Source: Fibrobacter sp. UWH4 (GTDB lineage: Bacteria > Fibrobacterota > Fibrobacteria > Fibrobacterales > Fibrobacteraceae). Taken from it: a stretch of 62,424 bases of DNA. The notes below the pieces were generated by a model, which saw only the letters and a program-made list of their open reading frames with translations, made no database searches and was not told the origin of the DNA. The position numbers were made by a program, and so were the translations under genes. Positions 1-62,424 of the stretch are shown piece after piece. The stretch's first letter is position 1. Each line of letters opens with the position of its first letter. The stretch is taken from assembly GCF_900142475.1 (NCBI RefSeq), contig NZ_FRAY01000011.1:1-62424 (forward strand). The letters run 5' to 3'.

Positions 1-294
1 CACCACCAAAATCAAGAGCGCTATCCCGAAGGTGTTCAGCACGTTACTGAAGAACTTCCAGCCGCCCTTCTCGTCGCCCGCCACCTTGTATCCGGTGAAA
101 ATCGGGATGAAGATAATCGAGAGGAACCCGGTGCTCACCACGTGATTCAAGATATCCGGAATCATGAAGGCAAGGTCCAGGGCGTTCTTCTCGAGCGACA
201 CGCCCGCGGCATGCGCCAAGAGCATTTCACGGAAAATTCCGAGCACGCGGCTCAGGAGCATCGAAACGGCAACGATAATAGCGGCTTTATTCAT
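1..294 (-). CDS. murJ: Lipid II flippase MurJ (MviN), N-terminal part
   Basis: The gene starts at 294 and runs off the left edge, so only about 98 N-terminal residues are visible. The translation opens MNKAAIIVAVSMLLSRVLGI and continues with FREMLLAHAAG, the conserved first helix of the MurJ/MviN family (S-R-x-L-G-x-x-R-E). A second hydrophobic helix with FIPIFTGYK follows. MurJ flips lipid II across the inner membrane for peptidoglycan synthesis. The truncation is the window edge, not damage. Residues beyond the first two or three helices cannot be judged. Confidence 0.9.
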   Translation of the reverse strand, partial: MNKAAIIVAVSMLLSRVLGIFREMLLAHAAGVSLEKNALDLAFMIPDILNHVVSTGFLSIIFIPIFTGYKVAGDEKGGWKFFSNVLNTFGIALLILVV

Positions 295-435
295 AGACTA
301 GTCGACGGTTGTAGAAACGTCATCCCTAGAAAACATAGAAAAGTGAAAGACTCACTAGTTGAAGGGGATGGCCGTTGAAGATAAGATACGTCATCCCAGA
401 ACGAACATCGGCTGAGACGAGACCCTTGCTCATGT

Positions 436-475
436 CATCCTGGAGCGAACGAAGTGAACGACGGGATCCAGGATG
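436..475. repeat. Intergenic inverted repeat (REP-like)
   Basis: Perfect 9-bp arms CATCCTGGA (436-444) and TCCAGGATG (467-475) flank an asymmetric loop. The same word family (GTCATCCTGGA, GGATCC..CCAGGATGAC) recurs at about 30600-30642. It belongs to the set of short dispersed intergenic repeats in this genome. Confidence 0.7.
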
Positions 476-530
476 ATGCAGACAGAAGGATGTTGGCATT
501 TACCCAATGGGCGCGTTCTTTTCTCTTTTG

Positions 531-538
531 TATATTTG
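531..538 (+). promoter_or_regulatory. -10 box (TATATTTG) very close to a start codon
   Basis: TATATTTG lies so that only 6 nt separate the hexamer TATATT (531-536) from the ATG at 543. A transcript starting about 7 nt after the box would begin at or next to the start codon. The -35 region is not convincing. Confidence 0.45.
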
Positions 539-542
539 AGAT

Positions 543-1562
543 ATGAAAAAGATTCTCGCCGCTTTTTTATCGCTCGCCGCAATTTCATTTGCCGCCAACG
601 TCCAGGTTCTCGCCCCGACCGGAGCGGAATTTGCGCCGGACGCACCGAATATGGTCCAGTCCATCGTGCGCGCCTCCGTGAGCGAGACGGGAAACACGCC
701 TGTCGAAAGTTCAGCCGAAATCCAGCTGCGTACAAGCGTCATGACCATGGGCAGTTCCTTCGTCGTTGTCTGTGAACAAATTAACAACGGAACGATTGTC
801 GGAAGCGGAAGGCAGAAGGCGAACTCCATCGACAACCTGGACTATGCCATCGACTGGGCCGTCAAGGGAGCCCTCGCAAACCTCGCCGCTGCAAATGCCA
901 ACGCACAGGGCGCCCCGCAAAACGGCAACTATGCAAACAACGGCTACTATCAGGAGCCGCAGCAGAATGTCGTCGTTGTCGTCCCGGCCGAACGCTACGA
1001 GCAACGCAACGGCGACCCGAACGACAATTTCGCGCACAAGCGCCCCACCCGCAACTATGTCAGCTACGGTCTCGGCGCAGCCCTTTGGCACAACTACGAC
1101 TTCGTCGAAAAGAGCTGCAAGGGAGACTCCGCCTGCCACGAAAAATACGACACCGACCGCACCTGGGAACAGGCATTCGTCTTCCACTACGCCCGAATCT
1201 TCGAAGTCATTCCGCAGGCCGCAATGACTATCGTGAACAACATGAACCTCTCCTTCGGCGACGAATGGGAATGGCACGAAACCTTCCTCCTGGGCGGGCG
1301 ATTCTTCCCGAGCACGGGAGTCGTCACGCCCTTCATCGGCGCAGGAATCGGCCTCGGCATCCAAACCGACAGCCACTACTACGACGGGGACGAAGGTTTT
1401 GCCATCGGCCTTGCGGGAGGAGCCGAACTGGGAATCATCTTCTTCCGCAATTCCGCGACGCAGCTCGAAATCGGCTTCGCGTGGGACGCCCTGTGGGACG
1501 GTTTCGAAAGTTTCGACCGCCGCTTCGGTGCAGGCAGCGCCTACATCGCCATCAACTACTAA
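543..1562 (+). CDS. Secreted outer-membrane beta-barrel-like protein
   Basis: 339 aa. The N-terminus is a clear Sec signal peptide (Lys-Lys, hydrophobic core, cleavage near SFAA-NV). A first domain (about 20-110) may be a periplasmic segment. An Asn/Gln/Pro-rich linker (about 117-165) follows, then a region of alternating hydrophobic/aromatic strands with many Gly, ending in IAINY, as in outer-membrane barrels. Two Cys pairs are visible, one around SCKGDSACHE. I do not recognise a named family; related proteins of this shape are common in Fibrobacter. There is no good Shine-Dalgarno sequence; the -10 box almost touches the ATG. Confidence 0.75.
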   Translation: MKKILAAFLSLAAISFAANVQVLAPTGAEFAPDAPNMVQSIVRASVSETGNTPVESSAEIQLRTSVMTMGSSFVVVCEQINNGTIVGSGRQKANSIDNLDYAIDWAVKGALANLAAANANAQGAPQNGNYANNGYYQEPQQNVVVVVPAERYEQRNGDPNDNFAHKRPTRNYVSYGLGAALWHNYDFVEKSCKGDSACHEKYDTDRTWEQAFVFHYARIFEVIPQAAMTIVNNMNLSFGDEWEWHETFLLGGRFFPSTGVVTPFIGAGIGLGIQTDSHYYDGDEGFAIGLAGGAELGIIFFRNSATQLEIGFAWDALWDGFESFDRRFGAGSAYIAINY

Positions 1563-1585
1563 CCGAACCTCATTTAAACGAAACG

Positions 1586-1612
1586 AAGCGCGGCACTCCC
1601 GCGCTTATTTTC
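1586..1612 (+). terminator. Rho-independent terminator
   Basis: Stem AAGCGCGG / CCGCGCTT with a 5-nt loop (1586-1606) followed by ATTTTC, 24 nt after the preceding stop codon. Confidence 0.75.
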
Positions 1613-1657
1613 AATTCCGCACTTATTTTATTACCTGCAGCGAACACCCGCCAGTTT

Positions 1658-2728
1658 CTACACTGCCATCTTGAGCGCGTTCAGCGGACTGTCGCGCCGA
1701 ATCTTCTTGAGCTGCTGCAGGCGCGACACGATAATGCCCGGGCGAATCTGGAACCTGCGCGAAAAGAACTCGATGCAGGCTTTTTCGGCAAAACGCCCGC
1801 AGCAAATCAGTTCGCATTCTTCCGCCTCGGTCATCAGGAGACTTTCGGCGACACGCTTCGCCTCGTTGCAACCATTCTTCGCCGTGGCAATCATCCCCGC
1901 CACCGTTTTCGGCGCAAGCAGGCAAGGACGCTTGCTGTGCGACTGCAGGATATGCCCCATGACATGGTAAACCGACTCCATGAATTCACCGTCGCTCATT
2001 GGCCCCGTCGGCAGCTGCACCACGGGCTGCAAGCCCCGCCAGAAACAAGCCGCCTTCGGAGCAGGCGCCATAATGAACGAAGGAACCTGCAATACCGCGA
2101 TATCGCATTTCCGCAGAGTATCAATAACAATCTGGCGCAAGTTTTCCTTGAGCGGCAAGGCGTTCCTGCGCAAGAATTTTAAGTTATTCGCAATCACGTC
2201 GCGACTGATGAAAAAATCCGACGACGGGCGCGCCACCTGAATTTCACCCAGGCGAATCCATGCGGAATAGACCTGCGGATTGACCGTTTCCAAAGCAACG
2301 GAATACGTCTTTTTCCAGCCGTCCAGCGAGGCGACCCCCATGAACTTCATGATTTCGCGGGGAAGCAGTCCCGACTTGAATTTCTTATTGAAAGTGAGCC
2401 CTTCGGTCATGCGGATGTGGCCCAGCCGCTGCAACTCGCGAATCGGGAATCGCTGCGCCCAGTCGACCGCCTCCGCCGTGCAGAAACGCCTCTCGAAAGC
2501 CTTACGGGCCTGCGCCAGCGCCTCGCTGTCTACCGGGTCAACATTCCAAAGGACCTCCGCCGGGGTTCCCAGCAAAAATTCCAGCTCGCACATCTTCACG
2601 AACGAAAAACCTTCGACGAGCGTCCTGCGGGAATACCCGAGACGCGCAAAAATATCCTCCTGCACAAGCCCCTTGAGCTTCATCGCCCTGCGGACCGCCT
2701 CGTTAAAAATTTCATTCGTTGCAGGCAT
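1658..2728 (-). CDS. HigA/ImmA-IrrE-like protein with degenerate zincin motif
   Basis: 356 aa from the ATG at 2728, chosen because the upstream in-frame extension crosses a TATATT box. The N-terminal region (about 1-60) resembles the short helix-turn-helix region of large HigA-type antitoxins. The C-terminal half looks like ImmA/IrrE. MESVYHVMGHIL (250-261) sits where the family has FHExGH. It is followed by the usual EAxxxAxxLL helix and the IRPGIIVSRLQ...LNALK ending. The catalytic Glu of HExxH is replaced by Val256 (H255-V-M-G-H259), so peptidase activity is doubtful. No toxin gene is adjacent. Family placement is from motif memory. Confidence 0.6.
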   Translation of the reverse strand: MPATNEIFNEAVRRAMKLKGLVQEDIFARLGYSRRTLVEGFSFVKMCELEFLLGTPAEVLWNVDPVDSEALAQARKAFERRFCTAEAVDWAQRFPIRELQRLGHIRMTEGLTFNKKFKSGLLPREIMKFMGVASLDGWKKTYSVALETVNPQVYSAWIRLGEIQVARPSSDFFISRDVIANNLKFLRRNALPLKENLRQIVIDTLRKCDIAVLQVPSFIMAPAPKAACFWRGLQPVVQLPTGPMSDGEFMESVYHVMGHILQSHSKRPCLLAPKTVAGMIATAKNGCNEAKRVAESLLMTEAEECELICCGRFAEKACIEFFSRRFQIRPGIIVSRLQQLKKIRRDSPLNALKMAV

Positions 2729-2736
2729 ACTCTCAC

Positions 2737-2742
2737 AATATA
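2737..2742 (-). promoter_or_regulatory. -10 box 8 nt from start codon
   Basis: TATATT on the minus strand, 8 nt upstream of the ATG at 2728, with no Shine-Dalgarno sequence between. It is one of several such arrangements in this window. Confidence 0.4.
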
Positions 2743-2800
2743 AAAAAGGGCCGCCTCGCATTCAAGCCGGCAGACCTTCCAATTTCATTTTTGTCAAAAA

Positions 2801-3691
2801 CTACTCGGTGGCAGTTTCCAGGCCCTTGATACCGATATAGCGGACCTCGTTCTTGCTGTTCACGATAATCGCAAGACCCGTCAGGTAATTGACCCACCAG
2901 CGGCCCCACTTGTAGCGGATAGAGGCGGTCTTGTTGGTCGCCCAGGCAATCAGGGGCACGACAAATTCATCGTGGCTGATAACCACCTTCGCCTTCGGCA
3001 TTTCGGCGTAGTCCTTGATCAGGTAAGTGTTGATGACTTCGAGGCTGCGTTCTTCCAGGTCGTAGAAGGCGTCGGCGAACTGACCGTCGTAGGCCCAGAG
3101 CGAAACGATGCCACTCGTGTTGGTATCCTTTCCGGTACTGCTAACATAGGAATCACGGAGATCCTCGTCCTTGATGAACCAGCCACCGGTCAACTCGGAA
3201 ATGGTGTCGGAAACAAAGCTGTCGTCGCAAACCTGCACCTGGCCACGTCCCAAGGCGATATTGCAAGCCGTTTCCTTGGTGCGCACATAAGCCGTGTGGG
3301 CATATACAAACTCGTCGGCACTGATAAGTTTCTGACCCACGGACTGCGCCTGCAGAATACCGTTCTCCGTCAGCGGAGTCTCGCGACCTACACCAGATTC
3401 ACGTTCGGCATGTCTCAGCACAAAGACCACCTTTTCATCGGGGGCCACCGTGTGGAAAGCGTTCGCGATATCGACAAAACCGATGCTGTCGTAAACCAGT
3501 TCTTCGGGGACAAACGGAACAGCCGGATCGACAGGATCAGAAGGTTCTGCCGGAACAGAAGGGTCGACCGTAGAGGCAGAAGAAATCTCCGTCGGGACAG
3601 GCGGTTGGGCCGGTGTACTTTCCGAATCGGAGGAACAGGCTGCCCAGAAAAAAGCGGGCACAGCGAGAACAAGCAAATTCTTTAACTTCAT
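2801..3691 (-). CDS. Histidine-phosphatase superfamily lipoprotein
   Basis: 296 aa. The lipoprotein signal ends in FFWAAC, followed by a Ser/Pro/Asp-rich linker (about 20-65). The catalytic domain begins at VVFVLRHAERES, the RHG/RHAE motif of the histidine phosphatase (phosphoglycerate mutase-like) superfamily. The second catalytic His is probably in VISHDEFVVPL near the C-terminus. Arg and His of both motifs are present, so it may be active in the periplasm or on the cell surface; the substrate cannot be inferred. It stands alone, behind a TATAAT box (3699-3704) that lies 7 nt from its ATG. Confidence 0.8.
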   Translation of the reverse strand: MKLKNLLVLAVPAFFWAACSSDSESTPAQPPVPTEISSASTVDPSVPAEPSDPVDPAVPFVPEELVYDSIGFVDIANAFHTVAPDEKVVFVLRHAERESGVGRETPLTENGILQAQSVGQKLISADEFVYAHTAYVRTKETACNIALGRGQVQVCDDSFVSDTISELTGGWFIKDEDLRDSYVSSTGKDTNTSGIVSLWAYDGQFADAFYDLEERSLEVINTYLIKDYAEMPKAKVVISHDEFVVPLIAWATNKTASIRYKWGRWWVNYLTGLAIIVNSKNEVRYIGIKGLETATE

Positions 3692-3757
3692 AGTAACAAT
3701 TATATATTATTTGGGGCTTTCCTGCTAGACAAATCAGGAAAGATTTTATTTACAGAG

Positions 3758-4081
3758 TTAGATATCTTTCCCGCTCTTGGCGCAAAACGCGAGCACGACA
3801 AACGCCCCGGCAATAATCCCGATCAGCGGAAGGTCGGCCTGCCCGCGCAAAAACATCTTCAAGAAACGCACCGCCTGCGATGACATGAACGCATACCCCG
3901 CGCTACACAGCACCACAAACAACGCAAAACGCCCGACGAACGGGATACTCCGCGTTATCTTCTTAAAATAATTGTTGATGTGGCCACCGTAAATGATAAG
4001 CAAGGTAGCGACAAGACCCACCGAAATGGAGTCCATGTGAAGGCGCAAAAAATTCGCGAAATGGTGAATGTAGGGCTGCAT
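3758..4081 (-). CDS. DUF3392-like inner-membrane protein
   Basis: 107 aa with three hydrophobic segments (about 18-36, 47-68, 84-102). The segment SVGLVATLLIIYGGHIN followed by a basic Lys/Arg loop recalls DUF3392 family proteins, which are of unknown function. The ATG is preceded at 6 nt by TATATT (4088-4093) and lacks a Shine-Dalgarno sequence. Assignment is by motif memory only. Confidence 0.6.
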   Translation of the reverse strand: MQPYIHHFANFLRLHMDSISVGLVATLLIIYGGHINNYFKKITRSIPFVGRFALFVVLCSAGYAFMSSQAVRFLKMFLRGQADLPLIGIIAGAFVVLAFCAKSGKDI

Positions 4082-4107
4082 GCAGTAAATATATAAAACT
4101 GCAAGGA

Positions 4108-4191
4108 TTAGCCGTAAACAAACCCAAGAATTACCGCAACAGCGACTAAGACCACAATCTGCTTGACAATGTTGATATCGTTGGAATTCAT
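4108..4191 (-). CDS. 27-aa single-pass membrane peptide (putative)
   Basis: A short ORF MNSNDINIVKQIVVLVAVAV followed by ILGFVYG and TAA. It has a polar N-terminus, one hydrophobic helix and a Gly/Tyr end. TTAGGGGC lies just before the ATG and could serve as a ribosome-binding site. It precedes the DUF3392-like gene on the same strand by 26 nt. Function unknown; it could be a chance ORF, but the helix is cleanly delimited and the codons are unbiased toward stops. Confidence 0.4.
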   Translation of the reverse strand: MNSNDINIVKQIVVLVAVAVILGFVYG

Positions 4192-4340
4192 GCCCCTAAA
4201 TTACAATTTTAAAAGGGCAAAATCAATCTTGTAAGAAACGAATAATTTTTACAGATGTAAACATGTGACGAAGATTACACCGCCACACGATTTTCGAACC
4301 GAAATGCAAAAAAAATCCAGAAGCAACTGCCGCAAGACTC

Positions 4341-5492
4341 TTACTTCAGCAGTTCTTCGGGAACGCATTCGGCCATGGCCTCGTAGGCTTTTGCGCTCGG
4401 GTGCAGATGGTCGCCGGAATCGAATCCGCTGCTGAACGCCTTCGGATTGTCGTGACCGCGTACCGCCTTATCGAAGTCGACGCAGCCGTCAAAATCGGGT
4501 GCGGTGCGGAGCCATTCGTTGAACGCCATGCGGATGATGTCGCGGTTTTCGTTGTAGGTGCGCCAGCCGTAAATGGGCAGTAGCGTGCCGCTGTAAATCT
4601 TGAGGCCGAGTTTGCGCGCATGCGTAATGTAAAGCGAGCGTACGCCATTGATGAGGTCGTCTGCAGTGGGCATGTCGCTCCAGGGACGGAACTTGTTGAC
4701 TTCTACGCCGACAGGGTGGATGATGTCGTTGATGCCGTGTTGCACGATTACCGTGCGGGCGCCTGCGACATTCATTTCAATCGGAAATCGCGTGGCACCC
4801 TTGAGGCCGTAGGCCGCGTAGGTGATGCAGCTGTATTCGCGGAGGATGCGCGTGCCGCTTACCGCGCGACGGATGATGGCCACGTTATTGAAACCTTCGC
4901 GTGCACAACGGAGCGTCAGGTAATCGGGCCAGTCCTGCGCCGTAATGGAATCGCCGAAACACACCAGCGCAAAGTTCTTTTCTTCGGTGAAGATGTCGAT
5001 GGTGTTCAGGAAATAAATCCAGTTGGTTTTGCGCGTTAAGTCGTCAGGGAGTGTCGCGGACTTTGCGAAGTTGCCGTAGCTGTACTTGCCGCCCGAAAGC
5101 GGGCCCGTGATAGCCGTGCCTGCGTTCATCTGCGTAAAGTCGGCGAAGTAGAGGTTTACATCGAAAGTCTCGCCTGCGGTCACGTCGAATGGTATTTCGT
5201 CGCTCAGGATTTCTTCGCCCGCGGGGATCGTGCCGGAAGTGCTGCCGCCGAACGTGATGGCGACCGGGGAGTATGCGGAGGTTGCCTGGGAATGTGCGAC
5301 ATATGCTTCGGAAATCGTCACGGGTTCCGTGCCGGTGAGATTCGAAAAATGGAACCGCAACTTGTTCCCCGAAAAGCACGCACGAATCGGGTTGCGCAGC
5401 GTCAAGTCCTTGGCGTAGGTAGCTTCCTTGCGGTCAGTGATAGAGGTGGCGTTTCCCCAGCAGGCAACCCATTTCGAAAATTTCTCTGGCAT
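4341..5492 (-). CDS. SGNH/GDSL-family hydrolase
   Basis: 383 aa from the ATG at 5492, preferred over the upstream ATG because GGAG lies 5 nt before it. An N-terminal beta-rich domain (about 1-165) precedes the SGNH domain. Block I is ALVCFGDSITAQ with nucleophile Ser182, block III is GINDI, and the catalytic Asp/His pair sits in DHLHPSAKAY near the C-terminus. No signal peptide is visible, so it is probably cytoplasmic. Proteins of this shape are esterases, often acting on acetylated sugars; the substrate here is unknown. The N-terminal domain could bind carbohydrate. Confidence 0.85.
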   Translation of the reverse strand: MPEKFSKWVACWGNATSITDRKEATYAKDLTLRNPIRACFSGNKLRFHFSNLTGTEPVTISEAYVAHSQATSAYSPVAITFGGSTSGTIPAGEEILSDEIPFDVTAGETFDVNLYFADFTQMNAGTAITGPLSGGKYSYGNFAKSATLPDDLTRKTNWIYFLNTIDIFTEEKNFALVCFGDSITAQDWPDYLTLRCAREGFNNVAIIRRAVSGTRILREYSCITYAAYGLKGATRFPIEMNVAGARTVIVQHGINDIIHPVGVEVNKFRPWSDMPTADDLINGVRSLYITHARKLGLKIYSGTLLPIYGWRTYNENRDIIRMAFNEWLRTAPDFDGCVDFDKAVRGHDNPKAFSSGFDSGDHLHPSAKAYEAMAECVPEELLK

Positions 5493-5543
5493 ATTGACTC
5501 CGCGAATGATTGCAACAGACAAAAATAGAAAAATGTAAATCCG

Positions 5544-6944
5544 CTATACCAATCGGCAAATCGGCAGCAGATACAAGAAGCATGCACACAGCACGGAACT
5601 TGCAGGGGCATTGGCCGCGGCAAGCACCATCGCCGTCGCAACCGACCACGGCACAAGCGCGATCACCGTCACCGCCGTATCATAAAGATCAAGCGCGTGG
5701 GATTCGTTCTTGACGATTGCGTTTGGCTTATCGCTGGATTTATCCGCATCGCATAATTTTGTTGTGCCCGGTGCAGAATCCGTGTCAAGATTTTCCGTGA
5801 GTTGGTGAGTCAGAATGATGGTGAGCGTCTGGTTGCAAACAACGCAGGCCGTAACGCAAGAAGCCACAAGCGTCGCACAAAAAGAGTTTGTCCTGGCCGC
5901 GATTTTTTCGACCGCAGATTTTAGGGGCGTAAGCATCCCGGTCTCCTTGAAAATCCCCGCATAGCACCCCGCAATAACCACGATCCAGAACACGTTCAAC
6001 ATCGAAAGAAATCCACCGCCATTAATCATCGGCGCAAGTTCCGGAGTGTGGGCGTGGAATCCAAAAACAACTGCTCGCAATACATCGGCAAGGGAATGAT
6101 TTTCGATAACAAAAGCAAGCGGTAAAGCCGCGAGAGCACTCAGGAGCAACACCCGCGAAGACCGCACCCGGAGTACGGATAAAATAACCATCAAAACCGC
6201 AGGAAGAATGCACCACGGCGAAAGACTGAATTCCTTTGCGAAAAGCGCTCGCACCGGTTCCGCCGAAAAATTGCCCGCAACATCGCTTGCGTAAATCGAG
6301 TCGCCAGCCACCCCACTTAAATCATTCGCGAAACCGCAGAGACCAACAACCAGATAAATCGCGCAACTCAAGAGCAACGGAAGCCAAGTGGTTTTCAGCA
6401 TCCGCCGCACATTCGCATAAATATCCGTATTCGTGATGTTCGCCGTCAAAAGCGCCATCGAAGATATCGGCGAAATCCTGTTCCCGAAATACGCCCCCGC
6501 CAAAATGGCGCCGCCCACCCAACAAGGCGACACGCCGAGCGCATGCCCCGCTGTCGCGCAAACTACCCCCACCGTTGCCGCCGTACCAAGCGCAGTCCCC
6601 GTCAAGAGCGACATCGCACAGTTCAGCAGGAATACCGCAAGCAAGAAACCGCTCCCGTGAATAAACTGCACCGAATGCACCACCATCAGCGGGATGACGC
6701 CACCCGCCCGCCACAAGGCCGTCAACAAACCGAGCAGCACAAACAAAATAAGAATCCCCTTCGCCGTGACAATGCCGCGCCCGCACATGGCGAGCACGCG
6801 CCGCACCCCATGCCCCCGCACCAGCGCATAACCTACAAAAAACGCAAGCCCCGCCAGCATGGCAAACACCAGCTTCACCTTGAAGGCAAGCGCCGCCACC
6901 AAGACTGCTACGAACAAAAGAAGTGTACAAAGCTCAAGAAACAT
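5544..6944 (-). CDS. NhaC-type Na+/H+ antiporter-like transporter
   Basis: 466 aa with about eleven to twelve hydrophobic helices across the whole length. It carries conserved Gly/Ala-rich segments such as LLTGTALGTAATVGVVCATAG and AILAGAYFGNRISPISS, the NhaC hallmark with its Asn/Ser-rich discontinuous helix. A soluble loop (about 375-415) interrupts the C-terminal helices. NhaC proteins exchange Na+ (some malate/lactate) for protons at the inner membrane. It is divergent from an AraC regulator 72 bp away, which may control it. Confidence 0.8.
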   Translation of the reverse strand: MFLELCTLLLFVAVLVAALAFKVKLVFAMLAGLAFFVGYALVRGHGVRRVLAMCGRGIVTAKGILILFVLLGLLTALWRAGGVIPLMVVHSVQFIHGSGFLLAVFLLNCAMSLLTGTALGTAATVGVVCATAGHALGVSPCWVGGAILAGAYFGNRISPISSMALLTANITNTDIYANVRRMLKTTWLPLLLSCAIYLVVGLCGFANDLSGVAGDSIYASDVAGNFSAEPVRALFAKEFSLSPWCILPAVLMVILSVLRVRSSRVLLLSALAALPLAFVIENHSLADVLRAVVFGFHAHTPELAPMINGGGFLSMLNVFWIVVIAGCYAGIFKETGMLTPLKSAVEKIAARTNSFCATLVASCVTACVVCNQTLTIILTHQLTENLDTDSAPGTTKLCDADKSSDKPNAIVKNESHALDLYDTAVTVIALVPWSVATAMVLAAANAPASSVLCACFLYLLPICRLV

Positions 6945-7016
6945 AGAGAGGTAAATTTAGATAAAAATGGAGAGCTTGAAAAATAGCTAATTTGCGGTTG
7001 CCTTGCTAGGTAGAAA

Positions 7017-7652
7017 ATGAGCGAGATTTCGTACAGTAAAAAGAATGACCGGATTGAATGCGTGCGTTACAAGGATTGGCGCAAGTCGTACCCGCCGCAC
7101 ACGCATACCGCCCACATGACCGTCGGCTATATTGAAGAGGGCCGCGTTTGCATGGTACTGAACGGCGAAGCGAAAATTTACGGCGCCGGAGAACGGTTCC
7201 AAATTCCACCGAATACGTTGCACGAAATCAAGACTGTCGGCGATGAATGTTATTCAATGGTGGTGCTGTGTACCGCTTTAGAGGTCGACGAGATTGTAGC
7301 TGAGGACTGCGCGCGGGATTATGAAAGTATAGTCGCGCGGTTAGATGAATTGCAAAAAAACATCCTTGAAAATCCCGAAAACATTTATCTGATAGAGCAA
7401 ATGGCGCATGATGCATGCATCAGCCCGTTCCACATGATACGCGAATTCAAAAAGGCCTTCGGACTCACGCCGCATCAGTTCCAGATGCAATGCAAAGTCC
7501 GCAAGGCGCAAAAGCTGCTCGAAGAAAGGCCCGCAGCCGAGGTGACCTTTGACGCTGGATTTTACGACCAAAGCCACATGGACCGCTGCTTTAAAAAAGT
7601 CGTCGGCCTTTCTCCGAAAGAATATAAACGTGCCGTGAAGACAGACACATAA
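7017..7652 (+). CDS. AraC-family transcriptional regulator
   Basis: 211 aa. An N-terminal cupin-type sensor domain carries HTHTAHMTVGYIEEG and a PNTLHEI turn. A C-terminal double helix-turn-helix follows: LIEQMAHDACISPFHMIREFKKAFG then GFYDQSHMDRCFKKVVGLSP, the AraC signature. It is shorter than typical AraC proteins (about 290 aa), as in the small AraC group with a compact sensor. It sits divergent from the NhaC-like gene, so that gene is the likely target. A TAGGTAG-like ribosome site precedes the ATG. Confidence 0.85.
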   Translation: MSEISYSKKNDRIECVRYKDWRKSYPPHTHTAHMTVGYIEEGRVCMVLNGEAKIYGAGERFQIPPNTLHEIKTVGDECYSMVVLCTALEVDEIVAEDCARDYESIVARLDELQKNILENPENIYLIEQMAHDACISPFHMIREFKKAFGLTPHQFQMQCKVRKAQKLLEERPAAEVTFDAGFYDQSHMDRCFKKVVGLSPKEYKRAVKTDT

Positions 7653-7670
7653 AAGCGGATGACTAATACG

Positions 7671-7746
7671 TCATTGCGAGACCGTAAGGGCGACGCAATC
7701 TCTTAGCATTACCTTTTCTGTCATCCCCGCGTAAGCGGGGATCTCC
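7671..7746. repeat. Two dispersed intergenic repeats in tandem
   Basis: GTCATTGCGAG...GCAATCTC (7671-7702) is followed by a GTCATCCCCGC / GCGGGGAT hairpin (about 7720-7743). Both words recur elsewhere in the window (19506-19531, 30494-30560, 36643-36673, 49245-49292). The element separates the AraC gene from the convergent cupin gene. Confidence 0.7.
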
Positions 7747-8151
7747 TTAACAAAGCGCTGGCATGAACTTTGCGAACAGATAAAGCCCCTGGTCGCCAGC
7801 GTCTACCTGGTGCGGGACCTTCGCCGGCATAATCGAGATGACGCCCGGAACGCATTCGAGCTTGGCGCCATCATTGATGCAAACTCCGCTCCCCGCAATG
7901 ACCTCGTGCATTTCGAGCTGGGTTTCGTGAATGTGCGTTTTGATGCTCTTGTTCGGCGCAATTCTCACCAAGTGATAGCTGAACGTGCCGCCGGTCTCTT
8001 TTGCGGTAATGATATGCTTGAGTTCTACCCCCTCGAAAGTCGGATGCTTGGACCACGCGATACCTTTGAAAGCGACCGTTTTGCTCGGGAGCCTGAGCTC
8101 GCCCTCGTTGAATTTTTCAAAAATATCGTTACCGAGATTAGCTTTTCCCAT
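7747..8151 (-). CDS. Small cupin-domain protein
   Basis: 134 aa, a single cupin. Motif 1 is THIHETQLEMHEVIAGSG (HxHx-E-H pattern, candidate metal ligands) and motif 2 is PGVISIMPAKVPHQVDAG (G-x-P-x-x-x-x-H). It has no signal peptide and is therefore cytoplasmic. An AGGAG ribosome site precedes the ATG. Such stand-alone cupins act as isomerases, dioxygenases or sensors; nothing nearby fixes the role. It ends against dispersed repeats and is transcribed away from the GNAT leader. Confidence 0.75.
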   Translation of the reverse strand: MGKANLGNDIFEKFNEGELRLPSKTVAFKGIAWSKHPTFEGVELKHIITAKETGGTFSYHLVRIAPNKSIKTHIHETQLEMHEVIAGSGVCINDGAKLECVPGVISIMPAKVPHQVDAGDQGLYLFAKFMPALC

Positions 8152-8268
8152 GATTTAACTCCTATGATAGTGTTTCGTCCGCGACTGTTGCTAACTGCGT
8201 CGCGATTATGCCCGAAATCTATACGAAGGGGTGCATGGAAAAATTGGATAAAATTGCGGAAAATTATT

Positions 8269-8276
8269 TATATTTG
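8269..8276 (+). promoter_or_regulatory. Putative -10 box of the acetyltransferase leader
   Basis: TATATTTG identical to the -10 box of rpsL (50291). A TTGGAT 19 bp upstream is a weak -35. It would give a leader of about 130 nt before the GNAT start at 8413. Confidence 0.4.
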
Positions 8277-8300
8277 CCTTGTACTTTTAACGGAGACTGG

Positions 8301-8321
8301 ATGCTGTTTAGCAAATCTTGA
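8301..8321 (+). CDS. Possible leader peptide MLFSKS
   Basis: ATG CTG TTT AGC AAA TCT TGA, with CGGAG 8 nt upstream as a ribosome site. It lies between a -10 box and a terminator-like hairpin. If translated, it would place a ribosome next to the hairpin, as in attenuated resistance genes. Evidence is positional only; a six-codon ORF can arise by chance. Confidence 0.25.
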   Translation: MLFSKS

Positions 8322-8334
8322 TTCATTGTCTAGG

Positions 8335-8377
8335 GCCTTGGGAGACATTCCTTGGGCCGTCTTCCAAGGCGATTTTT
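8335..8377 (+). terminator. Terminator/attenuator hairpin in the GNAT leader
   Basis: A 12-bp stem GCCTTGGGAGAC / GTCTTCCAAGGC (one G-U pair) with a 12-nt loop is followed by GATTTTTAT. It sits 36 nt before the GNAT start codon and points toward it. It may stop transcripts from upstream or attenuate the acetyltransferase gene. Confidence 0.6.
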
Positions 8378-8412
8378 ATGCCCGTCATAAAAATTCAACC
8401 TGGAGATAAACA

Positions 8413-9039
8413 ATGAAAAATTACACCATCCGCACGGAACAACCGCGCGACTTTAAGACCGTCGAAAACCTTACCCGCGAAGCCTTCTGGAACGTGTACC
8501 GTCCCGGATGCACCGAGCATTACGTGCTGCACTGCTACAGGAGCGAGCCCGACTTTGTGCCGGAACTCTCGCTCGTGCTGGAAGTGGACGGCGAAATCAT
8601 CGGGCACGTGATGTACGCGTGGTCGCACATCGACGCCGACGACGGGCGCAAAATCCGCATGATGACCTTCGGGCCCATCAGCATCCGCCCCGACTATAAG
8701 CGCAAGGGATACGGGAAAACATTGCTCGACCATTCCATGCGAATTGCCGCCGAGATGGGCGCGGGCTGCCTCCTGATTTGCGGGAACATCGCGTTCTACG
8801 GCAAGAGCGGCTTTGTGGTCGCGAGCACCAGGGGAATTCGCTATGCCGACGACCCCGAAAGCGACGCGCCTTACTTCCTCTGCAAGGAACTGCAGGAGGG
8901 GTTCCTCGACGGAATCACCGGCAGCTACCGCGATCCCGAACCGTACTTTGTCGCCATGCGCAATCCCGAGGCGTTCAAGAAGTACGATAAGGAGTTTCCG
9001 CATAAGGAAAAGCTAGTATTGCCCGGGCAGCTAGGGTAA
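8413..9039 (+). CDS. GNAT-family N-acetyltransferase
   Basis: 208 aa. It shows GNAT fold markers: YTIRTEQPRDFKTVENLTREAF at the N-terminus, the VDGEIIGHVMY strand, and FGPISIRPDYKRKGYGKTLL, which contains the acetyl-CoA-binding R/Q-x-x-G-x-G/A loop. A C-terminal extension carries PYFLCKEL..GFLDGITGSY, as in the YhbS/predicted acetyltransferase group. It transfers an acetyl group from acetyl-CoA to an unknown amine. CTGGAGATAAACA before the ATG is a good ribosome site. The leader contains a hairpin that could regulate it. Confidence 0.85.
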   Translation: MKNYTIRTEQPRDFKTVENLTREAFWNVYRPGCTEHYVLHCYRSEPDFVPELSLVLEVDGEIIGHVMYAWSHIDADDGRKIRMMTFGPISIRPDYKRKGYGKTLLDHSMRIAAEMGAGCLLICGNIAFYGKSGFVVASTRGIRYADDPESDAPYFLCKELQEGFLDGITGSYRDPEPYFVAMRNPEAFKKYDKEFPHKEKLVLPGQLG

Positions 9040-9044
9040 CGAAA

Positions 9045-9069
9045 GGTCACTGAGCTTGCCGAAGTGACC
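9045..9069. repeat. Dispersed inverted repeat GGTCACT...AGTGACC
   Basis: Perfect 7-bp arms around GAGCTTGCCGA. A related degenerate copy (CGGCAAGCTCAGGGACC) is at about 30707. Located just after the GNAT stop codon. Confidence 0.6.
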
Positions 9070-9080
9070 GAGCGAAAGTG

Positions 9081-9120
9081 AAAAGGCGTCAGGAGAAATA
9101 TTCTTCTGGCGCTTTTCTTT
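9081..9120. terminator. Bidirectional terminator-like hairpin
   Basis: AAAAGGCGTCAG and CTGGCGCTTTTC form an imperfect stem with A- and T-tracts on both sides, after the GNAT gene. Confidence 0.55.
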
Positions 9121-9138
9121 GACACTATTCCCATTTTG

Positions 9139-9163
9139 AACTGTCGCAAAATTTGCGACAGTT
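9139..9163. repeat. 25-bp perfect palindrome at the left edge of the defence island
   Basis: Arms AACTGTCGCAAA (9139-9150) and TTTGCGACAGTT (9152-9163) are separated by one A. There is no T-tract, so it is not a typical terminator. It lies between the GNAT terminator and the 3' end of hsdR. It could be an operator or a recombination remnant. Confidence 0.6.
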
Positions 9164-9288
9164 GGGGATATCTTTGGTGTCAACGGGTTCATGCTCAAAA
9201 AGTTGTGACCAAACACAAAGTTGATATAAAAAATATCGAAAATTTGTTTAGTGGAGTAAAAATTAAGGGAAAAGCCTTGCTCTCGCTA

Positions 9289-12200
9289 TTACCCGACTCC
9301 GCCTCTTGCCCAGCCGTAGCCTTGCACGGCCATATCAATGAAGTGGTTTAGGAGTAGGTTGCTCTTTACGTTGAATAAATCAATGTCATAGCAGTCCGGC
9401 AAATGGGGCGGTTTCGGGGCGTCCAGAACTTCTTCAATAGTGCTCTTGACTTTGGCGCGAGTCTGTTCGTCCTTATACCAATCAACCACAAGAATTTTCT
9501 GGCGATTTTCTTGCATTTTTTTGAAAAGCGCTTTGGCGGTCAGCAATACTTCTTGTTCCTGCGCTTTTGTCAGTTTCTTGCCCATCACGAGCAAGTCAAA
9601 GATTTCCAATTCTTCGTCTGATAGGCCCATCGTAGCCGCGCGAGAATCTTCTTTCTTCAATTCTTCAACAAGCTTGATCAACTGTTCGTAATAATCTTCG
9701 TTTTCCGTTCCGCCAGCGTTGTAACGGTTGATGATGTTGCGGAATCTTTCGGAGAACTTGATTCTCGTAACGTTTTTGTTAATCATTTGCTGCAAGGCTC
9801 TTTCGATGAATTCTTTCATGTCGTTGATTTCAACAGCCTTGTATTTTGCTTGTTTGATTTCCTTGCGCAGGCCGTTTGCATCAATTTTTGAAAGGTCAAT
9901 CAGTTTGGACCCGCGCATATACGTTTGCGTTCCTGAAATATCACGGAGTTCGCTAGCGCCATCAGCTTTCACGCTTTCCGAAGAGACGCTGCTATCCAGC
10001 AAGTCTCCCATTCTCTTGCGGGCTTTTTCAATTTTCTCGTCATCAATCAGGCGGAAGAATTGTCCGTGCAAGTAAATGAGTGCGCTGAATATTGGATTAC
10101 TCCAATCGCGTTCAAAAATTTCTGGCTTTGAAGCGTCGTAAAGATTCAGCAAGGTGTTTAAAATGACTTTGAACTTTTCGGCATTTTCGTCAATTTCTAC
10201 GATTTTGTTATATGCATTGCGAATGTCTTCCAATTTATCGAAAGTGGATGCTCCGTCCAAAATCTTGTAGAGATCAATTTCGTGTTCGAGAAGGAATTTG
10301 TGAGCTTCTTCTATACAGGCATTAATGTTGCCAATCAGTTCGTCGATATTTTTAGCGGGGAATTCACTACCGTCATCGCCAATAGCGTATGCGGCCAAAG
10401 CCTGCTTCATGAACTTGAATACGTTCACATAGTCCACGATGATGCCGCACGGTTTCCCAGGGAATACACGGTTCGCTCTTGCGATTGCCTGCATCAACGT
10501 GTGGTTTTTCATGGGTTTGTCGAGGTAAAGCGTGCTAAGGCTCTTTACATCAAAACCGGTAAGCCACATGGCGCAGACAAAGACCAACTGCAAATTGTCA
10601 TTAGGATCTTTGAATCGGTCTTCAATATCTTTGCCTTCGGGGGTGATCGCGTTCATCTTGTTGCGATGTGCCGAAATATCCAAACCCTGTGCCTTGAACT
10701 TTTGAACTTCGTCCGCTTCTTCTGAAACGATAACCGCCATCTCGACCTTGTCCATGTAATTCAAGATTGCGGTTAAGCGTTCGCGTTCTTCCTGTGTCGA
10801 TACATTATTCCGTTCGATGGTCAGCGCCTTCTTTTCTTCTTTCCAATAGTGCTGAACCTTGTCGTACATCTTTACGGCAGTAAACTTGTCGACGGATACG
10901 ACCATGCCCTTGCCAAGGAATCCACGACGCGGGAAATGGTGGGCGATGTCCCTTGCAATCTTGTCTAGGCGGTCTTCGCGCTTGATGACTTCCAGAATGC
11001 GCGAACTGGAATTTTCCAAAAGATTCGCTTCGGCTTCGTTGAGATTCTCGTCTTCGATAATTGAGACAACATCATCGTCAAGGAAGTTGTTCTGGAGCCC
11101 GACTTCGGGAACGCGCCTGCTGTAAAATAGCGGGACGGTAGAACCGTCTTCTACGGATTGTGCGAAGTTATATTCCGAAACATAGTTGCCGAACCACTGA
11201 TTCGTAAGATGCTTGCTCCCGAGCAACGGCGTACCCGTAAATGCGATAAAGTTTGCATTCGGCAAAGCGGTTCGCATATTTTCGGCTAAGGTCTTGTATT
11301 GCGTGCGGTGCGCTTCATCTACCAGGACAAAGATGTCATCACGGGTAGAAAGTACGGGATATTTTTTGCCTTTCTCGTAACCAAACTTGTGTATCAGCGT
11401 GAATATGAAAGGTTTATTGCCTTGCAGGTATTCCCTAAGCTGTGCGCCGTTCTTGGGCTGGCATTCATCCTTCGGCCCAATGATTTCGGTGCGAATGAAA
11501 TTCTTGTGAATCTGCGTGTCAAGGTCATCGCGGTCGGTGATGACAAGGAATGTGAAATTCCCATGGAACTTGCGATTGACCTTGCGGGCGAACATCGCCA
11601 TCGAATAACTCTTGCCGCTCCCTTGTGTGTGCCAGAAAACGCCGAGCTTGCCGTCCAGTTCCTTGCGGTTCTTTACTGCCTCGCACAAGTTGTTCACACC
11701 CATGAACTGGTGGTTCTTGGCGATAATCTTGATGGACTGGTTTTCAAACAAGATGAAGTTTTCGATATAGTCGATGATGGTCGCCTTGTTTAGCAATCCC
11801 TTAACCATGTATTCAGCGCTGACACCTTCGCCGCGAATGTATTTGCGGTCGATTTTATCGTCTTCGCTAGACTTGAGCCATTCAAAGAAATAATCGTAAC
11901 TGGCGTTGAACGCCCCAAGCTTTGTCTCGAAACCGTTCGAAAGCACGCAAATCTGGTTGAGCGCGAAAAGGTTCGGAATATCCTTCTTGTAGCTCGTTAA
12001 ATTCTTGTTGTAGGCTTCTTCAATCTTGACGGTGCTATTTTTCAGTTCGATAAAGACAAGTGGCAACCCATTTACAAATATCAAAACATCGGGACGGCGG
12101 TAATTGAACCGTCCTTGAATCCACATTTGCGAAACAGCCGTAAATGTATTGTTTTCGGGGTGTACAAAATCAATAAAAGCAACATCCTCAAAATCCGACT

Positions 12201-12540
12201 TGCCGTCCCTGATAAATTTCACGCGAACGCCATCACGCAGCTTTTTGTAGAGCGTGTAATTGGTTGCGGTTATATCTGTTCCTGAATAGTCTCGTGCAAG
12301 TTCATGGACTAGTTCGTCCAACTTGTCTTTTGGGACATTCGGATTGAGCCTTGTGAGTGATTCTCGCAAGATTGCTGGCAAAACGCCTTGCTTTTTGTTT
12401 GCCCTACCAGTTCCGTCATTCAGGTCATCCATTTTTTCCGGAGATGGGTCACAACGGACAATCTGATAGCCGAAGGGCTCTGCCTCCAGCATTTTCAGAA
12501 TAGCCTGTTCAATGTCATCTTCCGAAATAAAGGACTTCAT
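9289..12540 (-). CDS. hsdR: Type I restriction enzyme R subunit HsdR
   Basis: 1083 aa. The N-terminal PD-(D/E)xK nuclease has P150-D151 and E165-L-K167 (FIELK). The SF2 motor follows, with Walker A TQGSGKS (305-311), DEAH box (408-411) and FTGTPLLG (motif III). A long helical C-terminus would contact HsdM/S. The protein translocates and cuts DNA unmethylated at the HsdS target. All key residues look intact. It is on the same strand as hsdM and hsdS but 4 kb downstream of hsdS, with AbiTii and YobI-like genes between, an unusual spread for a type I operon. The ATG at 12540 lacks a clear Shine-Dalgarno sequence. Confidence 0.95.
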   Translation of the reverse strand: MKSFISEDDIEQAILKMLEAEPFGYQIVRCDPSPEKMDDLNDGTGRANKKQGVLPAILRESLTRLNPNVPKDKLDELVHELARDYSGTDITATNYTLYKKLRDGVRVKFIRDGKSDFEDVAFIDFVHPENNTFTAVSQMWIQGRFNYRRPDVLIFVNGLPLVFIELKNSTVKIEEAYNKNLTSYKKDIPNLFALNQICVLSNGFETKLGAFNASYDYFFEWLKSSEDDKIDRKYIRGEGVSAEYMVKGLLNKATIIDYIENFILFENQSIKIIAKNHQFMGVNNLCEAVKNRKELDGKLGVFWHTQGSGKSYSMAMFARKVNRKFHGNFTFLVITDRDDLDTQIHKNFIRTEIIGPKDECQPKNGAQLREYLQGNKPFIFTLIHKFGYEKGKKYPVLSTRDDIFVLVDEAHRTQYKTLAENMRTALPNANFIAFTGTPLLGSKHLTNQWFGNYVSEYNFAQSVEDGSTVPLFYSRRVPEVGLQNNFLDDDVVSIIEDENLNEAEANLLENSSSRILEVIKREDRLDKIARDIAHHFPRRGFLGKGMVVSVDKFTAVKMYDKVQHYWKEEKKALTIERNNVSTQEERERLTAILNYMDKVEMAVIVSEEADEVQKFKAQGLDISAHRNKMNAITPEGKDIEDRFKDPNDNLQLVFVCAMWLTGFDVKSLSTLYLDKPMKNHTLMQAIARANRVFPGKPCGIIVDYVNVFKFMKQALAAYAIGDDGSEFPAKNIDELIGNINACIEEAHKFLLEHEIDLYKILDGASTFDKLEDIRNAYNKIVEIDENAEKFKVILNTLLNLYDASKPEIFERDWSNPIFSALIYLHGQFFRLIDDEKIEKARKRMGDLLDSSVSSESVKADGASELRDISGTQTYMRGSKLIDLSKIDANGLRKEIKQAKYKAVEINDMKEFIERALQQMINKNVTRIKFSERFRNIINRYNAGGTENEDYYEQLIKLVEELKKEDSRAATMGLSDEELEIFDLLVMGKKLTKAQEQEVLLTAKALFKKMQENRQKILVVDWYKDEQTRAKVKSTIEEVLDAPKPPHLPDCYDIDLFNVKSNLLLNHFIDMAVQGYGWARGGVG

Positions 12541-12736
12541 GCCATAAAATTAACTCTTTGCGATTGGTTCTTAATGATTTTTTTTGCTTTTTTATCCTAA
12601 AATGGGGCTGGTTTTGATGTTTTGAGCGAAAAAGACGTTGTTAGGGATAGTTTAGTAACGCGCAAAAGACAACATATGCAAATGTTTGAATTAAGATACA
12701 TTTTTGATACAAAGTGCACAAAATGGAATAATTAGA

Positions 12737-12776
12737 TATATTTTGTTCGCGTTTTTTAAATTGTTCAAAATGAACA
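12737..12776 (+). promoter_or_regulatory. -10 box and operator-like inverted repeat upstream of the YobI-like module
   Basis: TATATT (12737-12742) is followed by TGTTCA-AAA-TGAACA (12762-12776), a perfect 6-3-6 inverted repeat that would lie just after the transcription start. This suits a repressor site controlling the gene at 12799. Confidence 0.45.
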
Positions 12777-12798
12777 TGTAAATCTTTTTTCGTCAAAT

Positions 12799-14622
12799 AT
12801 GAAACGAAACGTTTTTTTATTCTTTTTGGCTTTGGGCCTGTTTCTTTCTGGATGTACTTCTACCAACATTAATTCTCCTCAACGTGTTCAGCAGACTTGT
12901 ACTACAACGCCAATAAGTAGCAGTGAAAGTCAAGAAAAACAATGCTGCTTAAAAGATACGCTGGTTATACAGCGTGCGGAAGAAGTGTGCTCGTTGAATG
13001 ATGCAAAGGATTCTGTGTCTAATGCGTCGTCTACTAATGTTACGGTAAGTCCCTCGGTACCGTTGGATTTTAGTAGAGATTATGAATTACGTGGTCGCCT
13101 TAATTATCAAAAGGAAGAAATAATCGATTCGCGGGAAGGTTGTTTTGGCGCGAATTGTCAGGTAAATAATGTTTATATTGGGAACGCAAATGAAAAAAAG
13201 TTTTTTTATAGTATCAAAGATACTAGTCAATCACTGAATGCTTATTTAGTTGAAGAAAAGTATTTATATGCTCTAGGTATCTTTTCTTGCGTCCCATTAA
13301 TTTTATTAATAGTAATGATAATTCAGCGTTCCATGACTTTAAAAAAGAAATCGAAAGATATCGGAACTTACAATATACTTTCACCAACTGAAAAAGCTGA
13401 TAATGTTTATGATGAAATTTATAAACAATTGGAATATGCGATTATCGAAGAAGAAGGAAAAGTGAATAATATTGCAATTAGTGGCCCATATGGTGCTGGA
13501 AAAAGTTCTGTGTGGCAGACTTTTTGCGAAAAGATGAAAGTTAAAGAGAAGAAAAAAATCGTTGAAATTTCTTTGGCAAAGTTTAATAATCCCAATGAGA
13601 ATGAATCTTCGCAAACGTATAGCGAGTCAGAAGTGGAATGTGCTATCATTCAACAGTTTATTTTTTCGAAGAAATATACAGATTTAAAGTATTCAAATGT
13701 TCCGAGGATTTATAATTTAACAGATTTAAAGACAATTCTATTGACAACGTTTGTTTTCATTCTGTTTGCATTAATTGTTCCGTTTGCCAATGAGACTATT
13801 TTGAGTGTTGTAAAAGCTTGGTTGAAAAGTCCTTTTGAAATAGGAACAATTTATATTCCTCTGATATTGTCATTTGTATACATTTTAATTTTCTATGCTA
13901 TTCAAAAAATAAACAAACTGAGAATTTCTAAAATAAATTTGAAGGATTTAGAATTAACTACGTGTGACGAGGGTTCTTTATTTGACAAATATATAAACGA
14001 AATCGTCTATTTTTTTGAAGCGACAAAATGTAATTGTGTTGTTATTGAAGACCTTGACCGATTTGATACTTTGAAATACTTTACTAAACTTCGGGAAATA
14101 AACTTTTTAATAAATAATTATCCTGGAATAAAAGATAGAGTTAAGTTTGTGTATCTCGTTAAAGATGATATTTTAGCGTCTGAAGAAAGAACAAAATTTT
14201 TCGATATGATTATACCTGTGATACCAGTGTTAAATGGCAGGACTGAAACTATAAAATATATAAAAACTCATTTTTTAAGAAAGACAAAAATGCCTATAAA
14301 TGACGCAGATAAAGAAAAACCGTTTCTTAGTGATGGATATTTAAAGAAAATGGCTAAATATTTAAGTGATCTTCGCTTGGTGAAGAACTGCTTTAATGAG
14401 TTTAAAGTATTTAAAGAAGTTGCTATAAAAAATCATGGTGAGTTGGACGATGAGAAAATATTCACTTTGGTGCTTTATAAAAATTTCAATCCTAAAAATT
14501 ATCAAAATTTGATAAGTGAAGAAGGTGTGCTATACTATTGTTTAAATGACGCTCCTTTTGAATTTGAAAAAGAAACTGCGAATAAAGGTGTAATGTATTT
14601 CTCTCAGATTCATAACATATAA
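12799..14622 (+). CDS. YobI-like KAP P-loop ATPase with lipoprotein signal (N-terminal half of split YobI)
   Basis: 607 aa. The order is: lipoprotein signal ending LSGC (Cys19); a Cys-rich presumably periplasmic stretch (20-150; C34, C49, C50, C64, C115, C120); a TM helix (about 156-176); cytoplasmic Walker A GPYGAGKSS (229-237); a TM pair inserted in the NTPase (about 311-330, 350-368), typical of KAP ATPases; and Walker B VVIEDLDRFD (414-423). From YNILSP onward it resembles YobI-like P-loop NTPases, which are single proteins near 1200 aa; this one stops at about half length. Its partner follows in the same frame after 30 nt. Very AT-rich against its neighbours, which suggests transfer. Role inferred: membrane-linked defence ATPase. 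Confidence 0.7.
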   Translation: MKRNVFLFFLALGLFLSGCTSTNINSPQRVQQTCTTTPISSSESQEKQCCLKDTLVIQRAEEVCSLNDAKDSVSNASSTNVTVSPSVPLDFSRDYELRGRLNYQKEEIIDSREGCFGANCQVNNVYIGNANEKKFFYSIKDTSQSLNAYLVEEKYLYALGIFSCVPLILLIVMIIQRSMTLKKKSKDIGTYNILSPTEKADNVYDEIYKQLEYAIIEEEGKVNNIAISGPYGAGKSSVWQTFCEKMKVKEKKKIVEISLAKFNNPNENESSQTYSESEVECAIIQQFIFSKKYTDLKYSNVPRIYNLTDLKTILLTTFVFILFALIVPFANETILSVVKAWLKSPFEIGTIYIPLILSFVYILIFYAIQKINKLRISKINLKDLELTTCDEGSLFDKYINEIVYFFEATKCNCVVIEDLDRFDTLKYFTKLREINFLINNYPGIKDRVKFVYLVKDDILASEERTKFFDMIIPVIPVLNGRTETIKYIKTHFLRKTKMPINDADKEKPFLSDGYLKKMAKYLSDLRLVKNCFNEFKVFKEVAIKNHGELDDEKIFTLVLYKNFNPKNYQNLISEEGVLYYCLNDAPFEFEKETANKGVMYFSQIHNI

Positions 14623-14652
14623 GAAAATTTTTAACGAAAAAAAGGCGAAAAA

Positions 14653-16587
14653 ATGATTAAGTCATTGAAGCAACTGTTAAAAGATGTAGAAAATGCTAGC
14701 TTAAAAAATTTTATAAAAAAGCAAAAAAGGATAATTGAAGATGAATTAGGATATAGCCGAAGAGAGCGTGTTGATGAAGACTTCCTTTTCACGGTGCTTT
14801 CAGAAGGATTTATTAATGAGGAATATCGTTATTATATTCAACAAACATCGGAAGACCTTTTGGATGCAAATGCTCGTTTTTATCTTAAAACGGTAAAAAA
14901 TGAACTAGAGCCGGAATTCACAAAAAAAATAACAGATGTAGAATCAGTGGTTGCGGAAATAAAGGATTTTCAGTGGTCTAGCCCTTCCGTGCTGAATAAT
15001 GATGTGTTTACTTATTTGAATAAGTATAAATTATCGAATCAAATAGATTGGTTTATAAATGCGATAAAAAACTATTATGAAGAATATGGAAAAAACGATT
15101 TCGTTGATCAATATATTGGTTCAATAGAAAAATTAAATGATAGGGATGAAATTGTAAATAGATTATTGAACGAATTGTCGAAAAAGCTTAATTCAGATAT
15201 TTCAAAAGATTCTAAAATGAATTTTCTTTTGTCTTTTTTCAGTAATGAGTCTGGTGCATTATTGTGCGAAATGATAAAAAATAGGCCTGTTGATGATGAT
15301 TATACGAAATTTTTAGATGTTTTTTTTGGAAAAAGGGAGCCTGTTTTAGGTTATGTTCTTGATTATGCAGAAACGAATGCTTCTTTTAAGAAAAAACTGC
15401 TTGAAATAAATGTTGAAGTAAAAAAGGTATCGGACTATGTAGATTCTATTCAGAAAAAATTAGTTAATAACGCCATGTTTCTTTTGTCCAAAGAAAATTT
15501 AGACTATATTATTGCTCGGCAGACTGATATCCAACCTCATTTCTATTATGATTATATAAGAAAGAATCCTAGATTAAAAAATAAAATAAATGGTTCTGAA
15601 AAAGCCTGTGATTTTGTCGATGAATTTCTTGTTGGTGACTCGGAATGTAAATTTGCGCCTGAAGGAATTGTCGATTTTCTTTTTACTACAACGATTGATG
15701 ATGTTGAAATTGAGAGGTTTGTTGATAAGATAGAAGATGAGTATGTTGATTTGGTATACTTACCAAAATTTTTTAGAGAAAATACGAATTATATTGTGAC
15801 GTTGGATTCGACTATTATTCACTTGTTACTCAGTCATAATAAAATTAAAGTCGACTTTAATAACGTGTTGTTTGTTTCCGCGAGTAATATTGTTGATGAT
15901 ATAATTCTACTTGCGAAAAAACAGGTGAGCAAAGATCGTGGAAGTATACAATTATATTTCATAGATGATTTTGCTAAATTGAATTTAGGACGCTTTTACA
16001 GCTTTCTTTTTAAGGAGAAGAAAGTTGATAACGAACTTTTTGAAGAAGAATCGAATTTTTTAATAACAAATAATGTTGATATTGTCGATTTAGCGACTTC
16101 TGTGATAGAAAAAAATGAAACTATTCCGGACGAAAAAATGCACGTCTTTGTAAGGCTTATTTTTGGTAGACATTGTCCGAAAAAAGAAACAAATAATGCA
16201 TTCTGCGCCATTATCAAGAAAGAATTTGATTATTTCATAAATAATTTTGGAAATATTGAGCATGAATATTTAGGAAAAAAATGCTGGCCGCTCAATTTAT
16301 CAATTCTTCTAAAAAATGAAAATAACATCCTAGAAGATTATCATTTAAGTCATATAATGGGAAAAATATCAATAGAATATTTTAATGAAGTGGTAAAAGA
16401 ATTGTGCGATCAAATCGGCATTTTTGATACTTCGAAAATAGTTGATAAACTTTTAGATGAAAATTGTTTGAATAGATGGATGACTAATTTTGGCAAAGAC
16501 AAAATTGTTGCACTTGTGAATTCAATGAAGAATTTTATAACTGAAGATTTTGAAATTGTGTTGAAAAATAGAATTAATTCGCTGTAG
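14653..16587 (+). CDS. Helical-repeat partner, equivalent to the YobI C-terminal half
   Basis: 644 aa, almost wholly alpha-helical by composition, with no signal or TM segment. The segment DEDFLFTVLSEGFINEEYRYYI followed by the NARFYLKTVKNE helix resembles the start of the C-terminal repeat region of YobI-like proteins (from memory). AAAGGCG stands 6 nt before the ATG. It is in the same reading frame as the ATPase gene, but two in-frame TAA codons (14620, 14632) separate them, so they are made as two chains. Together, 607 plus 644 aa match a full YobI length. AT-rich. It probably senses or acts while the upstream protein supplies ATPase and anchor. It ends 24 nt from the convergent AbiTii gene. 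Confidence 0.65.
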   Translation: MIKSLKQLLKDVENASLKNFIKKQKRIIEDELGYSRRERVDEDFLFTVLSEGFINEEYRYYIQQTSEDLLDANARFYLKTVKNELEPEFTKKITDVESVVAEIKDFQWSSPSVLNNDVFTYLNKYKLSNQIDWFINAIKNYYEEYGKNDFVDQYIGSIEKLNDRDEIVNRLLNELSKKLNSDISKDSKMNFLLSFFSNESGALLCEMIKNRPVDDDYTKFLDVFFGKREPVLGYVLDYAETNASFKKKLLEINVEVKKVSDYVDSIQKKLVNNAMFLLSKENLDYIIARQTDIQPHFYYDYIRKNPRLKNKINGSEKACDFVDEFLVGDSECKFAPEGIVDFLFTTTIDDVEIERFVDKIEDEYVDLVYLPKFFRENTNYIVTLDSTIIHLLLSHNKIKVDFNNVLFVSASNIVDDIILLAKKQVSKDRGSIQLYFIDDFAKLNLGRFYSFLFKEKKVDNELFEEESNFLITNNVDIVDLATSVIEKNETIPDEKMHVFVRLIFGRHCPKKETNNAFCAIIKKEFDYFINNFGNIEHEYLGKKCWPLNLSILLKNENNILEDYHLSHIMGKISIEYFNEVVKELCDQIGIFDTSKIVDKLLDENCLNRWMTNFGKDKIVALVNSMKNFITEDFEIVLKNRINSL

Positions 16588-16610
16588 CTTTTTAAGAATA
16601 CTTGCTTGGC

Positions 16611-17507
16611 TCATTGAACTGTTTTCAGGAACGCATCAATTTTGCTGTAAATGTCTGAGCCGATAACGCTGCAAGTTATGCTTTGCGCCCAAACGCCCAA
16701 ACTGTTGAGTAGCGTTCCGATAGATTTAGAATCTTTTTGATTGATTTTTTGGCCAATTTTTTCAATTTGGGTGTTTAAAAGATTTCTGTCGTTTTCATCG
16801 ACAGATGGTACTTTTATCAGCTCTTTTATAGATTTAAGAAGTTTTTTGGCCCCTTCGTAATCAAATTCTTTTACTCCGTTTGCGTTTAGAGTGGAGTTGA
16901 TTGCAGATCCAACAACATTTGATCCATTTATGTTCCCATAGTTGTTTATAATGGTCGTATTTTTGGCAATGTCTTTTTCTTTAGACCGAATATCAAATTC
17001 TTCTTTTGAAACGTCTTTCGGTTCCAAATCAATAGCCCATTCAGAAATCTTTCTTTTGACTATTTCAAGGATTGTTTTATACTGGTATTTTGAAAAATGG
17101 GCACAGATGTCTCTAGAGGCCAATAATGGATTTAATTCGCCGAAAAGGTTATGTAGTTCTGCAGATATTGGCGAAATAATTGTTTCTTTTGGTGAATTCA
17201 AAAATAATTCTATTTCAGAAGTTCCTTGTTTTACGGGAATATGCAGGCAATTTGCTAAAGGCGAATTGCTTGGAATGATTATTGGTTTCCAGGGACCTAT
17301 ACTACTCTTTGCTTTAAATATTGCGTTAATATATCGATATTTCGGAACTATTTGATCTCCGTAGCCGTCAATTTCTTTTCTTAAGAAATCCGCCATTTCT
17401 TTTTGCCCTAATTTATGGGCGGTAAAATATGCTTTTTGGAAAAGAGCTGCATAAGAAATAGTTGGATTGACGCAATCCATTTGTAATTCTATAACCAGCT
17501 TTGACAT
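16611..17507 (-). CDS. AbiTii-domain protein with C-terminal helical domain
   Basis: 298 aa. Residues 1 to about 75 fit the AbiTii domain (LxxLQ, then AxKLGxxEMADFxxxEIDGY and PxYRxI), predicted to take part in abortive infection. The middle (about 185-215) is an Asn/Gly/Ser stretch with INNYGNINGSNVVGSA, a beta-turn-like linker. The last 80 residues are helical. Its ATG (17505-17507) directly follows the TAA (17508-17510) of the upstream paralogue, so translation is probably coupled. The biochemical activity of AbiTii is unknown to me. Confidence 0.7.
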   Translation of the reverse strand: MSKLVIELQMDCVNPTISYAALFQKAYFTAHKLGQKEMADFLRKEIDGYGDQIVPKYRYINAIFKAKSSIGPWKPIIIPSNSPLANCLHIPVKQGTSEIELFLNSPKETIISPISAELHNLFGELNPLLASRDICAHFSKYQYKTILEIVKRKISEWAIDLEPKDVSKEEFDIRSKEKDIAKNTTIINNYGNINGSNVVGSAINSTLNANGVKEFDYEGAKKLLKSIKELIKVPSVDENDRNLLNTQIEKIGQKINQKDSKSIGTLLNSLGVWAQSITCSVIGSDIYSKIDAFLKTVQ

Positions 17508-18164
17508 TTATTCTTTCCTTTGCGTTTGGATGCTTGAAATAGAATCGTTTAGCACGCCGGCAACATTCGAACTAGTTACATTGCCGTTAATGATGATTTG
17601 AATGGACGGAACATCTTTGACTTTATTTTGCTCTTCGTCAGAGAAAACAAGATCTTCTCCAAATATGCCTTGTTTTTCTAGTTTCAAAGCCCAATCTAAA
17701 ATGAGTTTACGGACAATTTGGAGTATCGAAGTGACTTTTGCAGCCATAAAAATTTTACGAACATGTAACGGTTTGGGCATGTCAATTTCTTGATAGATGG
17801 CTAGTTGTTCATCGTAATTCAATCGGACTTCGAGCATTTCACGTTTGGATTGATCAATTTTTTCAATTTCGGCAACGGATTCTACTATGATGCTCATGGA
17901 CCATGGACTGCCAGCAGGAAAAGATATGGGTTCCCAACGTTTTGCGGTCTCTTTGTATGCTTCTGCATTTACATGAATTTTACGATATAATGGGATGAGT
18001 TTATCTTCTATGTCATAGTAGCCGTTGATTTCATTGGTGCAAAAATCAGCCATGTCTTTGATGTTTAATTTTTCAGCAATTGCATACGCCCTGAGTAATA
18101 AATTATAGCAGGACACTTTTTCTTCAAGACATGCTTGCTGTAAATCTAGAACCATTTTTGACAT
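17508..18164 (-). CDS. AbiTii-domain protein, shorter paralogue
   Basis: 218 aa. It shares with the next gene the N-terminal pattern MSKxVxxLQ, AEKLNIKDMADFCTNEINGY and LIPLYRKI (AbiTii), and the conserved ILQIVRKLILDWALxLE helix. It keeps the linker motif IINGNVTSSNVAGVLNDS but lacks the C-terminal helical domain. This looks like a tandem duplication with later divergence: one copy with and one without the extra domain. It lies 9 nt after hsdS, in the same operon. The shared linker suggests the two proteins may assemble together. Confidence 0.7.
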   Translation of the reverse strand: MSKMVLDLQQACLEEKVSCYNLLLRAYAIAEKLNIKDMADFCTNEINGYYDIEDKLIPLYRKIHVNAEAYKETAKRWEPISFPAGSPWSMSIIVESVAEIEKIDQSKREMLEVRLNYDEQLAIYQEIDMPKPLHVRKIFMAAKVTSILQIVRKLILDWALKLEKQGIFGEDLVFSDEEQNKVKDVPSIQIIINGNVTSSNVAGVLNDSISSIQTQRKE

Positions 18165-18173
18165 GATAATTAC

Positions 18174-19400
18174 CTATACGGCGAGTTTTCCGCTCATTAG
18201 GCGGGGCAAGAGCAGGTCGCGTTGTTTGATGAGGTTGTCACACTGATTTGATAAAGTAAGAATCAAATCGTATATTTGTTGAACCTTTTTTTCAAAGAGT
18301 TGGCAGATTTTAAAAGGCGGAAGACAGACTTTCATTCTATTAATATCGCCAATAAAAAGGCATTGCTGTGCTGCACCATGGGCTGCGTTCTCAAATTCTT
18401 TCCGCATTGATTTGAACGTTTCATATAAATAGCAGGAATTGACTAGCTCTTTGTTTGGTTTGATAATTGCAACGCTTCTCTGAAATTCTATATAGGAAGG
18501 TTCTTGATTTAGGAGGTGGACATCCCCAATTGTTCCAACAGAGGTTATAAGAATATCTCCTTTTGACAATTGGGTTCTTTTTCGAAGCGTAAAAAAAGTT
18601 TTTTCATCAATAGTTCGCTCGTTTTCTCCTATTTGTATTTTCCCATCTTTAATATTCTTACAGCTAAGTAGTAAGTATGGTGAATTTGGCGTATCTTGTA
18701 TGGTGTTATGAACGCCATCTGTCACATTGCTTATATTCTCTATTTTATCAATTCGCCAGCCTTTGGGAATTCCGTTTTCGATTGGGACTGTTTCGTGGCC
18801 GGGGAATCGGAAGCGGACGAACCATTCTTTGTATAGGTTCTCCACCATTTGTTCCAAGATTTTAATGCGTTTGTTGTTGTTTTCTATCAGGTTGTCGTAA
18901 TTTTCAATTATCGAAGTTATTTTTTTCTGTTCCTCGACTAAAGGTAATTGGACTTTTATTTGATTTACTTTATAAATGCCCAACTTTGCTTGGGCTGCAC
19001 CAATTGCTAAGCCTTCCATGTATTTTTTTAAACATGGTTGAGCGAGGTAATAAGCTAAATATTTAGAAAAACATTTTTGAGGGTTGAAATTTGTTAAACG
19101 GACAGCATTTTCTGTTAAATTTGCTCCTGATGCGTCTTGTCCACAAAAGCCGACGTCACCTATATTCGCTACGATAGTGATGGCGACATCATTTTCTTCA
19201 ATGATATATTTGCTTATTTTCTTTTTTACTTCTTCAGAAATGTATCCACAGTTAGATACATCTATTTTCCCCTGTTTGATGTCTCTTGCTCTGATATACT
19301 TGTATTTTGTGATCTCTTTTGAAAAATCAGAACCTAGCGGTAATCGTTTACCGCTTTTCGCATCGCAAATCTCATTTAATCTGTATGTAGTAAATTTCAT
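18174..19400 (-). CDS. hsdS: Type I restriction specificity subunit HsdS
   Basis: 408 aa with the two-repeat HsdS layout. The first target-recognition domain is about 1-150 (YKYIRARDIKQGKI..). A conserved spacer coiled coil is about 155-190 (EEQKKITSIIENYDNLIENNNKRI). The second target-recognition domain is about 215-365 (GWRIDKIENISNVTDG..). The final coiled coil ends PRLMSGKLAV. The two half-sites it recognises cannot be read from the sequence. Lower G+C than hsdM, as is usual for exchanged recognition genes. It is separated from hsdM by a 169-nt gap filled with a composite repeat. Confidence 0.93.
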   Translation of the reverse strand: MKFTTYRLNEICDAKSGKRLPLGSDFSKEITKYKYIRARDIKQGKIDVSNCGYISEEVKKKISKYIIEENDVAITIVANIGDVGFCGQDASGANLTENAVRLTNFNPQKCFSKYLAYYLAQPCLKKYMEGLAIGAAQAKLGIYKVNQIKVQLPLVEEQKKITSIIENYDNLIENNNKRIKILEQMVENLYKEWFVRFRFPGHETVPIENGIPKGWRIDKIENISNVTDGVHNTIQDTPNSPYLLLSCKNIKDGKIQIGENERTIDEKTFFTLRKRTQLSKGDILITSVGTIGDVHLLNQEPSYIEFQRSVAIIKPNKELVNSCYLYETFKSMRKEFENAAHGAAQQCLFIGDINRMKVCLPPFKICQLFEKKVQQIYDLILTLSNQCDNLIKQRDLLLPRLMSGKLAV

Positions 19401-19444
19401 ATTGTTTTCTAAACTTTTTAGATTGTTTCGTTGCTATGCTTCTT

Positions 19445-19563
19445 GCAATGGCGTTTTCGGGGCGTTGCGGGGTGTCCCCGCAGAAGGGGTAGCGTAAGAC
19501 ACTTGGAGATTCCCGCCTTCGCGGGAATGACAAGTGGCTGTAGCGAGGGGAAGGCTTTCCCCA
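19445..19563. repeat. Composite dispersed repeat between hsdM and hsdS
   Basis: Its left part, GGGGCGTTGCGGGG..CCCCGC..GGGGTAGCG (19459-19494), and right part, AGCGAGGGGAAGGCTTTCCCC (about 19542-19562), both recur in inverse orientation inside the coding sequence at 36675-36765. Between them sits ATTCCCGCCTTCGCGGGAAT (about 19509-19528), another family member. It interrupts the RM operon. Confidence 0.75.
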
Positions 19564-19569
19564 TTGTCC

Positions 19570-21309
19570 CTAAAATAACGCATTCATATTCTCTGCAATC
19601 TGTTTTTCCAGTTTCTTCGCTTCGGCGCTCAGCTTGGCGAAATCGTCGTTCAGCCCGAGCATCGTTTCCTTGAATTCTTCGGCGGTCATGCCGTCGTCTT
19701 CAATGACAACGCCCACATATCGGCCCGCGTTGAGCGAATAATCCTGGTCCTTGATTCCGTCTTCTCCTTCGATTTTTGCGACCTTGCAAAGGCCGATTAC
19801 GTCTTGGTATTTTCCATTCGGGAACCGTTCGGTGAGCCAGTTGATTTGTGCCTGCCAATAATCCTTGATTTTGACTTCTTTATCGTCGCTGTTTATGGGA
19901 GCGTTCTTGAGGTTTTCCTTGTATTCCTTGACCAAGTCCTTGAAAGCCTGCGTGTCGCCTTCGTATAGCCGGCTGATGATGGCGAGGTTCTTGATTTGTT
20001 CGTCGCTGAACTTGCGGTGTGCCCTGTCAACTTGGGTGAACACGTTTCGTGCGTCGATGAAAAGGATTTCGTCTTTTTTCTTGCCGCCCGCTTTTTGCTT
20101 GTCGAAGAACCAGAGCGTCGCGGGGAGCGTGACCGAGTTGAACATGTTCGAGGGCAGGGTGACCATCTGGCTGATGACACCTTCTTCAATCATCTTCTTG
20201 CGGATTTCAAGTTCGCTGCCGCCGGCATCGCTTGCGGAATTCGCCATGACGAGTGCCGCCTTGCCGTTTTTATTCAGGGCTGTTGCGAAGTAGCCAATCC
20301 ATAGGTAGTTTGCGTTGGGGACGGTTTCTTTCTTGTCTGATTCTTTTTTGCTGCCTGCCTTGGATTTGTTTCTGGGAACGCCATAGGTGCTGAAACGTTC
20401 GTCTTCCTTGACTTTATCGACAACGACTTCGTCCACGTTGAACGGGGGATTCGCCATCACGTAATCAAATGCGCCGAATGCGTTGTAAGGGTCGCTGTAA
20501 AAAGAGTTCGCTTCGGTGATGTCGCCACGGACATTGTTCAGGAGCAAGTTCATTTTGGCGAGTTTGACCGTATCGGGTTCCTTTTCCACGCCGTAGCAAC
20601 GGAAAGACATCGTGTCATCTTCTTCGCTCTTGTTGTGCTTGTGCATATAGCGGGCCGCCTGCACGAACATGCCGCCCGAACCGCAAGCCGGATCAAGGAA
20701 TTTCTTGTCGTGACCGCTTGGCTGCAAGACTTCGACCATGTAACGCACGACTGTCGCGGGCGTATAGAATGTTCCGCCGTCCTTGCCTTCGGACAAAGCG
20801 AAATTGCCCAGGAAGTATTCGTAGATTTCGCCGAACAGGTCGATGCCGATATCTTCGGGGATGTCCTTGAAAATGCGGACAATCTTCGAAAGCAAATCGG
20901 GCTCCTCTTCGGGAACGAGCTGTGCGTAAACATCTTTGGAGAGGACCCCTTCCATCTTTTCGTTTTCGTCTTCGATGGCCTTCATCGCGCGCTTGACGAG
21001 AGTCGCTTTCTTGGCGTCATCCGGGGCGTCGTTGATAAAGTCGAAGCAGGCACATTCAGGCAAGTAGAAACCGCACTTTTCGATGGAGATTTCTTTGAGC
21101 GTGCGTGCACGACGGGTGCCCTTGAGTTTTTCGAACTCAGCGATGATTTCGTCTTTATGCTGTTTGTAAAGAATGTCCGCATAGCGCAGGAAGATTAGGC
21201 CCAGAATGGGCTGCCCGTATTTGTTTGCGGCAAGGTGCGCTCCAGCGCGGAGAATGTCTGCGGAATGCCAAAGACGGTCTTTCAAGTTCTTCAATTCAAC
21301 GTCGGTCAT
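19570..21309 (-). CDS. hsdM: Type I restriction enzyme M subunit HsdM (N6-adenine methyltransferase)
   Basis: 579 aa. The N-terminal helical HsdM domain (LKDRLWHSADILR..., 10-130) is followed by the methyltransferase core. SAM-binding DPACGSG is at 206-212 and the catalytic NPPF motif for N6-adenine methylation at 287-290. The C-terminus ends in a coiled coil that contacts HsdS. AAGGA precedes the ATG at 21309. It protects host DNA and forms the M2S core that HsdR joins. First gene of the minus-strand run hsdM-hsdS-AbiTii-AbiTii. It is divergent from the nuclease/helicase operon across 166 bp. Confidence 0.95.
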   Translation of the reverse strand: MTDVELKNLKDRLWHSADILRAGAHLAANKYGQPILGLIFLRYADILYKQHKDEIIAEFEKLKGTRRARTLKEISIEKCGFYLPECACFDFINDAPDDAKKATLVKRAMKAIEDENEKMEGVLSKDVYAQLVPEEEPDLLSKIVRIFKDIPEDIGIDLFGEIYEYFLGNFALSEGKDGGTFYTPATVVRYMVEVLQPSGHDKKFLDPACGSGGMFVQAARYMHKHNKSEEDDTMSFRCYGVEKEPDTVKLAKMNLLLNNVRGDITEANSFYSDPYNAFGAFDYVMANPPFNVDEVVVDKVKEDERFSTYGVPRNKSKAGSKKESDKKETVPNANYLWIGYFATALNKNGKAALVMANSASDAGGSELEIRKKMIEEGVISQMVTLPSNMFNSVTLPATLWFFDKQKAGGKKKDEILFIDARNVFTQVDRAHRKFSDEQIKNLAIISRLYEGDTQAFKDLVKEYKENLKNAPINSDDKEVKIKDYWQAQINWLTERFPNGKYQDVIGLCKVAKIEGEDGIKDQDYSLNAGRYVGVVIEDDGMTAEEFKETMLGLNDDFAKLSAEAKKLEKQIAENMNALF

Positions 21310-21475
21310 AAGAATCCTTATTTGTCAATAGGGAATATAGATTTTTATGGGAAAATCGAGGTAAAATGAACGCTAAATGCCGTCAATCTGGGCCTATAGG
21401 ACAAACCATTTATTCAGAAAACAATATATATTAAAGGTAATAGAATGGCCATGTATCGTCTGATGGAGGCGTAAA

Positions 21476-22537
21476 ATGTACGAATTATCCTCAAACAAAA
21501 AGGAATTGTTTCCTTTAGAAAAAATTGATTTTAGTTCAATCAATTTGACGGAAAAGGATATTGAAGATATTCTGGTCAACCGTATTGGAATCCTTGACGA
21601 AGATGTTAATGATTCTGACGAAGAAAATAGCTCTCTTCTTATTGTCGGTCGTCAAGTTCGTAATGAAGGCAATGGACGTAGTGATTTAACCGCACTTGAT
21701 AAAGATGGCAATCTTGTTCTAATTGAAATAAAAAGAGATGTCAAAGATATAAAAGCTCGTGCTGAATCATTTACATTTCAGGCAATTCGTTATGTTGCGA
21801 GTTATTCGACGATAAAAGATGTTTTTGATTTGGCGGATAAGATTTATATTCCGTTTTTAGAGAAATATAAGAATGTAAAACCTCAAGAAGGGCAAAATAT
21901 GCTTGATTTGGCATTAGATAAACTTGAGGATTTTTTAGATCAAAACAATAAGACGGATTTGAGCGGAAAGCAGAGAATCATATTGGTTGCTGGAGAATTT
22001 GATGAAGAAACGCTTTCTGCAGCAGATTGGCTCTGCAAAAATAAGATCGATATCAGCTGTATCCAGCTCAATCTTTTTAAACAGAATGATAAATATCTTT
22101 TGGATGTTAAGAAATTAATCCCGCAAGAGAATTTTATTCTTGAAATTGCGGAATCTAATCCTTCAAAAGTTTCACACAAAAATTCTTCGTCGAAATCAAA
22201 AGCTCAATTGCCAAAGATTAACGCTCTTGTGCGAGCCAATGTTCTTTTTGTGGGTGATATCTTTGAGGCTAAAAATCGCGAAGGAGAATGTGTTGAGTTG
22301 CAAGGCAATTGTCAAGTGAAAATTGTCAGCACGTCAAAAGAGACGCTTGCCGTTGGGGCCATAATGACAATGCAACAGTGGCTTCGCAAGGCTCTGGAAT
22401 GGGATGCTGTGGATACTTATAGATTTGCCTGGGTCAAGAAATCTAAAAATCTAGATAATGAAGGAAAGCTAATCTACGATATCCGAGAAAAATGGATGGC
22501 AGAGCAAGAAAAGGGCGAAAAAATAAATGATGTTTAA
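21476..22537 (+). CDS. PD-(D/E)xK nuclease, NucS/DUF91-like N-terminus
   Basis: 353 aa. The segment GNGRSDLTALDKDGNLVLIEIK gives a textbook PD-(D/E)xK site: Asp70, Glu84-Ile-Lys86, with Gln in SFTFQAIRY (motif IV) further on. This resembles NucS-type or DUF91-type nucleases. A Ser/Lys-rich linker (about 230-245) leads to a C-terminal domain (about 250-345) with MTMQQWLRKALEWDAVDTYRFAWV, which I cannot name. First gene of a three-gene operon; ATG preceded by ATGGAGGCGTAAA (GGAGG). AT-rich. It likely cuts DNA in concert with the helicase encoded next. Confidence 0.7.
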   Translation: MYELSSNKKELFPLEKIDFSSINLTEKDIEDILVNRIGILDEDVNDSDEENSSLLIVGRQVRNEGNGRSDLTALDKDGNLVLIEIKRDVKDIKARAESFTFQAIRYVASYSTIKDVFDLADKIYIPFLEKYKNVKPQEGQNMLDLALDKLEDFLDQNNKTDLSGKQRIILVAGEFDEETLSAADWLCKNKIDISCIQLNLFKQNDKYLLDVKKLIPQENFILEIAESNPSKVSHKNSSSKSKAQLPKINALVRANVLFVGDIFEAKNREGECVELQGNCQVKIVSTSKETLAVGAIMTMQQWLRKALEWDAVDTYRFAWVKKSKNLDNEGKLIYDIREKWMAEQEKGEKINDV

Positions 22538-22566
22538 CATTGGTTTGGAATATTAAAGAGAGATGT

Positions 22567-25272
22567 ATGGTTTCTATTGACAAGGCAATTCTTGACTGTG
22601 ATTCGGTAATATGCAAAAACATATCCCATTTTGATGAATCAGAACGTGGTCTATTGAGTCAAAATATATTGGCTCAATTGAGAAATCTTATTGAATACAT
22701 TGCAATGAGGGTTTGTCTTATTGGCGAATCTATTAATCCTAATTGTTATGAACAGAAAACCCGTGCATTGAATATTTTGGCTACTCGTGGAAATTGTCGC
22801 CCTTTATATAAGTTTCATGAATTACTGCAAAAATCTGCATCTCATTATACGATAGATGAAAATGGCTCTGAAAGATTAATGATTAAATATTACAAGTATC
22901 TTTTAATAGTAAAGAAATTTGTAAAAGAACAATGTGATTTGGATATTTTAAGAAATATATCCGATTTCCCGATAAATACAGATAAAGATTTAGATGTTTA
23001 TTATCAAGCTGTGGCGCAAAAAATTGAAGAAACGAAGTCTACTATTGAACCTAAAGTATCTGATGAGAATAGATATTACATCCAAAAAATAAAACCATTT
23101 TTTGTTGGTTCGGAAATTTATTACGAAGTAACGTTTACAATGGCTTTTAGCAATATTAGCAAATTTGATCGAGTTATTGCTTTTACAAAATATGATATTT
23201 TACCCAATTACTCTGTGAAGTTTTCTCAAAGAGAAGAATATATAAATGTAATGGGGAATGCCATAAAAATAAATATAATTGATGCTTGGAGCGTTTCAAT
23301 TCGCCCTTGTGAAGTTTCAAATTATATGCATATTTTTGGATCAAATATTGAGATTAGAAGCGATGATTCTGAATATAAGATACTGATGAGTTTCCTCACG
23401 AAATACCATATCGATTTATGTGAATTTGTAACCTCTTCACATGACTTTTACAACCATATAAAGCAAGGTGTTATCACAAAAGCTCAAGATTCTTTCATAT
23501 TTGATATTTTGGATAGAAGTCGTAGTATCATTTGCAATGTATTGGCGGGAAGCAATATCTTGAGATATCTTCTTTACAAAATGAAAAATGATATTATAAA
23601 GCGACAATGGGGGGCTCAAAACGAGTTGCTGCAAAATCTTTATTTGGATTATGGATGTATTCCTTTTGATAAAATGCCGTTTTGTACTGCGTTAAGAAAC
23701 CATAATCCGAGGATTTTCGAATTACTGGATTGTATACCATCAGAAAATAGAGATTACGAGTTCTTAGTAAAGAGTATTCAAGTAGAAACAGAAATAAGGG
23801 GTAATCTATTTACAAAGAAAGATGATTTGAAAAAATTCGATAATATTGATGCTTTAGTAAGGGCTTTTAATGGAGCTCTTTATTACAAGCATGAAAATCG
23901 AAAAATCAAGGAAATAAAAGGAAATTATTATATCAAGGAGTATGCAGATTATTGCGCCGAAATTCTACGTAAGTTGTCGGTTTTTGCACAATCTGGTGTA
24001 AATGGATATCAAACGGCAATTCAGCACTGGTTGGAAGACCCTCTTAACGCTATTGATGATTGCCAAAAAATTGAAATTCTAAAAGAACTATTTGTTTCAT
24101 CTAAAGTTGCGTTTGTCTATGGTGCAGCAGGCACAGGAAAATCAACTTTAATCGGACATATTTCAAAATACTATTCAAATGCTATAAAGCTATATCTAGC
24201 AGTAACACATCCAGCAATAGAGAACTTGAAAAGAAAAACCCAAAATAACAATGCTGTGTATATGACTATTGAGTCATATTTAAAAAACAAACAGGTTTGT
24301 TGCCAATGGGATTTAATAGTTATAGACGAATGCAGTACCGTTAGCAACGAGCAAATGGTTCAAATATTGAACAAATCTACTACGGAGTTACTTGTTCTTG
24401 TTGGAGATGTTCATCAAATAGAGTCCATTCGTTTTGGAAATTGGTTTGCAATAGCGGAAAAATTTTTGCCTTCATCGTGTATTTATGAATTAACAAATAC
24501 CTATCGTAGCTCGAATGATGAATTAAAACTACTCTGGGGTCGAGTTCGAAATTACGAAGACTCTGTTCAAGAGGTCTTGGATAAAAACGATATGTCGGCA
24601 AAATTAGAAGATTTTGACTTTCAATACAATCACGAAGATGAAATCGTACTTTGCCTTAATTATGATGGATTATACGGCATAAATAACATCAATGCATTTC
24701 TACAAGGACAAAATAGAAATGCAAATATTAGAATAGGGGTTAATACTTATAAGGTTGGGGATCCTGTTCTTTTTATCGAATCTAATCGATATGCACCACT
24801 CATATATAATAATATGAAAGGACGAATAAAAAAATTATGGAAAGATGAGGTGAATTACTATTTTGATATTAGCCTTGAAATAGCAATCGACCAAATTAGT
24901 GCAAGAGGATATGATTTTGAGTTGCTCTCGACACCAGAAGAAACAACATCAACGATAAGAATTAGAGTGTCGAAATATCGTAGTACAGATAATGACAACG
25001 AGCGTTTAGAAGATATGGTTCCCTTCCAGGTGGCTTATGCGATATCAATCCACAAAGCTCAAGGATTGGAATATGATTCTGTAAAAATTGTTATATCAAA
25101 TGAAGTGGATGAAAAGATAACCCATAATATTTTCTATACAGCTATTACGCGTGCTAGAAAGAATCTAAAAATATATTGGTCTCCTGAAGTGGAAAATAGA
25201 GTTATAGAAAGTTTTAAGCCGCAACATAAGGCAAAAGATGTGGCTTTGTTAAAGTTGTTGTATGACTTGTAA
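22567..25272 (+). CDS. SF1 (RecD/UvrD-like) helicase with large unknown N-terminal domain
   Basis: 901 aa from the ATG at 22567, chosen over the TTG at 22540 because AAAGAGAG stands just upstream. Residues 1 to about 480 match nothing I know. The motor follows: Walker A GAAGTGKST (519-527), DECST (587-591), LVGDVHQIESI (motif III), TYRSS (motif IV), and near the end ISIHKAQGLEYDSV (motif V) and YTAITRARKNL (motif VI). All motor motifs are intact. Pairing with a nuclease gene 29 nt upstream suggests a two-part DNA-degrading machine. It is not Gabija: there is no OLD/TOPRIM protein. Confidence 0.75.
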   Translation: MVSIDKAILDCDSVICKNISHFDESERGLLSQNILAQLRNLIEYIAMRVCLIGESINPNCYEQKTRALNILATRGNCRPLYKFHELLQKSASHYTIDENGSERLMIKYYKYLLIVKKFVKEQCDLDILRNISDFPINTDKDLDVYYQAVAQKIEETKSTIEPKVSDENRYYIQKIKPFFVGSEIYYEVTFTMAFSNISKFDRVIAFTKYDILPNYSVKFSQREEYINVMGNAIKINIIDAWSVSIRPCEVSNYMHIFGSNIEIRSDDSEYKILMSFLTKYHIDLCEFVTSSHDFYNHIKQGVITKAQDSFIFDILDRSRSIICNVLAGSNILRYLLYKMKNDIIKRQWGAQNELLQNLYLDYGCIPFDKMPFCTALRNHNPRIFELLDCIPSENRDYEFLVKSIQVETEIRGNLFTKKDDLKKFDNIDALVRAFNGALYYKHENRKIKEIKGNYYIKEYADYCAEILRKLSVFAQSGVNGYQTAIQHWLEDPLNAIDDCQKIEILKELFVSSKVAFVYGAAGTGKSTLIGHISKYYSNAIKLYLAVTHPAIENLKRKTQNNNAVYMTIESYLKNKQVCCQWDLIVIDECSTVSNEQMVQILNKSTTELLVLVGDVHQIESIRFGNWFAIAEKFLPSSCIYELTNTYRSSNDELKLLWGRVRNYEDSVQEVLDKNDMSAKLEDFDFQYNHEDEIVLCLNYDGLYGINNINAFLQGQNRNANIRIGVNTYKVGDPVLFIESNRYAPLIYNNMKGRIKKLWKDEVNYYFDISLEIAIDQISARGYDFELLSTPEETTSTIRIRVSKYRSTDNDNERLEDMVPFQVAYAISIHKAQGLEYDSVKIVISNEVDEKITHNIFYTAITRARKNLKIYWSPEVENRVIESFKPQHKAKDVALLKLLYDL

Positions 25273-25283
25273 GGAATTTATAA

Positions 25284-25823
25284 ATGACTCCCCAATCCTT
25301 CTCCAAAATTTTCTGGAAGCAGTACCTTCTGCTTGAAAAGGATTTCCTTGAAACGGATGAGTTCGTGACGATTGACAAGAGCAACTTCAAGACGTTCTCC
25401 AGTCGTTACACTTATCTGTTCTTGAACATCTGCAGTGAAATTGATTCCATTGCAGAAGAATATTGCAAGGTTGTGAAGGCTCCTTCGAAGGTCAAGAACA
25501 TCTTGCAAAAGATGACTGTCATTGTGACTGACGACCCGAAGATTAAAGATCAAAGGGTTTCTACGAAGTATCCATACGAGATTATCAATTTTGTCCCGTT
25601 TGCCGGTTTTGACAGTGAGTCGGCTGCTGGCTGGTGGCAGGATTATAACCTGGTCAAGCATTTCCGTGCCGATGTTCCGGAAAAGGGAATCCCGAACTAT
25701 CAGCTTGCGCACTTGAAAAATGTGATGAACGCCCTCGCCGCCCTCTACATCCTCTGCCAGAATCTCTACAAACTCCTTGGCGAATCCGACCTGCAACTCG
25801 AACCGTCAAGGCTGTTTGAATAG
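25284..25823 (+). CDS. Helical protein of unknown function, third gene of the nuclease/helicase operon
   Basis: 179 aa starting 11 nt after the helicase stop codon, with AAGGAATTTATAA before the ATG. It is mostly helical: RYTYLFLNICSEIDSIAEEYCK (about 40-61) and a C-terminal helix NALAALYILCQNLYKLLG. A central loop has WWQDYNLVKHFRAD. The shape recalls HEPN-type small proteins, but no RxxxxH motif is visible, so that is only a suggestion. G+C is higher than in the two genes upstream. It could be a regulator or toxin component of the module. Confidence 0.6.
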   Translation: MTPQSFSKIFWKQYLLLEKDFLETDEFVTIDKSNFKTFSSRYTYLFLNICSEIDSIAEEYCKVVKAPSKVKNILQKMTVIVTDDPKIKDQRVSTKYPYEIINFVPFAGFDSESAAGWWQDYNLVKHFRADVPEKGIPNYQLAHLKNVMNALAALYILCQNLYKLLGESDLQLEPSRLFE

Positions 25824-25835
25824 CAGAAAAAAGTC

Positions 25836-25864
25836 TTGACAAATCTGCTCTAGGAATATATATT
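25836..25864 (+). promoter_or_regulatory. Sigma-70-type promoter of rhuM
   Basis: TTGACA (25836-25841), 17-bp spacer, TATATT (25859-25864). The start codon of the RhuM gene is 33 nt further on. It is one of the two clearest promoters in the window. Confidence 0.75.
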
Positions 25865-25897
25865 TAGTGCACAAGTGAGTAGAAACATGGCGGAGAT

Positions 25898-26908
25898 ATG
25901 TCGAACGAACTAGCCAAGCAGATATCGTATATTCTTTACAGCAGTCCTGAAGAAGATGTCAAGGTCATGGCTTTAGTCAAAGACGAGACCATCTGGCTGA
26001 CGCAGAAGGCTATGGCCGAGCTTTTTGATGTTAATGTTCCGGGCATTTCGAAGCATTTGAAAAACATATACGATGAAGGAGAGCTTAGTGAATCCGCAAC
26101 TGTTTCCATTTTGGAAACAGTTCAAAATGAAAATGGCCGTTCCGTAAAGCGCAATGTCTCTTTCTACAATCTCGATGCAATTATTTCCGTCGGTTACCGT
26201 GTAAATTCTGCGAAGGCCACAAAGTTCCGCATTTGGGCTACGGGAATCCTGAAGGAATACATCAAGAAGGGTTTTGTGCTCGACGACGAGCGCTTAAAGC
26301 AGGGTAACGCTGTTTTCGGTAAGGACTACTTCAAGGAACTTTTGGAAAGAGTCCGATCTATCCGTGCGAGCGAACGCCGCATTTGGCAGCAGATAACGGA
26401 TATTTTTGCCGAGTGTTCCATAGACTACGACAAGGATTCTGAAATAACGAAAAAGTTTTTCGCCACGGTTCAGAACAAGTTCCACTATGCAATAACAGGG
26501 CAGACTGCTGCGGAAATCGTGTACGAGAGGGCCGACCACAAAAAAGAGCACATGGGGCTTACGACCTGGAAAAATTCTCCGAGCGGCCGTGTGCTGAAAA
26601 GCGATGTGAACATTGCCAAGAATTATTTGTCAGAAAAGCAGATCCGTCAGCTGGAACGCGCCGTGAGCGGTTATTTTGACTACATCGAAGACTTGATAGA
26701 GCGGGAGATTGCTTTTAACATGGAGCAGTTTGCCGCAAGCGTGAACGAGTTCCTGGAATTCAGGCGCTACGACATTCTCGATGGCAATGGAAAAGTCAGC
26801 CGGGACCAGGCGGACGAGAAAGCATTCGGAGAATACGAGATTTTCAACCGCACGCAAAAGATTGACTCTGATTTCGACAAGGTAATCCGGAAAATAAAGA
26901 AGAATTAG
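25898..26908 (+). CDS. rhuM: RhuM-family protein
   Basis: 336 aa. The RhuM pattern is clear: an N-terminal DNA-binding-like segment ETIWLTQKAMAELFDVNVPGISKHLKNI, then SVGYRVNSAKATKFRIWATGILKEYIKKGFVLD, and a helical C-terminus. RhuM proteins were first described on a Salmonella pathogenicity island and commonly sit beside type I RM genes. Their function is unsettled, with a Fic-like or antirepressor-like role proposed. It has its own strong promoter, so it is a separate unit from the helicase operon. Complete length. Confidence 0.85.
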   Translation: MSNELAKQISYILYSSPEEDVKVMALVKDETIWLTQKAMAELFDVNVPGISKHLKNIYDEGELSESATVSILETVQNENGRSVKRNVSFYNLDAIISVGYRVNSAKATKFRIWATGILKEYIKKGFVLDDERLKQGNAVFGKDYFKELLERVRSIRASERRIWQQITDIFAECSIDYDKDSEITKKFFATVQNKFHYAITGQTAAEIVYERADHKKEHMGLTTWKNSPSGRVLKSDVNIAKNYLSEKQIRQLERAVSGYFDYIEDLIEREIAFNMEQFAASVNEFLEFRRYDILDGNGKVSRDQADEKAFGEYEIFNRTQKIDSDFDKVIRKIKKN

Positions 26909-26932
26909 CCCACCCACCACAAGGAGTTCCCC

Positions 26933-27565
26933 ATGAAAAATCGTTTTGCACTCACGCTTATGGCAACGCTCATCTGCAGCACGCTTGCCATGGCGCAGCT
27001 CCAAAAACTCCCCGCTCCGGCAAAGACCGGCGGCAAGCCTGTCATGGAGGCGCTCTGGGACAGGGCTTCTGGCACGGAGTTCAGCGACAAGATGCTCAGT
27101 GACCAGGATCTTTCGAATTTGCTTTTTGCGGCTATCGGCGTGAATCGCCCTGCCGACGGCAAGCTCACTTCGCCGACTGCCCGCAACTTCCAGGAAATCC
27201 GCGTGTTCGTGTTCACGAGCAAGGGCGTCTCGGAATACCTGAACAAGGAAAACGCGCTGAAGCAGGTGGCGAAGGGTGACCACAGGGCGCTCGTTGCCGA
27301 CCGTCAGGATTGGGCGAAGGCGGCCCCGGTGAGCATCCTCATCGTTGCGGACGAGACCAAGTTCGGCAGCAGCGACGCCCGCGCGAAGGTGACGATGGGA
27401 ACCGATGCGGGCATCGTGAGCGAGAATATTAATTTGTTCTGTGCCGGCATGGGCCTGGTGACCCGCCCGCGCATGACGATGGATGTTCCCGCCATCAAGA
27501 AGCTTCTCAAGCTTTCGGACTCGCAGGTGCCCTTGCTGAACAACCCCGTGGGCTATGCGAAGTAG
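26933..27565 (+). CDS. Exported nitroreductase-family protein
   Basis: 210 aa with a Sec signal peptide (cut near LAMA-QL). The mature part has nitroreductase features: LWDRASGTEFSDKMLSDQDLSNLLFAA at the N-terminus, PTARNFQEIRVFVF (FMN-site S/T-A-x-N-x-Q), and DAGIVSENINLFCAGMGLVTRPR. Nitroreductases bind FMN and reduce flavin substrates or quinones; an exported version is unusual but seen in anaerobes. AAGGAGTTCCCC precedes the ATG. It lies 24 nt after rhuM, yet codon use is core-like. Confidence 0.8.
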   Translation: MKNRFALTLMATLICSTLAMAQLQKLPAPAKTGGKPVMEALWDRASGTEFSDKMLSDQDLSNLLFAAIGVNRPADGKLTSPTARNFQEIRVFVFTSKGVSEYLNKENALKQVAKGDHRALVADRQDWAKAAPVSILIVADETKFGSSDARAKVTMGTDAGIVSENINLFCAGMGLVTRPRMTMDVPAIKKLLKLSDSQVPLLNNPVGYAK

Positions 27566-27662
27566 TTGAAGCGGGTTTGTAAAATTTCGTTAAGCCCCTT
27601 GCCAGCATCCTAATATTATCTACATTTCAGCTGCGGTTCCTAATAGTGCAGGCTCCGAAAGG

Positions 27663-27696
27663 CATTTGATGATTATCAAATGTTTTTCTTTTTTTC
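27663..27696 (+). terminator. Rho-independent terminator just before yhcG
   Basis: CATTTGAT-GATT-ATCAAATG followed by TTTTTCTTTTTTTC. It ends 13 nt from the yhcG start codon, so it also covers the region where that gene's leader would lie. Confidence 0.75.
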
Positions 27697-27708
27697 AAAG
27701 GAGCTGCT

Positions 27709-28782
27709 ATGTCTAAAAATAAGGAACCTGTTTACACAAGGTGTTCCACTATTATTTCGGCGAATTTCCTTGCCGATGTACAATGTATCATTGAGACATC
27801 GAGGACTCGCGCTTACGCGGCCGTAAATGTGGCAATGTTGGAACGCAACTGGCAATTGGGCAAGCGTATTGCGGAAGAAGAAATTAAGGGTAAAACTCGT
27901 GCAGAATACGGCGTTAAAATTATTGCGGAACTGTCGAAACGGCTGACCGATATTTATGGAAGGGGTTATACAAAAACCAATTTGTACAGCTTTCTGCAAT
28001 TCTACAAGATCTTTCCTAAAATTTTCCACACACCGTGTGGAAAATCTGCACAACCGCTGCTTACATGGAGTCACTATAGGAGCCTTTTGCGAGTTTTTGA
28101 CGCCGATGCTCGTGAATGGTATATGCAGGAGGCTATAAATGAAACATGGAGCGCTCGAACCCTAGATAGAAATATTTCAACGCAGTATTATCATCGACTT
28201 TTAGCATCGCAAAACAAGGGCCCCGTCAAAAGGGAGATGCGAAACAAGACGAAGGCTTTTCAACAAGATAAATTAGAGTTCATCAAAAATCCTGTTGTTG
28301 CTGAATTTTTGAATATGTCGCCCAATACTGATTTTTCTGAATCAAAGCTAGAAACGGCGATAATCAATCATTTGCAAAGGTTTGTTCTAGAATTGGGAAA
28401 GGGGTTTGCGTTTGTTGCTAGACAACAACATATCCGGACTGATACCGAAGATTATTTTATTGATCTCGTTTTTTACAACTATATCCTGAAATGTTTCGTT
28501 CTATTTGACTTGAAAACAGGAACTGTTAACCATCAAGATGTCGGCCAGATGGATATGTATGTCAGAATGTATGACGAATTAAAAAGAAATGAAGGTGACA
28601 ATCCGACTATAGGTATTGTTCTTGGATCTAACACAAGTAAGGATATCGCTCGATATTCCGTTCTAAAAGGCAATAAGCGGCTTTTCCAGGCGAAATATAT
28701 GCCCTATATGCCGACATTGGAGGAGTTGAATATGGAAATCGAACGTCAGAAGGAAATCTTTGCCGAACAAAATGATTCTTGA
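27709..28782 (+). CDS. yhcG: YhcG/DUF1016-family PD-(D/E)xK nuclease
   Basis: 357 aa. The N-terminal DUF1016 helical domain has YAAVNVAMLERNWQLGKRI, GYTKTNLYSFLQFYKIFP and LTWSHYRSLLRV. The C-terminal nuclease domain carries D252 in EDYFIDLVFYN and D267-L-K269 with Q280. The usual ELK of the family is DLK here, a conservative change. AAAGGAGCTGCT gives a good ribosome site. Such proteins are frequent companions of type I RM systems. A perfect 10-bp-arm palindrome is embedded in the codons at 28022-28044. Confidence 0.88.
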   Translation: MSKNKEPVYTRCSTIISANFLADVQCIIETSRTRAYAAVNVAMLERNWQLGKRIAEEEIKGKTRAEYGVKIIAELSKRLTDIYGRGYTKTNLYSFLQFYKIFPKIFHTPCGKSAQPLLTWSHYRSLLRVFDADAREWYMQEAINETWSARTLDRNISTQYYHRLLASQNKGPVKREMRNKTKAFQQDKLEFIKNPVVAEFLNMSPNTDFSESKLETAIINHLQRFVLELGKGFAFVARQQHIRTDTEDYFIDLVFYNYILKCFVLFDLKTGTVNHQDVGQMDMYVRMYDELKRNEGDNPTIGIVLGSNTSKDIARYSVLKGNKRLFQAKYMPYMPTLEELNMEIERQKEIFAEQNDS

Positions 28783-28812
28783 TTACAGACTGCTCATGCC
28801 GATGAAATAGAA

Positions 28813-28998
28813 TTATTTCTTCCTCAATTTTCCACTAGCAAAAACCACCAGGAGAGCACCAGCAGCTACGCCGCCGACTTTCGTGAGGTCGTTCCAGAAT
28901 TGACGCCGATTTGCCTTGCAATGCTCGCAAAGTTTCTCGGTGTCTTCGGGCTTTTCGCAGCCGCACTTTTTGCAGGTGTTCCAGAGTTTTTGAATCAT
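28813..28998 (-). CDS. Small zinc-ribbon membrane protein
   Basis: 61 aa. Two CxxC pairs (CKKCGCEKPEDTEKLCEHC) form a likely zinc ribbon at the N-terminus. One hydrophobic segment GGVAAGALLVVFASG follows, then a Lys/Arg tail. The ATG lies 2 nt after the stop codon of the upstream lyase-like gene, so the two are probably cotranscribed. Function unknown. Confidence 0.65.
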   Translation of the reverse strand: MIQKLWNTCKKCGCEKPEDTEKLCEHCKANRRQFWNDLTKVGGVAAGALLVVFASGKLRKK

Positions 28999-29000
28999 TC

Positions 29001-30149
29001 CTACCTCACAACCTTCACCCGTTTCCCGTTCTTGAGCTGGTGCGTGGCGGCAGCGGGGAGGGTGTTCTTGCGGCCGACAAAGGTACCGTCGATGCGGTAG
29101 GTTTCAACGGGGGCGACTATGGTGCGGTTCTGTGCCCGCGGCATAATGCGTTCGGGGCCCTGCCCGCAATTTTCACCTTCGCAGGTGCCACTAGTGTCCG
29201 AAGCATTTGCCTTTACCGCAATGGAATCCGTCGATACGGTGAAGTTGTCGTAGCGGATAAAGCAGTCGTGGGTGGGGGCCCATTCGGTGCTGCTTCCGCC
29301 GTGGAACGTGGAGAGGTAGAACTTGTCGACTTTCACGGTGTCGTAGTCGCGGAGCCTGAGGGTATCTACATCGAGCGCGACTTCTCCGTCAATCCACGCT
29401 TGCACGCGGCCGTTCTTGTCGCCGTTGCCGGGAGTGGCAATGGTGTTCATACTTACTTTATTCACAATGCGGTGCCAGGTGCCGGTGGTAAACTGTTTTT
29501 GCGGGATGGTGCCGTTCAGATTCCACTTAAAATCGTCGCCGTATACGGACTCTTGCCCCATGAAGTAGATTAGCTGCACGGCGTTGCCATCTTTGCGCCA
29601 CATGATGCGCGCGCTCCAGCCGTCGCCGGTTTCAGGCATGGCGTTGCCGGTGTAGCACTTGCCGCCGCATAGGCCGGGGAGCTTGCCGCCGAGCTGGAAC
29701 TCGAACCCGTCTTCGAAGAATATGTCGTAGGCGCTCCACATGGTGTCGGCGGTTTTCACGAGGGGCTGGATGATTTGCGCGGCGCAGGCGGGCGTGTCGT
29801 TGTCGTTCGGGCCTACGCAGCCCTTGGGGTACTTGAGCTGCAGAACTTTGCCGTGTTCCTCGCCGTCGTACACGACCTTGGAGTTTTCGCCATTGTTCTT
29901 GTCCATGGCGTACCACCAGCTTTTGTCGTAGTCGTTGCGCTTGAAGTCTTCCTTGGCCTCCGCATTGCCGTACACGCCGACTTCGCGGTTCTCGAAGTTC
30001 ACGAACGAGACGGTGTCGGATACCGTTTGCGCGAAGGCGAACGGGGCAAGCGAGGCGGAGCATGCCACCGCGACGGCGAACATCGCCGCAGAAAAGGTGT
30101 TACGAATTTTTGCGCTCATACCTTTAAAATAATCTTTTTTGGCTGGCAT
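29001..30149 (-). CDS. Secreted polysaccharide-lyase-like (PL14/Cip1-like) protein
   Basis: 382 aa with signal peptide (cut near PFAFA-QT). The central beta-jelly-roll region (about 45-310) includes WSAYDIFFEDGFEFQLGGKLPGL, GDGWSARIMWRKDG and WHRIVNKVSMN, which recall PL14-type alginate lyases and the Cip1 protein of cellulolytic fungi. A Ser/Cys linker follows, then a basic C-terminal tail (about 335-382) like those on secreted Fibrobacter enzymes. It probably acts on a plant cell-wall polymer outside the cell. The start could also be the ATG at 30119. Family assignment from memory of the GGKLPGL motif. Confidence 0.65.
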   Translation of the reverse strand: MPAKKDYFKGMSAKIRNTFSAAMFAVAVACSASLAPFAFAQTVSDTVSFVNFENREVGVYGNAEAKEDFKRNDYDKSWWYAMDKNNGENSKVVYDGEEHGKVLQLKYPKGCVGPNDNDTPACAAQIIQPLVKTADTMWSAYDIFFEDGFEFQLGGKLPGLCGGKCYTGNAMPETGDGWSARIMWRKDGNAVQLIYFMGQESVYGDDFKWNLNGTIPQKQFTTGTWHRIVNKVSMNTIATPGNGDKNGRVQAWIDGEVALDVDTLRLRDYDTVKVDKFYLSTFHGGSSTEWAPTHDCFIRYDNFTVSTDSIAVKANASDTSGTCEGENCGQGPERIMPRAQNRTIVAPVETYRIDGTFVGRKNTLPAAATHQLKNGKRVKVVR

Positions 30150-30168
30150 TAAACTATCTTTTTAATGT

Positions 30169-30435
30169 ATGGCCGATTCACTTGACGAAAAACACATTGA
30201 AACTGGCACGGATTTTGCCGCGACTCCTGCCGCAGACCCCGCTGCCCAGGCTGCCGCACAAGACGCTGCAAACCGTGCTGCCCGAACTTCAGCAGACTCC
30301 GCTGCCGAGGCTCGCAAGGCCCGCATCAAGAAGATGCGCGGATGGCTTTCTCCGCGTGATTCCGTCGCCGACGACTTTGGCCCCGAAGACGCCGCCCTCT
30401 ATTACGGCGAAGGGCATTCCGGCTGGAACCGATAA
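30169..30435 (+). CDS. Ala-rich small protein of unknown function
   Basis: 88 aa, divergent from the lyase-like gene with 19 bp between. An Ala/Asp/Gln-rich N-terminal half (DPAAQAAAQDAANRAART) is probably a helix. A basic patch RKARIKKMRGWLSPRDSV follows, then a tail GPEDAALYYGEGHSGWNR. No membrane segment or signal. TATCTT stands 8 nt before the ATG with no Shine-Dalgarno sequence. A terminator hairpin follows directly, which supports its being a real transcript. Confidence 0.5.
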   Translation: MADSLDEKHIETGTDFAATPAADPAAQAAAQDAANRAARTSADSAAEARKARIKKMRGWLSPRDSVADDFGPEDAALYYGEGHSGWNR

Positions 30436-30443
30436 GCTGATTA

Positions 30444-30471
30444 AAAAAATCCCTCGGCTGGTGCCGGGGGA
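30444..30471. terminator. Bidirectional terminator hairpin
   Basis: ATCCCTCGGC-TGGT-GCCGGGGGAT with a run of A on the left side (a T-tract for the minus strand). It closes the 88-aa gene and could stop ahcY transcripts from the other side. Confidence 0.7.
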
Positions 30472-30833
30472 TTGTCGTTAGAATTTGTATAGAGATTGCT
30501 TCCACCACGCTTCGCTCGTGGCAGGCTCGGCTATTCGCCCCTCGCAATGACGTACAAGGTTCGACAGCACGGGTGGTGCGATTCGCGATGCTTGTCGCTG
30601 TGGATCCTATCGGTCGCCTTGCGGCTCCCTCCAGGATGACATACAGGTGACGGCCCTGCTCCTACGAACCTAACTCAACTAAGGCAACGAGTTGCCAAGT
30701 TTCGTATATCGGCAAGCTCAGGGACCTTATAACCGACCTTCGTGAACTCCGCTCAGGATGACAGCTCAAAGGCATGAAGTGCCGTGCTCACGCCTCAGAG
30801 CGCAGCGACCCCAAAGCGCGAAGCGCGACCTCA
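30472..30833. repeat. Gene-free stretch made of dispersed repeats
   Basis: Contains ATTGCTTCCACC..CTCGCAATGAC (about 30494-30552), GGATCC..CCAGGATGACA (about 30600-30642), CGGCAAGCTCAGGGACC (about 30707-30723) and GAACTCCGCTCAGGATGACA (about 30746-30765). All are members of repeat families seen elsewhere in the window. I see no coding capacity. Confidence 0.7.
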
Positions 30834-32294
30834 TTAGTACCTGTAATGATCCGCCTTGTACGGGCCTTCCACAGGCACGCCGATGTAATCGGCCTGGGCC
30901 TTGGTGAGGGTCGTCAGGTGAACGCCGAGCTTTTCGAGGTGGAGGCGTGCGACCTTTTCGTCGAGGATCTTCGGGAGCGTATAGACGACACCGCTTTCGT
31001 ACTTGATGCCGGCGACAGTCTGCTTGCCCTGTGCGTTGAGCCAGAGGTCGATCTGTGCGATGGTCTGGTTCGTGAAGCTTGCACTCATCACGAAGCTCGG
31101 GTGACCGGTAGCGCAGCCGAGGTTCAGCAGGCGGCCTTCGGCGAGCACGAGGATGCTGTGGCCGTCGGGGAAAATCCATTCGTCGTACTGCGGCTTGATT
31201 TCGTTACGCTTGATGCCCGGAATCTTCTTGAGACCGGCCATGTCGATTTCGTTGTCGAAGTGGCCGATGTTACCGACGATGGCGCGGTGCTTCATCTTTT
31301 CCATCTGGGCGGCGCTGATGATGCCGGTGTTGCCGGTGGTGGTCACGAAGATGTCGGCGTAGCTCACGACTTCGTCGAGGGTCTTGACTTCGTAGCCTTC
31401 CATGGCGGCCTGGAGTGCGCAAATCGGGTCGATTTCGGTGATGATCACGCGGGCGCCCTGACCGCGCAGGGACTGTGCGCAACCCTTACCCACGTCGCCG
31501 TAGCCGCACACGACTGCAATCTTGCCAGCCATCATCACGTCGGTGGCGCGGTTGATGCCGTCGATGAGGGAGTGGCGGCAGCCGTAGAGGTTGTCGAACT
31601 TGGACTTCGTGACGGAATCGTTCACGTTGATTGCCGGGAACTTGAGGCGGCCGGCCTGGGCCATCTGGTAAAGGCGATGCACGCCGGTGGTGGTTTCTTC
31701 GGAAACGCCGCGGAGGGCTTCGCGGGCGCGGGTCCACTGCTTCGGGTCCTTCTCAAAAATCTTACGGCAGGTGGCGAGGAACACGCCCCATTCTTCGCTG
31801 TCGGTAGCGGGGTTGAATTCGGGCACCTTGCCGGCATCTTCGAATTCGGCGCCGCAGGTCACGAGCATGGTGGCGTCGCCGCCGTCATCCACGATGAGGT
31901 CTGCGGTCTTGCCGTCGGGCCATACGAGGGCGCGGGCGGTGTTTTCCCAGTATTCTTCGAGGGTTTCGCCCTTCCAGGCGAACACGGGCACGCCCTGCGG
32001 GTTTTCCACGGTGCCCTTCTTGCCTACCACGACGGCGGCGGCAGCGTTGTCCTGCGTACTGAAAATGTTGCAGCTCACCCAGCGCACGTCGGCACCGAGA
32101 TCCACCAGCGTTTCAATCAAAATAGCGGTCTGCACGGTCATGTGGAGGCTACCCATGATGCGCGCACCTGCGAGCGGCTTCTTGCCTGCGTATTCCTTGC
32201 GGAGCGCCATCAGGCCCGGCATTTCGGTTTCGGCGAGGTCGAGTTCCTTGCGGCCTTCCACAGCAAGGTTGATATCCTTAATTTTGTATTCCAT
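30834..32294 (-). CDS. ahcY: S-adenosylhomocysteine hydrolase
   Basis: 486 aa, full length. It splits S-adenosylhomocysteine into homocysteine and adenosine, which clears the product of methylation reactions in the cytoplasm. The NAD+-binding Rossmann motif [15 protein letters not shown] and the family ending KADHYRY are present, with [20 protein letters not shown] in between. AAAGGATATATTAAC gives the ribosome site. Single gene with its own control region; no riboswitch-like structure is seen in the short leader. Confidence 0.97.
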
Positions 32295-32321
32295 GTTAAT
32301 ATATCCTTTTTAAAAATCTTA

Positions 32322-32349
32322 TTTATGCATAAATATAGTTATATGCATA
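32322..32349 (-). promoter_or_regulatory. Two TATGCATA boxes upstream of ahcY
   Basis: Palindrome TTTATGCATAAA (32322-32333) and a second TATGCATA (32342-32349), with centres 18 bp apart, lie 28-55 nt before the ahcY start. The spacing suits binding of a dimeric regulator on nearly two helical turns. Confidence 0.45.
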
Positions 32350-32377
32350 AAATTAGTCAAGACTCCCTGTCCTAGAT

Positions 32378-32408
32378 AAAAGAAAGTCCCGCGAAATTTT
32401 CGCGGGAC
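32378..32408 (-). terminator. Terminator of the GH45 gene
   Basis: Stem GTCCCGCGAAA / TTTCGCGGGAC followed on the minus strand by TTTCTTTT. It lies 36 nt after the GH45 stop codon. Confidence 0.85.
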
Positions 32409-32444
32409 CAGATTTTTTCTGATGGGTCGTGAAGGCTTGCAACC

Positions 32445-34049
32445 TTAAAGTCTGCAGGCTCCCTTCTCCGCCATTTCCGGCGGGCAGGTGCAGCCCTTGT
32501 CATCGCATTCGAGAGTTTCCAGCTCGTCGCCCTTCTTGTACGTGGACCAGTCGGTATGCCATGCATAGTTGTTGCTCTTGGTGGGGTTGAGCGTTGTCAT
32601 GTAATGGTCAACCAGGTACTGCGGGCATTCCACTTCTTCCCAGTGGTAGGTCGGGTTGTCAGCCGCCATATACCAGTCCGCAAACCAGTGGCAACCGCGC
32701 AGCAAGTTGGGGAATCCGGCATTGCCGAAAGCGGCGTCACACATATCCCTTACGCACTGCTGGTACTTTTCAAGCGTGTTGTCGTAACCGAGCTTGCTCT
32801 GGCATTCGGTAAGGAATCCGCCGAAGCCTGCGCCCCAGTTGATATTCGCACCGTTCACCTGCGTAGAGAGAGCATCGAAAGCGCCCACGCCACCGCCCGG
32901 GACCATCAGGTCGAACTGACCGTTTTCCACATCATGACCGATGTTGGAGGTCATCACGACAATGTGCTTGCCCTTAAGCGCCTTGTGCGTTGCCTTGGCG
33001 GCATTGTTCGCGCTTGCATCCTTGAAGCTTCCGTCATACTGCAAGTGGAAGCACTTGCCGCAGGTCGTCTGGGTACCGGGACCAGCCACATAAGCGTATG
33101 AGAGAGTGTCGTTCAGGGCGATAGGCGCCATGTCGGTGCAGGTGAACACACCCGCGGCCCCCACTTCGCAGGCACTCGTGGTACCTTCGTAGCCCATCCA
33201 GTACTGCTGAACCGCGTGACCGAGCGTAAACGTCGGAACTTCCACGTCGTGTATGTTGCAGTTACGGGCGGTCGTTCCGCCTGCGACGTAAGATTCCTGC
33301 GTTGTCGTGTCAGTCTTGCCTTCTTGTCCATTGCTAATCCAGGAGCAGTGCGGCTTACAGGCATCCCAGTAGCGGCTGTTCCAACCGGTCTGAGAGTTGC
33401 CCAAAATGTTCTTGGTGTATTCGGGAGAAGGCGGACCGTAAGACTCGATCGTCGGGAATCCGTCGGGACCAATATCGGGGTCCGTATTCACGGAGCTGCT
33501 GCTTTCATCAAGCGGAGCTAAAATCGTGTCGTTCGGATTCACGCTTGTCGAAGACTTCGGAACGAACGGGTCATCGGGATTGGTCGCGGCAGAAGAACCC
33601 GGGTTGAGCGGATCGTTACCAGCCGAAAGCCCCGGATCCTGCGGATCTGCCGAAGCGGAACTCAGAATGGTCAGCTCGCCCGTCTGGGGGTCAATCACGG
33701 CATTCGCCTTGCAAGGGGTCAAGGTATTCAAGTCAATACCGCTCACAGCAGGCACGCCATCCAGCGTCATAATGGAGCCATCGACAAAGACCGCCACCGG
33801 ATTTCCCGCGGCATCGGTGACCGCTCCATCAGCATAAATCACCCAGTAGCCGTTACCGGTATCGAAAAGCCACGTGTCTGCAGCCGACACGACTCCGTTG
33901 CAGGGGCTATCGACAGCAGGAGAAGTACTCCCCGACGAGCCAACGCCACCAATGGCATCGGTCGCCTTCGTTGCAGCATCGTCGCCGCAGGCACAAATCA
34001 TGGCGACCGCACCGGCCGCAATCATCGTCTTGAACAGTTTACGTTTCAT
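32445..34049 (-). CDS. GH45 endoglucanase lipoprotein
   Basis: 534 aa. Lipoprotein signal ending ICAC (Cys21). Residues about 48-200 form a Ser/Asp/Pro-rich stretch containing a small domain (about 50-130). The GH45 catalytic domain starts at about 218 with TGWNSRYWDACKPHCSW, whose Asp229 is the expected catalytic base. Many paired Cys and NYAWHTDW near the end support a disulfide-rich extracellular fold. It cleaves internal beta-1,4 bonds of cellulose at the cell surface. AAGAGGTTGT precedes the ATG. GH45 enzymes are rare in bacteria but known in Fibrobacter, which supports the taxonomic reading. Confidence 0.88.
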   Translation of the reverse strand: MKRKLFKTMIAAGAVAMICACGDDAATKATDAIGGVGSSGSTSPAVDSPCNGVVSAADTWLFDTGNGYWVIYADGAVTDAAGNPVAVFVDGSIMTLDGVPAVSGIDLNTLTPCKANAVIDPQTGELTILSSASADPQDPGLSAGNDPLNPGSSAATNPDDPFVPKSSTSVNPNDTILAPLDESSSSVNTDPDIGPDGFPTIESYGPPSPEYTKNILGNSQTGWNSRYWDACKPHCSWISNGQEGKTDTTTQESYVAGGTTARNCNIHDVEVPTFTLGHAVQQYWMGYEGTTSACEVGAAGVFTCTDMAPIALNDTLSYAYVAGPGTQTTCGKCFHLQYDGSFKDASANNAAKATHKALKGKHIVVMTSNIGHDVENGQFDLMVPGGGVGAFDALSTQVNGANINWGAGFGGFLTECQSKLGYDNTLEKYQQCVRDMCDAAFGNAGFPNLLRGCHWFADWYMAADNPTYHWEEVECPQYLVDHYMTTLNPTKSNNYAWHTDWSTYKKGDELETLECDDKGCTCPPEMAEKGACRL

Positions 34050-34188
34050 ACAACCTCTTTTTTACGCCAACCCAAACTTTGGCAATTTACTCCCTAAAAA
34101 TAAATTCTCATCCCTGAATTTCAAAGTAAAAACAGGTTACAAATTCATTAAATGTTCACGAAGTGTGCGCAAAACGGGAAGAAGAGTA

Positions 34189-34225
34189 ACAAAAAAAGGC
34201 CGCACTTACACGCGCAAGCCTTTTT
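34189..34225 (-). terminator. Terminator-like hairpin after purM
   Basis: On the minus strand AAAAAGGC...GCCTTTTTTT with an inner GCGC/GTGC pairing. It lies about 100 nt after the purM stop codon and before the GH45 start. The nearby 34225-34323 holds degenerate direct copies of ATTCTGAATTCTGAAAT-like words and no gene. Confidence 0.5.
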
Positions 34226-34323
34226 ATAATTCAGAATAATGAATTCAGATTCCAGAGTTACAATAATCGCGGCGTAGCCGCCAAATAAAAAATAATTCTG
34301 AATTCTGAAATCTGAAATCCGAA

Positions 34324-35349
34324 TTAGTCGCGGAACTTCACCTGCTTGGTGCCAGCGACGACTTCGCCGATCTGCACCCACTTTTCGCCCTTGGCTTCGA
34401 GGTGAGCGGTAACTTCGGCCTTGTCCTTCGGGTCGATGAAGATGAGCATGCCCATACCCATGTTGAAGGTATTGTACATCTCGTCCTTCTCGACGGAGCC
34501 AGCCTGCTGGATGAGCTTGAAGATCATCGGCGGGTCCCACGTGGTGCGGTCGATAATCACGTCGACATCGTCCGGGAGGATACGCGGAATGTTGCCCTGG
34601 TAGCCCGAACCCGTGATGTGTGCGAGGCCCTGGATAATCTTCTTGTTGCAAAGATCGATGAGACTCGGGTAGTAGCTGCGGTGCGGCACGGCGAGGGCTT
34701 CGCCGATGGACTTGTCCATGCCGTCGACAACGGTATCGACCTTGTAGCCGGCCACGTCGAACAACACCTTACGGGCCAAAGAGTAACCGTTGGTGTGAAG
34801 GCCAGTAGAAGGCAGACCGAGAATGATGGTACCCGGCTTGATCTTCTTGCCGTCGATGATGTTTTCGCGTTCCACGACACCCACGATTGTACCGGAAATG
34901 TCGTAGTCGCCGGGACCGTAGAAGCCCGGCATTTCAGCGGTTTCACCGCCGATGAGCACGAGGTCGTTTTCGCGGCAGGCCTTGGCCATACCGGCAACGA
35001 GCTTGTCCATCACGCCCGGTTCCAGGCGGCCGGTAGCCACGTAGTCCAAGAAGAACAACGGACGTGCACCCTGGACGAGAATGTCGTCGCAGCAGTGGTT
35101 CACGATGTCCTGACCCGGGAGTTCGTGCGTGCCCATTTCGATGTCGACCTTGAGCTTGGTGCCCACGCCATCTACGGAGCTCACGAGGACGGGGTCCTTC
35201 ATGCCGAGGTGGTTCAGCGTAAAGAGGCCACCGAAGTTGCCCACGTCGCCCAAAACGCCCTGGTTGAATGTAGTACGTACGGATTTCTTGACACCGACCA
35301 TCGCCTCGTCGGCGCGTGCCAAGGACACTCCTGCGTCTGCGTAATTCAT
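34324..35349 (-). CDS. purM: Phosphoribosylformylglycinamidine cyclo-ligase
   Basis: 341 aa, complete. It makes AIR from FGAM with ATP in purine synthesis. The N-terminal SVDGVGTKLKVD and the DILVQGARPLFFLDYV strand are the PurM/AIR synthetase signature. GGETAEMPGFY follows, and the C-terminal domain carries GLPSTGLHTNGYSLARKV. AAAGGATAGAAG before the ATG is a good ribosome site. It lies 36 nt after the cyclic-nucleotide-binding gene, so it may share a transcript with it. Confidence 0.96.
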   Translation of the reverse strand: MNYADAGVSLARADEAMVGVKKSVRTTFNQGVLGDVGNFGGLFTLNHLGMKDPVLVSSVDGVGTKLKVDIEMGTHELPGQDIVNHCCDDILVQGARPLFFLDYVATGRLEPGVMDKLVAGMAKACRENDLVLIGGETAEMPGFYGPGDYDISGTIVGVVERENIIDGKKIKPGTIILGLPSTGLHTNGYSLARKVLFDVAGYKVDTVVDGMDKSIGEALAVPHRSYYPSLIDLCNKKIIQGLAHITGSGYQGNIPRILPDDVDVIIDRTTWDPPMIFKLIQQAGSVEKDEMYNTFNMGMGMLIFIDPKDKAEVTAHLEAKGEKWVQIGEVVAGTKQVKFRD

Positions 35350-35385
35350 CTTCTATCCTTTGCCCTAGCGGGCATCTTTTCGCCC

Positions 35386-36183
35386 TTAACGGGCATTTTG
35401 TTTTTCATCAATATTTCTGAGCGCATCCAGAATCAGGCTCGTGGTATCGGACATCTGGTTGATGTTCACGATATCCGGCATCAGGTGCGTATCGAGCTTG
35501 AACAAAGTCTCGTCGCCCCACGACAGCATCTTTTCCAATGCGTCCGGCCCTGCCAGTTTGCCACACTTGGCGCAGCAGATACGGCCTTCCTGGAATGCGA
35601 TAAATCCCTTTTCGCCGTTGCACTCGAACATGACCGTCCCGGTGATACGGCTCTTTTCCATTGTCTGAGCAAAATCGATAAACGGAAGCACCTTGGCCGA
35701 TGCCAAAAGCGACAGGCGTTCGAATTCGTCGAAAGCCTTGTTCTTTGCGCGCAGGCGGTCGGCGACCACCTTGTAAAGGTACACCATGATATTCGGGTTC
35801 TTGTCCAGGAACTTCACGAATTCCTCGCGCGGAATGTGGAGAACCGTGGCGCCCTCTTCGCCCGCAATCACAGTATTGCTCGTCGGCTCGTTACAGATAA
35901 TGGACATTTCCCCGAAGCAGGTACCCGCATCGAGGGTTGCTAGCGTATTGTAGTGACCGTCGGCCAGGATCTGGCCGCAGATAAAGGCATTGCCGCTCTG
36001 AAGCACGCAGAAGGAATCCCCGACGGAGCCGCCGTTGATAATCACCTCGCCCGCTTCGTACTCACGGATCTGGGCATTCAAAAGCAAATAATCGGCACAA
36101 TCTCTCGGAACCTGCTGCAGGAAAGGAATCCCCAGCTCATAGTTAGCCGCAATCCAATCACCAATACCTGTATGAGTCTTCAT
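35386..36183 (-). CDS. Cyclic-nucleotide-binding domain protein with DUF4388-like C-terminus
   Basis: 265 aa. Residues about 35-140 form a cNMP-binding beta-roll (YEAGEVIINGGSVGDSFCVLQSGNAFI, then GTCFGEMSIICNEPTSNTVIAGEE), though the Arg of the phosphate cassette is replaced. Residues about 170-240 resemble the DUF4388/PATAN domain (SRITGTVMFECNGEKGFIAFQEGRICCAKC). No DNA-binding helix-turn-helix is seen, so it is more likely a signalling adaptor than a Crp-type regulator. Its ATG lies 3 nt after the stop of the upstream substrate-binding gene. Confidence 0.75.
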   Translation of the reverse strand: MKTHTGIGDWIAANYELGIPFLQQVPRDCADYLLLNAQIREYEAGEVIINGGSVGDSFCVLQSGNAFICGQILADGHYNTLATLDAGTCFGEMSIICNEPTSNTVIAGEEGATVLHIPREEFVKFLDKNPNIMVYLYKVVADRLRAKNKAFDEFERLSLLASAKVLPFIDFAQTMEKSRITGTVMFECNGEKGFIAFQEGRICCAKCGKLAGPDALEKMLSWGDETLFKLDTHLMPDIVNINQMSDTTSLILDALRNIDEKQNAR

Positions 36184-36186
36184 GTT

Positions 36187-37503
36187 CTAAAAGATAAAAA
36201 TATTGCGGTACCAGTCAAATTCCTTTCGGGCAGAATCAGCCCCATTCGTTGCATTCTGTATACAGTTCCGCAAACTCTGGAGCAGTTCGGCAGGGTATGC
36301 CACCGCCGACTCGTAGAAATCGTTACCGCCGCCCGGCCCCTTGCGCCCGTCATTCTGACACACGCGTTTTTCCCGGAACGCCCTGATGTGCTTGACGCGC
36401 GGCTCCGCGGCAAGGATGTCTTCCGCACTCGAGAACGCCCCCGGATTCACCCACACATCGGCGCTGTCCGCCACGAGCATGATCTCTTCCAGCGTAAACG
36501 TAAGTTCGCGGCTGGTGTCCGATGCCCACAGGTAGCAGCCTCCTGCATCCCGAATGAGGTGCGCCGTAAAACTGTTGCCGCCCGGAGCGTACCAGACTCC
36601 GCCGTAGTTCATCCCCGCAATCACCCGAGGACAAGGGACTGTGTCATTGCGAGCCGAAGGCGAAGCAATCTCTACTTCTGACTTGTCGGGGGAAGTCTCC
36701 CCCTCGCTCACACGTTGTTGCTCGCTACCCCCTCTAGCGGGGTCCCCCCCCGCAACGCCCCCATTTGCAACCTGCAAGTACGCATTCTTACTTTGTTCAT
36801 AAATCGAATCGGCTCGAGCTTCCACGCCGAACAGTTTTCCAAACAACTTAATCCATTCAATTTTCGCGAGCGGATGTTCCTCCTGCCATTCCGAAGTCAG
36901 CATCAACGGAATCCCGAGGCTATTAATTCGTTCGTAATCATCCTGGCTGCCGCCCGTAGCAAAGTCCATCACCAGGTCCGGCCGAACCGCCAGAATTTTC
37001 TCCAGCGAAATCGACGTTCCGTTCCCGACCTCGGCGACCTCGCCCCGCTGCACCCGCGCATACAGGGCACTATTCGCGACATACTTTCCCTCGCCCACCG
37101 CCACGATGCGGTCCATAAGCCCCAGGCGAAGCAGGAACCCGACCTGCGCCGACGAAAGCGCAACCACCCTTTCGAGCGGCACACGCAGAACAGTCTCCTT
37201 GGCACGCCCATGCGAAAGATCCACGACGCCCTCGGCCGCGCCTTCCCCTTCGGCCCGTTTGCGCAACGCGAAACGCTTGACCAGCGTGTCACGACCCACG
37301 ACCGAACGGACCTCCAACAGGTTCTCGTCGCAGGGGCTGCCCATCTTCAGGTTTCTCGCGTATTCCAGGGTTGCAAGTTCACCGCACCCGTCCGACTTAC
37401 CGGACTGACCACCATTACCGCAGGCCGAGCACAGGAGCGAGAAAACCGCCCCCAGGAGCACCAGAGCACCTCTTGCGACCATTTTTCCACAAAAATTCAA
37501 CAT
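36187..37503 (-). CDS. ABC-transporter substrate-binding lipoprotein (BtuF/FecB-like) with repeat-derived insert
   Basis: 438 aa from the ATG at 37503, chosen because GGGAG lies 5 nt upstream; longer upstream starts lack this. Lipobox LLCSAC (Cys28). The fold is that of helical-backbone-type siderophore/cobalamin binding proteins: RVVALSSAQVGFLLRLGLMDRIVAVGEGKY, LEKILAVRPDLVMDF, GVWYAPGGNSFTAHLIRDAGG. Between the lobes is a 45-residue Gly/Ser/Glu-rich insert (NGGVAGG...ARNDTVP), encoded by dispersed intergenic repeats. No permease or ATPase genes are nearby, so the ligand is unknown. Confidence 0.8.
   Translation of the reverse strand: MLNFCGKMVARGALVLLGAVFSLLCSACGNGGQSGKSDGCGELATLEYARNLKMGSPCDENLLEVRSVVGRDTLVKRFALRKRAEGEGAAEGVVDLSHGRAKETVLRVPLERVVALSSAQVGFLLRLGLMDRIVAVGEGKYVANSALYARVQRGEVAEVGNGTSISLEKILAVRPDLVMDFATGGSQDDYERINSLGIPLMLTSEWQEEHPLAKIEWIKLFGKLFGVEARADSIYEQSKNAYLQVANGGVAGGDPARGGSEQQRVSEGETSPDKSEVEIASPSARNDTVPCPRVIAGMNYGGVWYAPGGNSFTAHLIRDAGGCYLWASDTSRELTFTLEEIMLVADSADVWVNPGAFSSAEDILAAEPRVKHIRAFREKRVCQNDGRKGPGGGNDFYESAVAYPAELLQSLRNCIQNATNGADSARKEFDWYRNIFIF
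36640..36768. repeat. Composite dispersed repeat inside a coding sequence
   Basis: GTCATTGCGAG..GCAATCTC (36643-36672) joins a segment that on the minus strand reads GGGGGCGTTGCGGGG...CCCCGC...GGGGGTAGCG and then GAGCGAGGGGGAG..TTCCCCC. Both blocks match the intergenic repeat at 19445-19563. It stays in frame within the substrate-binding protein gene. Confidence 0.75.
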
Positions 37504-37620
37504 AATAACTCCCAAAAAAGATCGTAAACCGTTGATTTTTAACATCTTATGCATTTTTTTGTGCCAAAAACCCAAAACATAATGTATTTTATATGACGTA
37601 TACTAGCAACGGAATCTTTT

Positions 37621-38535
37621 ATGAAAACAAAGATAGCCTCTTTTTTGAGCATCGTGGCCCTGAGCCTGCTCACACTCACCACCGGCGCATTCGCCGATGT
37701 CGAAGAAGGTTTTTACGAAAAGGACCACGTCCGCGGGTTCATTTCGATTGGCGCGGACTACCGCGGCATGCGTAGCGAATTCCAGCGCTACGTGAACAAT
37801 ACGGCATTTTCAAACTGGGGCCACCAAGCGGAAGGCTATTACATCGACAAAGACACTAATACCGTCGACACGACCTTTTCCTATTACAGCAGGCTTCCAG
37901 GCTACGACAAGTTCAACGACTACTATCTGGGTCTACACGTGAACATCGGCGCCCAGTACAAGCAGTTCCTGACCTGGTTCGATATCAACTTCATGCCGAT
38001 GCAGACTTCCGAACGCCCTGCAAATTCCTACACAGCCAACATCGAAGGCTACCCCGCAGGTGCCCAGGATGTCGCTCCGAAAAAAACACCATGGACTCTC
38101 TACGATGTCGAATGGTTCTCTTACGGCGCCGACTGGATGTTCGGCTGGAAACTTTTCGGCGAACACACCTTCATCAACCTGATACCCTCTATCGGCTTCG
38201 GCTTCAACATGATCAATTTCCACTTCGCCTCGGAGTTCACCCTTCAAGAAAGGGGGAAACCCGAACACACGGAACTCGCGCGTGACCGCTTCTACAGCAC
38301 TATGGCGACGACCGTGACCGGCGAACTCGAATTCCGCATCGAGCTCGGACGCCTCGGCCTGGGCGGATACGGCGGATACCGTTTCGTGCGCTACAACGAT
38401 CTCGACGTCGAAGGATTCAACATCTTCTATGAAGAAGACGGAACAGACAATGTCGGCGACACCTGGTACCTCGGAGCCCGAATCACTTGGTACTTCCTCT
38501 CCCCGTGGGAAAAGAAACAAGCCGATAAACTATAA
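37621..38535 (+). CDS. Outer-membrane beta-barrel-like protein
   Basis: 304 aa with a Sec signal peptide (cut near GAFA-DV). The mature part is rich in alternating aromatic/hydrophobic strands (RGFISIGADYRG, YYLGLHVNIGAQYKQF, GELEFRIELGRLGLGGYGGYRF, TWYLGARITWYFLSPW), suggesting an 8- to 12-stranded barrel. No family is recognised. Upstream, TATACT/TATATG boxes are possible promoter elements. It is divergent from the substrate-binding gene and is followed by a tandem repeat holding terminators. Confidence 0.7.
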   Translation: MKTKIASFLSIVALSLLTLTTGAFADVEEGFYEKDHVRGFISIGADYRGMRSEFQRYVNNTAFSNWGHQAEGYYIDKDTNTVDTTFSYYSRLPGYDKFNDYYLGLHVNIGAQYKQFLTWFDINFMPMQTSERPANSYTANIEGYPAGAQDVAPKKTPWTLYDVEWFSYGADWMFGWKLFGEHTFINLIPSIGFGFNMINFHFASEFTLQERGKPEHTELARDRFYSTMATTVTGELEFRIELGRLGLGGYGGYRFVRYNDLDVEGFNIFYEEDGTDNVGDTWYLGARITWYFLSPWEKKQADKL

Positions 38536-38733
38536 TGACCGTTCGTGCTCACTGCCACTAGACAATACGAGCGCACTCACTCTCGCAATCACGCCTCGTT
38601 AATACGAGGCGTTTATTGCTCACAGATGACCGTTCGTGCTCACTGCCACTAGACAATACGAGCGCACTCACTCTCGCAATCACGCCTCGTTAATACGAGG
38701 CGTTTATTGCTCACAGATGACCGTTCGTGCTCA
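38536..38733. repeat. 91-bp tandem repeat carrying terminator hairpins
   Basis: Two full 91-bp units start at TGACCGTTCG (38536 and 38627); a third copy is cut after 16 bp (38718-38733). Each unit contains ACGCCTCG-TTAATA-CGAGGCGT followed by TTATT, a terminator-like hairpin. The units appear identical, so the duplication is recent. The rest of the gap to 38811 holds no gene. Confidence 0.9.
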
Positions 38734-38811
38734 CGGACGAACAACGGCAGGCAGTCCGCTTGAGGTCGGACCGCCCGCCGTCGCCTGTGGTCGAGGAATC
38801 TAGAAAGCGGC

Positions 38812-39477
38812 CTAGCTCTTGCGGCCGGGTGCAGAATGGCTCCGTTCAAAGGGATGCTCGCACTGGAAAAAGAACCCGCTCGGTCCCTGCGTCGAATTGG
38901 GAGTCCTGTCGACGACCTTCTCCATGGCCACATAATGGGCGCAGCGGTCCCTGAGGCAGGGGTCGGTCTTCCAATAAACGTTGCGTTTCGCCTTGGGGTA
39001 CACAAAGCTCCAGCCCAGCAGCAGCGTGGGCACTCCCATCAGCCCCAGGCGACTCGGGAGCGGGGCGAACTGCCCCTGCGTGCTGAAAAGCACCACGGCG
39101 TCCAGCTTGCGGTAGACCGCGAACAGCAGCGCATCTTCCATCAGCGCCATGTTCGGCCCGAGCGTCCCCTCGACCGGAGCGGTCGGATTATAATGCACGC
39201 TGTACCCCGCCTGCTCCAGTTCGTGCTGCAACCGGATGGCCCCCTCGTGGTATTCCCTGTAGATATGCGGGTTCCGGTAGGGGTGGTAATAATGCGCCTC
39301 AAGCTCCAGGTCGCGGAAGTTTCCCTTCTCGAAATACTTGAGCGACTGCATCTGCACCCACGACTTCAGGCTCCTGAAATCCAGCTGTGAACGGAACCGG
39401 TGATGGTTCCGGTAATACTCGTTGACCTTCTTCAGCGTATATCCGTCAAGAAAGAACCCGACGCGCAAAGGCTCCAT
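38812..39477 (-). CDS. NYN-domain (PIN-like, LabA-type) protein
   Basis: 221 aa. The N-terminal VGFFLDGYTL fits strand 1 of NYN domains with its first catalytic Asp. Central ALMEDALLFAVYRKLDAVVLF fits the second acidic helix and strand. Where active family members have SGDGDF, this protein has STQGQF, so the third acidic site is lost. A loop with cysteines (about 180-210) follows. NYN proteins are RNA-processing nucleases; this one may bind RNA without cutting. The region before the start (39478-39611) shows no feature. Confidence 0.65.
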   Translation of the reverse strand: MEPLRVGFFLDGYTLKKVNEYYRNHHRFRSQLDFRSLKSWVQMQSLKYFEKGNFRDLELEAHYYHPYRNPHIYREYHEGAIRLQHELEQAGYSVHYNPTAPVEGTLGPNMALMEDALLFAVYRKLDAVVLFSTQGQFAPLPSRLGLMGVPTLLLGWSFVYPKAKRNVYWKTDPCLRDRCAHYVAMEKVVDRTPNSTQGPSGFFFQCEHPFERSHSAPGRKS

Positions 39478-39611
39478 GGTGTAAACCTCCGAAAAAAAAC
39501 GTGCCTATTTCTTAACACGCTTTTTTCAGGAGCCCACATGCCCTTTTTACGGTAAAATTTTGTAAACAAATTAGAAATTGCCGATTCCGCTTCAAAATCG
39601 GCATCGACGAA

Positions 39612-40550
39612 TCAAAGTAACTTTCTTTTTTCCAGGTCGTCCATCAGAGACCCGGGCATCCAGCCCTTGAGTGCCCTGAACTTCGGACTGTCCAACTTGG
39701 CACGCCATTCCGCCGCCTTTTCCTTCTTGCCCGCATCGTGGTAGATACGGACCAAGTTCAGCACCGAGCACCAGTAGCGGATACTTGCGCCGGTACGCTT
39801 CAGGTAATCGGCGGCGCTCTTCTCGCAGATTCCAGCCGCCTCGTCGTAGCGCTTCAGGCGGTAAAGCATGTCCGCCTTGATCTGCAGCATCACGGGATTG
39901 CCCGGAGCCTTCGCGAGGCCGCGCTCGGCGAGCTTGAGCCCCTTCGAGAAATCTTCCTTATCGTAATGCATCCAGATAAGCGGCGTCAGGAACAGCGGCC
40001 AGAAACGCTCGGATTTCTCCGACGCACTGTCGAGAGTCGCAAGGTACGCCTCGCGGTTATCCGACTTGAACGGCACCCAGCTGAAACTCTTGTCGATGTA
40101 GTAGGCGTAAATCGCGAAGAACGCACGCGCCTCGAGCTCCTCGGAATCCTCGAAGGCCTTCGCCGCAGAACGCGTCGTCATGGCCCCCTTCACGGAATGC
40201 CCCGTCTCGCCCTGCACATAGCCCATCTCGAACCTGCGGAGCGCATCCCAGAGTCCCTCCGTCTTGCATTTTTCCAGTAGCTGACCCGCCTTCTGCAGGG
40301 CAGCCGTATCGCCCTTGTCGTCGTAAACGCTGATGCGCACGACATTTTCCAGGACACAGCCCGCGCCCTCGTTTTCGGAGCGGAGCTTTTTCGCGAGCTC
40401 CATGGCATCGCCGTAGCGGAGCGCCATCGTGGCAGAAGTTGCCCTGACCCACAGGTCGTTCTGGCCCGCGGACAACTTGAGCGACGGGACATCTCCCGCC
40501 CAGGTACAGACCGCACACAGCGCAATCGTCGTCAGAATTCGCAAAAACAT
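39612..40550 (-). CDS. Exported TPR-like helical protein
   Basis: 312 aa from the ATG at 40550, chosen because it begins a signal peptide (MFLRILTTIALCAVCTWAGD). The mature protein is built of helix pairs of TPR type, for example GLKLAERGLAKAPGNPVMLQIKADMLYRLKRYDEAAGICEKSA. Such repeats bind other proteins in the periplasm. TACCTT lies 7 nt before the ATG and there is no Shine-Dalgarno sequence, another possible leaderless start. Function unknown. Confidence 0.7.
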   Translation of the reverse strand: MFLRILTTIALCAVCTWAGDVPSLKLSAGQNDLWVRATSATMALRYGDAMELAKKLRSENEGAGCVLENVVRISVYDDKGDTAALQKAGQLLEKCKTEGLWDALRRFEMGYVQGETGHSVKGAMTTRSAAKAFEDSEELEARAFFAIYAYYIDKSFSWVPFKSDNREAYLATLDSASEKSERFWPLFLTPLIWMHYDKEDFSKGLKLAERGLAKAPGNPVMLQIKADMLYRLKRYDEAAGICEKSAADYLKRTGASIRYWCSVLNLVRIYHDAGKKEKAAEWRAKLDSPKFRALKGWMPGSLMDDLEKRKLL

Positions 40551-40613
40551 AGACACAAAGGTAGAAAATAGGAGTGGGAAAACCGCAATAAGGCCCGCAT
40601 TTACATACAAATC

Positions 40614-40660
40614 TGTTGATAAACTATGGATAAAAAACTTTCGTAAACAATTTATTCACA
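40614..40660. promoter_or_regulatory. Cluster of DnaA-box-like 9-mers
   Basis: TTATTCACA (40652-40660, +) fits TTATNCACA exactly. TTATCCATA (40625-40633, minus) and TTATCAACA (40614-40622, minus) each differ at one position. Three in 47 bp of AT-rich DNA; no dnaA or dnaN gene is in the window. Confidence 0.3.
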
Positions 40661-40721
40661 AATCCCCAGACCGCCAAGCACATTCTCCCGCCTGCTTCGC
40701 GGCTTCCACAGACGATATTTT

Positions 40722-40740
40722 TTATTCCAAATTGGAATAA
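40722..40740. promoter_or_regulatory. 19-bp perfect palindrome, operator-like
   Basis: TTATTCCAA-A-TTGGAATAA in the long leader upstream of the 71-aa gene, followed by no T-tract. Confidence 0.45.
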
Positions 40741-40900
40741 TCGGCGCGAGCCGCACTTTTTTCAACAAAGAAACATTTTCGTTCCGTAAATCGTTGACAA
40801 ACAATGAGTTACGATTCCGCACTCAGAAAAACGCTCAAATTTTCCATTTTTCGCAAAAATTACAAAAAGATGTTATTTTCGTCCCTTTTCCCAAAGCACC

Positions 40901-40929
40901 TTGCCCGACAAATAAAAATAATCTATAAC
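40901..40929 (+). promoter_or_regulatory. Putative promoter of the 71-aa gene
   Basis: TTGCCC (40901-40906), 17-bp spacer, TATAAC (40924-40929). It gives a leader of about 90 nt with a weak GTGTT/AACAC hairpin before the GGAGG ribosome site at 41018. Confidence 0.45.
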
Positions 40930-41025
40930 TGGTGTTAAGAAATAAACACTTTTTCAACATTTCAACAACAAATAAACATGTAACGCAACAAACAACTAAC
41001 GGTATCGAAAAAAGACGGAGGTCTT

Positions 41026-41241
41026 ATGAAGCTCTTCCATAAAACATCTGCACTGTCATTCTACATGATCCATTCCGGTTTCAAGGCGTTCAAGGACCGC
41101 GTGAAAGCCGAACTGGACGCAGCGGGTGGCGGCAACCTGGACGACCTTCTGGACGACGACAGCCTGCACGCGTACTACCGCAACGGCGATTCGCCCGACT
41201 ACGTGGCAGCCTCCCTCTGCCCTTCCTGCGAAGAAGACTGA
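41026..41241 (+). CDS. 71-aa orphan protein with C-terminal CPSC motif
   Basis: The GGAGG ribosome site and a strong following terminator support a real gene. The protein has a basic N-terminus (MKLFHKTSALSFYMIHSGFK), a helical charged middle, a Gly/Asp/Leu patch (AAGGGNLDDLLDDDSL) and the ending SLCPSCEED. The CPSC pair could bind metal or be redox-active; the leader-like layout could also suit a modified-peptide precursor, but no modifying enzyme is nearby. It stands alone between long spacers. Function unknown. Confidence 0.65.
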   Translation: MKLFHKTSALSFYMIHSGFKAFKDRVKAELDAAGGGNLDDLLDDDSLHAYYRNGDSPDYVAASLCPSCEED

Positions 41242-41315
41242 AGCCGAAAAAGTCTTTCCCGAACAACCGAAGGGAATACCGTCCTGATTATATAAAGACT
41301 CTCTCCTCCTAGAAA

Positions 41316-41352
41316 CAAAAATTCCGCAGCACGCCGCTGCGGAATTTTTTTA
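41316..41352. terminator. Strong bidirectional terminator
   Basis: AAAAATTCCGCAGC-ACGCC-GCTGCGGAAT followed by TTTTTTT. It serves the 71-aa gene and, from the other side, the LpoA-like gene. Confidence 0.9.
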
Positions 41353-41415
41353 ATCTTATTTCGCGAGACTTGAGTTCGAGTCACGCTCCGGTTCGCCTCG
41401 AGCAGCGCCCCTTCG

Positions 41416-43209
41416 CTACTTGGCAGGGCAGCCTTCCACCGTCTCGAACTTGCCCTTGTTCACGGTCACGATCTTCGCGTTGATGTTCACTCCGCGCTTG
41501 AACTTGATTTCGCCGTAGACGCTCGGGAAATTCGCCGTGTTGTTGATGGCGTTGGTAAGGCTGTTCGGCTTCTTCGCAAGCGAGCTGAACACGATATTCG
41601 CCGCATCGTAGCTGAGGCCGCTCACTTTGTCCTCGCCGGGTTCGTCGCCCCAGCGTTCCTTGAAGTCGCCCACGAACTTCTTCAGGTTCTCGTTGTTGCC
41701 GTCCATGTCCATGGCCGGCACGCTGAAGTAGGAGCTGTCCACCTGGCGCTTGCCCTGGATCAGCAGTTCGCGGCCGTACCAGCCGGATGCACCCAGCAGC
41801 ACGCCCGAAATCTTGTTGAAGGCCACCTGGCCCGCCATGAGGCCCGCATCGCCCGGGTTCGTCGCCGGAATGAAGATTCCCGGAATGTTGAACGTGGAAT
41901 CCTGCATGTAGAAGCGGCGTTCCTTGGCGTTCACCGCGTCGAGGTCGGCGGCGCCGCGCGCAATGTTCTGGCGGCGGTTCAGTTGTTTGAAACGCACGTC
42001 ACGAAGCAGACTGAATTCAGTCTTGTAGTCAGGACGGCCTTCCTCGTAGTTGCGGAACGCCACCACACTTCCGCCGCGGCGTTCCACCGCCTGCGTAAAG
42101 CTCTGCGACATGGAGGCGCCGTAACCGCCCAGCGGGCTTAAGACCGCGAATTCGCGGATGGAAAGGCACTTGGTCGCAAAGTCCGCGATGCTCTTCGCGA
42201 GATTGTCCATGGTGATGTTCACCTGGAAAATGTTCGGTCCCATCTTCGCGATGCCGTCGTCGGTCGCCGTCGGGGTAAGCATCGGGATATTCTGGAAGTT
42301 GCTGCCGAGCCATGCGGCAACGGTCGCCGCGGGGGCGCTCATGATAGGTCCAATCACGGCGACAATGCTGTCCTGGTTCACCGCCTGCTGCGTACGGAGC
42401 AGCGCCTGGGCGGCATCCGCACGGGTATCCGCCACGCGCAGGTTCACCTTGCCCTGGAGCCCCGCCTTTTCGTGAGCGAGAATGACACCCTGGATAGCCG
42501 CGGCTCCGAACTCCGCGAAGTCACCCGACAGCGGCGCAAGCACCAACACCGTCGGCATGCCCGCACCCTGGCCTTCCAGCGATTCAAGGCCCCTCTGGGC
42601 CGTATTGGAAAGGTTCTCCGCTACCCCACCGGCCAAGACCTTCTTGTACCAGTAGCGGGCGGCGCGGTAGCGCCTGGAGTTCTGGCATTCGCGGCCGATC
42701 TGCAACTGCAGCCAGCCGATAACGTCCTTGTCCACCGGATACTTTTCCAGGAGCGCCTGCAGCTGGTCCGCCGTCAAAAGGGAGGCGGCAATCGTCTGGA
42801 TGGCGACATCCTTGGTGCGGCTCTTCGCGGCGGGGTTCTTGGTGTAGGCGAGAATGCGGAGCATCGATTCCACGCCCTCGTACACGTTGCCGCGTTCCGC
42901 CATCACGATGGCGTTCGCGAGTTCCATGCGTTCGCGGTAGGCCGAGTTCACGTAGTATTCCAGGAACCTCGAAGAAAGCTTCAGAGCCTCGTCGCGCTTG
43001 TGGTCGCGCATATAGCATTCGGCAAGCATCACGGCGGCCTTTTCGCCTGCGGGCTTACGGAAGCTGGACTTGTAGAGCTTCTGCAGGGGGGCAACCGCCT
43101 CGGCGCACCTGCCATTCTGGATGAGCGATTTTGCCTGGGCGATTTCGTCTTGGGCAAACAGGGTGGTCGCAAGGCCTGCGGCCAAAACAAACGGTAAAAG
43201 ACATTTCAT
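41416..43209 (-). CDS. LpoA/LppC-like periplasmic-binding protein with N-terminal TPR
   Basis: 597 aa from the ATG at 43209, where a signal peptide starts (MKCLLPFVLAAGLATTLFAQ); the longer ORF reads through the upstream gene in another frame. Residues about 20-225 are TPR-like helices (AKSLIQNGRCAEAVAPLQKLY..). Residues about 235-597 form a type I periplasmic-binding fold (VLVLAPLSGDFAEFGAAAIQGVILAHE, VIGPIMSAPAATVAAWLG). This two-part build is that of LpoA, the activator of penicillin-binding protein 1A, and of branched-chain amino-acid binding proteins. Start is 1 nt after the stop codon of the nucleotidyltransferase-like gene. Confidence 0.75.
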   Translation of the reverse strand: MKCLLPFVLAAGLATTLFAQDEIAQAKSLIQNGRCAEAVAPLQKLYKSSFRKPAGEKAAVMLAECYMRDHKRDEALKLSSRFLEYYVNSAYRERMELANAIVMAERGNVYEGVESMLRILAYTKNPAAKSRTKDVAIQTIAASLLTADQLQALLEKYPVDKDVIGWLQLQIGRECQNSRRYRAARYWYKKVLAGGVAENLSNTAQRGLESLEGQGAGMPTVLVLAPLSGDFAEFGAAAIQGVILAHEKAGLQGKVNLRVADTRADAAQALLRTQQAVNQDSIVAVIGPIMSAPAATVAAWLGSNFQNIPMLTPTATDDGIAKMGPNIFQVNITMDNLAKSIADFATKCLSIREFAVLSPLGGYGASMSQSFTQAVERRGGSVVAFRNYEEGRPDYKTEFSLLRDVRFKQLNRRQNIARGAADLDAVNAKERRFYMQDSTFNIPGIFIPATNPGDAGLMAGQVAFNKISGVLLGASGWYGRELLIQGKRQVDSSYFSVPAMDMDGNNENLKKFVGDFKERWGDEPGEDKVSGLSYDAANIVFSSLAKKPNSLTNAINNTANFPSVYGEIKFKRGVNINAKIVTVNKGKFETVEGCPAK

Positions 43210-43210
43210 A

Positions 43211-43525
43211 TTAAGATTCCGCGGCGGACTGAACCACCTCGTGTTCTTTCTTGATTTGCTTCTGGAGGGACTCGGGCAGTTTCGCCCAATCAATGACATC
43301 GACACGGAACGGAAGTCCACTATCGACGAAGGCCTTCTCGATGGCCGTCATCACTTCGAAGGAAAGGGGCTTTTCGGAAATCACCACCAGTTCCAGTTCC
43401 GTTTCAGGAGTCAGGTCCACCCCCGACACACGGGCGCCATGGGCCCAAACTTCCATTCCTTCGAAATGGAGAGCGAGGATCCTCTGGACCTTTTCCAAAT
43501 GATCAGATTCAATGCATAAAGCCAT
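43211..43525 (-). CDS. Degenerate MNT-type nucleotidyltransferase-fold protein
   Basis: 104 aa. The layout matches small minimal nucleotidyltransferases: FEGMEVWAHGARVSGVDLTPETELELVVISEKPLSFEVM, ending in LPFRVDVIDWAKLPESLQ. The usual GSRARG loop is GARVSG and the catalytic SDLDL has become TELEL, so both Asp are Glu. The LPFRVDVIDW segment remains family-like. No HEPN toxin partner is adjacent; the next gene encodes the LpoA-like protein. TATATTTG lies 9 nt before its ATG without a Shine-Dalgarno sequence. Confidence 0.65.
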   Translation of the reverse strand: MALCIESDHLEKVQRILALHFEGMEVWAHGARVSGVDLTPETELELVVISEKPLSFEVMTAIEKAFVDSGLPFRVDVIDWAKLPESLQKQIKKEHEVVQSAAES

Positions 43526-43565
43526 ATCGACCCAAATATAGTTAAATGGGGGTCGAGCATTCCCG

Positions 43566-44885
43566 CTACTTTTCCACTACATGGCCCGAAAGTTCCCTAA
43601 AATCGTCTTTTTTGTATAAAGTAACTCCCGGGGACACCAGGTGGAACACGGACTGTTCCGCGAGGGCGGCAAGGCTGAACTCGAAAGAATCCAGGCGGAA
43701 ACGGTAGCTGTCGGTAGAATTGTCGAAAGACACCATGTAGGGTGGCCGCGCAAGCTCGCCACGGTTCACCATCGAAAGGAGTTCCACCCCCACACGGTCG
43801 TTCACGACCACCCACGCGTCCACAGGCGGCAGGTTCGCGACAAGCGAAAACAGTATTCGGCAAAAATGCTCGTGCGCGCCGGATTCCTGCATAAAGTCGA
43901 ACGGACTCGCATGCGTCGCGTCTGTCGCCTCGACCACCTTGAGTCCCACCTTCTTGAGCCCGCGCAGGCGATCCACCGACCACATGCTCATGTGGTAAGG
44001 CGATACAAAGGCGATACGCTCCATCCCCTTCTTCTTCAGGAAATGCCCCACGGCACGGCCCGGGAAATCTCCGAAAGCCAGGTTGAAGAATGCGTAGCGC
44101 TTTTCCTTCTTTAAAGCCCGCGGAATGTCGTAGAGCGGATGTTCCCACCACACCGATACCGGAAACCGCGTGCTCGCAAGCAACGCGAAGAGCCGGTTGA
44201 CATTGAACACCAGCATGGTCGAGACGATTGCGCCGAAACACTCGCTGCAGTCCTCGAGCCTTACACGGTTCCCGGCCGCATCCAGGAAAACCCCGTCCTT
44301 TTCGAAATAGCCCAGCGCCCGGACCCTCAGGCCGCTGCGGCGCGCCTCGTCGTACACCAGGCGCATGAACGTGAGTTCACGTTCGCCGAGACCGTTAAAG
44401 TCCCCGTTCGGGTTGCAGCGCATCACCAGGAGGATTTCCTTCTGGCTAGGCGATTCGGGCCTGGAGTTCCTGAAGTAGTAGCGGCCGCGCCCCCTGCGGT
44501 CAAGAACGCCGCGATTGCGCAACATTTCGAGGGTACGGCTCATGGACCCCAGCGTAGTCCCGTAAACCGAGCAAAGGTCCTTTATCGAGGGGAGCGTGCT
44601 GTCTGCCGAAATCTTGCGGGATTTCCAGTCTTCTAGAAGCAGGCGTTCCAGCCGTTCGGTCTCGCGTTCGCCCGGCTCTATCACGATCTCGGGCTTCTTT
44701 CCCCAGAAATAGCCGTTGCCGTGTTCCCCGTAAATCCTGCCCTGCTCCACCAGCCTCTTGTACGCCTGGAAAACGGTAAACGTCGAGGCTCCCGACGACG
44801 ACGCCACCTTGCGCACCGACGGAAGCCTTGCGCCATCCTTGAATCCGGAAGATTCAATCCACCTGCAAAAATCGTCGACCGTCAC
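43566..44885 (-). CDS. GntR-type regulator with two winged helices and a LacI-like sensor
   Basis: 439 aa from the GTG at 44885, supported by GGGAGG 8 nt upstream. Residues 1-62 form a first GntR winged helix (LPSVRKVASSSGASTFTVFQAYKRLVEQG) and residues about 78-136 a second (LPSIKDLCSVYGTTLGSMSRTLEMLRNRG). Residues about 148-439 are a periplasmic-binding-type sensor domain as in LacI/GalR (EILLVMRCNPNGDFNGLGER, AWVVVNDRVGVELLSMV). Two DNA-binding domains in one chain are unusual. It is divergent from the GH26 mannanase, a likely target, with mannan oligosaccharides as possible ligands. Confidence 0.8.
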   Translation of the reverse strand: MTVDDFCRWIESSGFKDGARLPSVRKVASSSGASTFTVFQAYKRLVEQGRIYGEHGNGYFWGKKPEIVIEPGERETERLERLLLEDWKSRKISADSTLPSIKDLCSVYGTTLGSMSRTLEMLRNRGVLDRRGRGRYYFRNSRPESPSQKEILLVMRCNPNGDFNGLGERELTFMRLVYDEARRSGLRVRALGYFEKDGVFLDAAGNRVRLEDCSECFGAIVSTMLVFNVNRLFALLASTRFPVSVWWEHPLYDIPRALKKEKRYAFFNLAFGDFPGRAVGHFLKKKGMERIAFVSPYHMSMWSVDRLRGLKKVGLKVVEATDATHASPFDFMQESGAHEHFCRILFSLVANLPPVDAWVVVNDRVGVELLSMVNRGELARPPYMVSFDNSTDSYRFRLDSFEFSLAALAEQSVFHLVSPGVTLYKKDDFRELSGHVVEK

Positions 44886-44974
44886 CGAACACCTCCCGCA
44901 TCATTTGGAACAAATTCCGAATAAACTTGACATGGCGAACACACACGAAATAACACTAGATACACTTTAGCGTT

Positions 44975-45003
44975 AATATACACAATTTATTGCGAATATG
45001 CAA
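44975..45003 (-). promoter_or_regulatory. Promoter of the gntR-type gene
   Basis: On the minus strand TTGCAT (45003-44998), 17-bp spacer, TATATT (44980-44975). It gives a leader of about 80 nt to the GTG start. Confidence 0.55.
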
Positions 45004-45043
45004 GCATCGCGACCTATCTTTAGTAAAGTAAAACAATATCACC

Positions 45044-45056
45044 GGCGTTTAACGCC
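45044..45056 (+). promoter_or_regulatory. Operator-like palindrome before the mannanase
   Basis: GGCGTT-T-AACGCC, a perfect 6-1-6 inverted repeat 13 nt before the GH26 start codon. A second, looser repeat TTGGAA-CAAA-TTCCGA (44905-44920) lies next to the regulator start. Both are candidate sites for the divergent double-winged-helix regulator. Confidence 0.45.
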
Positions 45057-45069
45057 AAACGGGGTTTAT

Positions 45070-46227
45070 ATGAACAAGAAACTATTCCTCTCTATGTGTG
45101 TCGCTCCCGTAGCGGCAATGGCATTCCAGGTCGGCGCATGGGTCGGCGGCCCGGGACAGTACCCGCAGCCCACGCAGGAAAACGTGCAGGCTTTCCAGGA
45201 CCTGCAGGGCTCGCACGTCGACCTCATCAGTTACTTCGCGCTCTTCGACATCAACGACTGGAACGCAACCGAAGAATACGCCAACGTGGCCAAGGAAAAC
45301 GGTTCCACGCTGGTGGTCACCTGGATGGCGAACGGGTACGGCGCCCAGGACTTGGTCGACGGCATGGCCGACAGCTACATCCGCGACTACGCGAAGGGTG
45401 TCAAGAACTACGGCGAAGAAATCTGGCTCAGGCCGCTCCACGAAGCGAACGGTGACTGGTACGACTGGGGCGTGGGCAAGGCCGGCGCCGGCAACACCGA
45501 CGCGAACGTCGCCGAGGCATTCCGCCATATCGTGAACATCTTCCGCGAAGAAAACGTCACCAACGTAAAGTGGGTGTGGACGACCAACGCCTCGAATGCA
45601 GGAAAAGGATCGACGCTCACTGGCAACTATCCCGGCGACGAATACGTCGACTACATCTCCATCGACGGTTACAACTGGGGCAAGTGCCAGAGCTGGTCCA
45701 ACTGGCAGACCTTCTCGCAGGTATTCAAAAAATCGTACGATGCTCTCGCCAAGATCGACAAGCCGCTATTCATCGCCGAAATCTCCAGTTCCGAACTGGG
45801 CGGCAACAAGGCCGAATGGATTACCGACATGTTCGAGCATTTCGCCACTGACTTCTCCCGCGTATTCGCGGTGATGTGGTTCAGCCAGAGCAAAGAAGCC
45901 AACGAAGGCGACTGGGCGCTCAATACCTCGCAGGCCGCCGTTGACGCCTGGAAGGCCGGCATCGCCAAGATGAAAGCCGCAGACCCCGACAGCGGCAACA
46001 CGGCTATCAAGCCTACCGGGAGAGCCGCCGGCAACTCCTTTCGCCTGCAAGACGGCAAACTCTACATGCAAACCGACAAAGCGCTAAAGGCAAGCGTCGT
46101 GCAGTTCGACTACCAGGGCCGCATCTTGTGGCAGAGCGCCGTGCAGCACTTTACCCCGGGCGAACACGCCATCGACGTACCCAAGGCAAACGCACAAAGC
46201 ATTTACAAGTTATCCGTGAAGCGCTAA
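45070..46227 (+). CDS. Secreted GH26 beta-mannanase
   Basis: 385 aa from the ATG at 45070, which opens a signal peptide (cut near AMAF-QV) and follows ACGGGG. The GH26 barrel has the acid/base Glu125 in LRPLHEANGDWYDWG and the nucleophile Glu237 in KPLFIAEISSSE. VWTTN and YISIDGYNWGK are also family motifs. A C-terminal module (about 325-385) with YQGRILWQSAVQHFTPGEHAI and a Lys/Arg end resembles the tails of secreted Fibrobacter enzymes. It hydrolyses beta-1,4-mannan outside the cell. All catalytic residues are present. Confidence 0.92.
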   Translation: MNKKLFLSMCVAPVAAMAFQVGAWVGGPGQYPQPTQENVQAFQDLQGSHVDLISYFALFDINDWNATEEYANVAKENGSTLVVTWMANGYGAQDLVDGMADSYIRDYAKGVKNYGEEIWLRPLHEANGDWYDWGVGKAGAGNTDANVAEAFRHIVNIFREENVTNVKWVWTTNASNAGKGSTLTGNYPGDEYVDYISIDGYNWGKCQSWSNWQTFSQVFKKSYDALAKIDKPLFIAEISSSELGGNKAEWITDMFEHFATDFSRVFAVMWFSQSKEANEGDWALNTSQAAVDAWKAGIAKMKAADPDSGNTAIKPTGRAAGNSFRLQDGKLYMQTDKALKASVVQFDYQGRILWQSAVQHFTPGEHAIDVPKANAQSIYKLSVKR

Positions 46228-46258
46228 ACAAAACTTATTCTTAAAACTCCTTGGACAA

Positions 46259-46312
46259 CCCCCATTCTAGCTCCTTCAAAACGCTAGAGTGGGGATTTTT
46301 TATTCCTACTAA
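46259..46312 (+). terminator. Terminator of the mannanase gene
   Basis: CCCCATTCTAGC and GCTAGAGTGGGG form a 12-bp stem with one wobble, followed by ATTTTTTATT. Confidence 0.85.
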
Positions 46313-46431
46313 GCTTCTCCAAACGGAATACCCATAATCGCCGCTTCATGGAATCAATCAGAGCCGAGTTTTTGACCGATTGAAACGGCTCTTAGAATTT
46401 GTATGCACGCAAAAGGGAACATCACCAATAA

Positions 46432-46892
46432 TTCTGATTTTCCGCAACGAAAACGTCAAGAACGTCAAATGGGTATGGACCACGAATGTCACGAACCACG
46501 GCGAAGGCGCCACGCTCACAGGCAACTATCCCGGTGACGAATACGTCGACTACATTTCCATCGACGGTTACAACTGGGGCAAGAGTCAAAGCAGGTCCAG
46601 CTGGAAATCCTTTGCGCAATTTTTCGATGACGCTTACAAGGCCCTCGCAAGCATCGACAAGCCTCTCTTCATTGCCGAAATTTCCAGCTCCGAAAAAGGA
46701 GGGAGCAAGGCCGAATGGATCGCCGACATGTTTGAGCATTTCCGCACCGACTACTCACGCGTATTCGCCGTAATGTGGTTCAGCCAAAGCAAGGACTACG
46801 AAGGCGACTGGGCGCTCAACACCTCGCAAGATGCCGTCAACGCGTGGAAGACGGGCATTGCGAAGATGAGAACAAAAGCTAAGGGATCCTAA
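46432..46892 (+). pseudogene. Truncated second GH26 mannanase copy
   Basis: From about 46432 the frame reads FRNENVKNVKWVWTTN and continues nearly identical to residues 157-300 of the upstream mannanase, including YISIDGYNWGK and the nucleophile motif KPLFIAEISSSE, then stops at KMRTKAKGS. The N-terminal half with signal peptide and acid/base Glu is missing, and the C-terminal tail module is absent. An ORF can be opened at 46380, but its first 15-20 residues are unrelated. The likely origin is a tandem duplication followed by deletion. Non-functional as a mannanase. Confidence 0.85.
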
Positions 46893-46893
46893 T

Positions 46894-47976
46894 CTATATA
46901 TCAAACAGCTTACCTGGCAGGAGATGCCTTTGTTTTATCTTATACAAGCTCCATTCCATGAAAACCTTCATGGAATCGGACTTTATATAGTCACGCATAG
47001 CGGCATCTCTTAAATAAACGGATCTTTCCAAATTCATAGATTTAACAGTTCCAGGAAAATCGGCAAGTTCATCAAAATATGAATAATTCATGGTCGTCAC
47101 AGTATCGCCCGAAACATAAAAAATCTTCATAATTCTTTCTTCACAAGCCGAATAATACAAGATTTTTCCAGCATCATCTTTAGGAGACAATTTCCATAGG
47201 CCATCTTCAAAAGAAGCTCCAGAATAGTCTTCCGGCGTTCCTACAAACTGTCTAAAATCCATGAGATTGGTTTCAGCATCAGACAAGGGTAAAACCTTTC
47301 CCGTTTTTAAATCAGTCACTTTTATACGCCCATTATTACGAACTGTTTCCGTTTGAACTAAATTATTCTTGACGGTTGTAATCGACTTGTCTGGTCCCGC
47401 AGTAAGAATAGCCATCCCAAAATTCATTTCAAGAACTCCAGGAGAGTTTATATATATCTTTATTTGGTATTCAGAAGTATCTGGATATACAGCCTTGCTT
47501 TGGTTTTCAAAAACCTCTTCCAAGTCCAACGAACTGGGTTCTGGTCCGCAAACTTTCACATAGACACTAGAAGATGAAACTTCGCTTGAAGAAGATATTG
47601 TAACCGAACTAGAAGAAAATACCTCGCTAGACGAAGACTCTAACACAACACTTGACGACGATTGCACGGAACTTGAAGATTCAAAAATTTCAGCACTAGA
47701 CGACAAACTTGCCGAGCTAGATGACGATGACAAAACAGAACTTGACGATAAAACTTTTGCACTTGAAGAAGAGCGTACCGAACTCGATGATTTCGATAAT
47801 TCCTTACTTGACGATGATACGCCCTTTTTAGCAGATGAAGACTGAACATTTTCACTTGACGAAGACTGTTCCAAGTCAGAAGACATCGCAATTACATCAA
47901 TTGGATTATTTATTGGATTCTCATCGCTACAAGCAACGAACAACAGAACAAAAACAATTGATAAATATTTATTCAT
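46894..47976 (-). CDS. Lipoprotein with poly-Ser linker and unknown C-terminal domain
   Basis: 360 aa. Lipobox FVAC (Cys16), then a linker of repeated SSSS blocks (about 36-138), the Ser-rich linker type common on Fibrobacter surface lipoproteins. The C-terminal domain (about 140-360) begins at KVCGPEPSSLDLEEVFENQ and has YSACEERIMKIFYVSGDTVTTMNYSYFD; I do not recognise it. AAGGAGAAAGA precedes the ATG. It ends 1 nt from the truncated GH26 copy. The Ser codons mix TCN and AGY, so the linker is selected at protein level. Confidence 0.75.
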   Translation of the reverse strand: MNKYLSIVFVLLFVACSDENPINNPIDVIAMSSDLEQSSSSENVQSSSAKKGVSSSSKELSKSSSSVRSSSSAKVLSSSSVLSSSSSSASLSSSAEIFESSSSVQSSSSVVLESSSSEVFSSSSVTISSSSEVSSSSVYVKVCGPEPSSLDLEEVFENQSKAVYPDTSEYQIKIYINSPGVLEMNFGMAILTAGPDKSITTVKNNLVQTETVRNNGRIKVTDLKTGKVLPLSDAETNLMDFRQFVGTPEDYSGASFEDGLWKLSPKDDAGKILYYSACEERIMKIFYVSGDTVTTMNYSYFDELADFPGTVKSMNLERSVYLRDAAMRDYIKSDSMKVFMEWSLYKIKQRHLLPGKLFDI

Positions 47977-48014
47977 TCTTTCTCCTTAAAACGACTATGG
48001 ACAATATAAAAAAA

Positions 48015-49142
48015 TCACCCCCAGCTGAGCCATATCGTCATAAACCTGTCGTAAACTTCATAAACACCTTGGTTATTCGTAACAATCTGCTTTTCGAGCA
48101 AGGCCGTTAACGCCTTTTGGACACTACTTGCAGAAAGGCTGTATTTCTTTAAGAACTGACGGCCTGTAATTTGCGAAACACGCCCTTCTTTTCCGATTGC
48201 AATGAGGAGCATTTTTTGCGGGGGCGTCAAAAGGAACAGCATATTCTTGTATATCTCAGAATTTTCCTCAACGATATCCTCTACTGTTTCATCTAATTGG
48301 GCAACATAAAAAGCACAGCCTTTATCCGTAATGGAATAGGCATAATTCATGATTTTCTGGATGTACCACGTCACACCGCCAAATCGCGCATACGCCTCAT
48401 GAATTGAATCATCATCAATTTTTCGTCCATTCTTTTCAAAGTGGTACTTTATAAATTCAGAATACTTACCTTCGGGAATTACATTCAAATTCATAATGGA
48501 CACACTTTGGTAAAAAGGACGCGCCGCCGATACAAAAATTTCGCCCATCATTGTCCGTTCAGAACCCGCAAAGACAAAATTCGCATTATGGCAATTCTGT
48601 ATATAAGTGCGTAAAGTCGCTTCAATATTCTTTTCCGGATAGCTCGAAATAGACTGAAACTCGTCAATAGCTATCAAGCACGGCTTATCTGCACTTTCAA
48701 TATACGCAAAGATCTCTTCTAACGTAATTGCCGGAGTCTGGACATCGCCAAGTTCAACATTCCACGAAGGTAACCCTTGCACATCAAAAGATATTCCTGC
48801 CCTCAAGGATTTTACGGCATCAACAAAAGATTCAATAGCCTTCTTGCCGCGCGGCTTTAACGCACTCACAATCTGGCGTCCCATCTCATAGACTAAATCG
48901 CCAAGATTCTTGGTCGCGTAAATATCAATTATAAAGGTGTTATAACTACGGACGATTTTCGGTTGCGCAAAGCAGTGCCTAATGAGCCCAGTTTTTCCCA
49001 TGCGGCGTGAAGATATCAACGCCACATTATTGCCATTCGTAAGCAAACGGGTAAGTTTCTTAGTTTCTTCTTCACGGTCACAGAAATACTCTGCACTCAA
49101 ATAACCAGATGTCAAAAAAGGATTGATTACGGCATTATCCAT
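48015..49142 (-). CDS. AAA ATPase (archaeal-ATPase type) with C-terminal winged helix
   Basis: 375 aa. N-terminal FLTSGYLSAEYFCDREEETKKL is followed by the Walker A variant SSRRMGKTGLI and Walker B PCLIAIDEFQSI. Sensor-like FVFAGSERTMMGEIF comes next. The last 90 residues look like a winged helix (LLIAIGKEGRVSQITGRQFLKKYSLSASSVQKAL). This is the archaeal-type ATPase (PF01637-like) family, whose members are often mobile or toxin-like and of unclear role. AGACGAGGTTTCGCT before the ATG gives the ribosome site. A large palindrome overlaps its promoter. Confidence 0.8.
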   Translation of the reverse strand: MDNAVINPFLTSGYLSAEYFCDREEETKKLTRLLTNGNNVALISSRRMGKTGLIRHCFAQPKIVRSYNTFIIDIYATKNLGDLVYEMGRQIVSALKPRGKKAIESFVDAVKSLRAGISFDVQGLPSWNVELGDVQTPAITLEEIFAYIESADKPCLIAIDEFQSISSYPEKNIEATLRTYIQNCHNANFVFAGSERTMMGEIFVSAARPFYQSVSIMNLNVIPEGKYSEFIKYHFEKNGRKIDDDSIHEAYARFGGVTWYIQKIMNYAYSITDKGCAFYVAQLDETVEDIVEENSEIYKNMLFLLTPPQKMLLIAIGKEGRVSQITGRQFLKKYSLSASSVQKALTALLEKQIVTNNQGVYEVYDRFMTIWLSWG

Positions 49143-49165
49143 AGCGAAACCTCGTCTATACCGTA

Positions 49166-49171
49166 AATATA
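49166..49171 (-). promoter_or_regulatory. -10 box of the AAA ATPase gene
   Basis: TATATT (then TA) on the minus strand, 23 nt before the start codon. The -35 region falls within the 31-bp palindrome. Confidence 0.5.
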
Positions 49172-49177
49172 CAATTT

Positions 49178-49208
49178 TTATCCAAAAAAGATTATCTTTT
49201 TTGGATAA
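49178..49208. promoter_or_regulatory. 31-bp perfect palindrome overlapping the AAA ATPase promoter
   Basis: Arms TTATCCAAAAAAGAT (49178-49192) and ATCTTTTTTGGATAA (49194-49208) around one T. A further CGGATAAT half-site follows at about 49216. The position at the -35 element suggests an autoregulatory operator; hairpin or recombination roles are also possible. Confidence 0.6.
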
Positions 49209-49239
49209 TCCTAATCGGATAATGAAGATTCCCGCTCGT

Positions 49240-49295
49240 CCCCGTCATCCCCGTCAAGCGAGGACAGGCGCGAGGACAGGTAGGCGGGGATGACA
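49240..49295. repeat. Dispersed GTCATCCCCG..CGGGGATGAC repeat
   Basis: GTCATCCCCGT and CGGGGATGAC flank a loop with a doubled CGAGGACAGG word. Same family as 7720-7743. Confidence 0.65.
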
Positions 49296-49324
49296 ACACT
49301 CGGCATTCCGCATAAATACAGAAA

Positions 49325-49350
49325 AGCTCCGCTTTTAAAGCGGAGCCTTC
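49325..49350 (-). terminator. Terminator of rpsL-rpsG
   Basis: On the minus strand GGCTCCGCTTTAAAAGCGGAGC then TTTTCT, starting about 30 nt after the rpsG stop codon. Confidence 0.85.
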
Positions 49351-49380
49351 CTCTAGGATAATTCCGTGCTAATGCAAGAA

Positions 49381-49857
49381 TTAGAAACGGAAGTGGGCGA
49401 ATGCCTTGTTGGCTTCGGCCATCTTGTGCGTGTCGTTCTTCTTGCGGACAGCGTTGCCTTCACCGTTCTTGGCGGCAACGAGTTCGGCAGCAAGGCGGTC
49501 AGCCATGTTGGCTTCGTTGCGGTTACGGGCGGCATCAAGGAGCCAGCGGAGAGCGAGAGCCTTGGCGCGGTCCGGTGCAACTTCCATAGGAACCTGGTAG
49601 TTTGCACCACCGATACGGCGGGACTTCACTTCGAGACGCGGCTTGATGTTTTCGAGGCAGAGTTCGAACTTTTCAAGCGGAGTTTCCGGACCTTCGAGCT
49701 TCTGGCCGAGGTTTTCGAGAGCAGTGTAGACGATCTGTTCAGCGATGGTCTTCTTGCCCTGCTTCAGCACGACACCGACGAGTTCGGTAACGAGCGTGGA
49801 CTTGTAACGCGGATCCGGGAGGATGGAGCGATGGAGAGCCTTTCTTCTTCTAGACAT
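49381..49857 (-). CDS. rpsG: 30S ribosomal protein S7
   Basis: 158 aa. MSRRRKALHRSILPDPRYKS and ALRWLLDAARNRNEANMADRLAAEL are typical S7. It binds the 3' domain of 16S rRNA and shapes the exit site. It follows rpsL by 16 nt and ends at a terminator. fusA does not follow, unlike in the str operon of many bacteria. Confidence 0.98.
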   Translation of the reverse strand: MSRRRKALHRSILPDPRYKSTLVTELVGVVLKQGKKTIAEQIVYTALENLGQKLEGPETPLEKFELCLENIKPRLEVKSRRIGGANYQVPMEVAPDRAKALALRWLLDAARNRNEANMADRLAAELVAAKNGEGNAVRKKNDTHKMAEANKAFAHFRF

Positions 49858-49873
49858 AGATTACTTCCTTTCC

Positions 49874-50263
49874 TTACTTCTTGGCCGGAGCGGCACCTTT
49901 CTTCTTAACACCGTACTTGGAGCGGCCGTTCTGGCGACCGTTCACAGCCTGGGTATCCAAAGTACCACGGATGATGTGGTAACGAACACCGGGGACGTCC
50001 TTCACACGACCACCGCGGATGAGCACGATGGAGTGTTCCTGGAGGTTGTGGCCTTCGCCAGGAATGTATGCGGTCACTTCCATCTTGTTGGAAAGACGCA
50101 CACGGGCAATCTTACGAAGAGCGGAGTTCGGCTTCTTCGGGGTGCTGGTGTACACGCGGGTGCAAACACCGCGCTTCTGGGGGCAGGACTTCAAGGCCAC
50201 GGAAGCGGTCTTGTTGCTGATCTGTTCGCGTCCGTTGCGGACGAGCTGTTGAATAGTTGGCAC
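49874..50263 (-). CDS. rpsL: 30S ribosomal protein S12
   Basis: 129 aa. [59 protein letters not shown] are all S12. The Lys residues at the two classic streptomycin-resistance positions are wild type. S12 sits at the decoding centre. ATCTAGGAGATTAAC gives the ribosome site. It starts 67 nt after the end of rpoC and has its own promoter. Confidence 0.98.
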
Positions 50264-50290
50264 TGTTAATCTCCTAGATTTTGGAGTGCA

Positions 50291-50319
50291 AATATAGTTT
50301 CTTTTTCCAAGTTTTTCAA
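50291..50319 (-). promoter_or_regulatory. Promoter of rpsL-rpsG
   Basis: On the minus strand TTGAAA (50319-50314), 17-bp spacer, TATATT (50296-50291) followed by TG. It lies 27 nt before the rpsL start codon and inside the short rpoC-rpsL gap. Confidence 0.75.
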
Positions 50320-50329
50320 GTACTTAGGG

Positions 50330-54775
<4,446 letters not shown>

Positions 54776-54776
54776 A

Positions 54777-57700
54777 TTACTTATCTCCATTGGTCTGAAT
54801 ATTGAGACCCAAAGAACGAACTTCGCGGATCATAACGTTGAAGGATTCAGGAACACCCGGCTTCGGAGTGTTCTGACCGTGAACGATGGCATCGTACACC
54901 TTGGAACGGCCCTGCACGTCGTCAGACTTGACGGTGAGGAGTTCCTGCAGCGTGTAAGCGGCGCCGTAAGCTTCCATAGCCCACACTTCCATTTCACCGA
55001 AGCGCTGGCCACCGAACTGGCTCTTACCGCCAAGAGGCTGCTGGGTCACGAGAGCGTAGCTACCGATAGAACGGGCGTGGATCTTGTCGTCCACCAAGTG
55101 ACCGAGCTTCAGGTAGTACATGTAACCGATCGTCACCGGGTTCAGGAAGGCTTCACCGGTACGGCCGTCATAGAGCTTGGCCTTACCGATAATCTTGTTG
55201 TTGTCCGGATCCATTTCGTAGTTCACGATCGGGTTCTTCTGGTAAGCCTTTTCGAGTTCCTTGCAGATATCTTCGAACTTGGCACCGTCGAACACCGGAG
55301 TCGTCACCTTGAAGCCGAGGGTCTTTGCAGCCCAGCCCAGGTGAACTTCAAGCACCTGACCGATGTTCATACGAGAAGGCACGCCCAGCGGGTTCAGAAG
55401 AATCTGGAGCGGACGACCGTCTTCGGTGAACGGCATGTCTTCGACCGGAACGATCTTGGAAACCACACCCTTGTTACCGTGGCGACCAGCCATCTTGTCA
55501 CCGATGGAGAGGCAGCGCTTCTTCGCGATGTAGACCTTGACGCACTTGAGCACGCCCGGCTTGAGTTCGTCGCCCTTCGTGACCTTGTCGATTTCCTTTT
55601 CCATGGTGCGGGTCAGGGTATCGAGGTTGTCGCGAGCAACGAGCACGAGCGTAAGGACCTTTTCCTGGAGTTCGTCGTCGCCCACCACGAAGGTAGAAGA
55701 CGGGGACACCTTGGTCACGTCGATCACGGAGAGGTTCTGTTCGGTGTAGGTCTGGCCTTCGCGAATCAGGAGTTCGTGAGTTTCGTTGTCCATGACCTTG
55801 CCGGCAGCCTTGCCGCCGAGGAGTTCGAACAAATGTTCGGAGCAGGAAGCCTTGATCTTGTCGATCTGAGCCTGGAAGTTGGCGCGGATCTCGTTGATCG
55901 TTTCCTGGTCCTTTTCCTTGCTATTCTTGTCGGCCTTGTCCTTCTTGCTGAAGATGCGGGTTTCGAGAACCACGCCCTTCATTCCCGGAGGAGCCTTGAG
56001 GGAAGAATCGCGGACATCGCCGGCCTTTTCGCCGAAGATGGCGCGGAGCAAGCGTTCTTCCGGAGAAAGTTCAGTTTCACCCTTCGGCGTCACCTTACCC
56101 ACGAGGATATCGTCGGCAGTCACTTCGGCACCGACGCGGATCACGCCGTTTTCGTCGAGGTTGCGCAAAGCGTCTTCGCCGACGTTCGGAATTTCGCGAG
56201 TGAGTTCTTCCGGACCGCGCTTGGTATCGCGGACTTCCATTTCGTATTCTTCGATATGGATAGAAGTGAAGGTGTCCTTGATGGCGAGTTCTTCCGAGAT
56301 GATAACGGCGTCTTCGTAGTTGTAACCGTTCCAGGGGAGGAAGCCGATGAGGATGTTCTTACCGAGAGCCAGTTCGCCGTGGTCGGTCGACACACCGTCA
56401 GCCAGCACGTCGCCAGCCTTCACGAAGTCGCCCACGTCAACGATCGGCTTCTGGTTGATGCAGGAATCCTGGTTAGAGCGCTCGAACTTGCGGAGCACGT
56501 AAGTATCGATAGGATCCTTGCCGAGGAATTCGTAGTCTTCGCCAAGACCGGTGAGCGGCACGAAGTTGCCGTCGACCATGTTGCCACGCTGCACGGTGAT
56601 GTTGCGTGCGTCGACGAAAGTCACCTTACCGTCGTGCTTGGCGCGGACGACCGTACCCGAGTCGAGAGCGGCGCGGCGTTCGAGACCCGTACCCACGATC
56701 GGAGCTTCGGCGCGGAGCAGAGGCACCGCCTGGCGCTGCATGTTGGAACCCATCAATGCACGGTTAGCGTCATCGTGTTCCAGGAACGGGATAAGACCAG
56801 CGGCCACGGACACGATCTGCATCGGGGCCACGTCCATGAGGTCGATGCGTTCGGTTTCGGTGTCGTCGAGAGCGAAGCTGTCCTGGCGCATGAGGTGCGG
56901 ATATTCGCTCTTGTCGCGGACGATCACGTAGCCGTCCATGTCGCCCTTGAAGCGGTTGTCTTCGGTGAGTTCGGTAGAAGCCGGAGCCACCTTGAAAGCG
57001 TCTTCTTCGTCGGCGGTGAGGAAGGTGATGTAGTCGGAAACGATCTGTTCGACCACAGTGCCCACCTGTTCGTAGTCGGCCTTGCCGTTGAAGTCATCGA
57101 CGGTGAAACCGTTACGGTAGTAAGTCACGTTGCCATCGACATCCTTGAAAGCAAACACCTTGTTCACGAAACCGTCGAACAGGTCGCGCTGCTTGATGTC
57201 GAGGTTCATGCGCACGGAGTCGATCTGCTTCCTGGTGAGTTCGAGTTCCAGGAACAGGTGCGGGTCGTGCACGAAAGCCTTGAAGATACCGAAGTGCCAC
57301 TTGGATTCGGGGATCTTCACGACGTTGCCCTTGGCATCCTTGAAGTCGATGAGGCCCACGATACGGTACGGAGTCTCGATAAAGCCGAAGTGGTTCACCA
57401 CGGCGAAGGAAGCGAGGGAGTTGATAAGACCGATGTTCGGGCCTTCCGGAGTTTCGATCGGGCAGAGACGGCCGTAGTGAGTGTAGTGCACGTCACGGAC
57501 TTCGAAGCCTGCACGTTCGCGGGAAAGGCCACCGGGGCCGAGAGCGGAGAGACGACGCTTGTGTGTCAGTTCGGAAAGCGGGTTCATCTGGTCCATGAAC
57601 TGGGACAGCTGGCTCGATCCGAAGAAGGACTGCACGACGGAGCTCACCATACGGGTGTTCACGAGGTCACGCGGAGTCGTCTGTTCGTCTTCGCCGTGGA

Positions 57701-59048
57701 GGTTCAGGTTCTCGCGGATCACGCGAGACATACGGGAGAGGCCCACGGAAATCTGGTTGGCAAGAAGTTCGCCCACGGAACGGGTGCGGCGGTTGCCCAG
57801 GTGGTCGATATCGTCCAGGGCGTAGCCTTCGGTGCCGTTGTAGAGACCGACCATGTATTCGATGATGGCAAGGAAGTCGGCCTTGCTCATGGTCATGTCG
57901 GTGAGGGCTGGGATCTTGAATTCGTCGCCCTGTTCAGCGAGGACGTCGCGGATTTCGGAGCGGCTATAAATCTTTGCGTTCAAGCGATAGCGGCCCACTT
58001 CGCCGAGATCGTACTTGTGCGGATCGGAAATGAACTGGCTGTCGAAGTAGAGTTCGGCAGTGCGCATGTCCGGAGCTTCATCCTGCTGCTGGTGCGTCAC
58101 GGAGTAGATGGCCTTGAGGGCGTCTTCGCGGGACTTGGACTTGTCGGCAGCGAGGGTGTAGTGGATAAGGAGGTTGTCTTCGTCCTTGGAGAGGAGGACA
58201 ATCTTTTCGACGTTGCTCTGACGGAGCGTTTCGAGCTTCATCTCGTCGATGACATCGTTAGCGGCAAGGACCACTTCGCCCGAGCTCGTGTCGATGACGT
58301 CTTCGAACAGGATGCGGTCGATGAGCACGCAGACGCCGTTTTCGTCGAACTGTTCGGCCATTTCTTCCACGGAGACTTCTTCGGTCTTCTTGTAGAACAG
58401 CTTCAGGATGTCCTGCGTGGTCTCGAAACCGATGCAGCGGAGCATGGTCGTCGCGGCAAGCTTCTTCTTGCGGTCGATGATGAGGTAAAGGGTGTCGCCT
58501 TCGGTATTGAATTCCACCCAGGCACCGCGGTGCGGAATAATGCGGCTCTTGTAGTCGGAACGGCCGCTGGGCTGGAGTTCTTCGTCAAAACTGATACCGT
58601 AGGAACGGTGCAACTGGGAAACGACAACGCGTTCAGCGCCATTGACGATGAACGTACCGTTTTCAGTCATGATCGGGAGTTCGCAAATAAGGACGTCGTT
58701 CTTGACTTCTTCCTTGAGCTTGCGATCTTCGCCATCTTCCTCGAAAATCTGGAGGGAAAGGGTAGCGTAAAGCTCCATGGAATACGTGAGACCGCGCTCA
58801 CGGCATTCAGGGATGCTGTACTTCGGGATACCGAAATAATAGCCTTCGTAATTAAGGGAGTAAAGACCCTTGACGTCGGTAATGGGGAAAATATCCTGGA
58901 ACACGCGTTCCAGCCCAACCTTAAGACGTTTTTCTTGCGGAATTTCCTTCTGGAGGAATTGCTCGTACGAAGCCTTCTGGACTTCGATCAGGTACGGGAG
59001 TTCCAGCTGGAACTTGTTGGAGGAATAACTTTTTCGCTCCGTGGTCAT
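54777..59048 (-). CDS. rpoB: RNA polymerase beta subunit
   Basis: 1423 aa. The rifampicin-pocket region [31 protein letters not shown] is intact and of the sensitive type. GHQ-type motifs are conserved and [15 protein letters not shown], which contacts the nascent RNA and NTP, is present. The upstream gap to rplL carries an attenuator-like hairpin. The gene is cotranscribed with rpoC, as in nearly all bacteria. Confidence 0.99.
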   Translation of the reverse strand: [1423 protein letters not shown]

Positions 59049-59111
59049 TTGAAATACCTCATCCGGTGAAGAGCTTTTTTATCAAAAAATAGCAAAAAAA
59101 CTTAATACACC

Positions 59112-59136
59112 AAAAGCCCGCACATAAAGTGCAGGC
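59112..59136 (-). terminator. Attenuator-like hairpin between rplL and rpoB
   Basis: On the minus strand GCCTGCAC-TTTAT-GTGCGGGC followed by TTTTGG. It starts 34 nt after the rplL stop codon. A partial terminator at this place is known to set the ribosomal-protein to polymerase ratio in other bacteria. Confidence 0.65.
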
Positions 59137-59169
59137 AGTTGGCGTATAATAGTCAATGAAGTGAAAGCA

Positions 59170-59541
59170 TTACTTCAGAGCGACCTTTGCTCCGAGATCT
59201 TCCAGGTCCTTCTTGAGCTTTTCAGCGTCAGCCTTCGGCATAGCTTCCTTGACCACGCTGTTGGCCTTTTCGACCAGGTCCTTAGCTTCCTTGAGGCCCA
59301 GACCGGTGATGGCGCGGACAGCCTTGAGGACGTCCATCTTCTTAGCGCCGCATTCGACGAGGATCACGTCGAATTCAGTCTTTTCTTCAGCAGGAGCGGC
59401 AGCAGCAGCGGCCATTACGACGGCGCCACCGGCAGCAGCTTCGATGCCGTGGGTTTCTTTAAGGTAGTCAGCCAAAGCCTTGGCTTCGAGAAGGGTAAGA
59501 CCAACGATTTGATCGCCCAGTGCCTTGATATCAGTTGCCAT
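59170..59541 (-). CDS. rplL: 50S ribosomal protein L7/L12
   Basis: 123 aa. An N-terminal dimerisation helix, an Ala-rich hinge (about 38-50) and the C-terminal domain ([36 protein letters not shown]) that recruits translation factors. Complete, 51 nt after rplJ. Confidence 0.98.
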
Positions 59542-59592
59542 GATGTGTTTCTCCGATTATTCCGTTTAAATTTTTTGGTTTGTGGTTTGTTG

Positions 59593-60129
59593 TTAAGCTT
59601 CCGCAGCGGCTTCGGGAGCAGCTTCGGAGCCCGATTCTTTTTCCAGCTTTTCCTGGAGTGTCTTGATTTGACCGGCGATCGTGGAGCCAGGTCCGAGAGC
59701 GATGGAGACGATCTGAGCGATCATGCCCTTACGATCCGGGATCTTGGAGAGGTTCACGACTTCGGAGCCAGGCATCGCCTTGCCATCAAGGTACACGCTC
59801 TTGGCAACCAAGAAATCGGGGTTTGCTTTGTGGAATGCTTCAATTTCGCGAGCAGGCAGAAGCGGGTCTTCTTCGAAACCGACCATCACGGAGGTAGCTC
59901 CGGTGAGGAGGTCGTCGAGACCTTCGACCTTGAGGGCAGCGAGAACGCGCTTGAGAAGAGTGTTCTTCACAGCGTGGTACTTCACACCCTTAGATGCGAG
60001 TGCCTTGCGAAGGGCATTGTCCTTTTCTACGGTCATGCCTTGATAATTGAGCAGATAGACGGCGGTAGCGCCATTGAAGGACTCGACGAGCGCGTCCACA
60101 GTCTGTTGTTTTTTAACTACAGCTTTCAT
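59593..60129 (-). CDS. rplJ: 50S ribosomal protein L10
   Basis: 178 aa. VYLLNYQGMTVEKDNALRKALASKGVKYHAVKNTLLKRVL is the L10 core. The C-terminal helix ends in an Ala/Glu tail that binds L7/L12 dimers. It anchors the stalk and in many bacteria represses its own operon; I see no clear leader structure in the 8-nt gap after rplA. Confidence 0.97.
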   Translation of the reverse strand: MKAVVKKQQTVDALVESFNGATAVYLLNYQGMTVEKDNALRKALASKGVKYHAVKNTLLKRVLAALKVEGLDDLLTGATSVMVGFEEDPLLPAREIEAFHKANPDFLVAKSVYLDGKAMPGSEVVNLSKIPDRKGMIAQIVSIALGPGSTIAGQIKTLQEKLEKESGSEAAPEAAAEA

Positions 60130-60137
60130 GGTGTCTC

Positions 60138-60824
60138 CTATCGCGTCAGTGCCATATCAAGTTTGATGCCCGGAGCCATCGTTGCAGACAACGTAAGGCT
60201 CTTAATGTAGGTGCCCTTAGAAGATTGAGGCTTGTTCTTGACGACGGAGTCGATCACAGCCTTGGTGTTTTCAACCAGCTGATCAACGCCGAAGGAGAGC
60301 TTGCCTACGGGGGCATGGACGTTGGCGCCCTTGTCAACGCGGTACTGGATCTTACCAGCCTTGAGTTCCTTAACCGTCTGGGCCACGTTAACCGTAACCG
60401 TGCCGGCCTTCGGAGAAGGCATCAAACCGCGAGGACCGAGGACCTTAGCGACCTTACTAATCACCGGCATCATGTCGGGAGTAGCAACGACGGAATCAAA
60501 GTCCAGCCAGCCTTCCTGAATCTTCTGAACCAAGTCAGCACCACCAGCGTAGTCTGCGCCTGCGTTCTTTGCAACTTCAAGATTATTGTCCTTGCAGAAA
60601 ACCAAGACGCGGACCTGACGACCGGTACCATGCGGCAGCACAACAGTGCCACGAACCACTTGGTCGGAATGTTTTGGGTCCACACCGAGATTGAAGTGGA
60701 TTTCGACCGTCTGGTCGAACTTCAATTCGGACTTTTTAAGGATTTGGACTGCTTCAGCAAGATCGTAAGCCTTGTTACGGTCGATGCTTTCAGCAATCTT
60801 CTTGTATTTTTTTCCTCTGAACAT
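60138..60824 (-). CDS. rplA: 50S ribosomal protein L1
   Basis: 228 aa. [25 protein letters not shown] at the start, [28 protein letters not shown] and the ending [10 protein letters not shown] are L1 signatures. L1 forms the mobile stalk at the E site. In frame and complete. Confidence 0.98.
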
Positions 60825-60863
60825 GGTGTTTCCTGTCAGATACGTAACGGTGAATTACCTGCC

Positions 60864-61289
60864 TCAGTCAACCACTTCAACACCCATGGAGCGAGCGGTG
60901 CCCGCGACCATGCGCATAGCGGCTTCGAGGTCGATTGTGTTTAGATCCGGCATCTTCTTTTGGGCGATATCCTGGACCTGGGCCTTGGTGAGCTTACCAA
61001 CTTTCTTACGGTTGGGTTCGCCAGAGCCGCTTTCAATTCCGGCTGCCTTCTTGATGAGGGCAGGAACCGGCGAAACCTTCGTGATGAAGGTAAAGCTCTT
61101 GTCAGCATAGACCGTAATAACGACCGGGATAATCATTCCCTTGTCGTTCTGGGTCTTAGCGTTGAACTGCTTGCAGAATTCCATAATGTTCACACCCTTC
61201 TGACCAAGGGCGGGACCTACCGGGGGAGCCGGGTTAGCAGCACCGGCCGGAATCTGGAGCTTAATATAACCTGTGATTTTCTTTGCCAC
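60864..61289 (-). CDS. rplK: 50S ribosomal protein L11
   Basis: 141 aa. [37 protein letters not shown] is the thiostrepton-loop side of L11. The C-terminal RNA-binding domain ends [16 protein letters not shown]. Follows nusG by 29 nt. Confidence 0.98.
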
Positions 61290-61318
61290 TGTATTATCTC
61301 CGTTTCAAAACCGCACTA

Positions 61319-61867
61319 TTATGCGATGTCGGACTCGACCTGGTTGTAGGAAAGTTCGACAGGCGTAGAACGACCGAAGACAGTCACCATGACCTTGATC
61401 TTGGTCTTGTCTTCCATGATTTCGTCTACGACGCCCACAAAGTCCTTGAAGGGACCTTCCTTGATGCGGACATTTTCGCCAATGGAGTACGGATTTTGGA
61501 TCTCGCCTTCTGTGGAGCCACTAGGATCAACTCCCAAAAGACGATCGACCTCGCTCTGTTGTAAAGGAATAGCCACCCTCTTGGTGGGTGTCATTCCTAA
61601 GAAATGGGTGACGCCATTGATGTTCATCACCAAATGCTGGGTGAGCTCGTCCAGCACCATTTCAATGAAAACGTAAGTGGGCATCGCGTTCTGCACGGAT
61701 ACATGACGATGACCGCGAACGGTGGAAACCACTTCGCGGGTCGGCAAGAGAATCCGTCCGAACTTTTCCTGAACGCCTTCGCGTTCAATCATCTGCTCGA
61801 TACGTTTCTTAATATTGTTTTCTTGACCGGAAAAGGTGTGAATTGCATACCACTTCATTTCAGGCAT
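61319..61867 (-). CDS. nusG: Transcription elongation/antitermination factor NusG
   Basis: 182 aa from the ATG at 61867 (MPEMKWYAIHTFSGQE), preceded by AGAGG; the longer ORF runs back into secE in another frame. NGN domain with EMKWYAIHTFSGQEN and VEMVLDE-type helix, and a C-terminal KOW domain (IGENVRIKEGPFKDFVGVVDEI). It couples RNA polymerase to Rho or ribosomes. Confidence 0.97.
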   Translation of the reverse strand: MPEMKWYAIHTFSGQENNIKKRIEQMIEREGVQEKFGRILLPTREVVSTVRGHRHVSVQNAMPTYVFIEMVLDELTQHLVMNINGVTHFLGMTPTKRVAIPLQQSEVDRLLGVDPSGSTEGEIQNPYSIGENVRIKEGPFKDFVGVVDEIMEDKTKIKVMVTVFGRSTPVELSYNQVESDIA

Positions 61868-61871
61868 AACA

Positions 61872-62060
61872 TTAACCTCTTCCCATAATTTTGTCAATGA
61901 TCCAAGAGAAACCAACGTCAAGTCCTGCAATATAAAGACCCATAATGACGCTGAACAGCATCACGACGAGGGTGGATCCCTTGAGTTCTTCCCAAGTAGG
62001 CCAAGTAACTTTTTTCAGTTCCTCGATGGATTCCTTGACATATTGCTGGATCTTGCGCAT
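61872..62060 (-). CDS. secE: Preprotein translocase subunit SecE
   Basis: 62 aa. An amphipathic helix YVKESIEELKKVTWPTWEELKGS, the SecE signature, then one membrane helix. Partner of SecY in protein export. Ends 4 nt before nusG. Confidence 0.95.
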   Translation of the reverse strand: MRKIQQYVKESIEELKKVTWPTWEELKGSTLVVMLFSVIMGLYIAGLDVGFSWIIDKIMGRG

Positions 62061-62079
62061 AATGACTCCAGGAAGTGAG

Positions 62080-62152
62080 CAGGTCGGGAGGGACTCGAAC
62101 CCCCAACCAACGGTTTTGGAGACCGTGACTCTACCAATTGAGCTACCGACCT
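62080..62152 (-). tRNA. trnW: tRNA-Trp (CCA anticodon)
   Basis: 73 nt. Acceptor arms AGGTCGG / CCGACCT, discriminator G, D-loop with AGCTCAATTGGTAGAG, anticodon loop CTCCAAA (anticodon CCA), T-arm with GGTTCGAGTCC. No CCA end is encoded. It sits between rpmG and secE, the common place for tRNA-Trp. Confidence 0.96.
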
Positions 62153-62164
62153 ATTCGGACTTCC

Positions 62165-62317
62165 TTACTTGGTTTCCTTGTGAACAGTATGCTTGCGGCA
62201 GAACGGGCAGTACTTCTTGTACTCCACGCGGGAGGGGTGAAGACGCTTGTTCTTGTCGCAGTCATAGTTGCGCTGATTGCATTCGGTGCATTCGAGCGTG
62301 ATGAGTTCTCTGGGCAT
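62165..62317 (-). CDS. rpmG: 50S ribosomal protein L33
   Basis: 50 aa: [18 protein letters not shown] at the start, with two Cys pairs (CTEC and CPFC) that make this the zinc-binding (C+) type of L33. The ending is [24 protein letters not shown] precedes the ATG. Located 12 nt after tuf. Confidence 0.95.
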
Positions 62318-62329
62318 TTTATTATCCGA

Positions 62330-62424
62330 TTACTTGATGATTTCGGTTACGGAGCCAGCGCCAACGGTACGGCCACCTTCGCGGATTGCGAAGCGGAGCT
62401 GCTTTTCCATTGCCACCGGGGCGA
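62330..62424 (-). CDS. tuf: Elongation factor Tu, C-terminal end
   Basis: Only the last 31 residues are in the window: [20 protein letters not shown] followed by AGSVTEIIK, the standard EF-Tu C-terminus. The remainder lies beyond the right edge. Confidence 0.95.

What the first reader, a model, noticed from the sequence alone, without database searches (positions are those of the whole stretch)
12799..16587. Split YobI-like ATPase whose first half is a trans-membrane lipoprotein: candidate new defence module
Seen: the first protein has a lipobox (LSGC), six further Cys in a presumed periplasmic stretch, a TM helix, Walker A GPYGAGKSS, a TM pair and Walker B VVIEDLDRFD. The second is a 644-aa helical protein. 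Together (1251 aa) they match the size and order of single-chain YobI-like KAP NTPases, but two in-frame TAA codons and a fresh ribosome site separate them. The pair is AT-rich, sits on the opposite strand inside a type I RM locus and has its own inverted-repeat operator. Inference: a membrane- or envelope-anchored sensor/ATPase with a separate effector. I do not know of a described system with this layout.
Basis: partly seen in the sequence, partly recalled or inferred. Interest (0 to 1): 0.78.

Follow-up and report, generated by a model that had tools for sequence, protein, structure and literature searches.

The report
Two-gene split Tmn anti-phage ATPase
This gut bacterium (Fibrobacter) carries a known type of anti-virus membrane ATPase, Tmn, cut cleanly into two genes (a membrane-anchored engine with a lipoprotein head, and a helical-repeat partner), which offers a natural way to take apart a defence protein whose mechanism is still unknown.

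Summary
In detail: two intact same-strand ORFs, A (12799-14622, 607 aa) and B (14653-16587, 644 aa). A carries a YobI-ATPase domain (Pfam 1e-89) and matches the Tmn anti-phage model (PADLOC 1e-53). B has no family hit, but profile comparison shows it is the C-terminal half of single-chain Tmn/YobI proteins (E=1.7e-32). The split is real. It recurs in five other Fibrobacter genomes as one supported clade (100/99), each with its own start site and junction, and once apparently independently in a Bacteroidales genome. In every case a ~150-aa linker of the single-chain form is missing. So this is a two-gene variant of a known defence family, not a new module. The lipoprotein head is shared with one relative only and is accessory. 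B models as an all-helical solenoid whose far part diverges and recombines fastest, so B is more likely a sensor or scaffold than a separate effector. The "inverted-repeat operator" is no better than shuffled sequence. The pair fills a variable cargo slot in a conserved type I restriction operon; seven sister species carry AbiEii, Ntox50 or DUF3990 genes there. Anti-phage activity, A-B binding and lipidation are inferred, not shown.

The parts
12799..14622 (+). Protein A (607 aa): lipoprotein-type signal, periplasmic stretch, TM helix, YobI/Tmn ATPase domain with TM pair inserted
   Evidence: ORF; PF20693 E=1.1e-89 (residues 209-579); PADLOC Tmn E=1.4e-53 (model 23-435 of 1273)
12799..12855 (+). 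Type II signal peptide MKRNVFLFFLALGLFLSGC, lipobox LSGC, Cys19
   Evidence: Read from sequence; hydropathy; the GC at 18-19 aligns with L031/G077. Lipidation itself not shown
12856..13263 (+). Presumed periplasmic stretch (residues 20-155) with CxGAxC pair (Cys115/Cys120)
   Evidence: Cys pair shared only with G077; no other credible homologue in 168 genomes of the phylum
13267..13323 (+). TM helix 157-175, C-terminal side positive (cytoplasmic)
13483..13509 (+). Walker A GPYGAGKSS
   Evidence: invariant G-x-G-K-S-S in all six split A proteins
13732..13902 (+). TM pair (312-330, 350-368) inserted in the ATPase domain, KAP-type
   Evidence: the same pair is seen in nearly all single-chain homologues
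14038..14067 (+). Walker B VVIEDLDRFD
14620..14652 (+). Junction: stop TAA, second in-frame TAA (14632-14634), SD-like AAGGCG (14642-14647)
   Evidence: relatives have 12-nt or 1-nt gaps or 8-nt overlaps, with SD-like sequences before B
14653..16587 (+). Protein B (644 aa): all-helical solenoid, homologous to the C-terminal half of single-chain Tmn/YobI proteins
   Evidence: hhalign 99.9%, E=1.7e-32; AlphaFold model
14767..15132 (+). B residues 39-160: best conserved part of B, inferred docking region to the ATPase
   Evidence: 27% mean identity against 17-21% for the rest; DNA-level breakpoint near B codon 160 in G060 versus G116
9289..12540 (-). hsdR (type I restriction), one side of the cargo slot
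16611..18164 (-). Two AbiTii genes, other side of the cargo slot
18174..21309 (-). hsdS and hsdM

Best explanation
The pair is a two-subunit form of the Tmn (YobI-ATPase/KAP-type) anti-phage system. A is a membrane-anchored ATPase switch: an AAA+/STAND-like P-loop domain on the cytoplasmic face, held by its N-terminal TM helix and by the TM pair inserted in the ATPase. B is a helical-repeat partner that docks on A through its conserved first ~160 residues and in single-chain relatives is simply the C-terminal half. Most likely B, through its fast-diverging solenoid, recognises a phage product or infection state. This lets A bind or hydrolyse ATP, oligomerise in the membrane and stop phage growth by damaging the membrane through its inserted TM pair. 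The lipid-anchored periplasmic head is an accessory input or anchor found only in this sub-lineage. Shown by computation: homology, domain order, split, clade, conserved junction style, genomic setting, predicted fold class. Inferred: A-B binding, sensing by B, membrane effector, phage defence.
For: A: PF20693 1e-89; Tmn model 1e-53 over the same region (23-435) matched in other split A proteins and inside single-chain relatives (E. coli control 2051 bits). B homologous to single-chain C-termini. Split conserved in six Fibrobacter genomes as one clade, 100/99, with SD-like sites and near-contiguous or overlapping junctions. Apparently independent split at the same linker in L073. ATPase model resembles ORC/Cdc6, TnsC and the STAND defence proteins Avs3/Avs4 (Z 11-14). 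B models as helical repeats. B beyond residue 160 diverges fastest and is exchanged. Defence setting: type I RM operon, AbiTii, and a slot that holds toxin/Abi-type genes in seven sister species. E. coli Tmn blocks phages T2 and P1; mechanism unexplored (PMC11846954).
Against: No activity data for any Fibrobacter Tmn. Identity to E. coli Tmn is only about 30% in the ATPase domain. No nuclease or other enzymatic effector found, so the killing step is a guess. The solenoid fold matches are generic (Z below 8). B in the window lacks a ~230-300 aa C-terminal extension present in five split relatives, so part of the system could be missing here.
Confidence: 0.6

Rival explanations
1. B is a separate effector: A senses at the envelope through its lipoprotein head and switches on B, which harms the cell or the phage.
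For: Separate genes; A has an envelope-exposed head in the window and G077; B differs most between genomes.
Against: B has no catalytic family match and models as a solenoid; it is the C-terminal half of single-chain proteins; the envelope head is absent from four of six split A proteins and from the single-chain forms.
Confidence: 0.15
2. Damaged or decaying Tmn: a single-chain gene broken by stops, with B also missing a C-terminal extension, no longer functional.
For: A and B lie in the same frame with two TAA codons between them; window B lacks the extension seen in five relatives and no trace of it lies downstream.
Against: Split conserved across a clade with different frames and overlaps, and with SD-like sites; all ATPase motifs intact; B spans the length of the single-chain C-terminus; both ORFs open and 41-48% identical to relatives over their length.
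Confidence: 0.1
3. Guard of the neighbouring restriction system, like PrrC: the pair watches HsdR/M/S and acts when a phage inhibits it, rather than sensing phage directly.
For: Sits between hsdR and hsdS/hsdM; PrrC-type precedent known from general knowledge; T1RM-embedded two-gene TgvAB works largely on its own but better with the whole cluster (PMC11411939).
Against: Opposite strand; the other five split pairs lie in unrelated contexts without these RM genes; the slot holds other genes in seven sister species.
Confidence: 0.08

Closest known systems
Tmn anti-phage system (single-chain transmembrane NTPase; E. coli, PADLOC PDLC02220)
   Same: YobI-ATPase domain with Walker motifs and inserted TM pair; homologous C-terminal helical half; defence-island setting
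   Different: Two polypeptides; ~150-aa linker missing; extra N-terminal TM anchor, here with a lipoprotein head; the Tmn model misses B altogether
YobI-like / KAP P-loop NTPases (Pfam PF20693, PF07693)
   Same: Domain match E=1e-89 to PF20693; TM segments inside the NTPase
   Different: PF07693 only below threshold (E=0.019); split architecture
STAND defence NTPases Avs3/Avs4
   Same: ATPase model aligns at Z about 11; NTPase followed by helical repeats
   Different: No N-terminal nuclease; membrane-embedded; no sequence match; two genes
TgvAB / GmrSD (two-gene or fused; embedded in a type I RM operon, PMC11411939, PMC4619093)
   Same: Same layout principle: a defence protein found fused or split, set inside a type I RM locus
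   Different: Unrelated proteins and mechanism (modification-dependent restriction)

Membership tests
Tmn system | YobI/Tmn ATPase domain with Walker A and B | tested here: met
Tmn system | Two TM segments inserted in the NTPase domain | tested here: met
   Hydropathy 312-330 and 350-368; hydropathy only
Tmn system | C-terminal helical half homologous to that of Tmn/YobI proteins | tested here: met
   E=1.7e-32 to a profile of 47 single-chain C-termini; weak for the closest E. coli-like members taken alone (L101 2e-5, L093 0.02)
Tmn system | Single ~1270-aa polypeptide | tested here: not met
   Two ORFs; same in five Fibrobacter relatives. Hence filed as a variant, not a plain member
Tmn system | Anti-phage activity | not testable with these tools
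   Only location supports it
Bacterial lipoprotein (A) | Basic n-region, hydrophobic core, lipobox [LVI][ASTVI][GAS]C | tested here: met
   MKRNVFLFFLALGLFLSGC read from sequence
Bacterial lipoprotein (A) | Lipidation and signal cleavage | not testable with these tools
   Needs labelling or mass spectrometry
STAND/Avs defence NTPase | STAND-type NTPase fold | tested here: inconclusive
   Z about 11 to Avs3/Avs4, but ORC, TnsC and NSF score as well or better
STAND/Avs defence NTPase | N-terminal effector nuclease/protease | tested here: inconclusive
   No Pfam hit outside the ATPase domain; the N-terminal stretch is unmatched rather than shown to be something else

The most novel reading that the evidence does not exclude
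A two-subunit Tmn in which one membrane-anchored ATPase is paired with exchangeable helical sensor subunits, and in this sub-lineage is also fed by an envelope (lipoprotein) sensor: an innate immune receptor with one cytoplasmic and one periplasmic input.
Probability: 0.2. Interest if true: 0.65.

Novelty: new variant of a known kind. Interest (0 to 1): 0.42.

Why it matters
Tmn blocks several coliphages but its mechanism was called unexplored in 2025 (PMC11846954). A natural split at a domain boundary, seen in one Fibrobacter clade and apparently again in Bacteroidales, marks where the protein can be cut and lets the ATPase and the helical half be tested, swapped and purified separately. It also shows that current models, built on the single chain, recognise only half of such systems.

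Tried and rejected
Viral contigs: no relative of A. Plasmids: A matches 636 records, all below 60% identity, with none covering 80% of the query; B matches none. PDB sequence search: nothing relevant for either protein. Inverted-repeat operator: rejected. Readthrough of the two stops: judged unlikely, since relatives use other frames and SD-like starts. B as a truncated Tmn C-terminus: rejected, because hhalign carries B to near the end of the single-chain tail; the extra ~230-300 aa of the split relatives have no detectable counterpart in single-chain tails and no remnant in the window. B-tree topology against A-tree: AU tests did not reject a win+G077 grouping for B (p=0.44), so half-exchange rests on the G060/G116 breakpoint and on identity outliers, not on topology. 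Conserved gene neighbours of the split pair: none shared among the five relatives.

Full report
WHAT IS THERE. The two ORFs exist as described: A 12799-14622 (607 aa) and B 14653-16587 (644 aa), both on the + strand, in a ~30% GC island within a ~55% GC region. Homologous loci come from the genus Fibrobacter (named records for G077, G116 and G135), and the window's genome is in the same genus group. A reads as signal peptide with lipobox LSGC, ~135 residues with six Cys, a TM helix with positive cytoplasmic side, then an ATPase domain with Walker A, an inserted TM pair and Walker B.

WHAT A IS. Pfam PF20693 YobI-ATPase at 1.1e-89 and the PADLOC Tmn model at 1.4e-53, model positions 23-435 of 1273. 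As a control the E. coli 'anti-phage transmembrane ATPase' scores 2051 bits full length, a single-chain Fibrobacter protein 327 bits, and split A proteins match the same N-terminal third. Tmn is a described single-gene defence system; the 2025 paper calls it a KAP family NTPase with two unusual TM domains that inhibits T2, P1 and other phages by an unexplored mechanism (PMC11846954).

WHAT B IS. No family hit in Pfam, PADLOC or NCBIfam, and the Tmn model does not see it. BLAST and HMM searches place it on the C-terminal half of single-chain homologues, and profile-profile comparison with 47 single-chain tails gives probability 99.9% and E=1.7e-32 over B 3-638 (profile positions) against tail 171-780 of 840. 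The tail starts at the end of the ATPase domain, so about 150 residues of the single-chain form, with a coiled-coil-like consensus, have no counterpart in the split pair.

THE SPLIT IS REAL. Five other Fibrobacter genomes have the same adjacent pair. Junctions differ: 30- and 12-nt gaps, a 1-nt gap and three 8-nt overlaps, using the most plausible B starts, with SD-like sequences before B. A sequencing error cannot explain this. In a tree of 55 ATPase domains the six split A proteins form one clade (100/99), apart from a clade of five single-chain Fibrobacter proteins. Among 58 loci found across bacteria, nearly all complete ones are single-chain with ~760-840 aa after the domain. The exceptions at this junction are Fibrobacter and L073 (a Bacteroidales genome), where A and B overlap by 4 nt and B begins at the same place in the tail profile. 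L073 lies elsewhere in the tree with weak support, so independence is likely but not proven. Among 393 Bacteroidales-order genomes only 9 have the ATPase, and L073's is the only one ending right after the domain.

THE LIPOPROTEIN HEAD IS ACCESSORY. It is shared only with G077, including a C-x-G-A-x-C pair; three other split A proteins start with a plain TM anchor, and one shows none. The periplasmic stretch has no other credible relative in the phylum (G077 E=5e-4, others about 0.01). Lipidation is inferred from the lipobox.

STRUCTURE. A pseudo-fused model of A (from residue 178) plus B (mean pLDDT 77.7, pTM 0.47) gives an ATPase domain matching ORC/Cdc6 (Z about 14), TnsC (12-13) and Avs3/Avs4 (about 11), and an all-helical B. 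The pTM is too low to read the A-B arrangement. The G077 B model matches only generic HEAT/armadillo solenoids (Z below 8).

VARIABILITY OF B. In single-chain homologues mean pairwise identity is 38-56% in the ATPase core, 27% in B 39-160 and 17-21% in the rest of B. Between G060 and G116, DNA is 75% identical from upstream of A to about codon 160 of B and then no longer alignable, while G134 and G116 align throughout. A is 72% identical there and B 36%; conversely window and G060 are 31% in A and 47.5% in B. Similar outliers occur among single-chain proteins (L093-L101, L055-L057). This is the pattern of a conserved engine with an exchangeable recognition part. Tree topology alone does not demonstrate exchange.

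SETTING. The same type I RM operon (hsdR 85-93% identical) occurs in seven other Fibrobacter genomes, with 2-3 AbiTii genes in six of them. Between these (or hsdS in L135) and hsdR lies a variable slot: Ntox50 genes, AbiEii with DUF6577, or DUF3990 with a small gene. In the window the slot holds the split Tmn pair, inverted. Precedent for a two-gene defence system inside a type I RM operon is TgvAB (PMC11411939). The other five split pairs are not in such loci, so dependence on the RM system is unlikely.

MECHANISM. Best reading: B senses, A switches with ATP at the membrane, and the inserted TM pair executes. The homology and anatomy are shown; sensing by B, oligomerisation and membrane damage are inference. 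What cannot be told from sequence is whether the pair is active without the C-terminal extension that five relatives carry on B.

VERDICT. A real, clade-conserved, two-gene variant of the known Tmn system; not a new module. Useful as a handle on an unsolved mechanism, moderate surprise.

Noticed in passing
window 9289-21309; L129-L135: Conserved Fibrobacter type I RM operon hsdM-hsdS-(AbiTii)-[slot]-hsdR whose slot carries different toxin/Abi-type genes in each group of species (Ntox50, AbiEii+DUF6577, DUF3990 pair, split Tmn).
   Followed up: partly
L031 7533-10319, L032, L033, L034, L035 (B genes): Split B proteins of five relatives carry a ~230-300 aa C-terminal extension with no detectable counterpart in single-chain tails, absent from window B.
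   Followed up: partly
L033 versus L035: Sharp DNA-level breakpoint near codon 160 of B between G060 and G116, suggesting exchange of the solenoid part; similar identity outliers in single-chain pairs L093-L101 and L055-L057.
   Followed up: partly
L073 5948-8399: Bacteroidales genome with an apparently independent split Tmn (4-nt overlap), B cut by the contig end.
   Followed up: partly
L042 532-3590: Fibrobacter G081 locus with a YobI ATPase ORF of 374 aa and a 4-nt-overlapping 645-aa ORF, broken at a different place from the split clade; could be a frameshift.
   Followed up: no
upstream of A in L032-L035: Shared motif AGAATAAAATATATTTGGCAA about 30-50 nt before A in four split relatives, perhaps a promoter.
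   Followed up: no
window 21476-25272: PADLOC candidate PDC-S11 protein followed by a 910-aa SF1 helicase-like protein, likely another defence pair.
   Followed up: no
window 25898-28782: RhuM-family gene (Pfam hit), and a second gene at 27709-28782 that looks like a YhcG/DUF1016-type nuclease by eye, extending the defence island.
   Followed up: no
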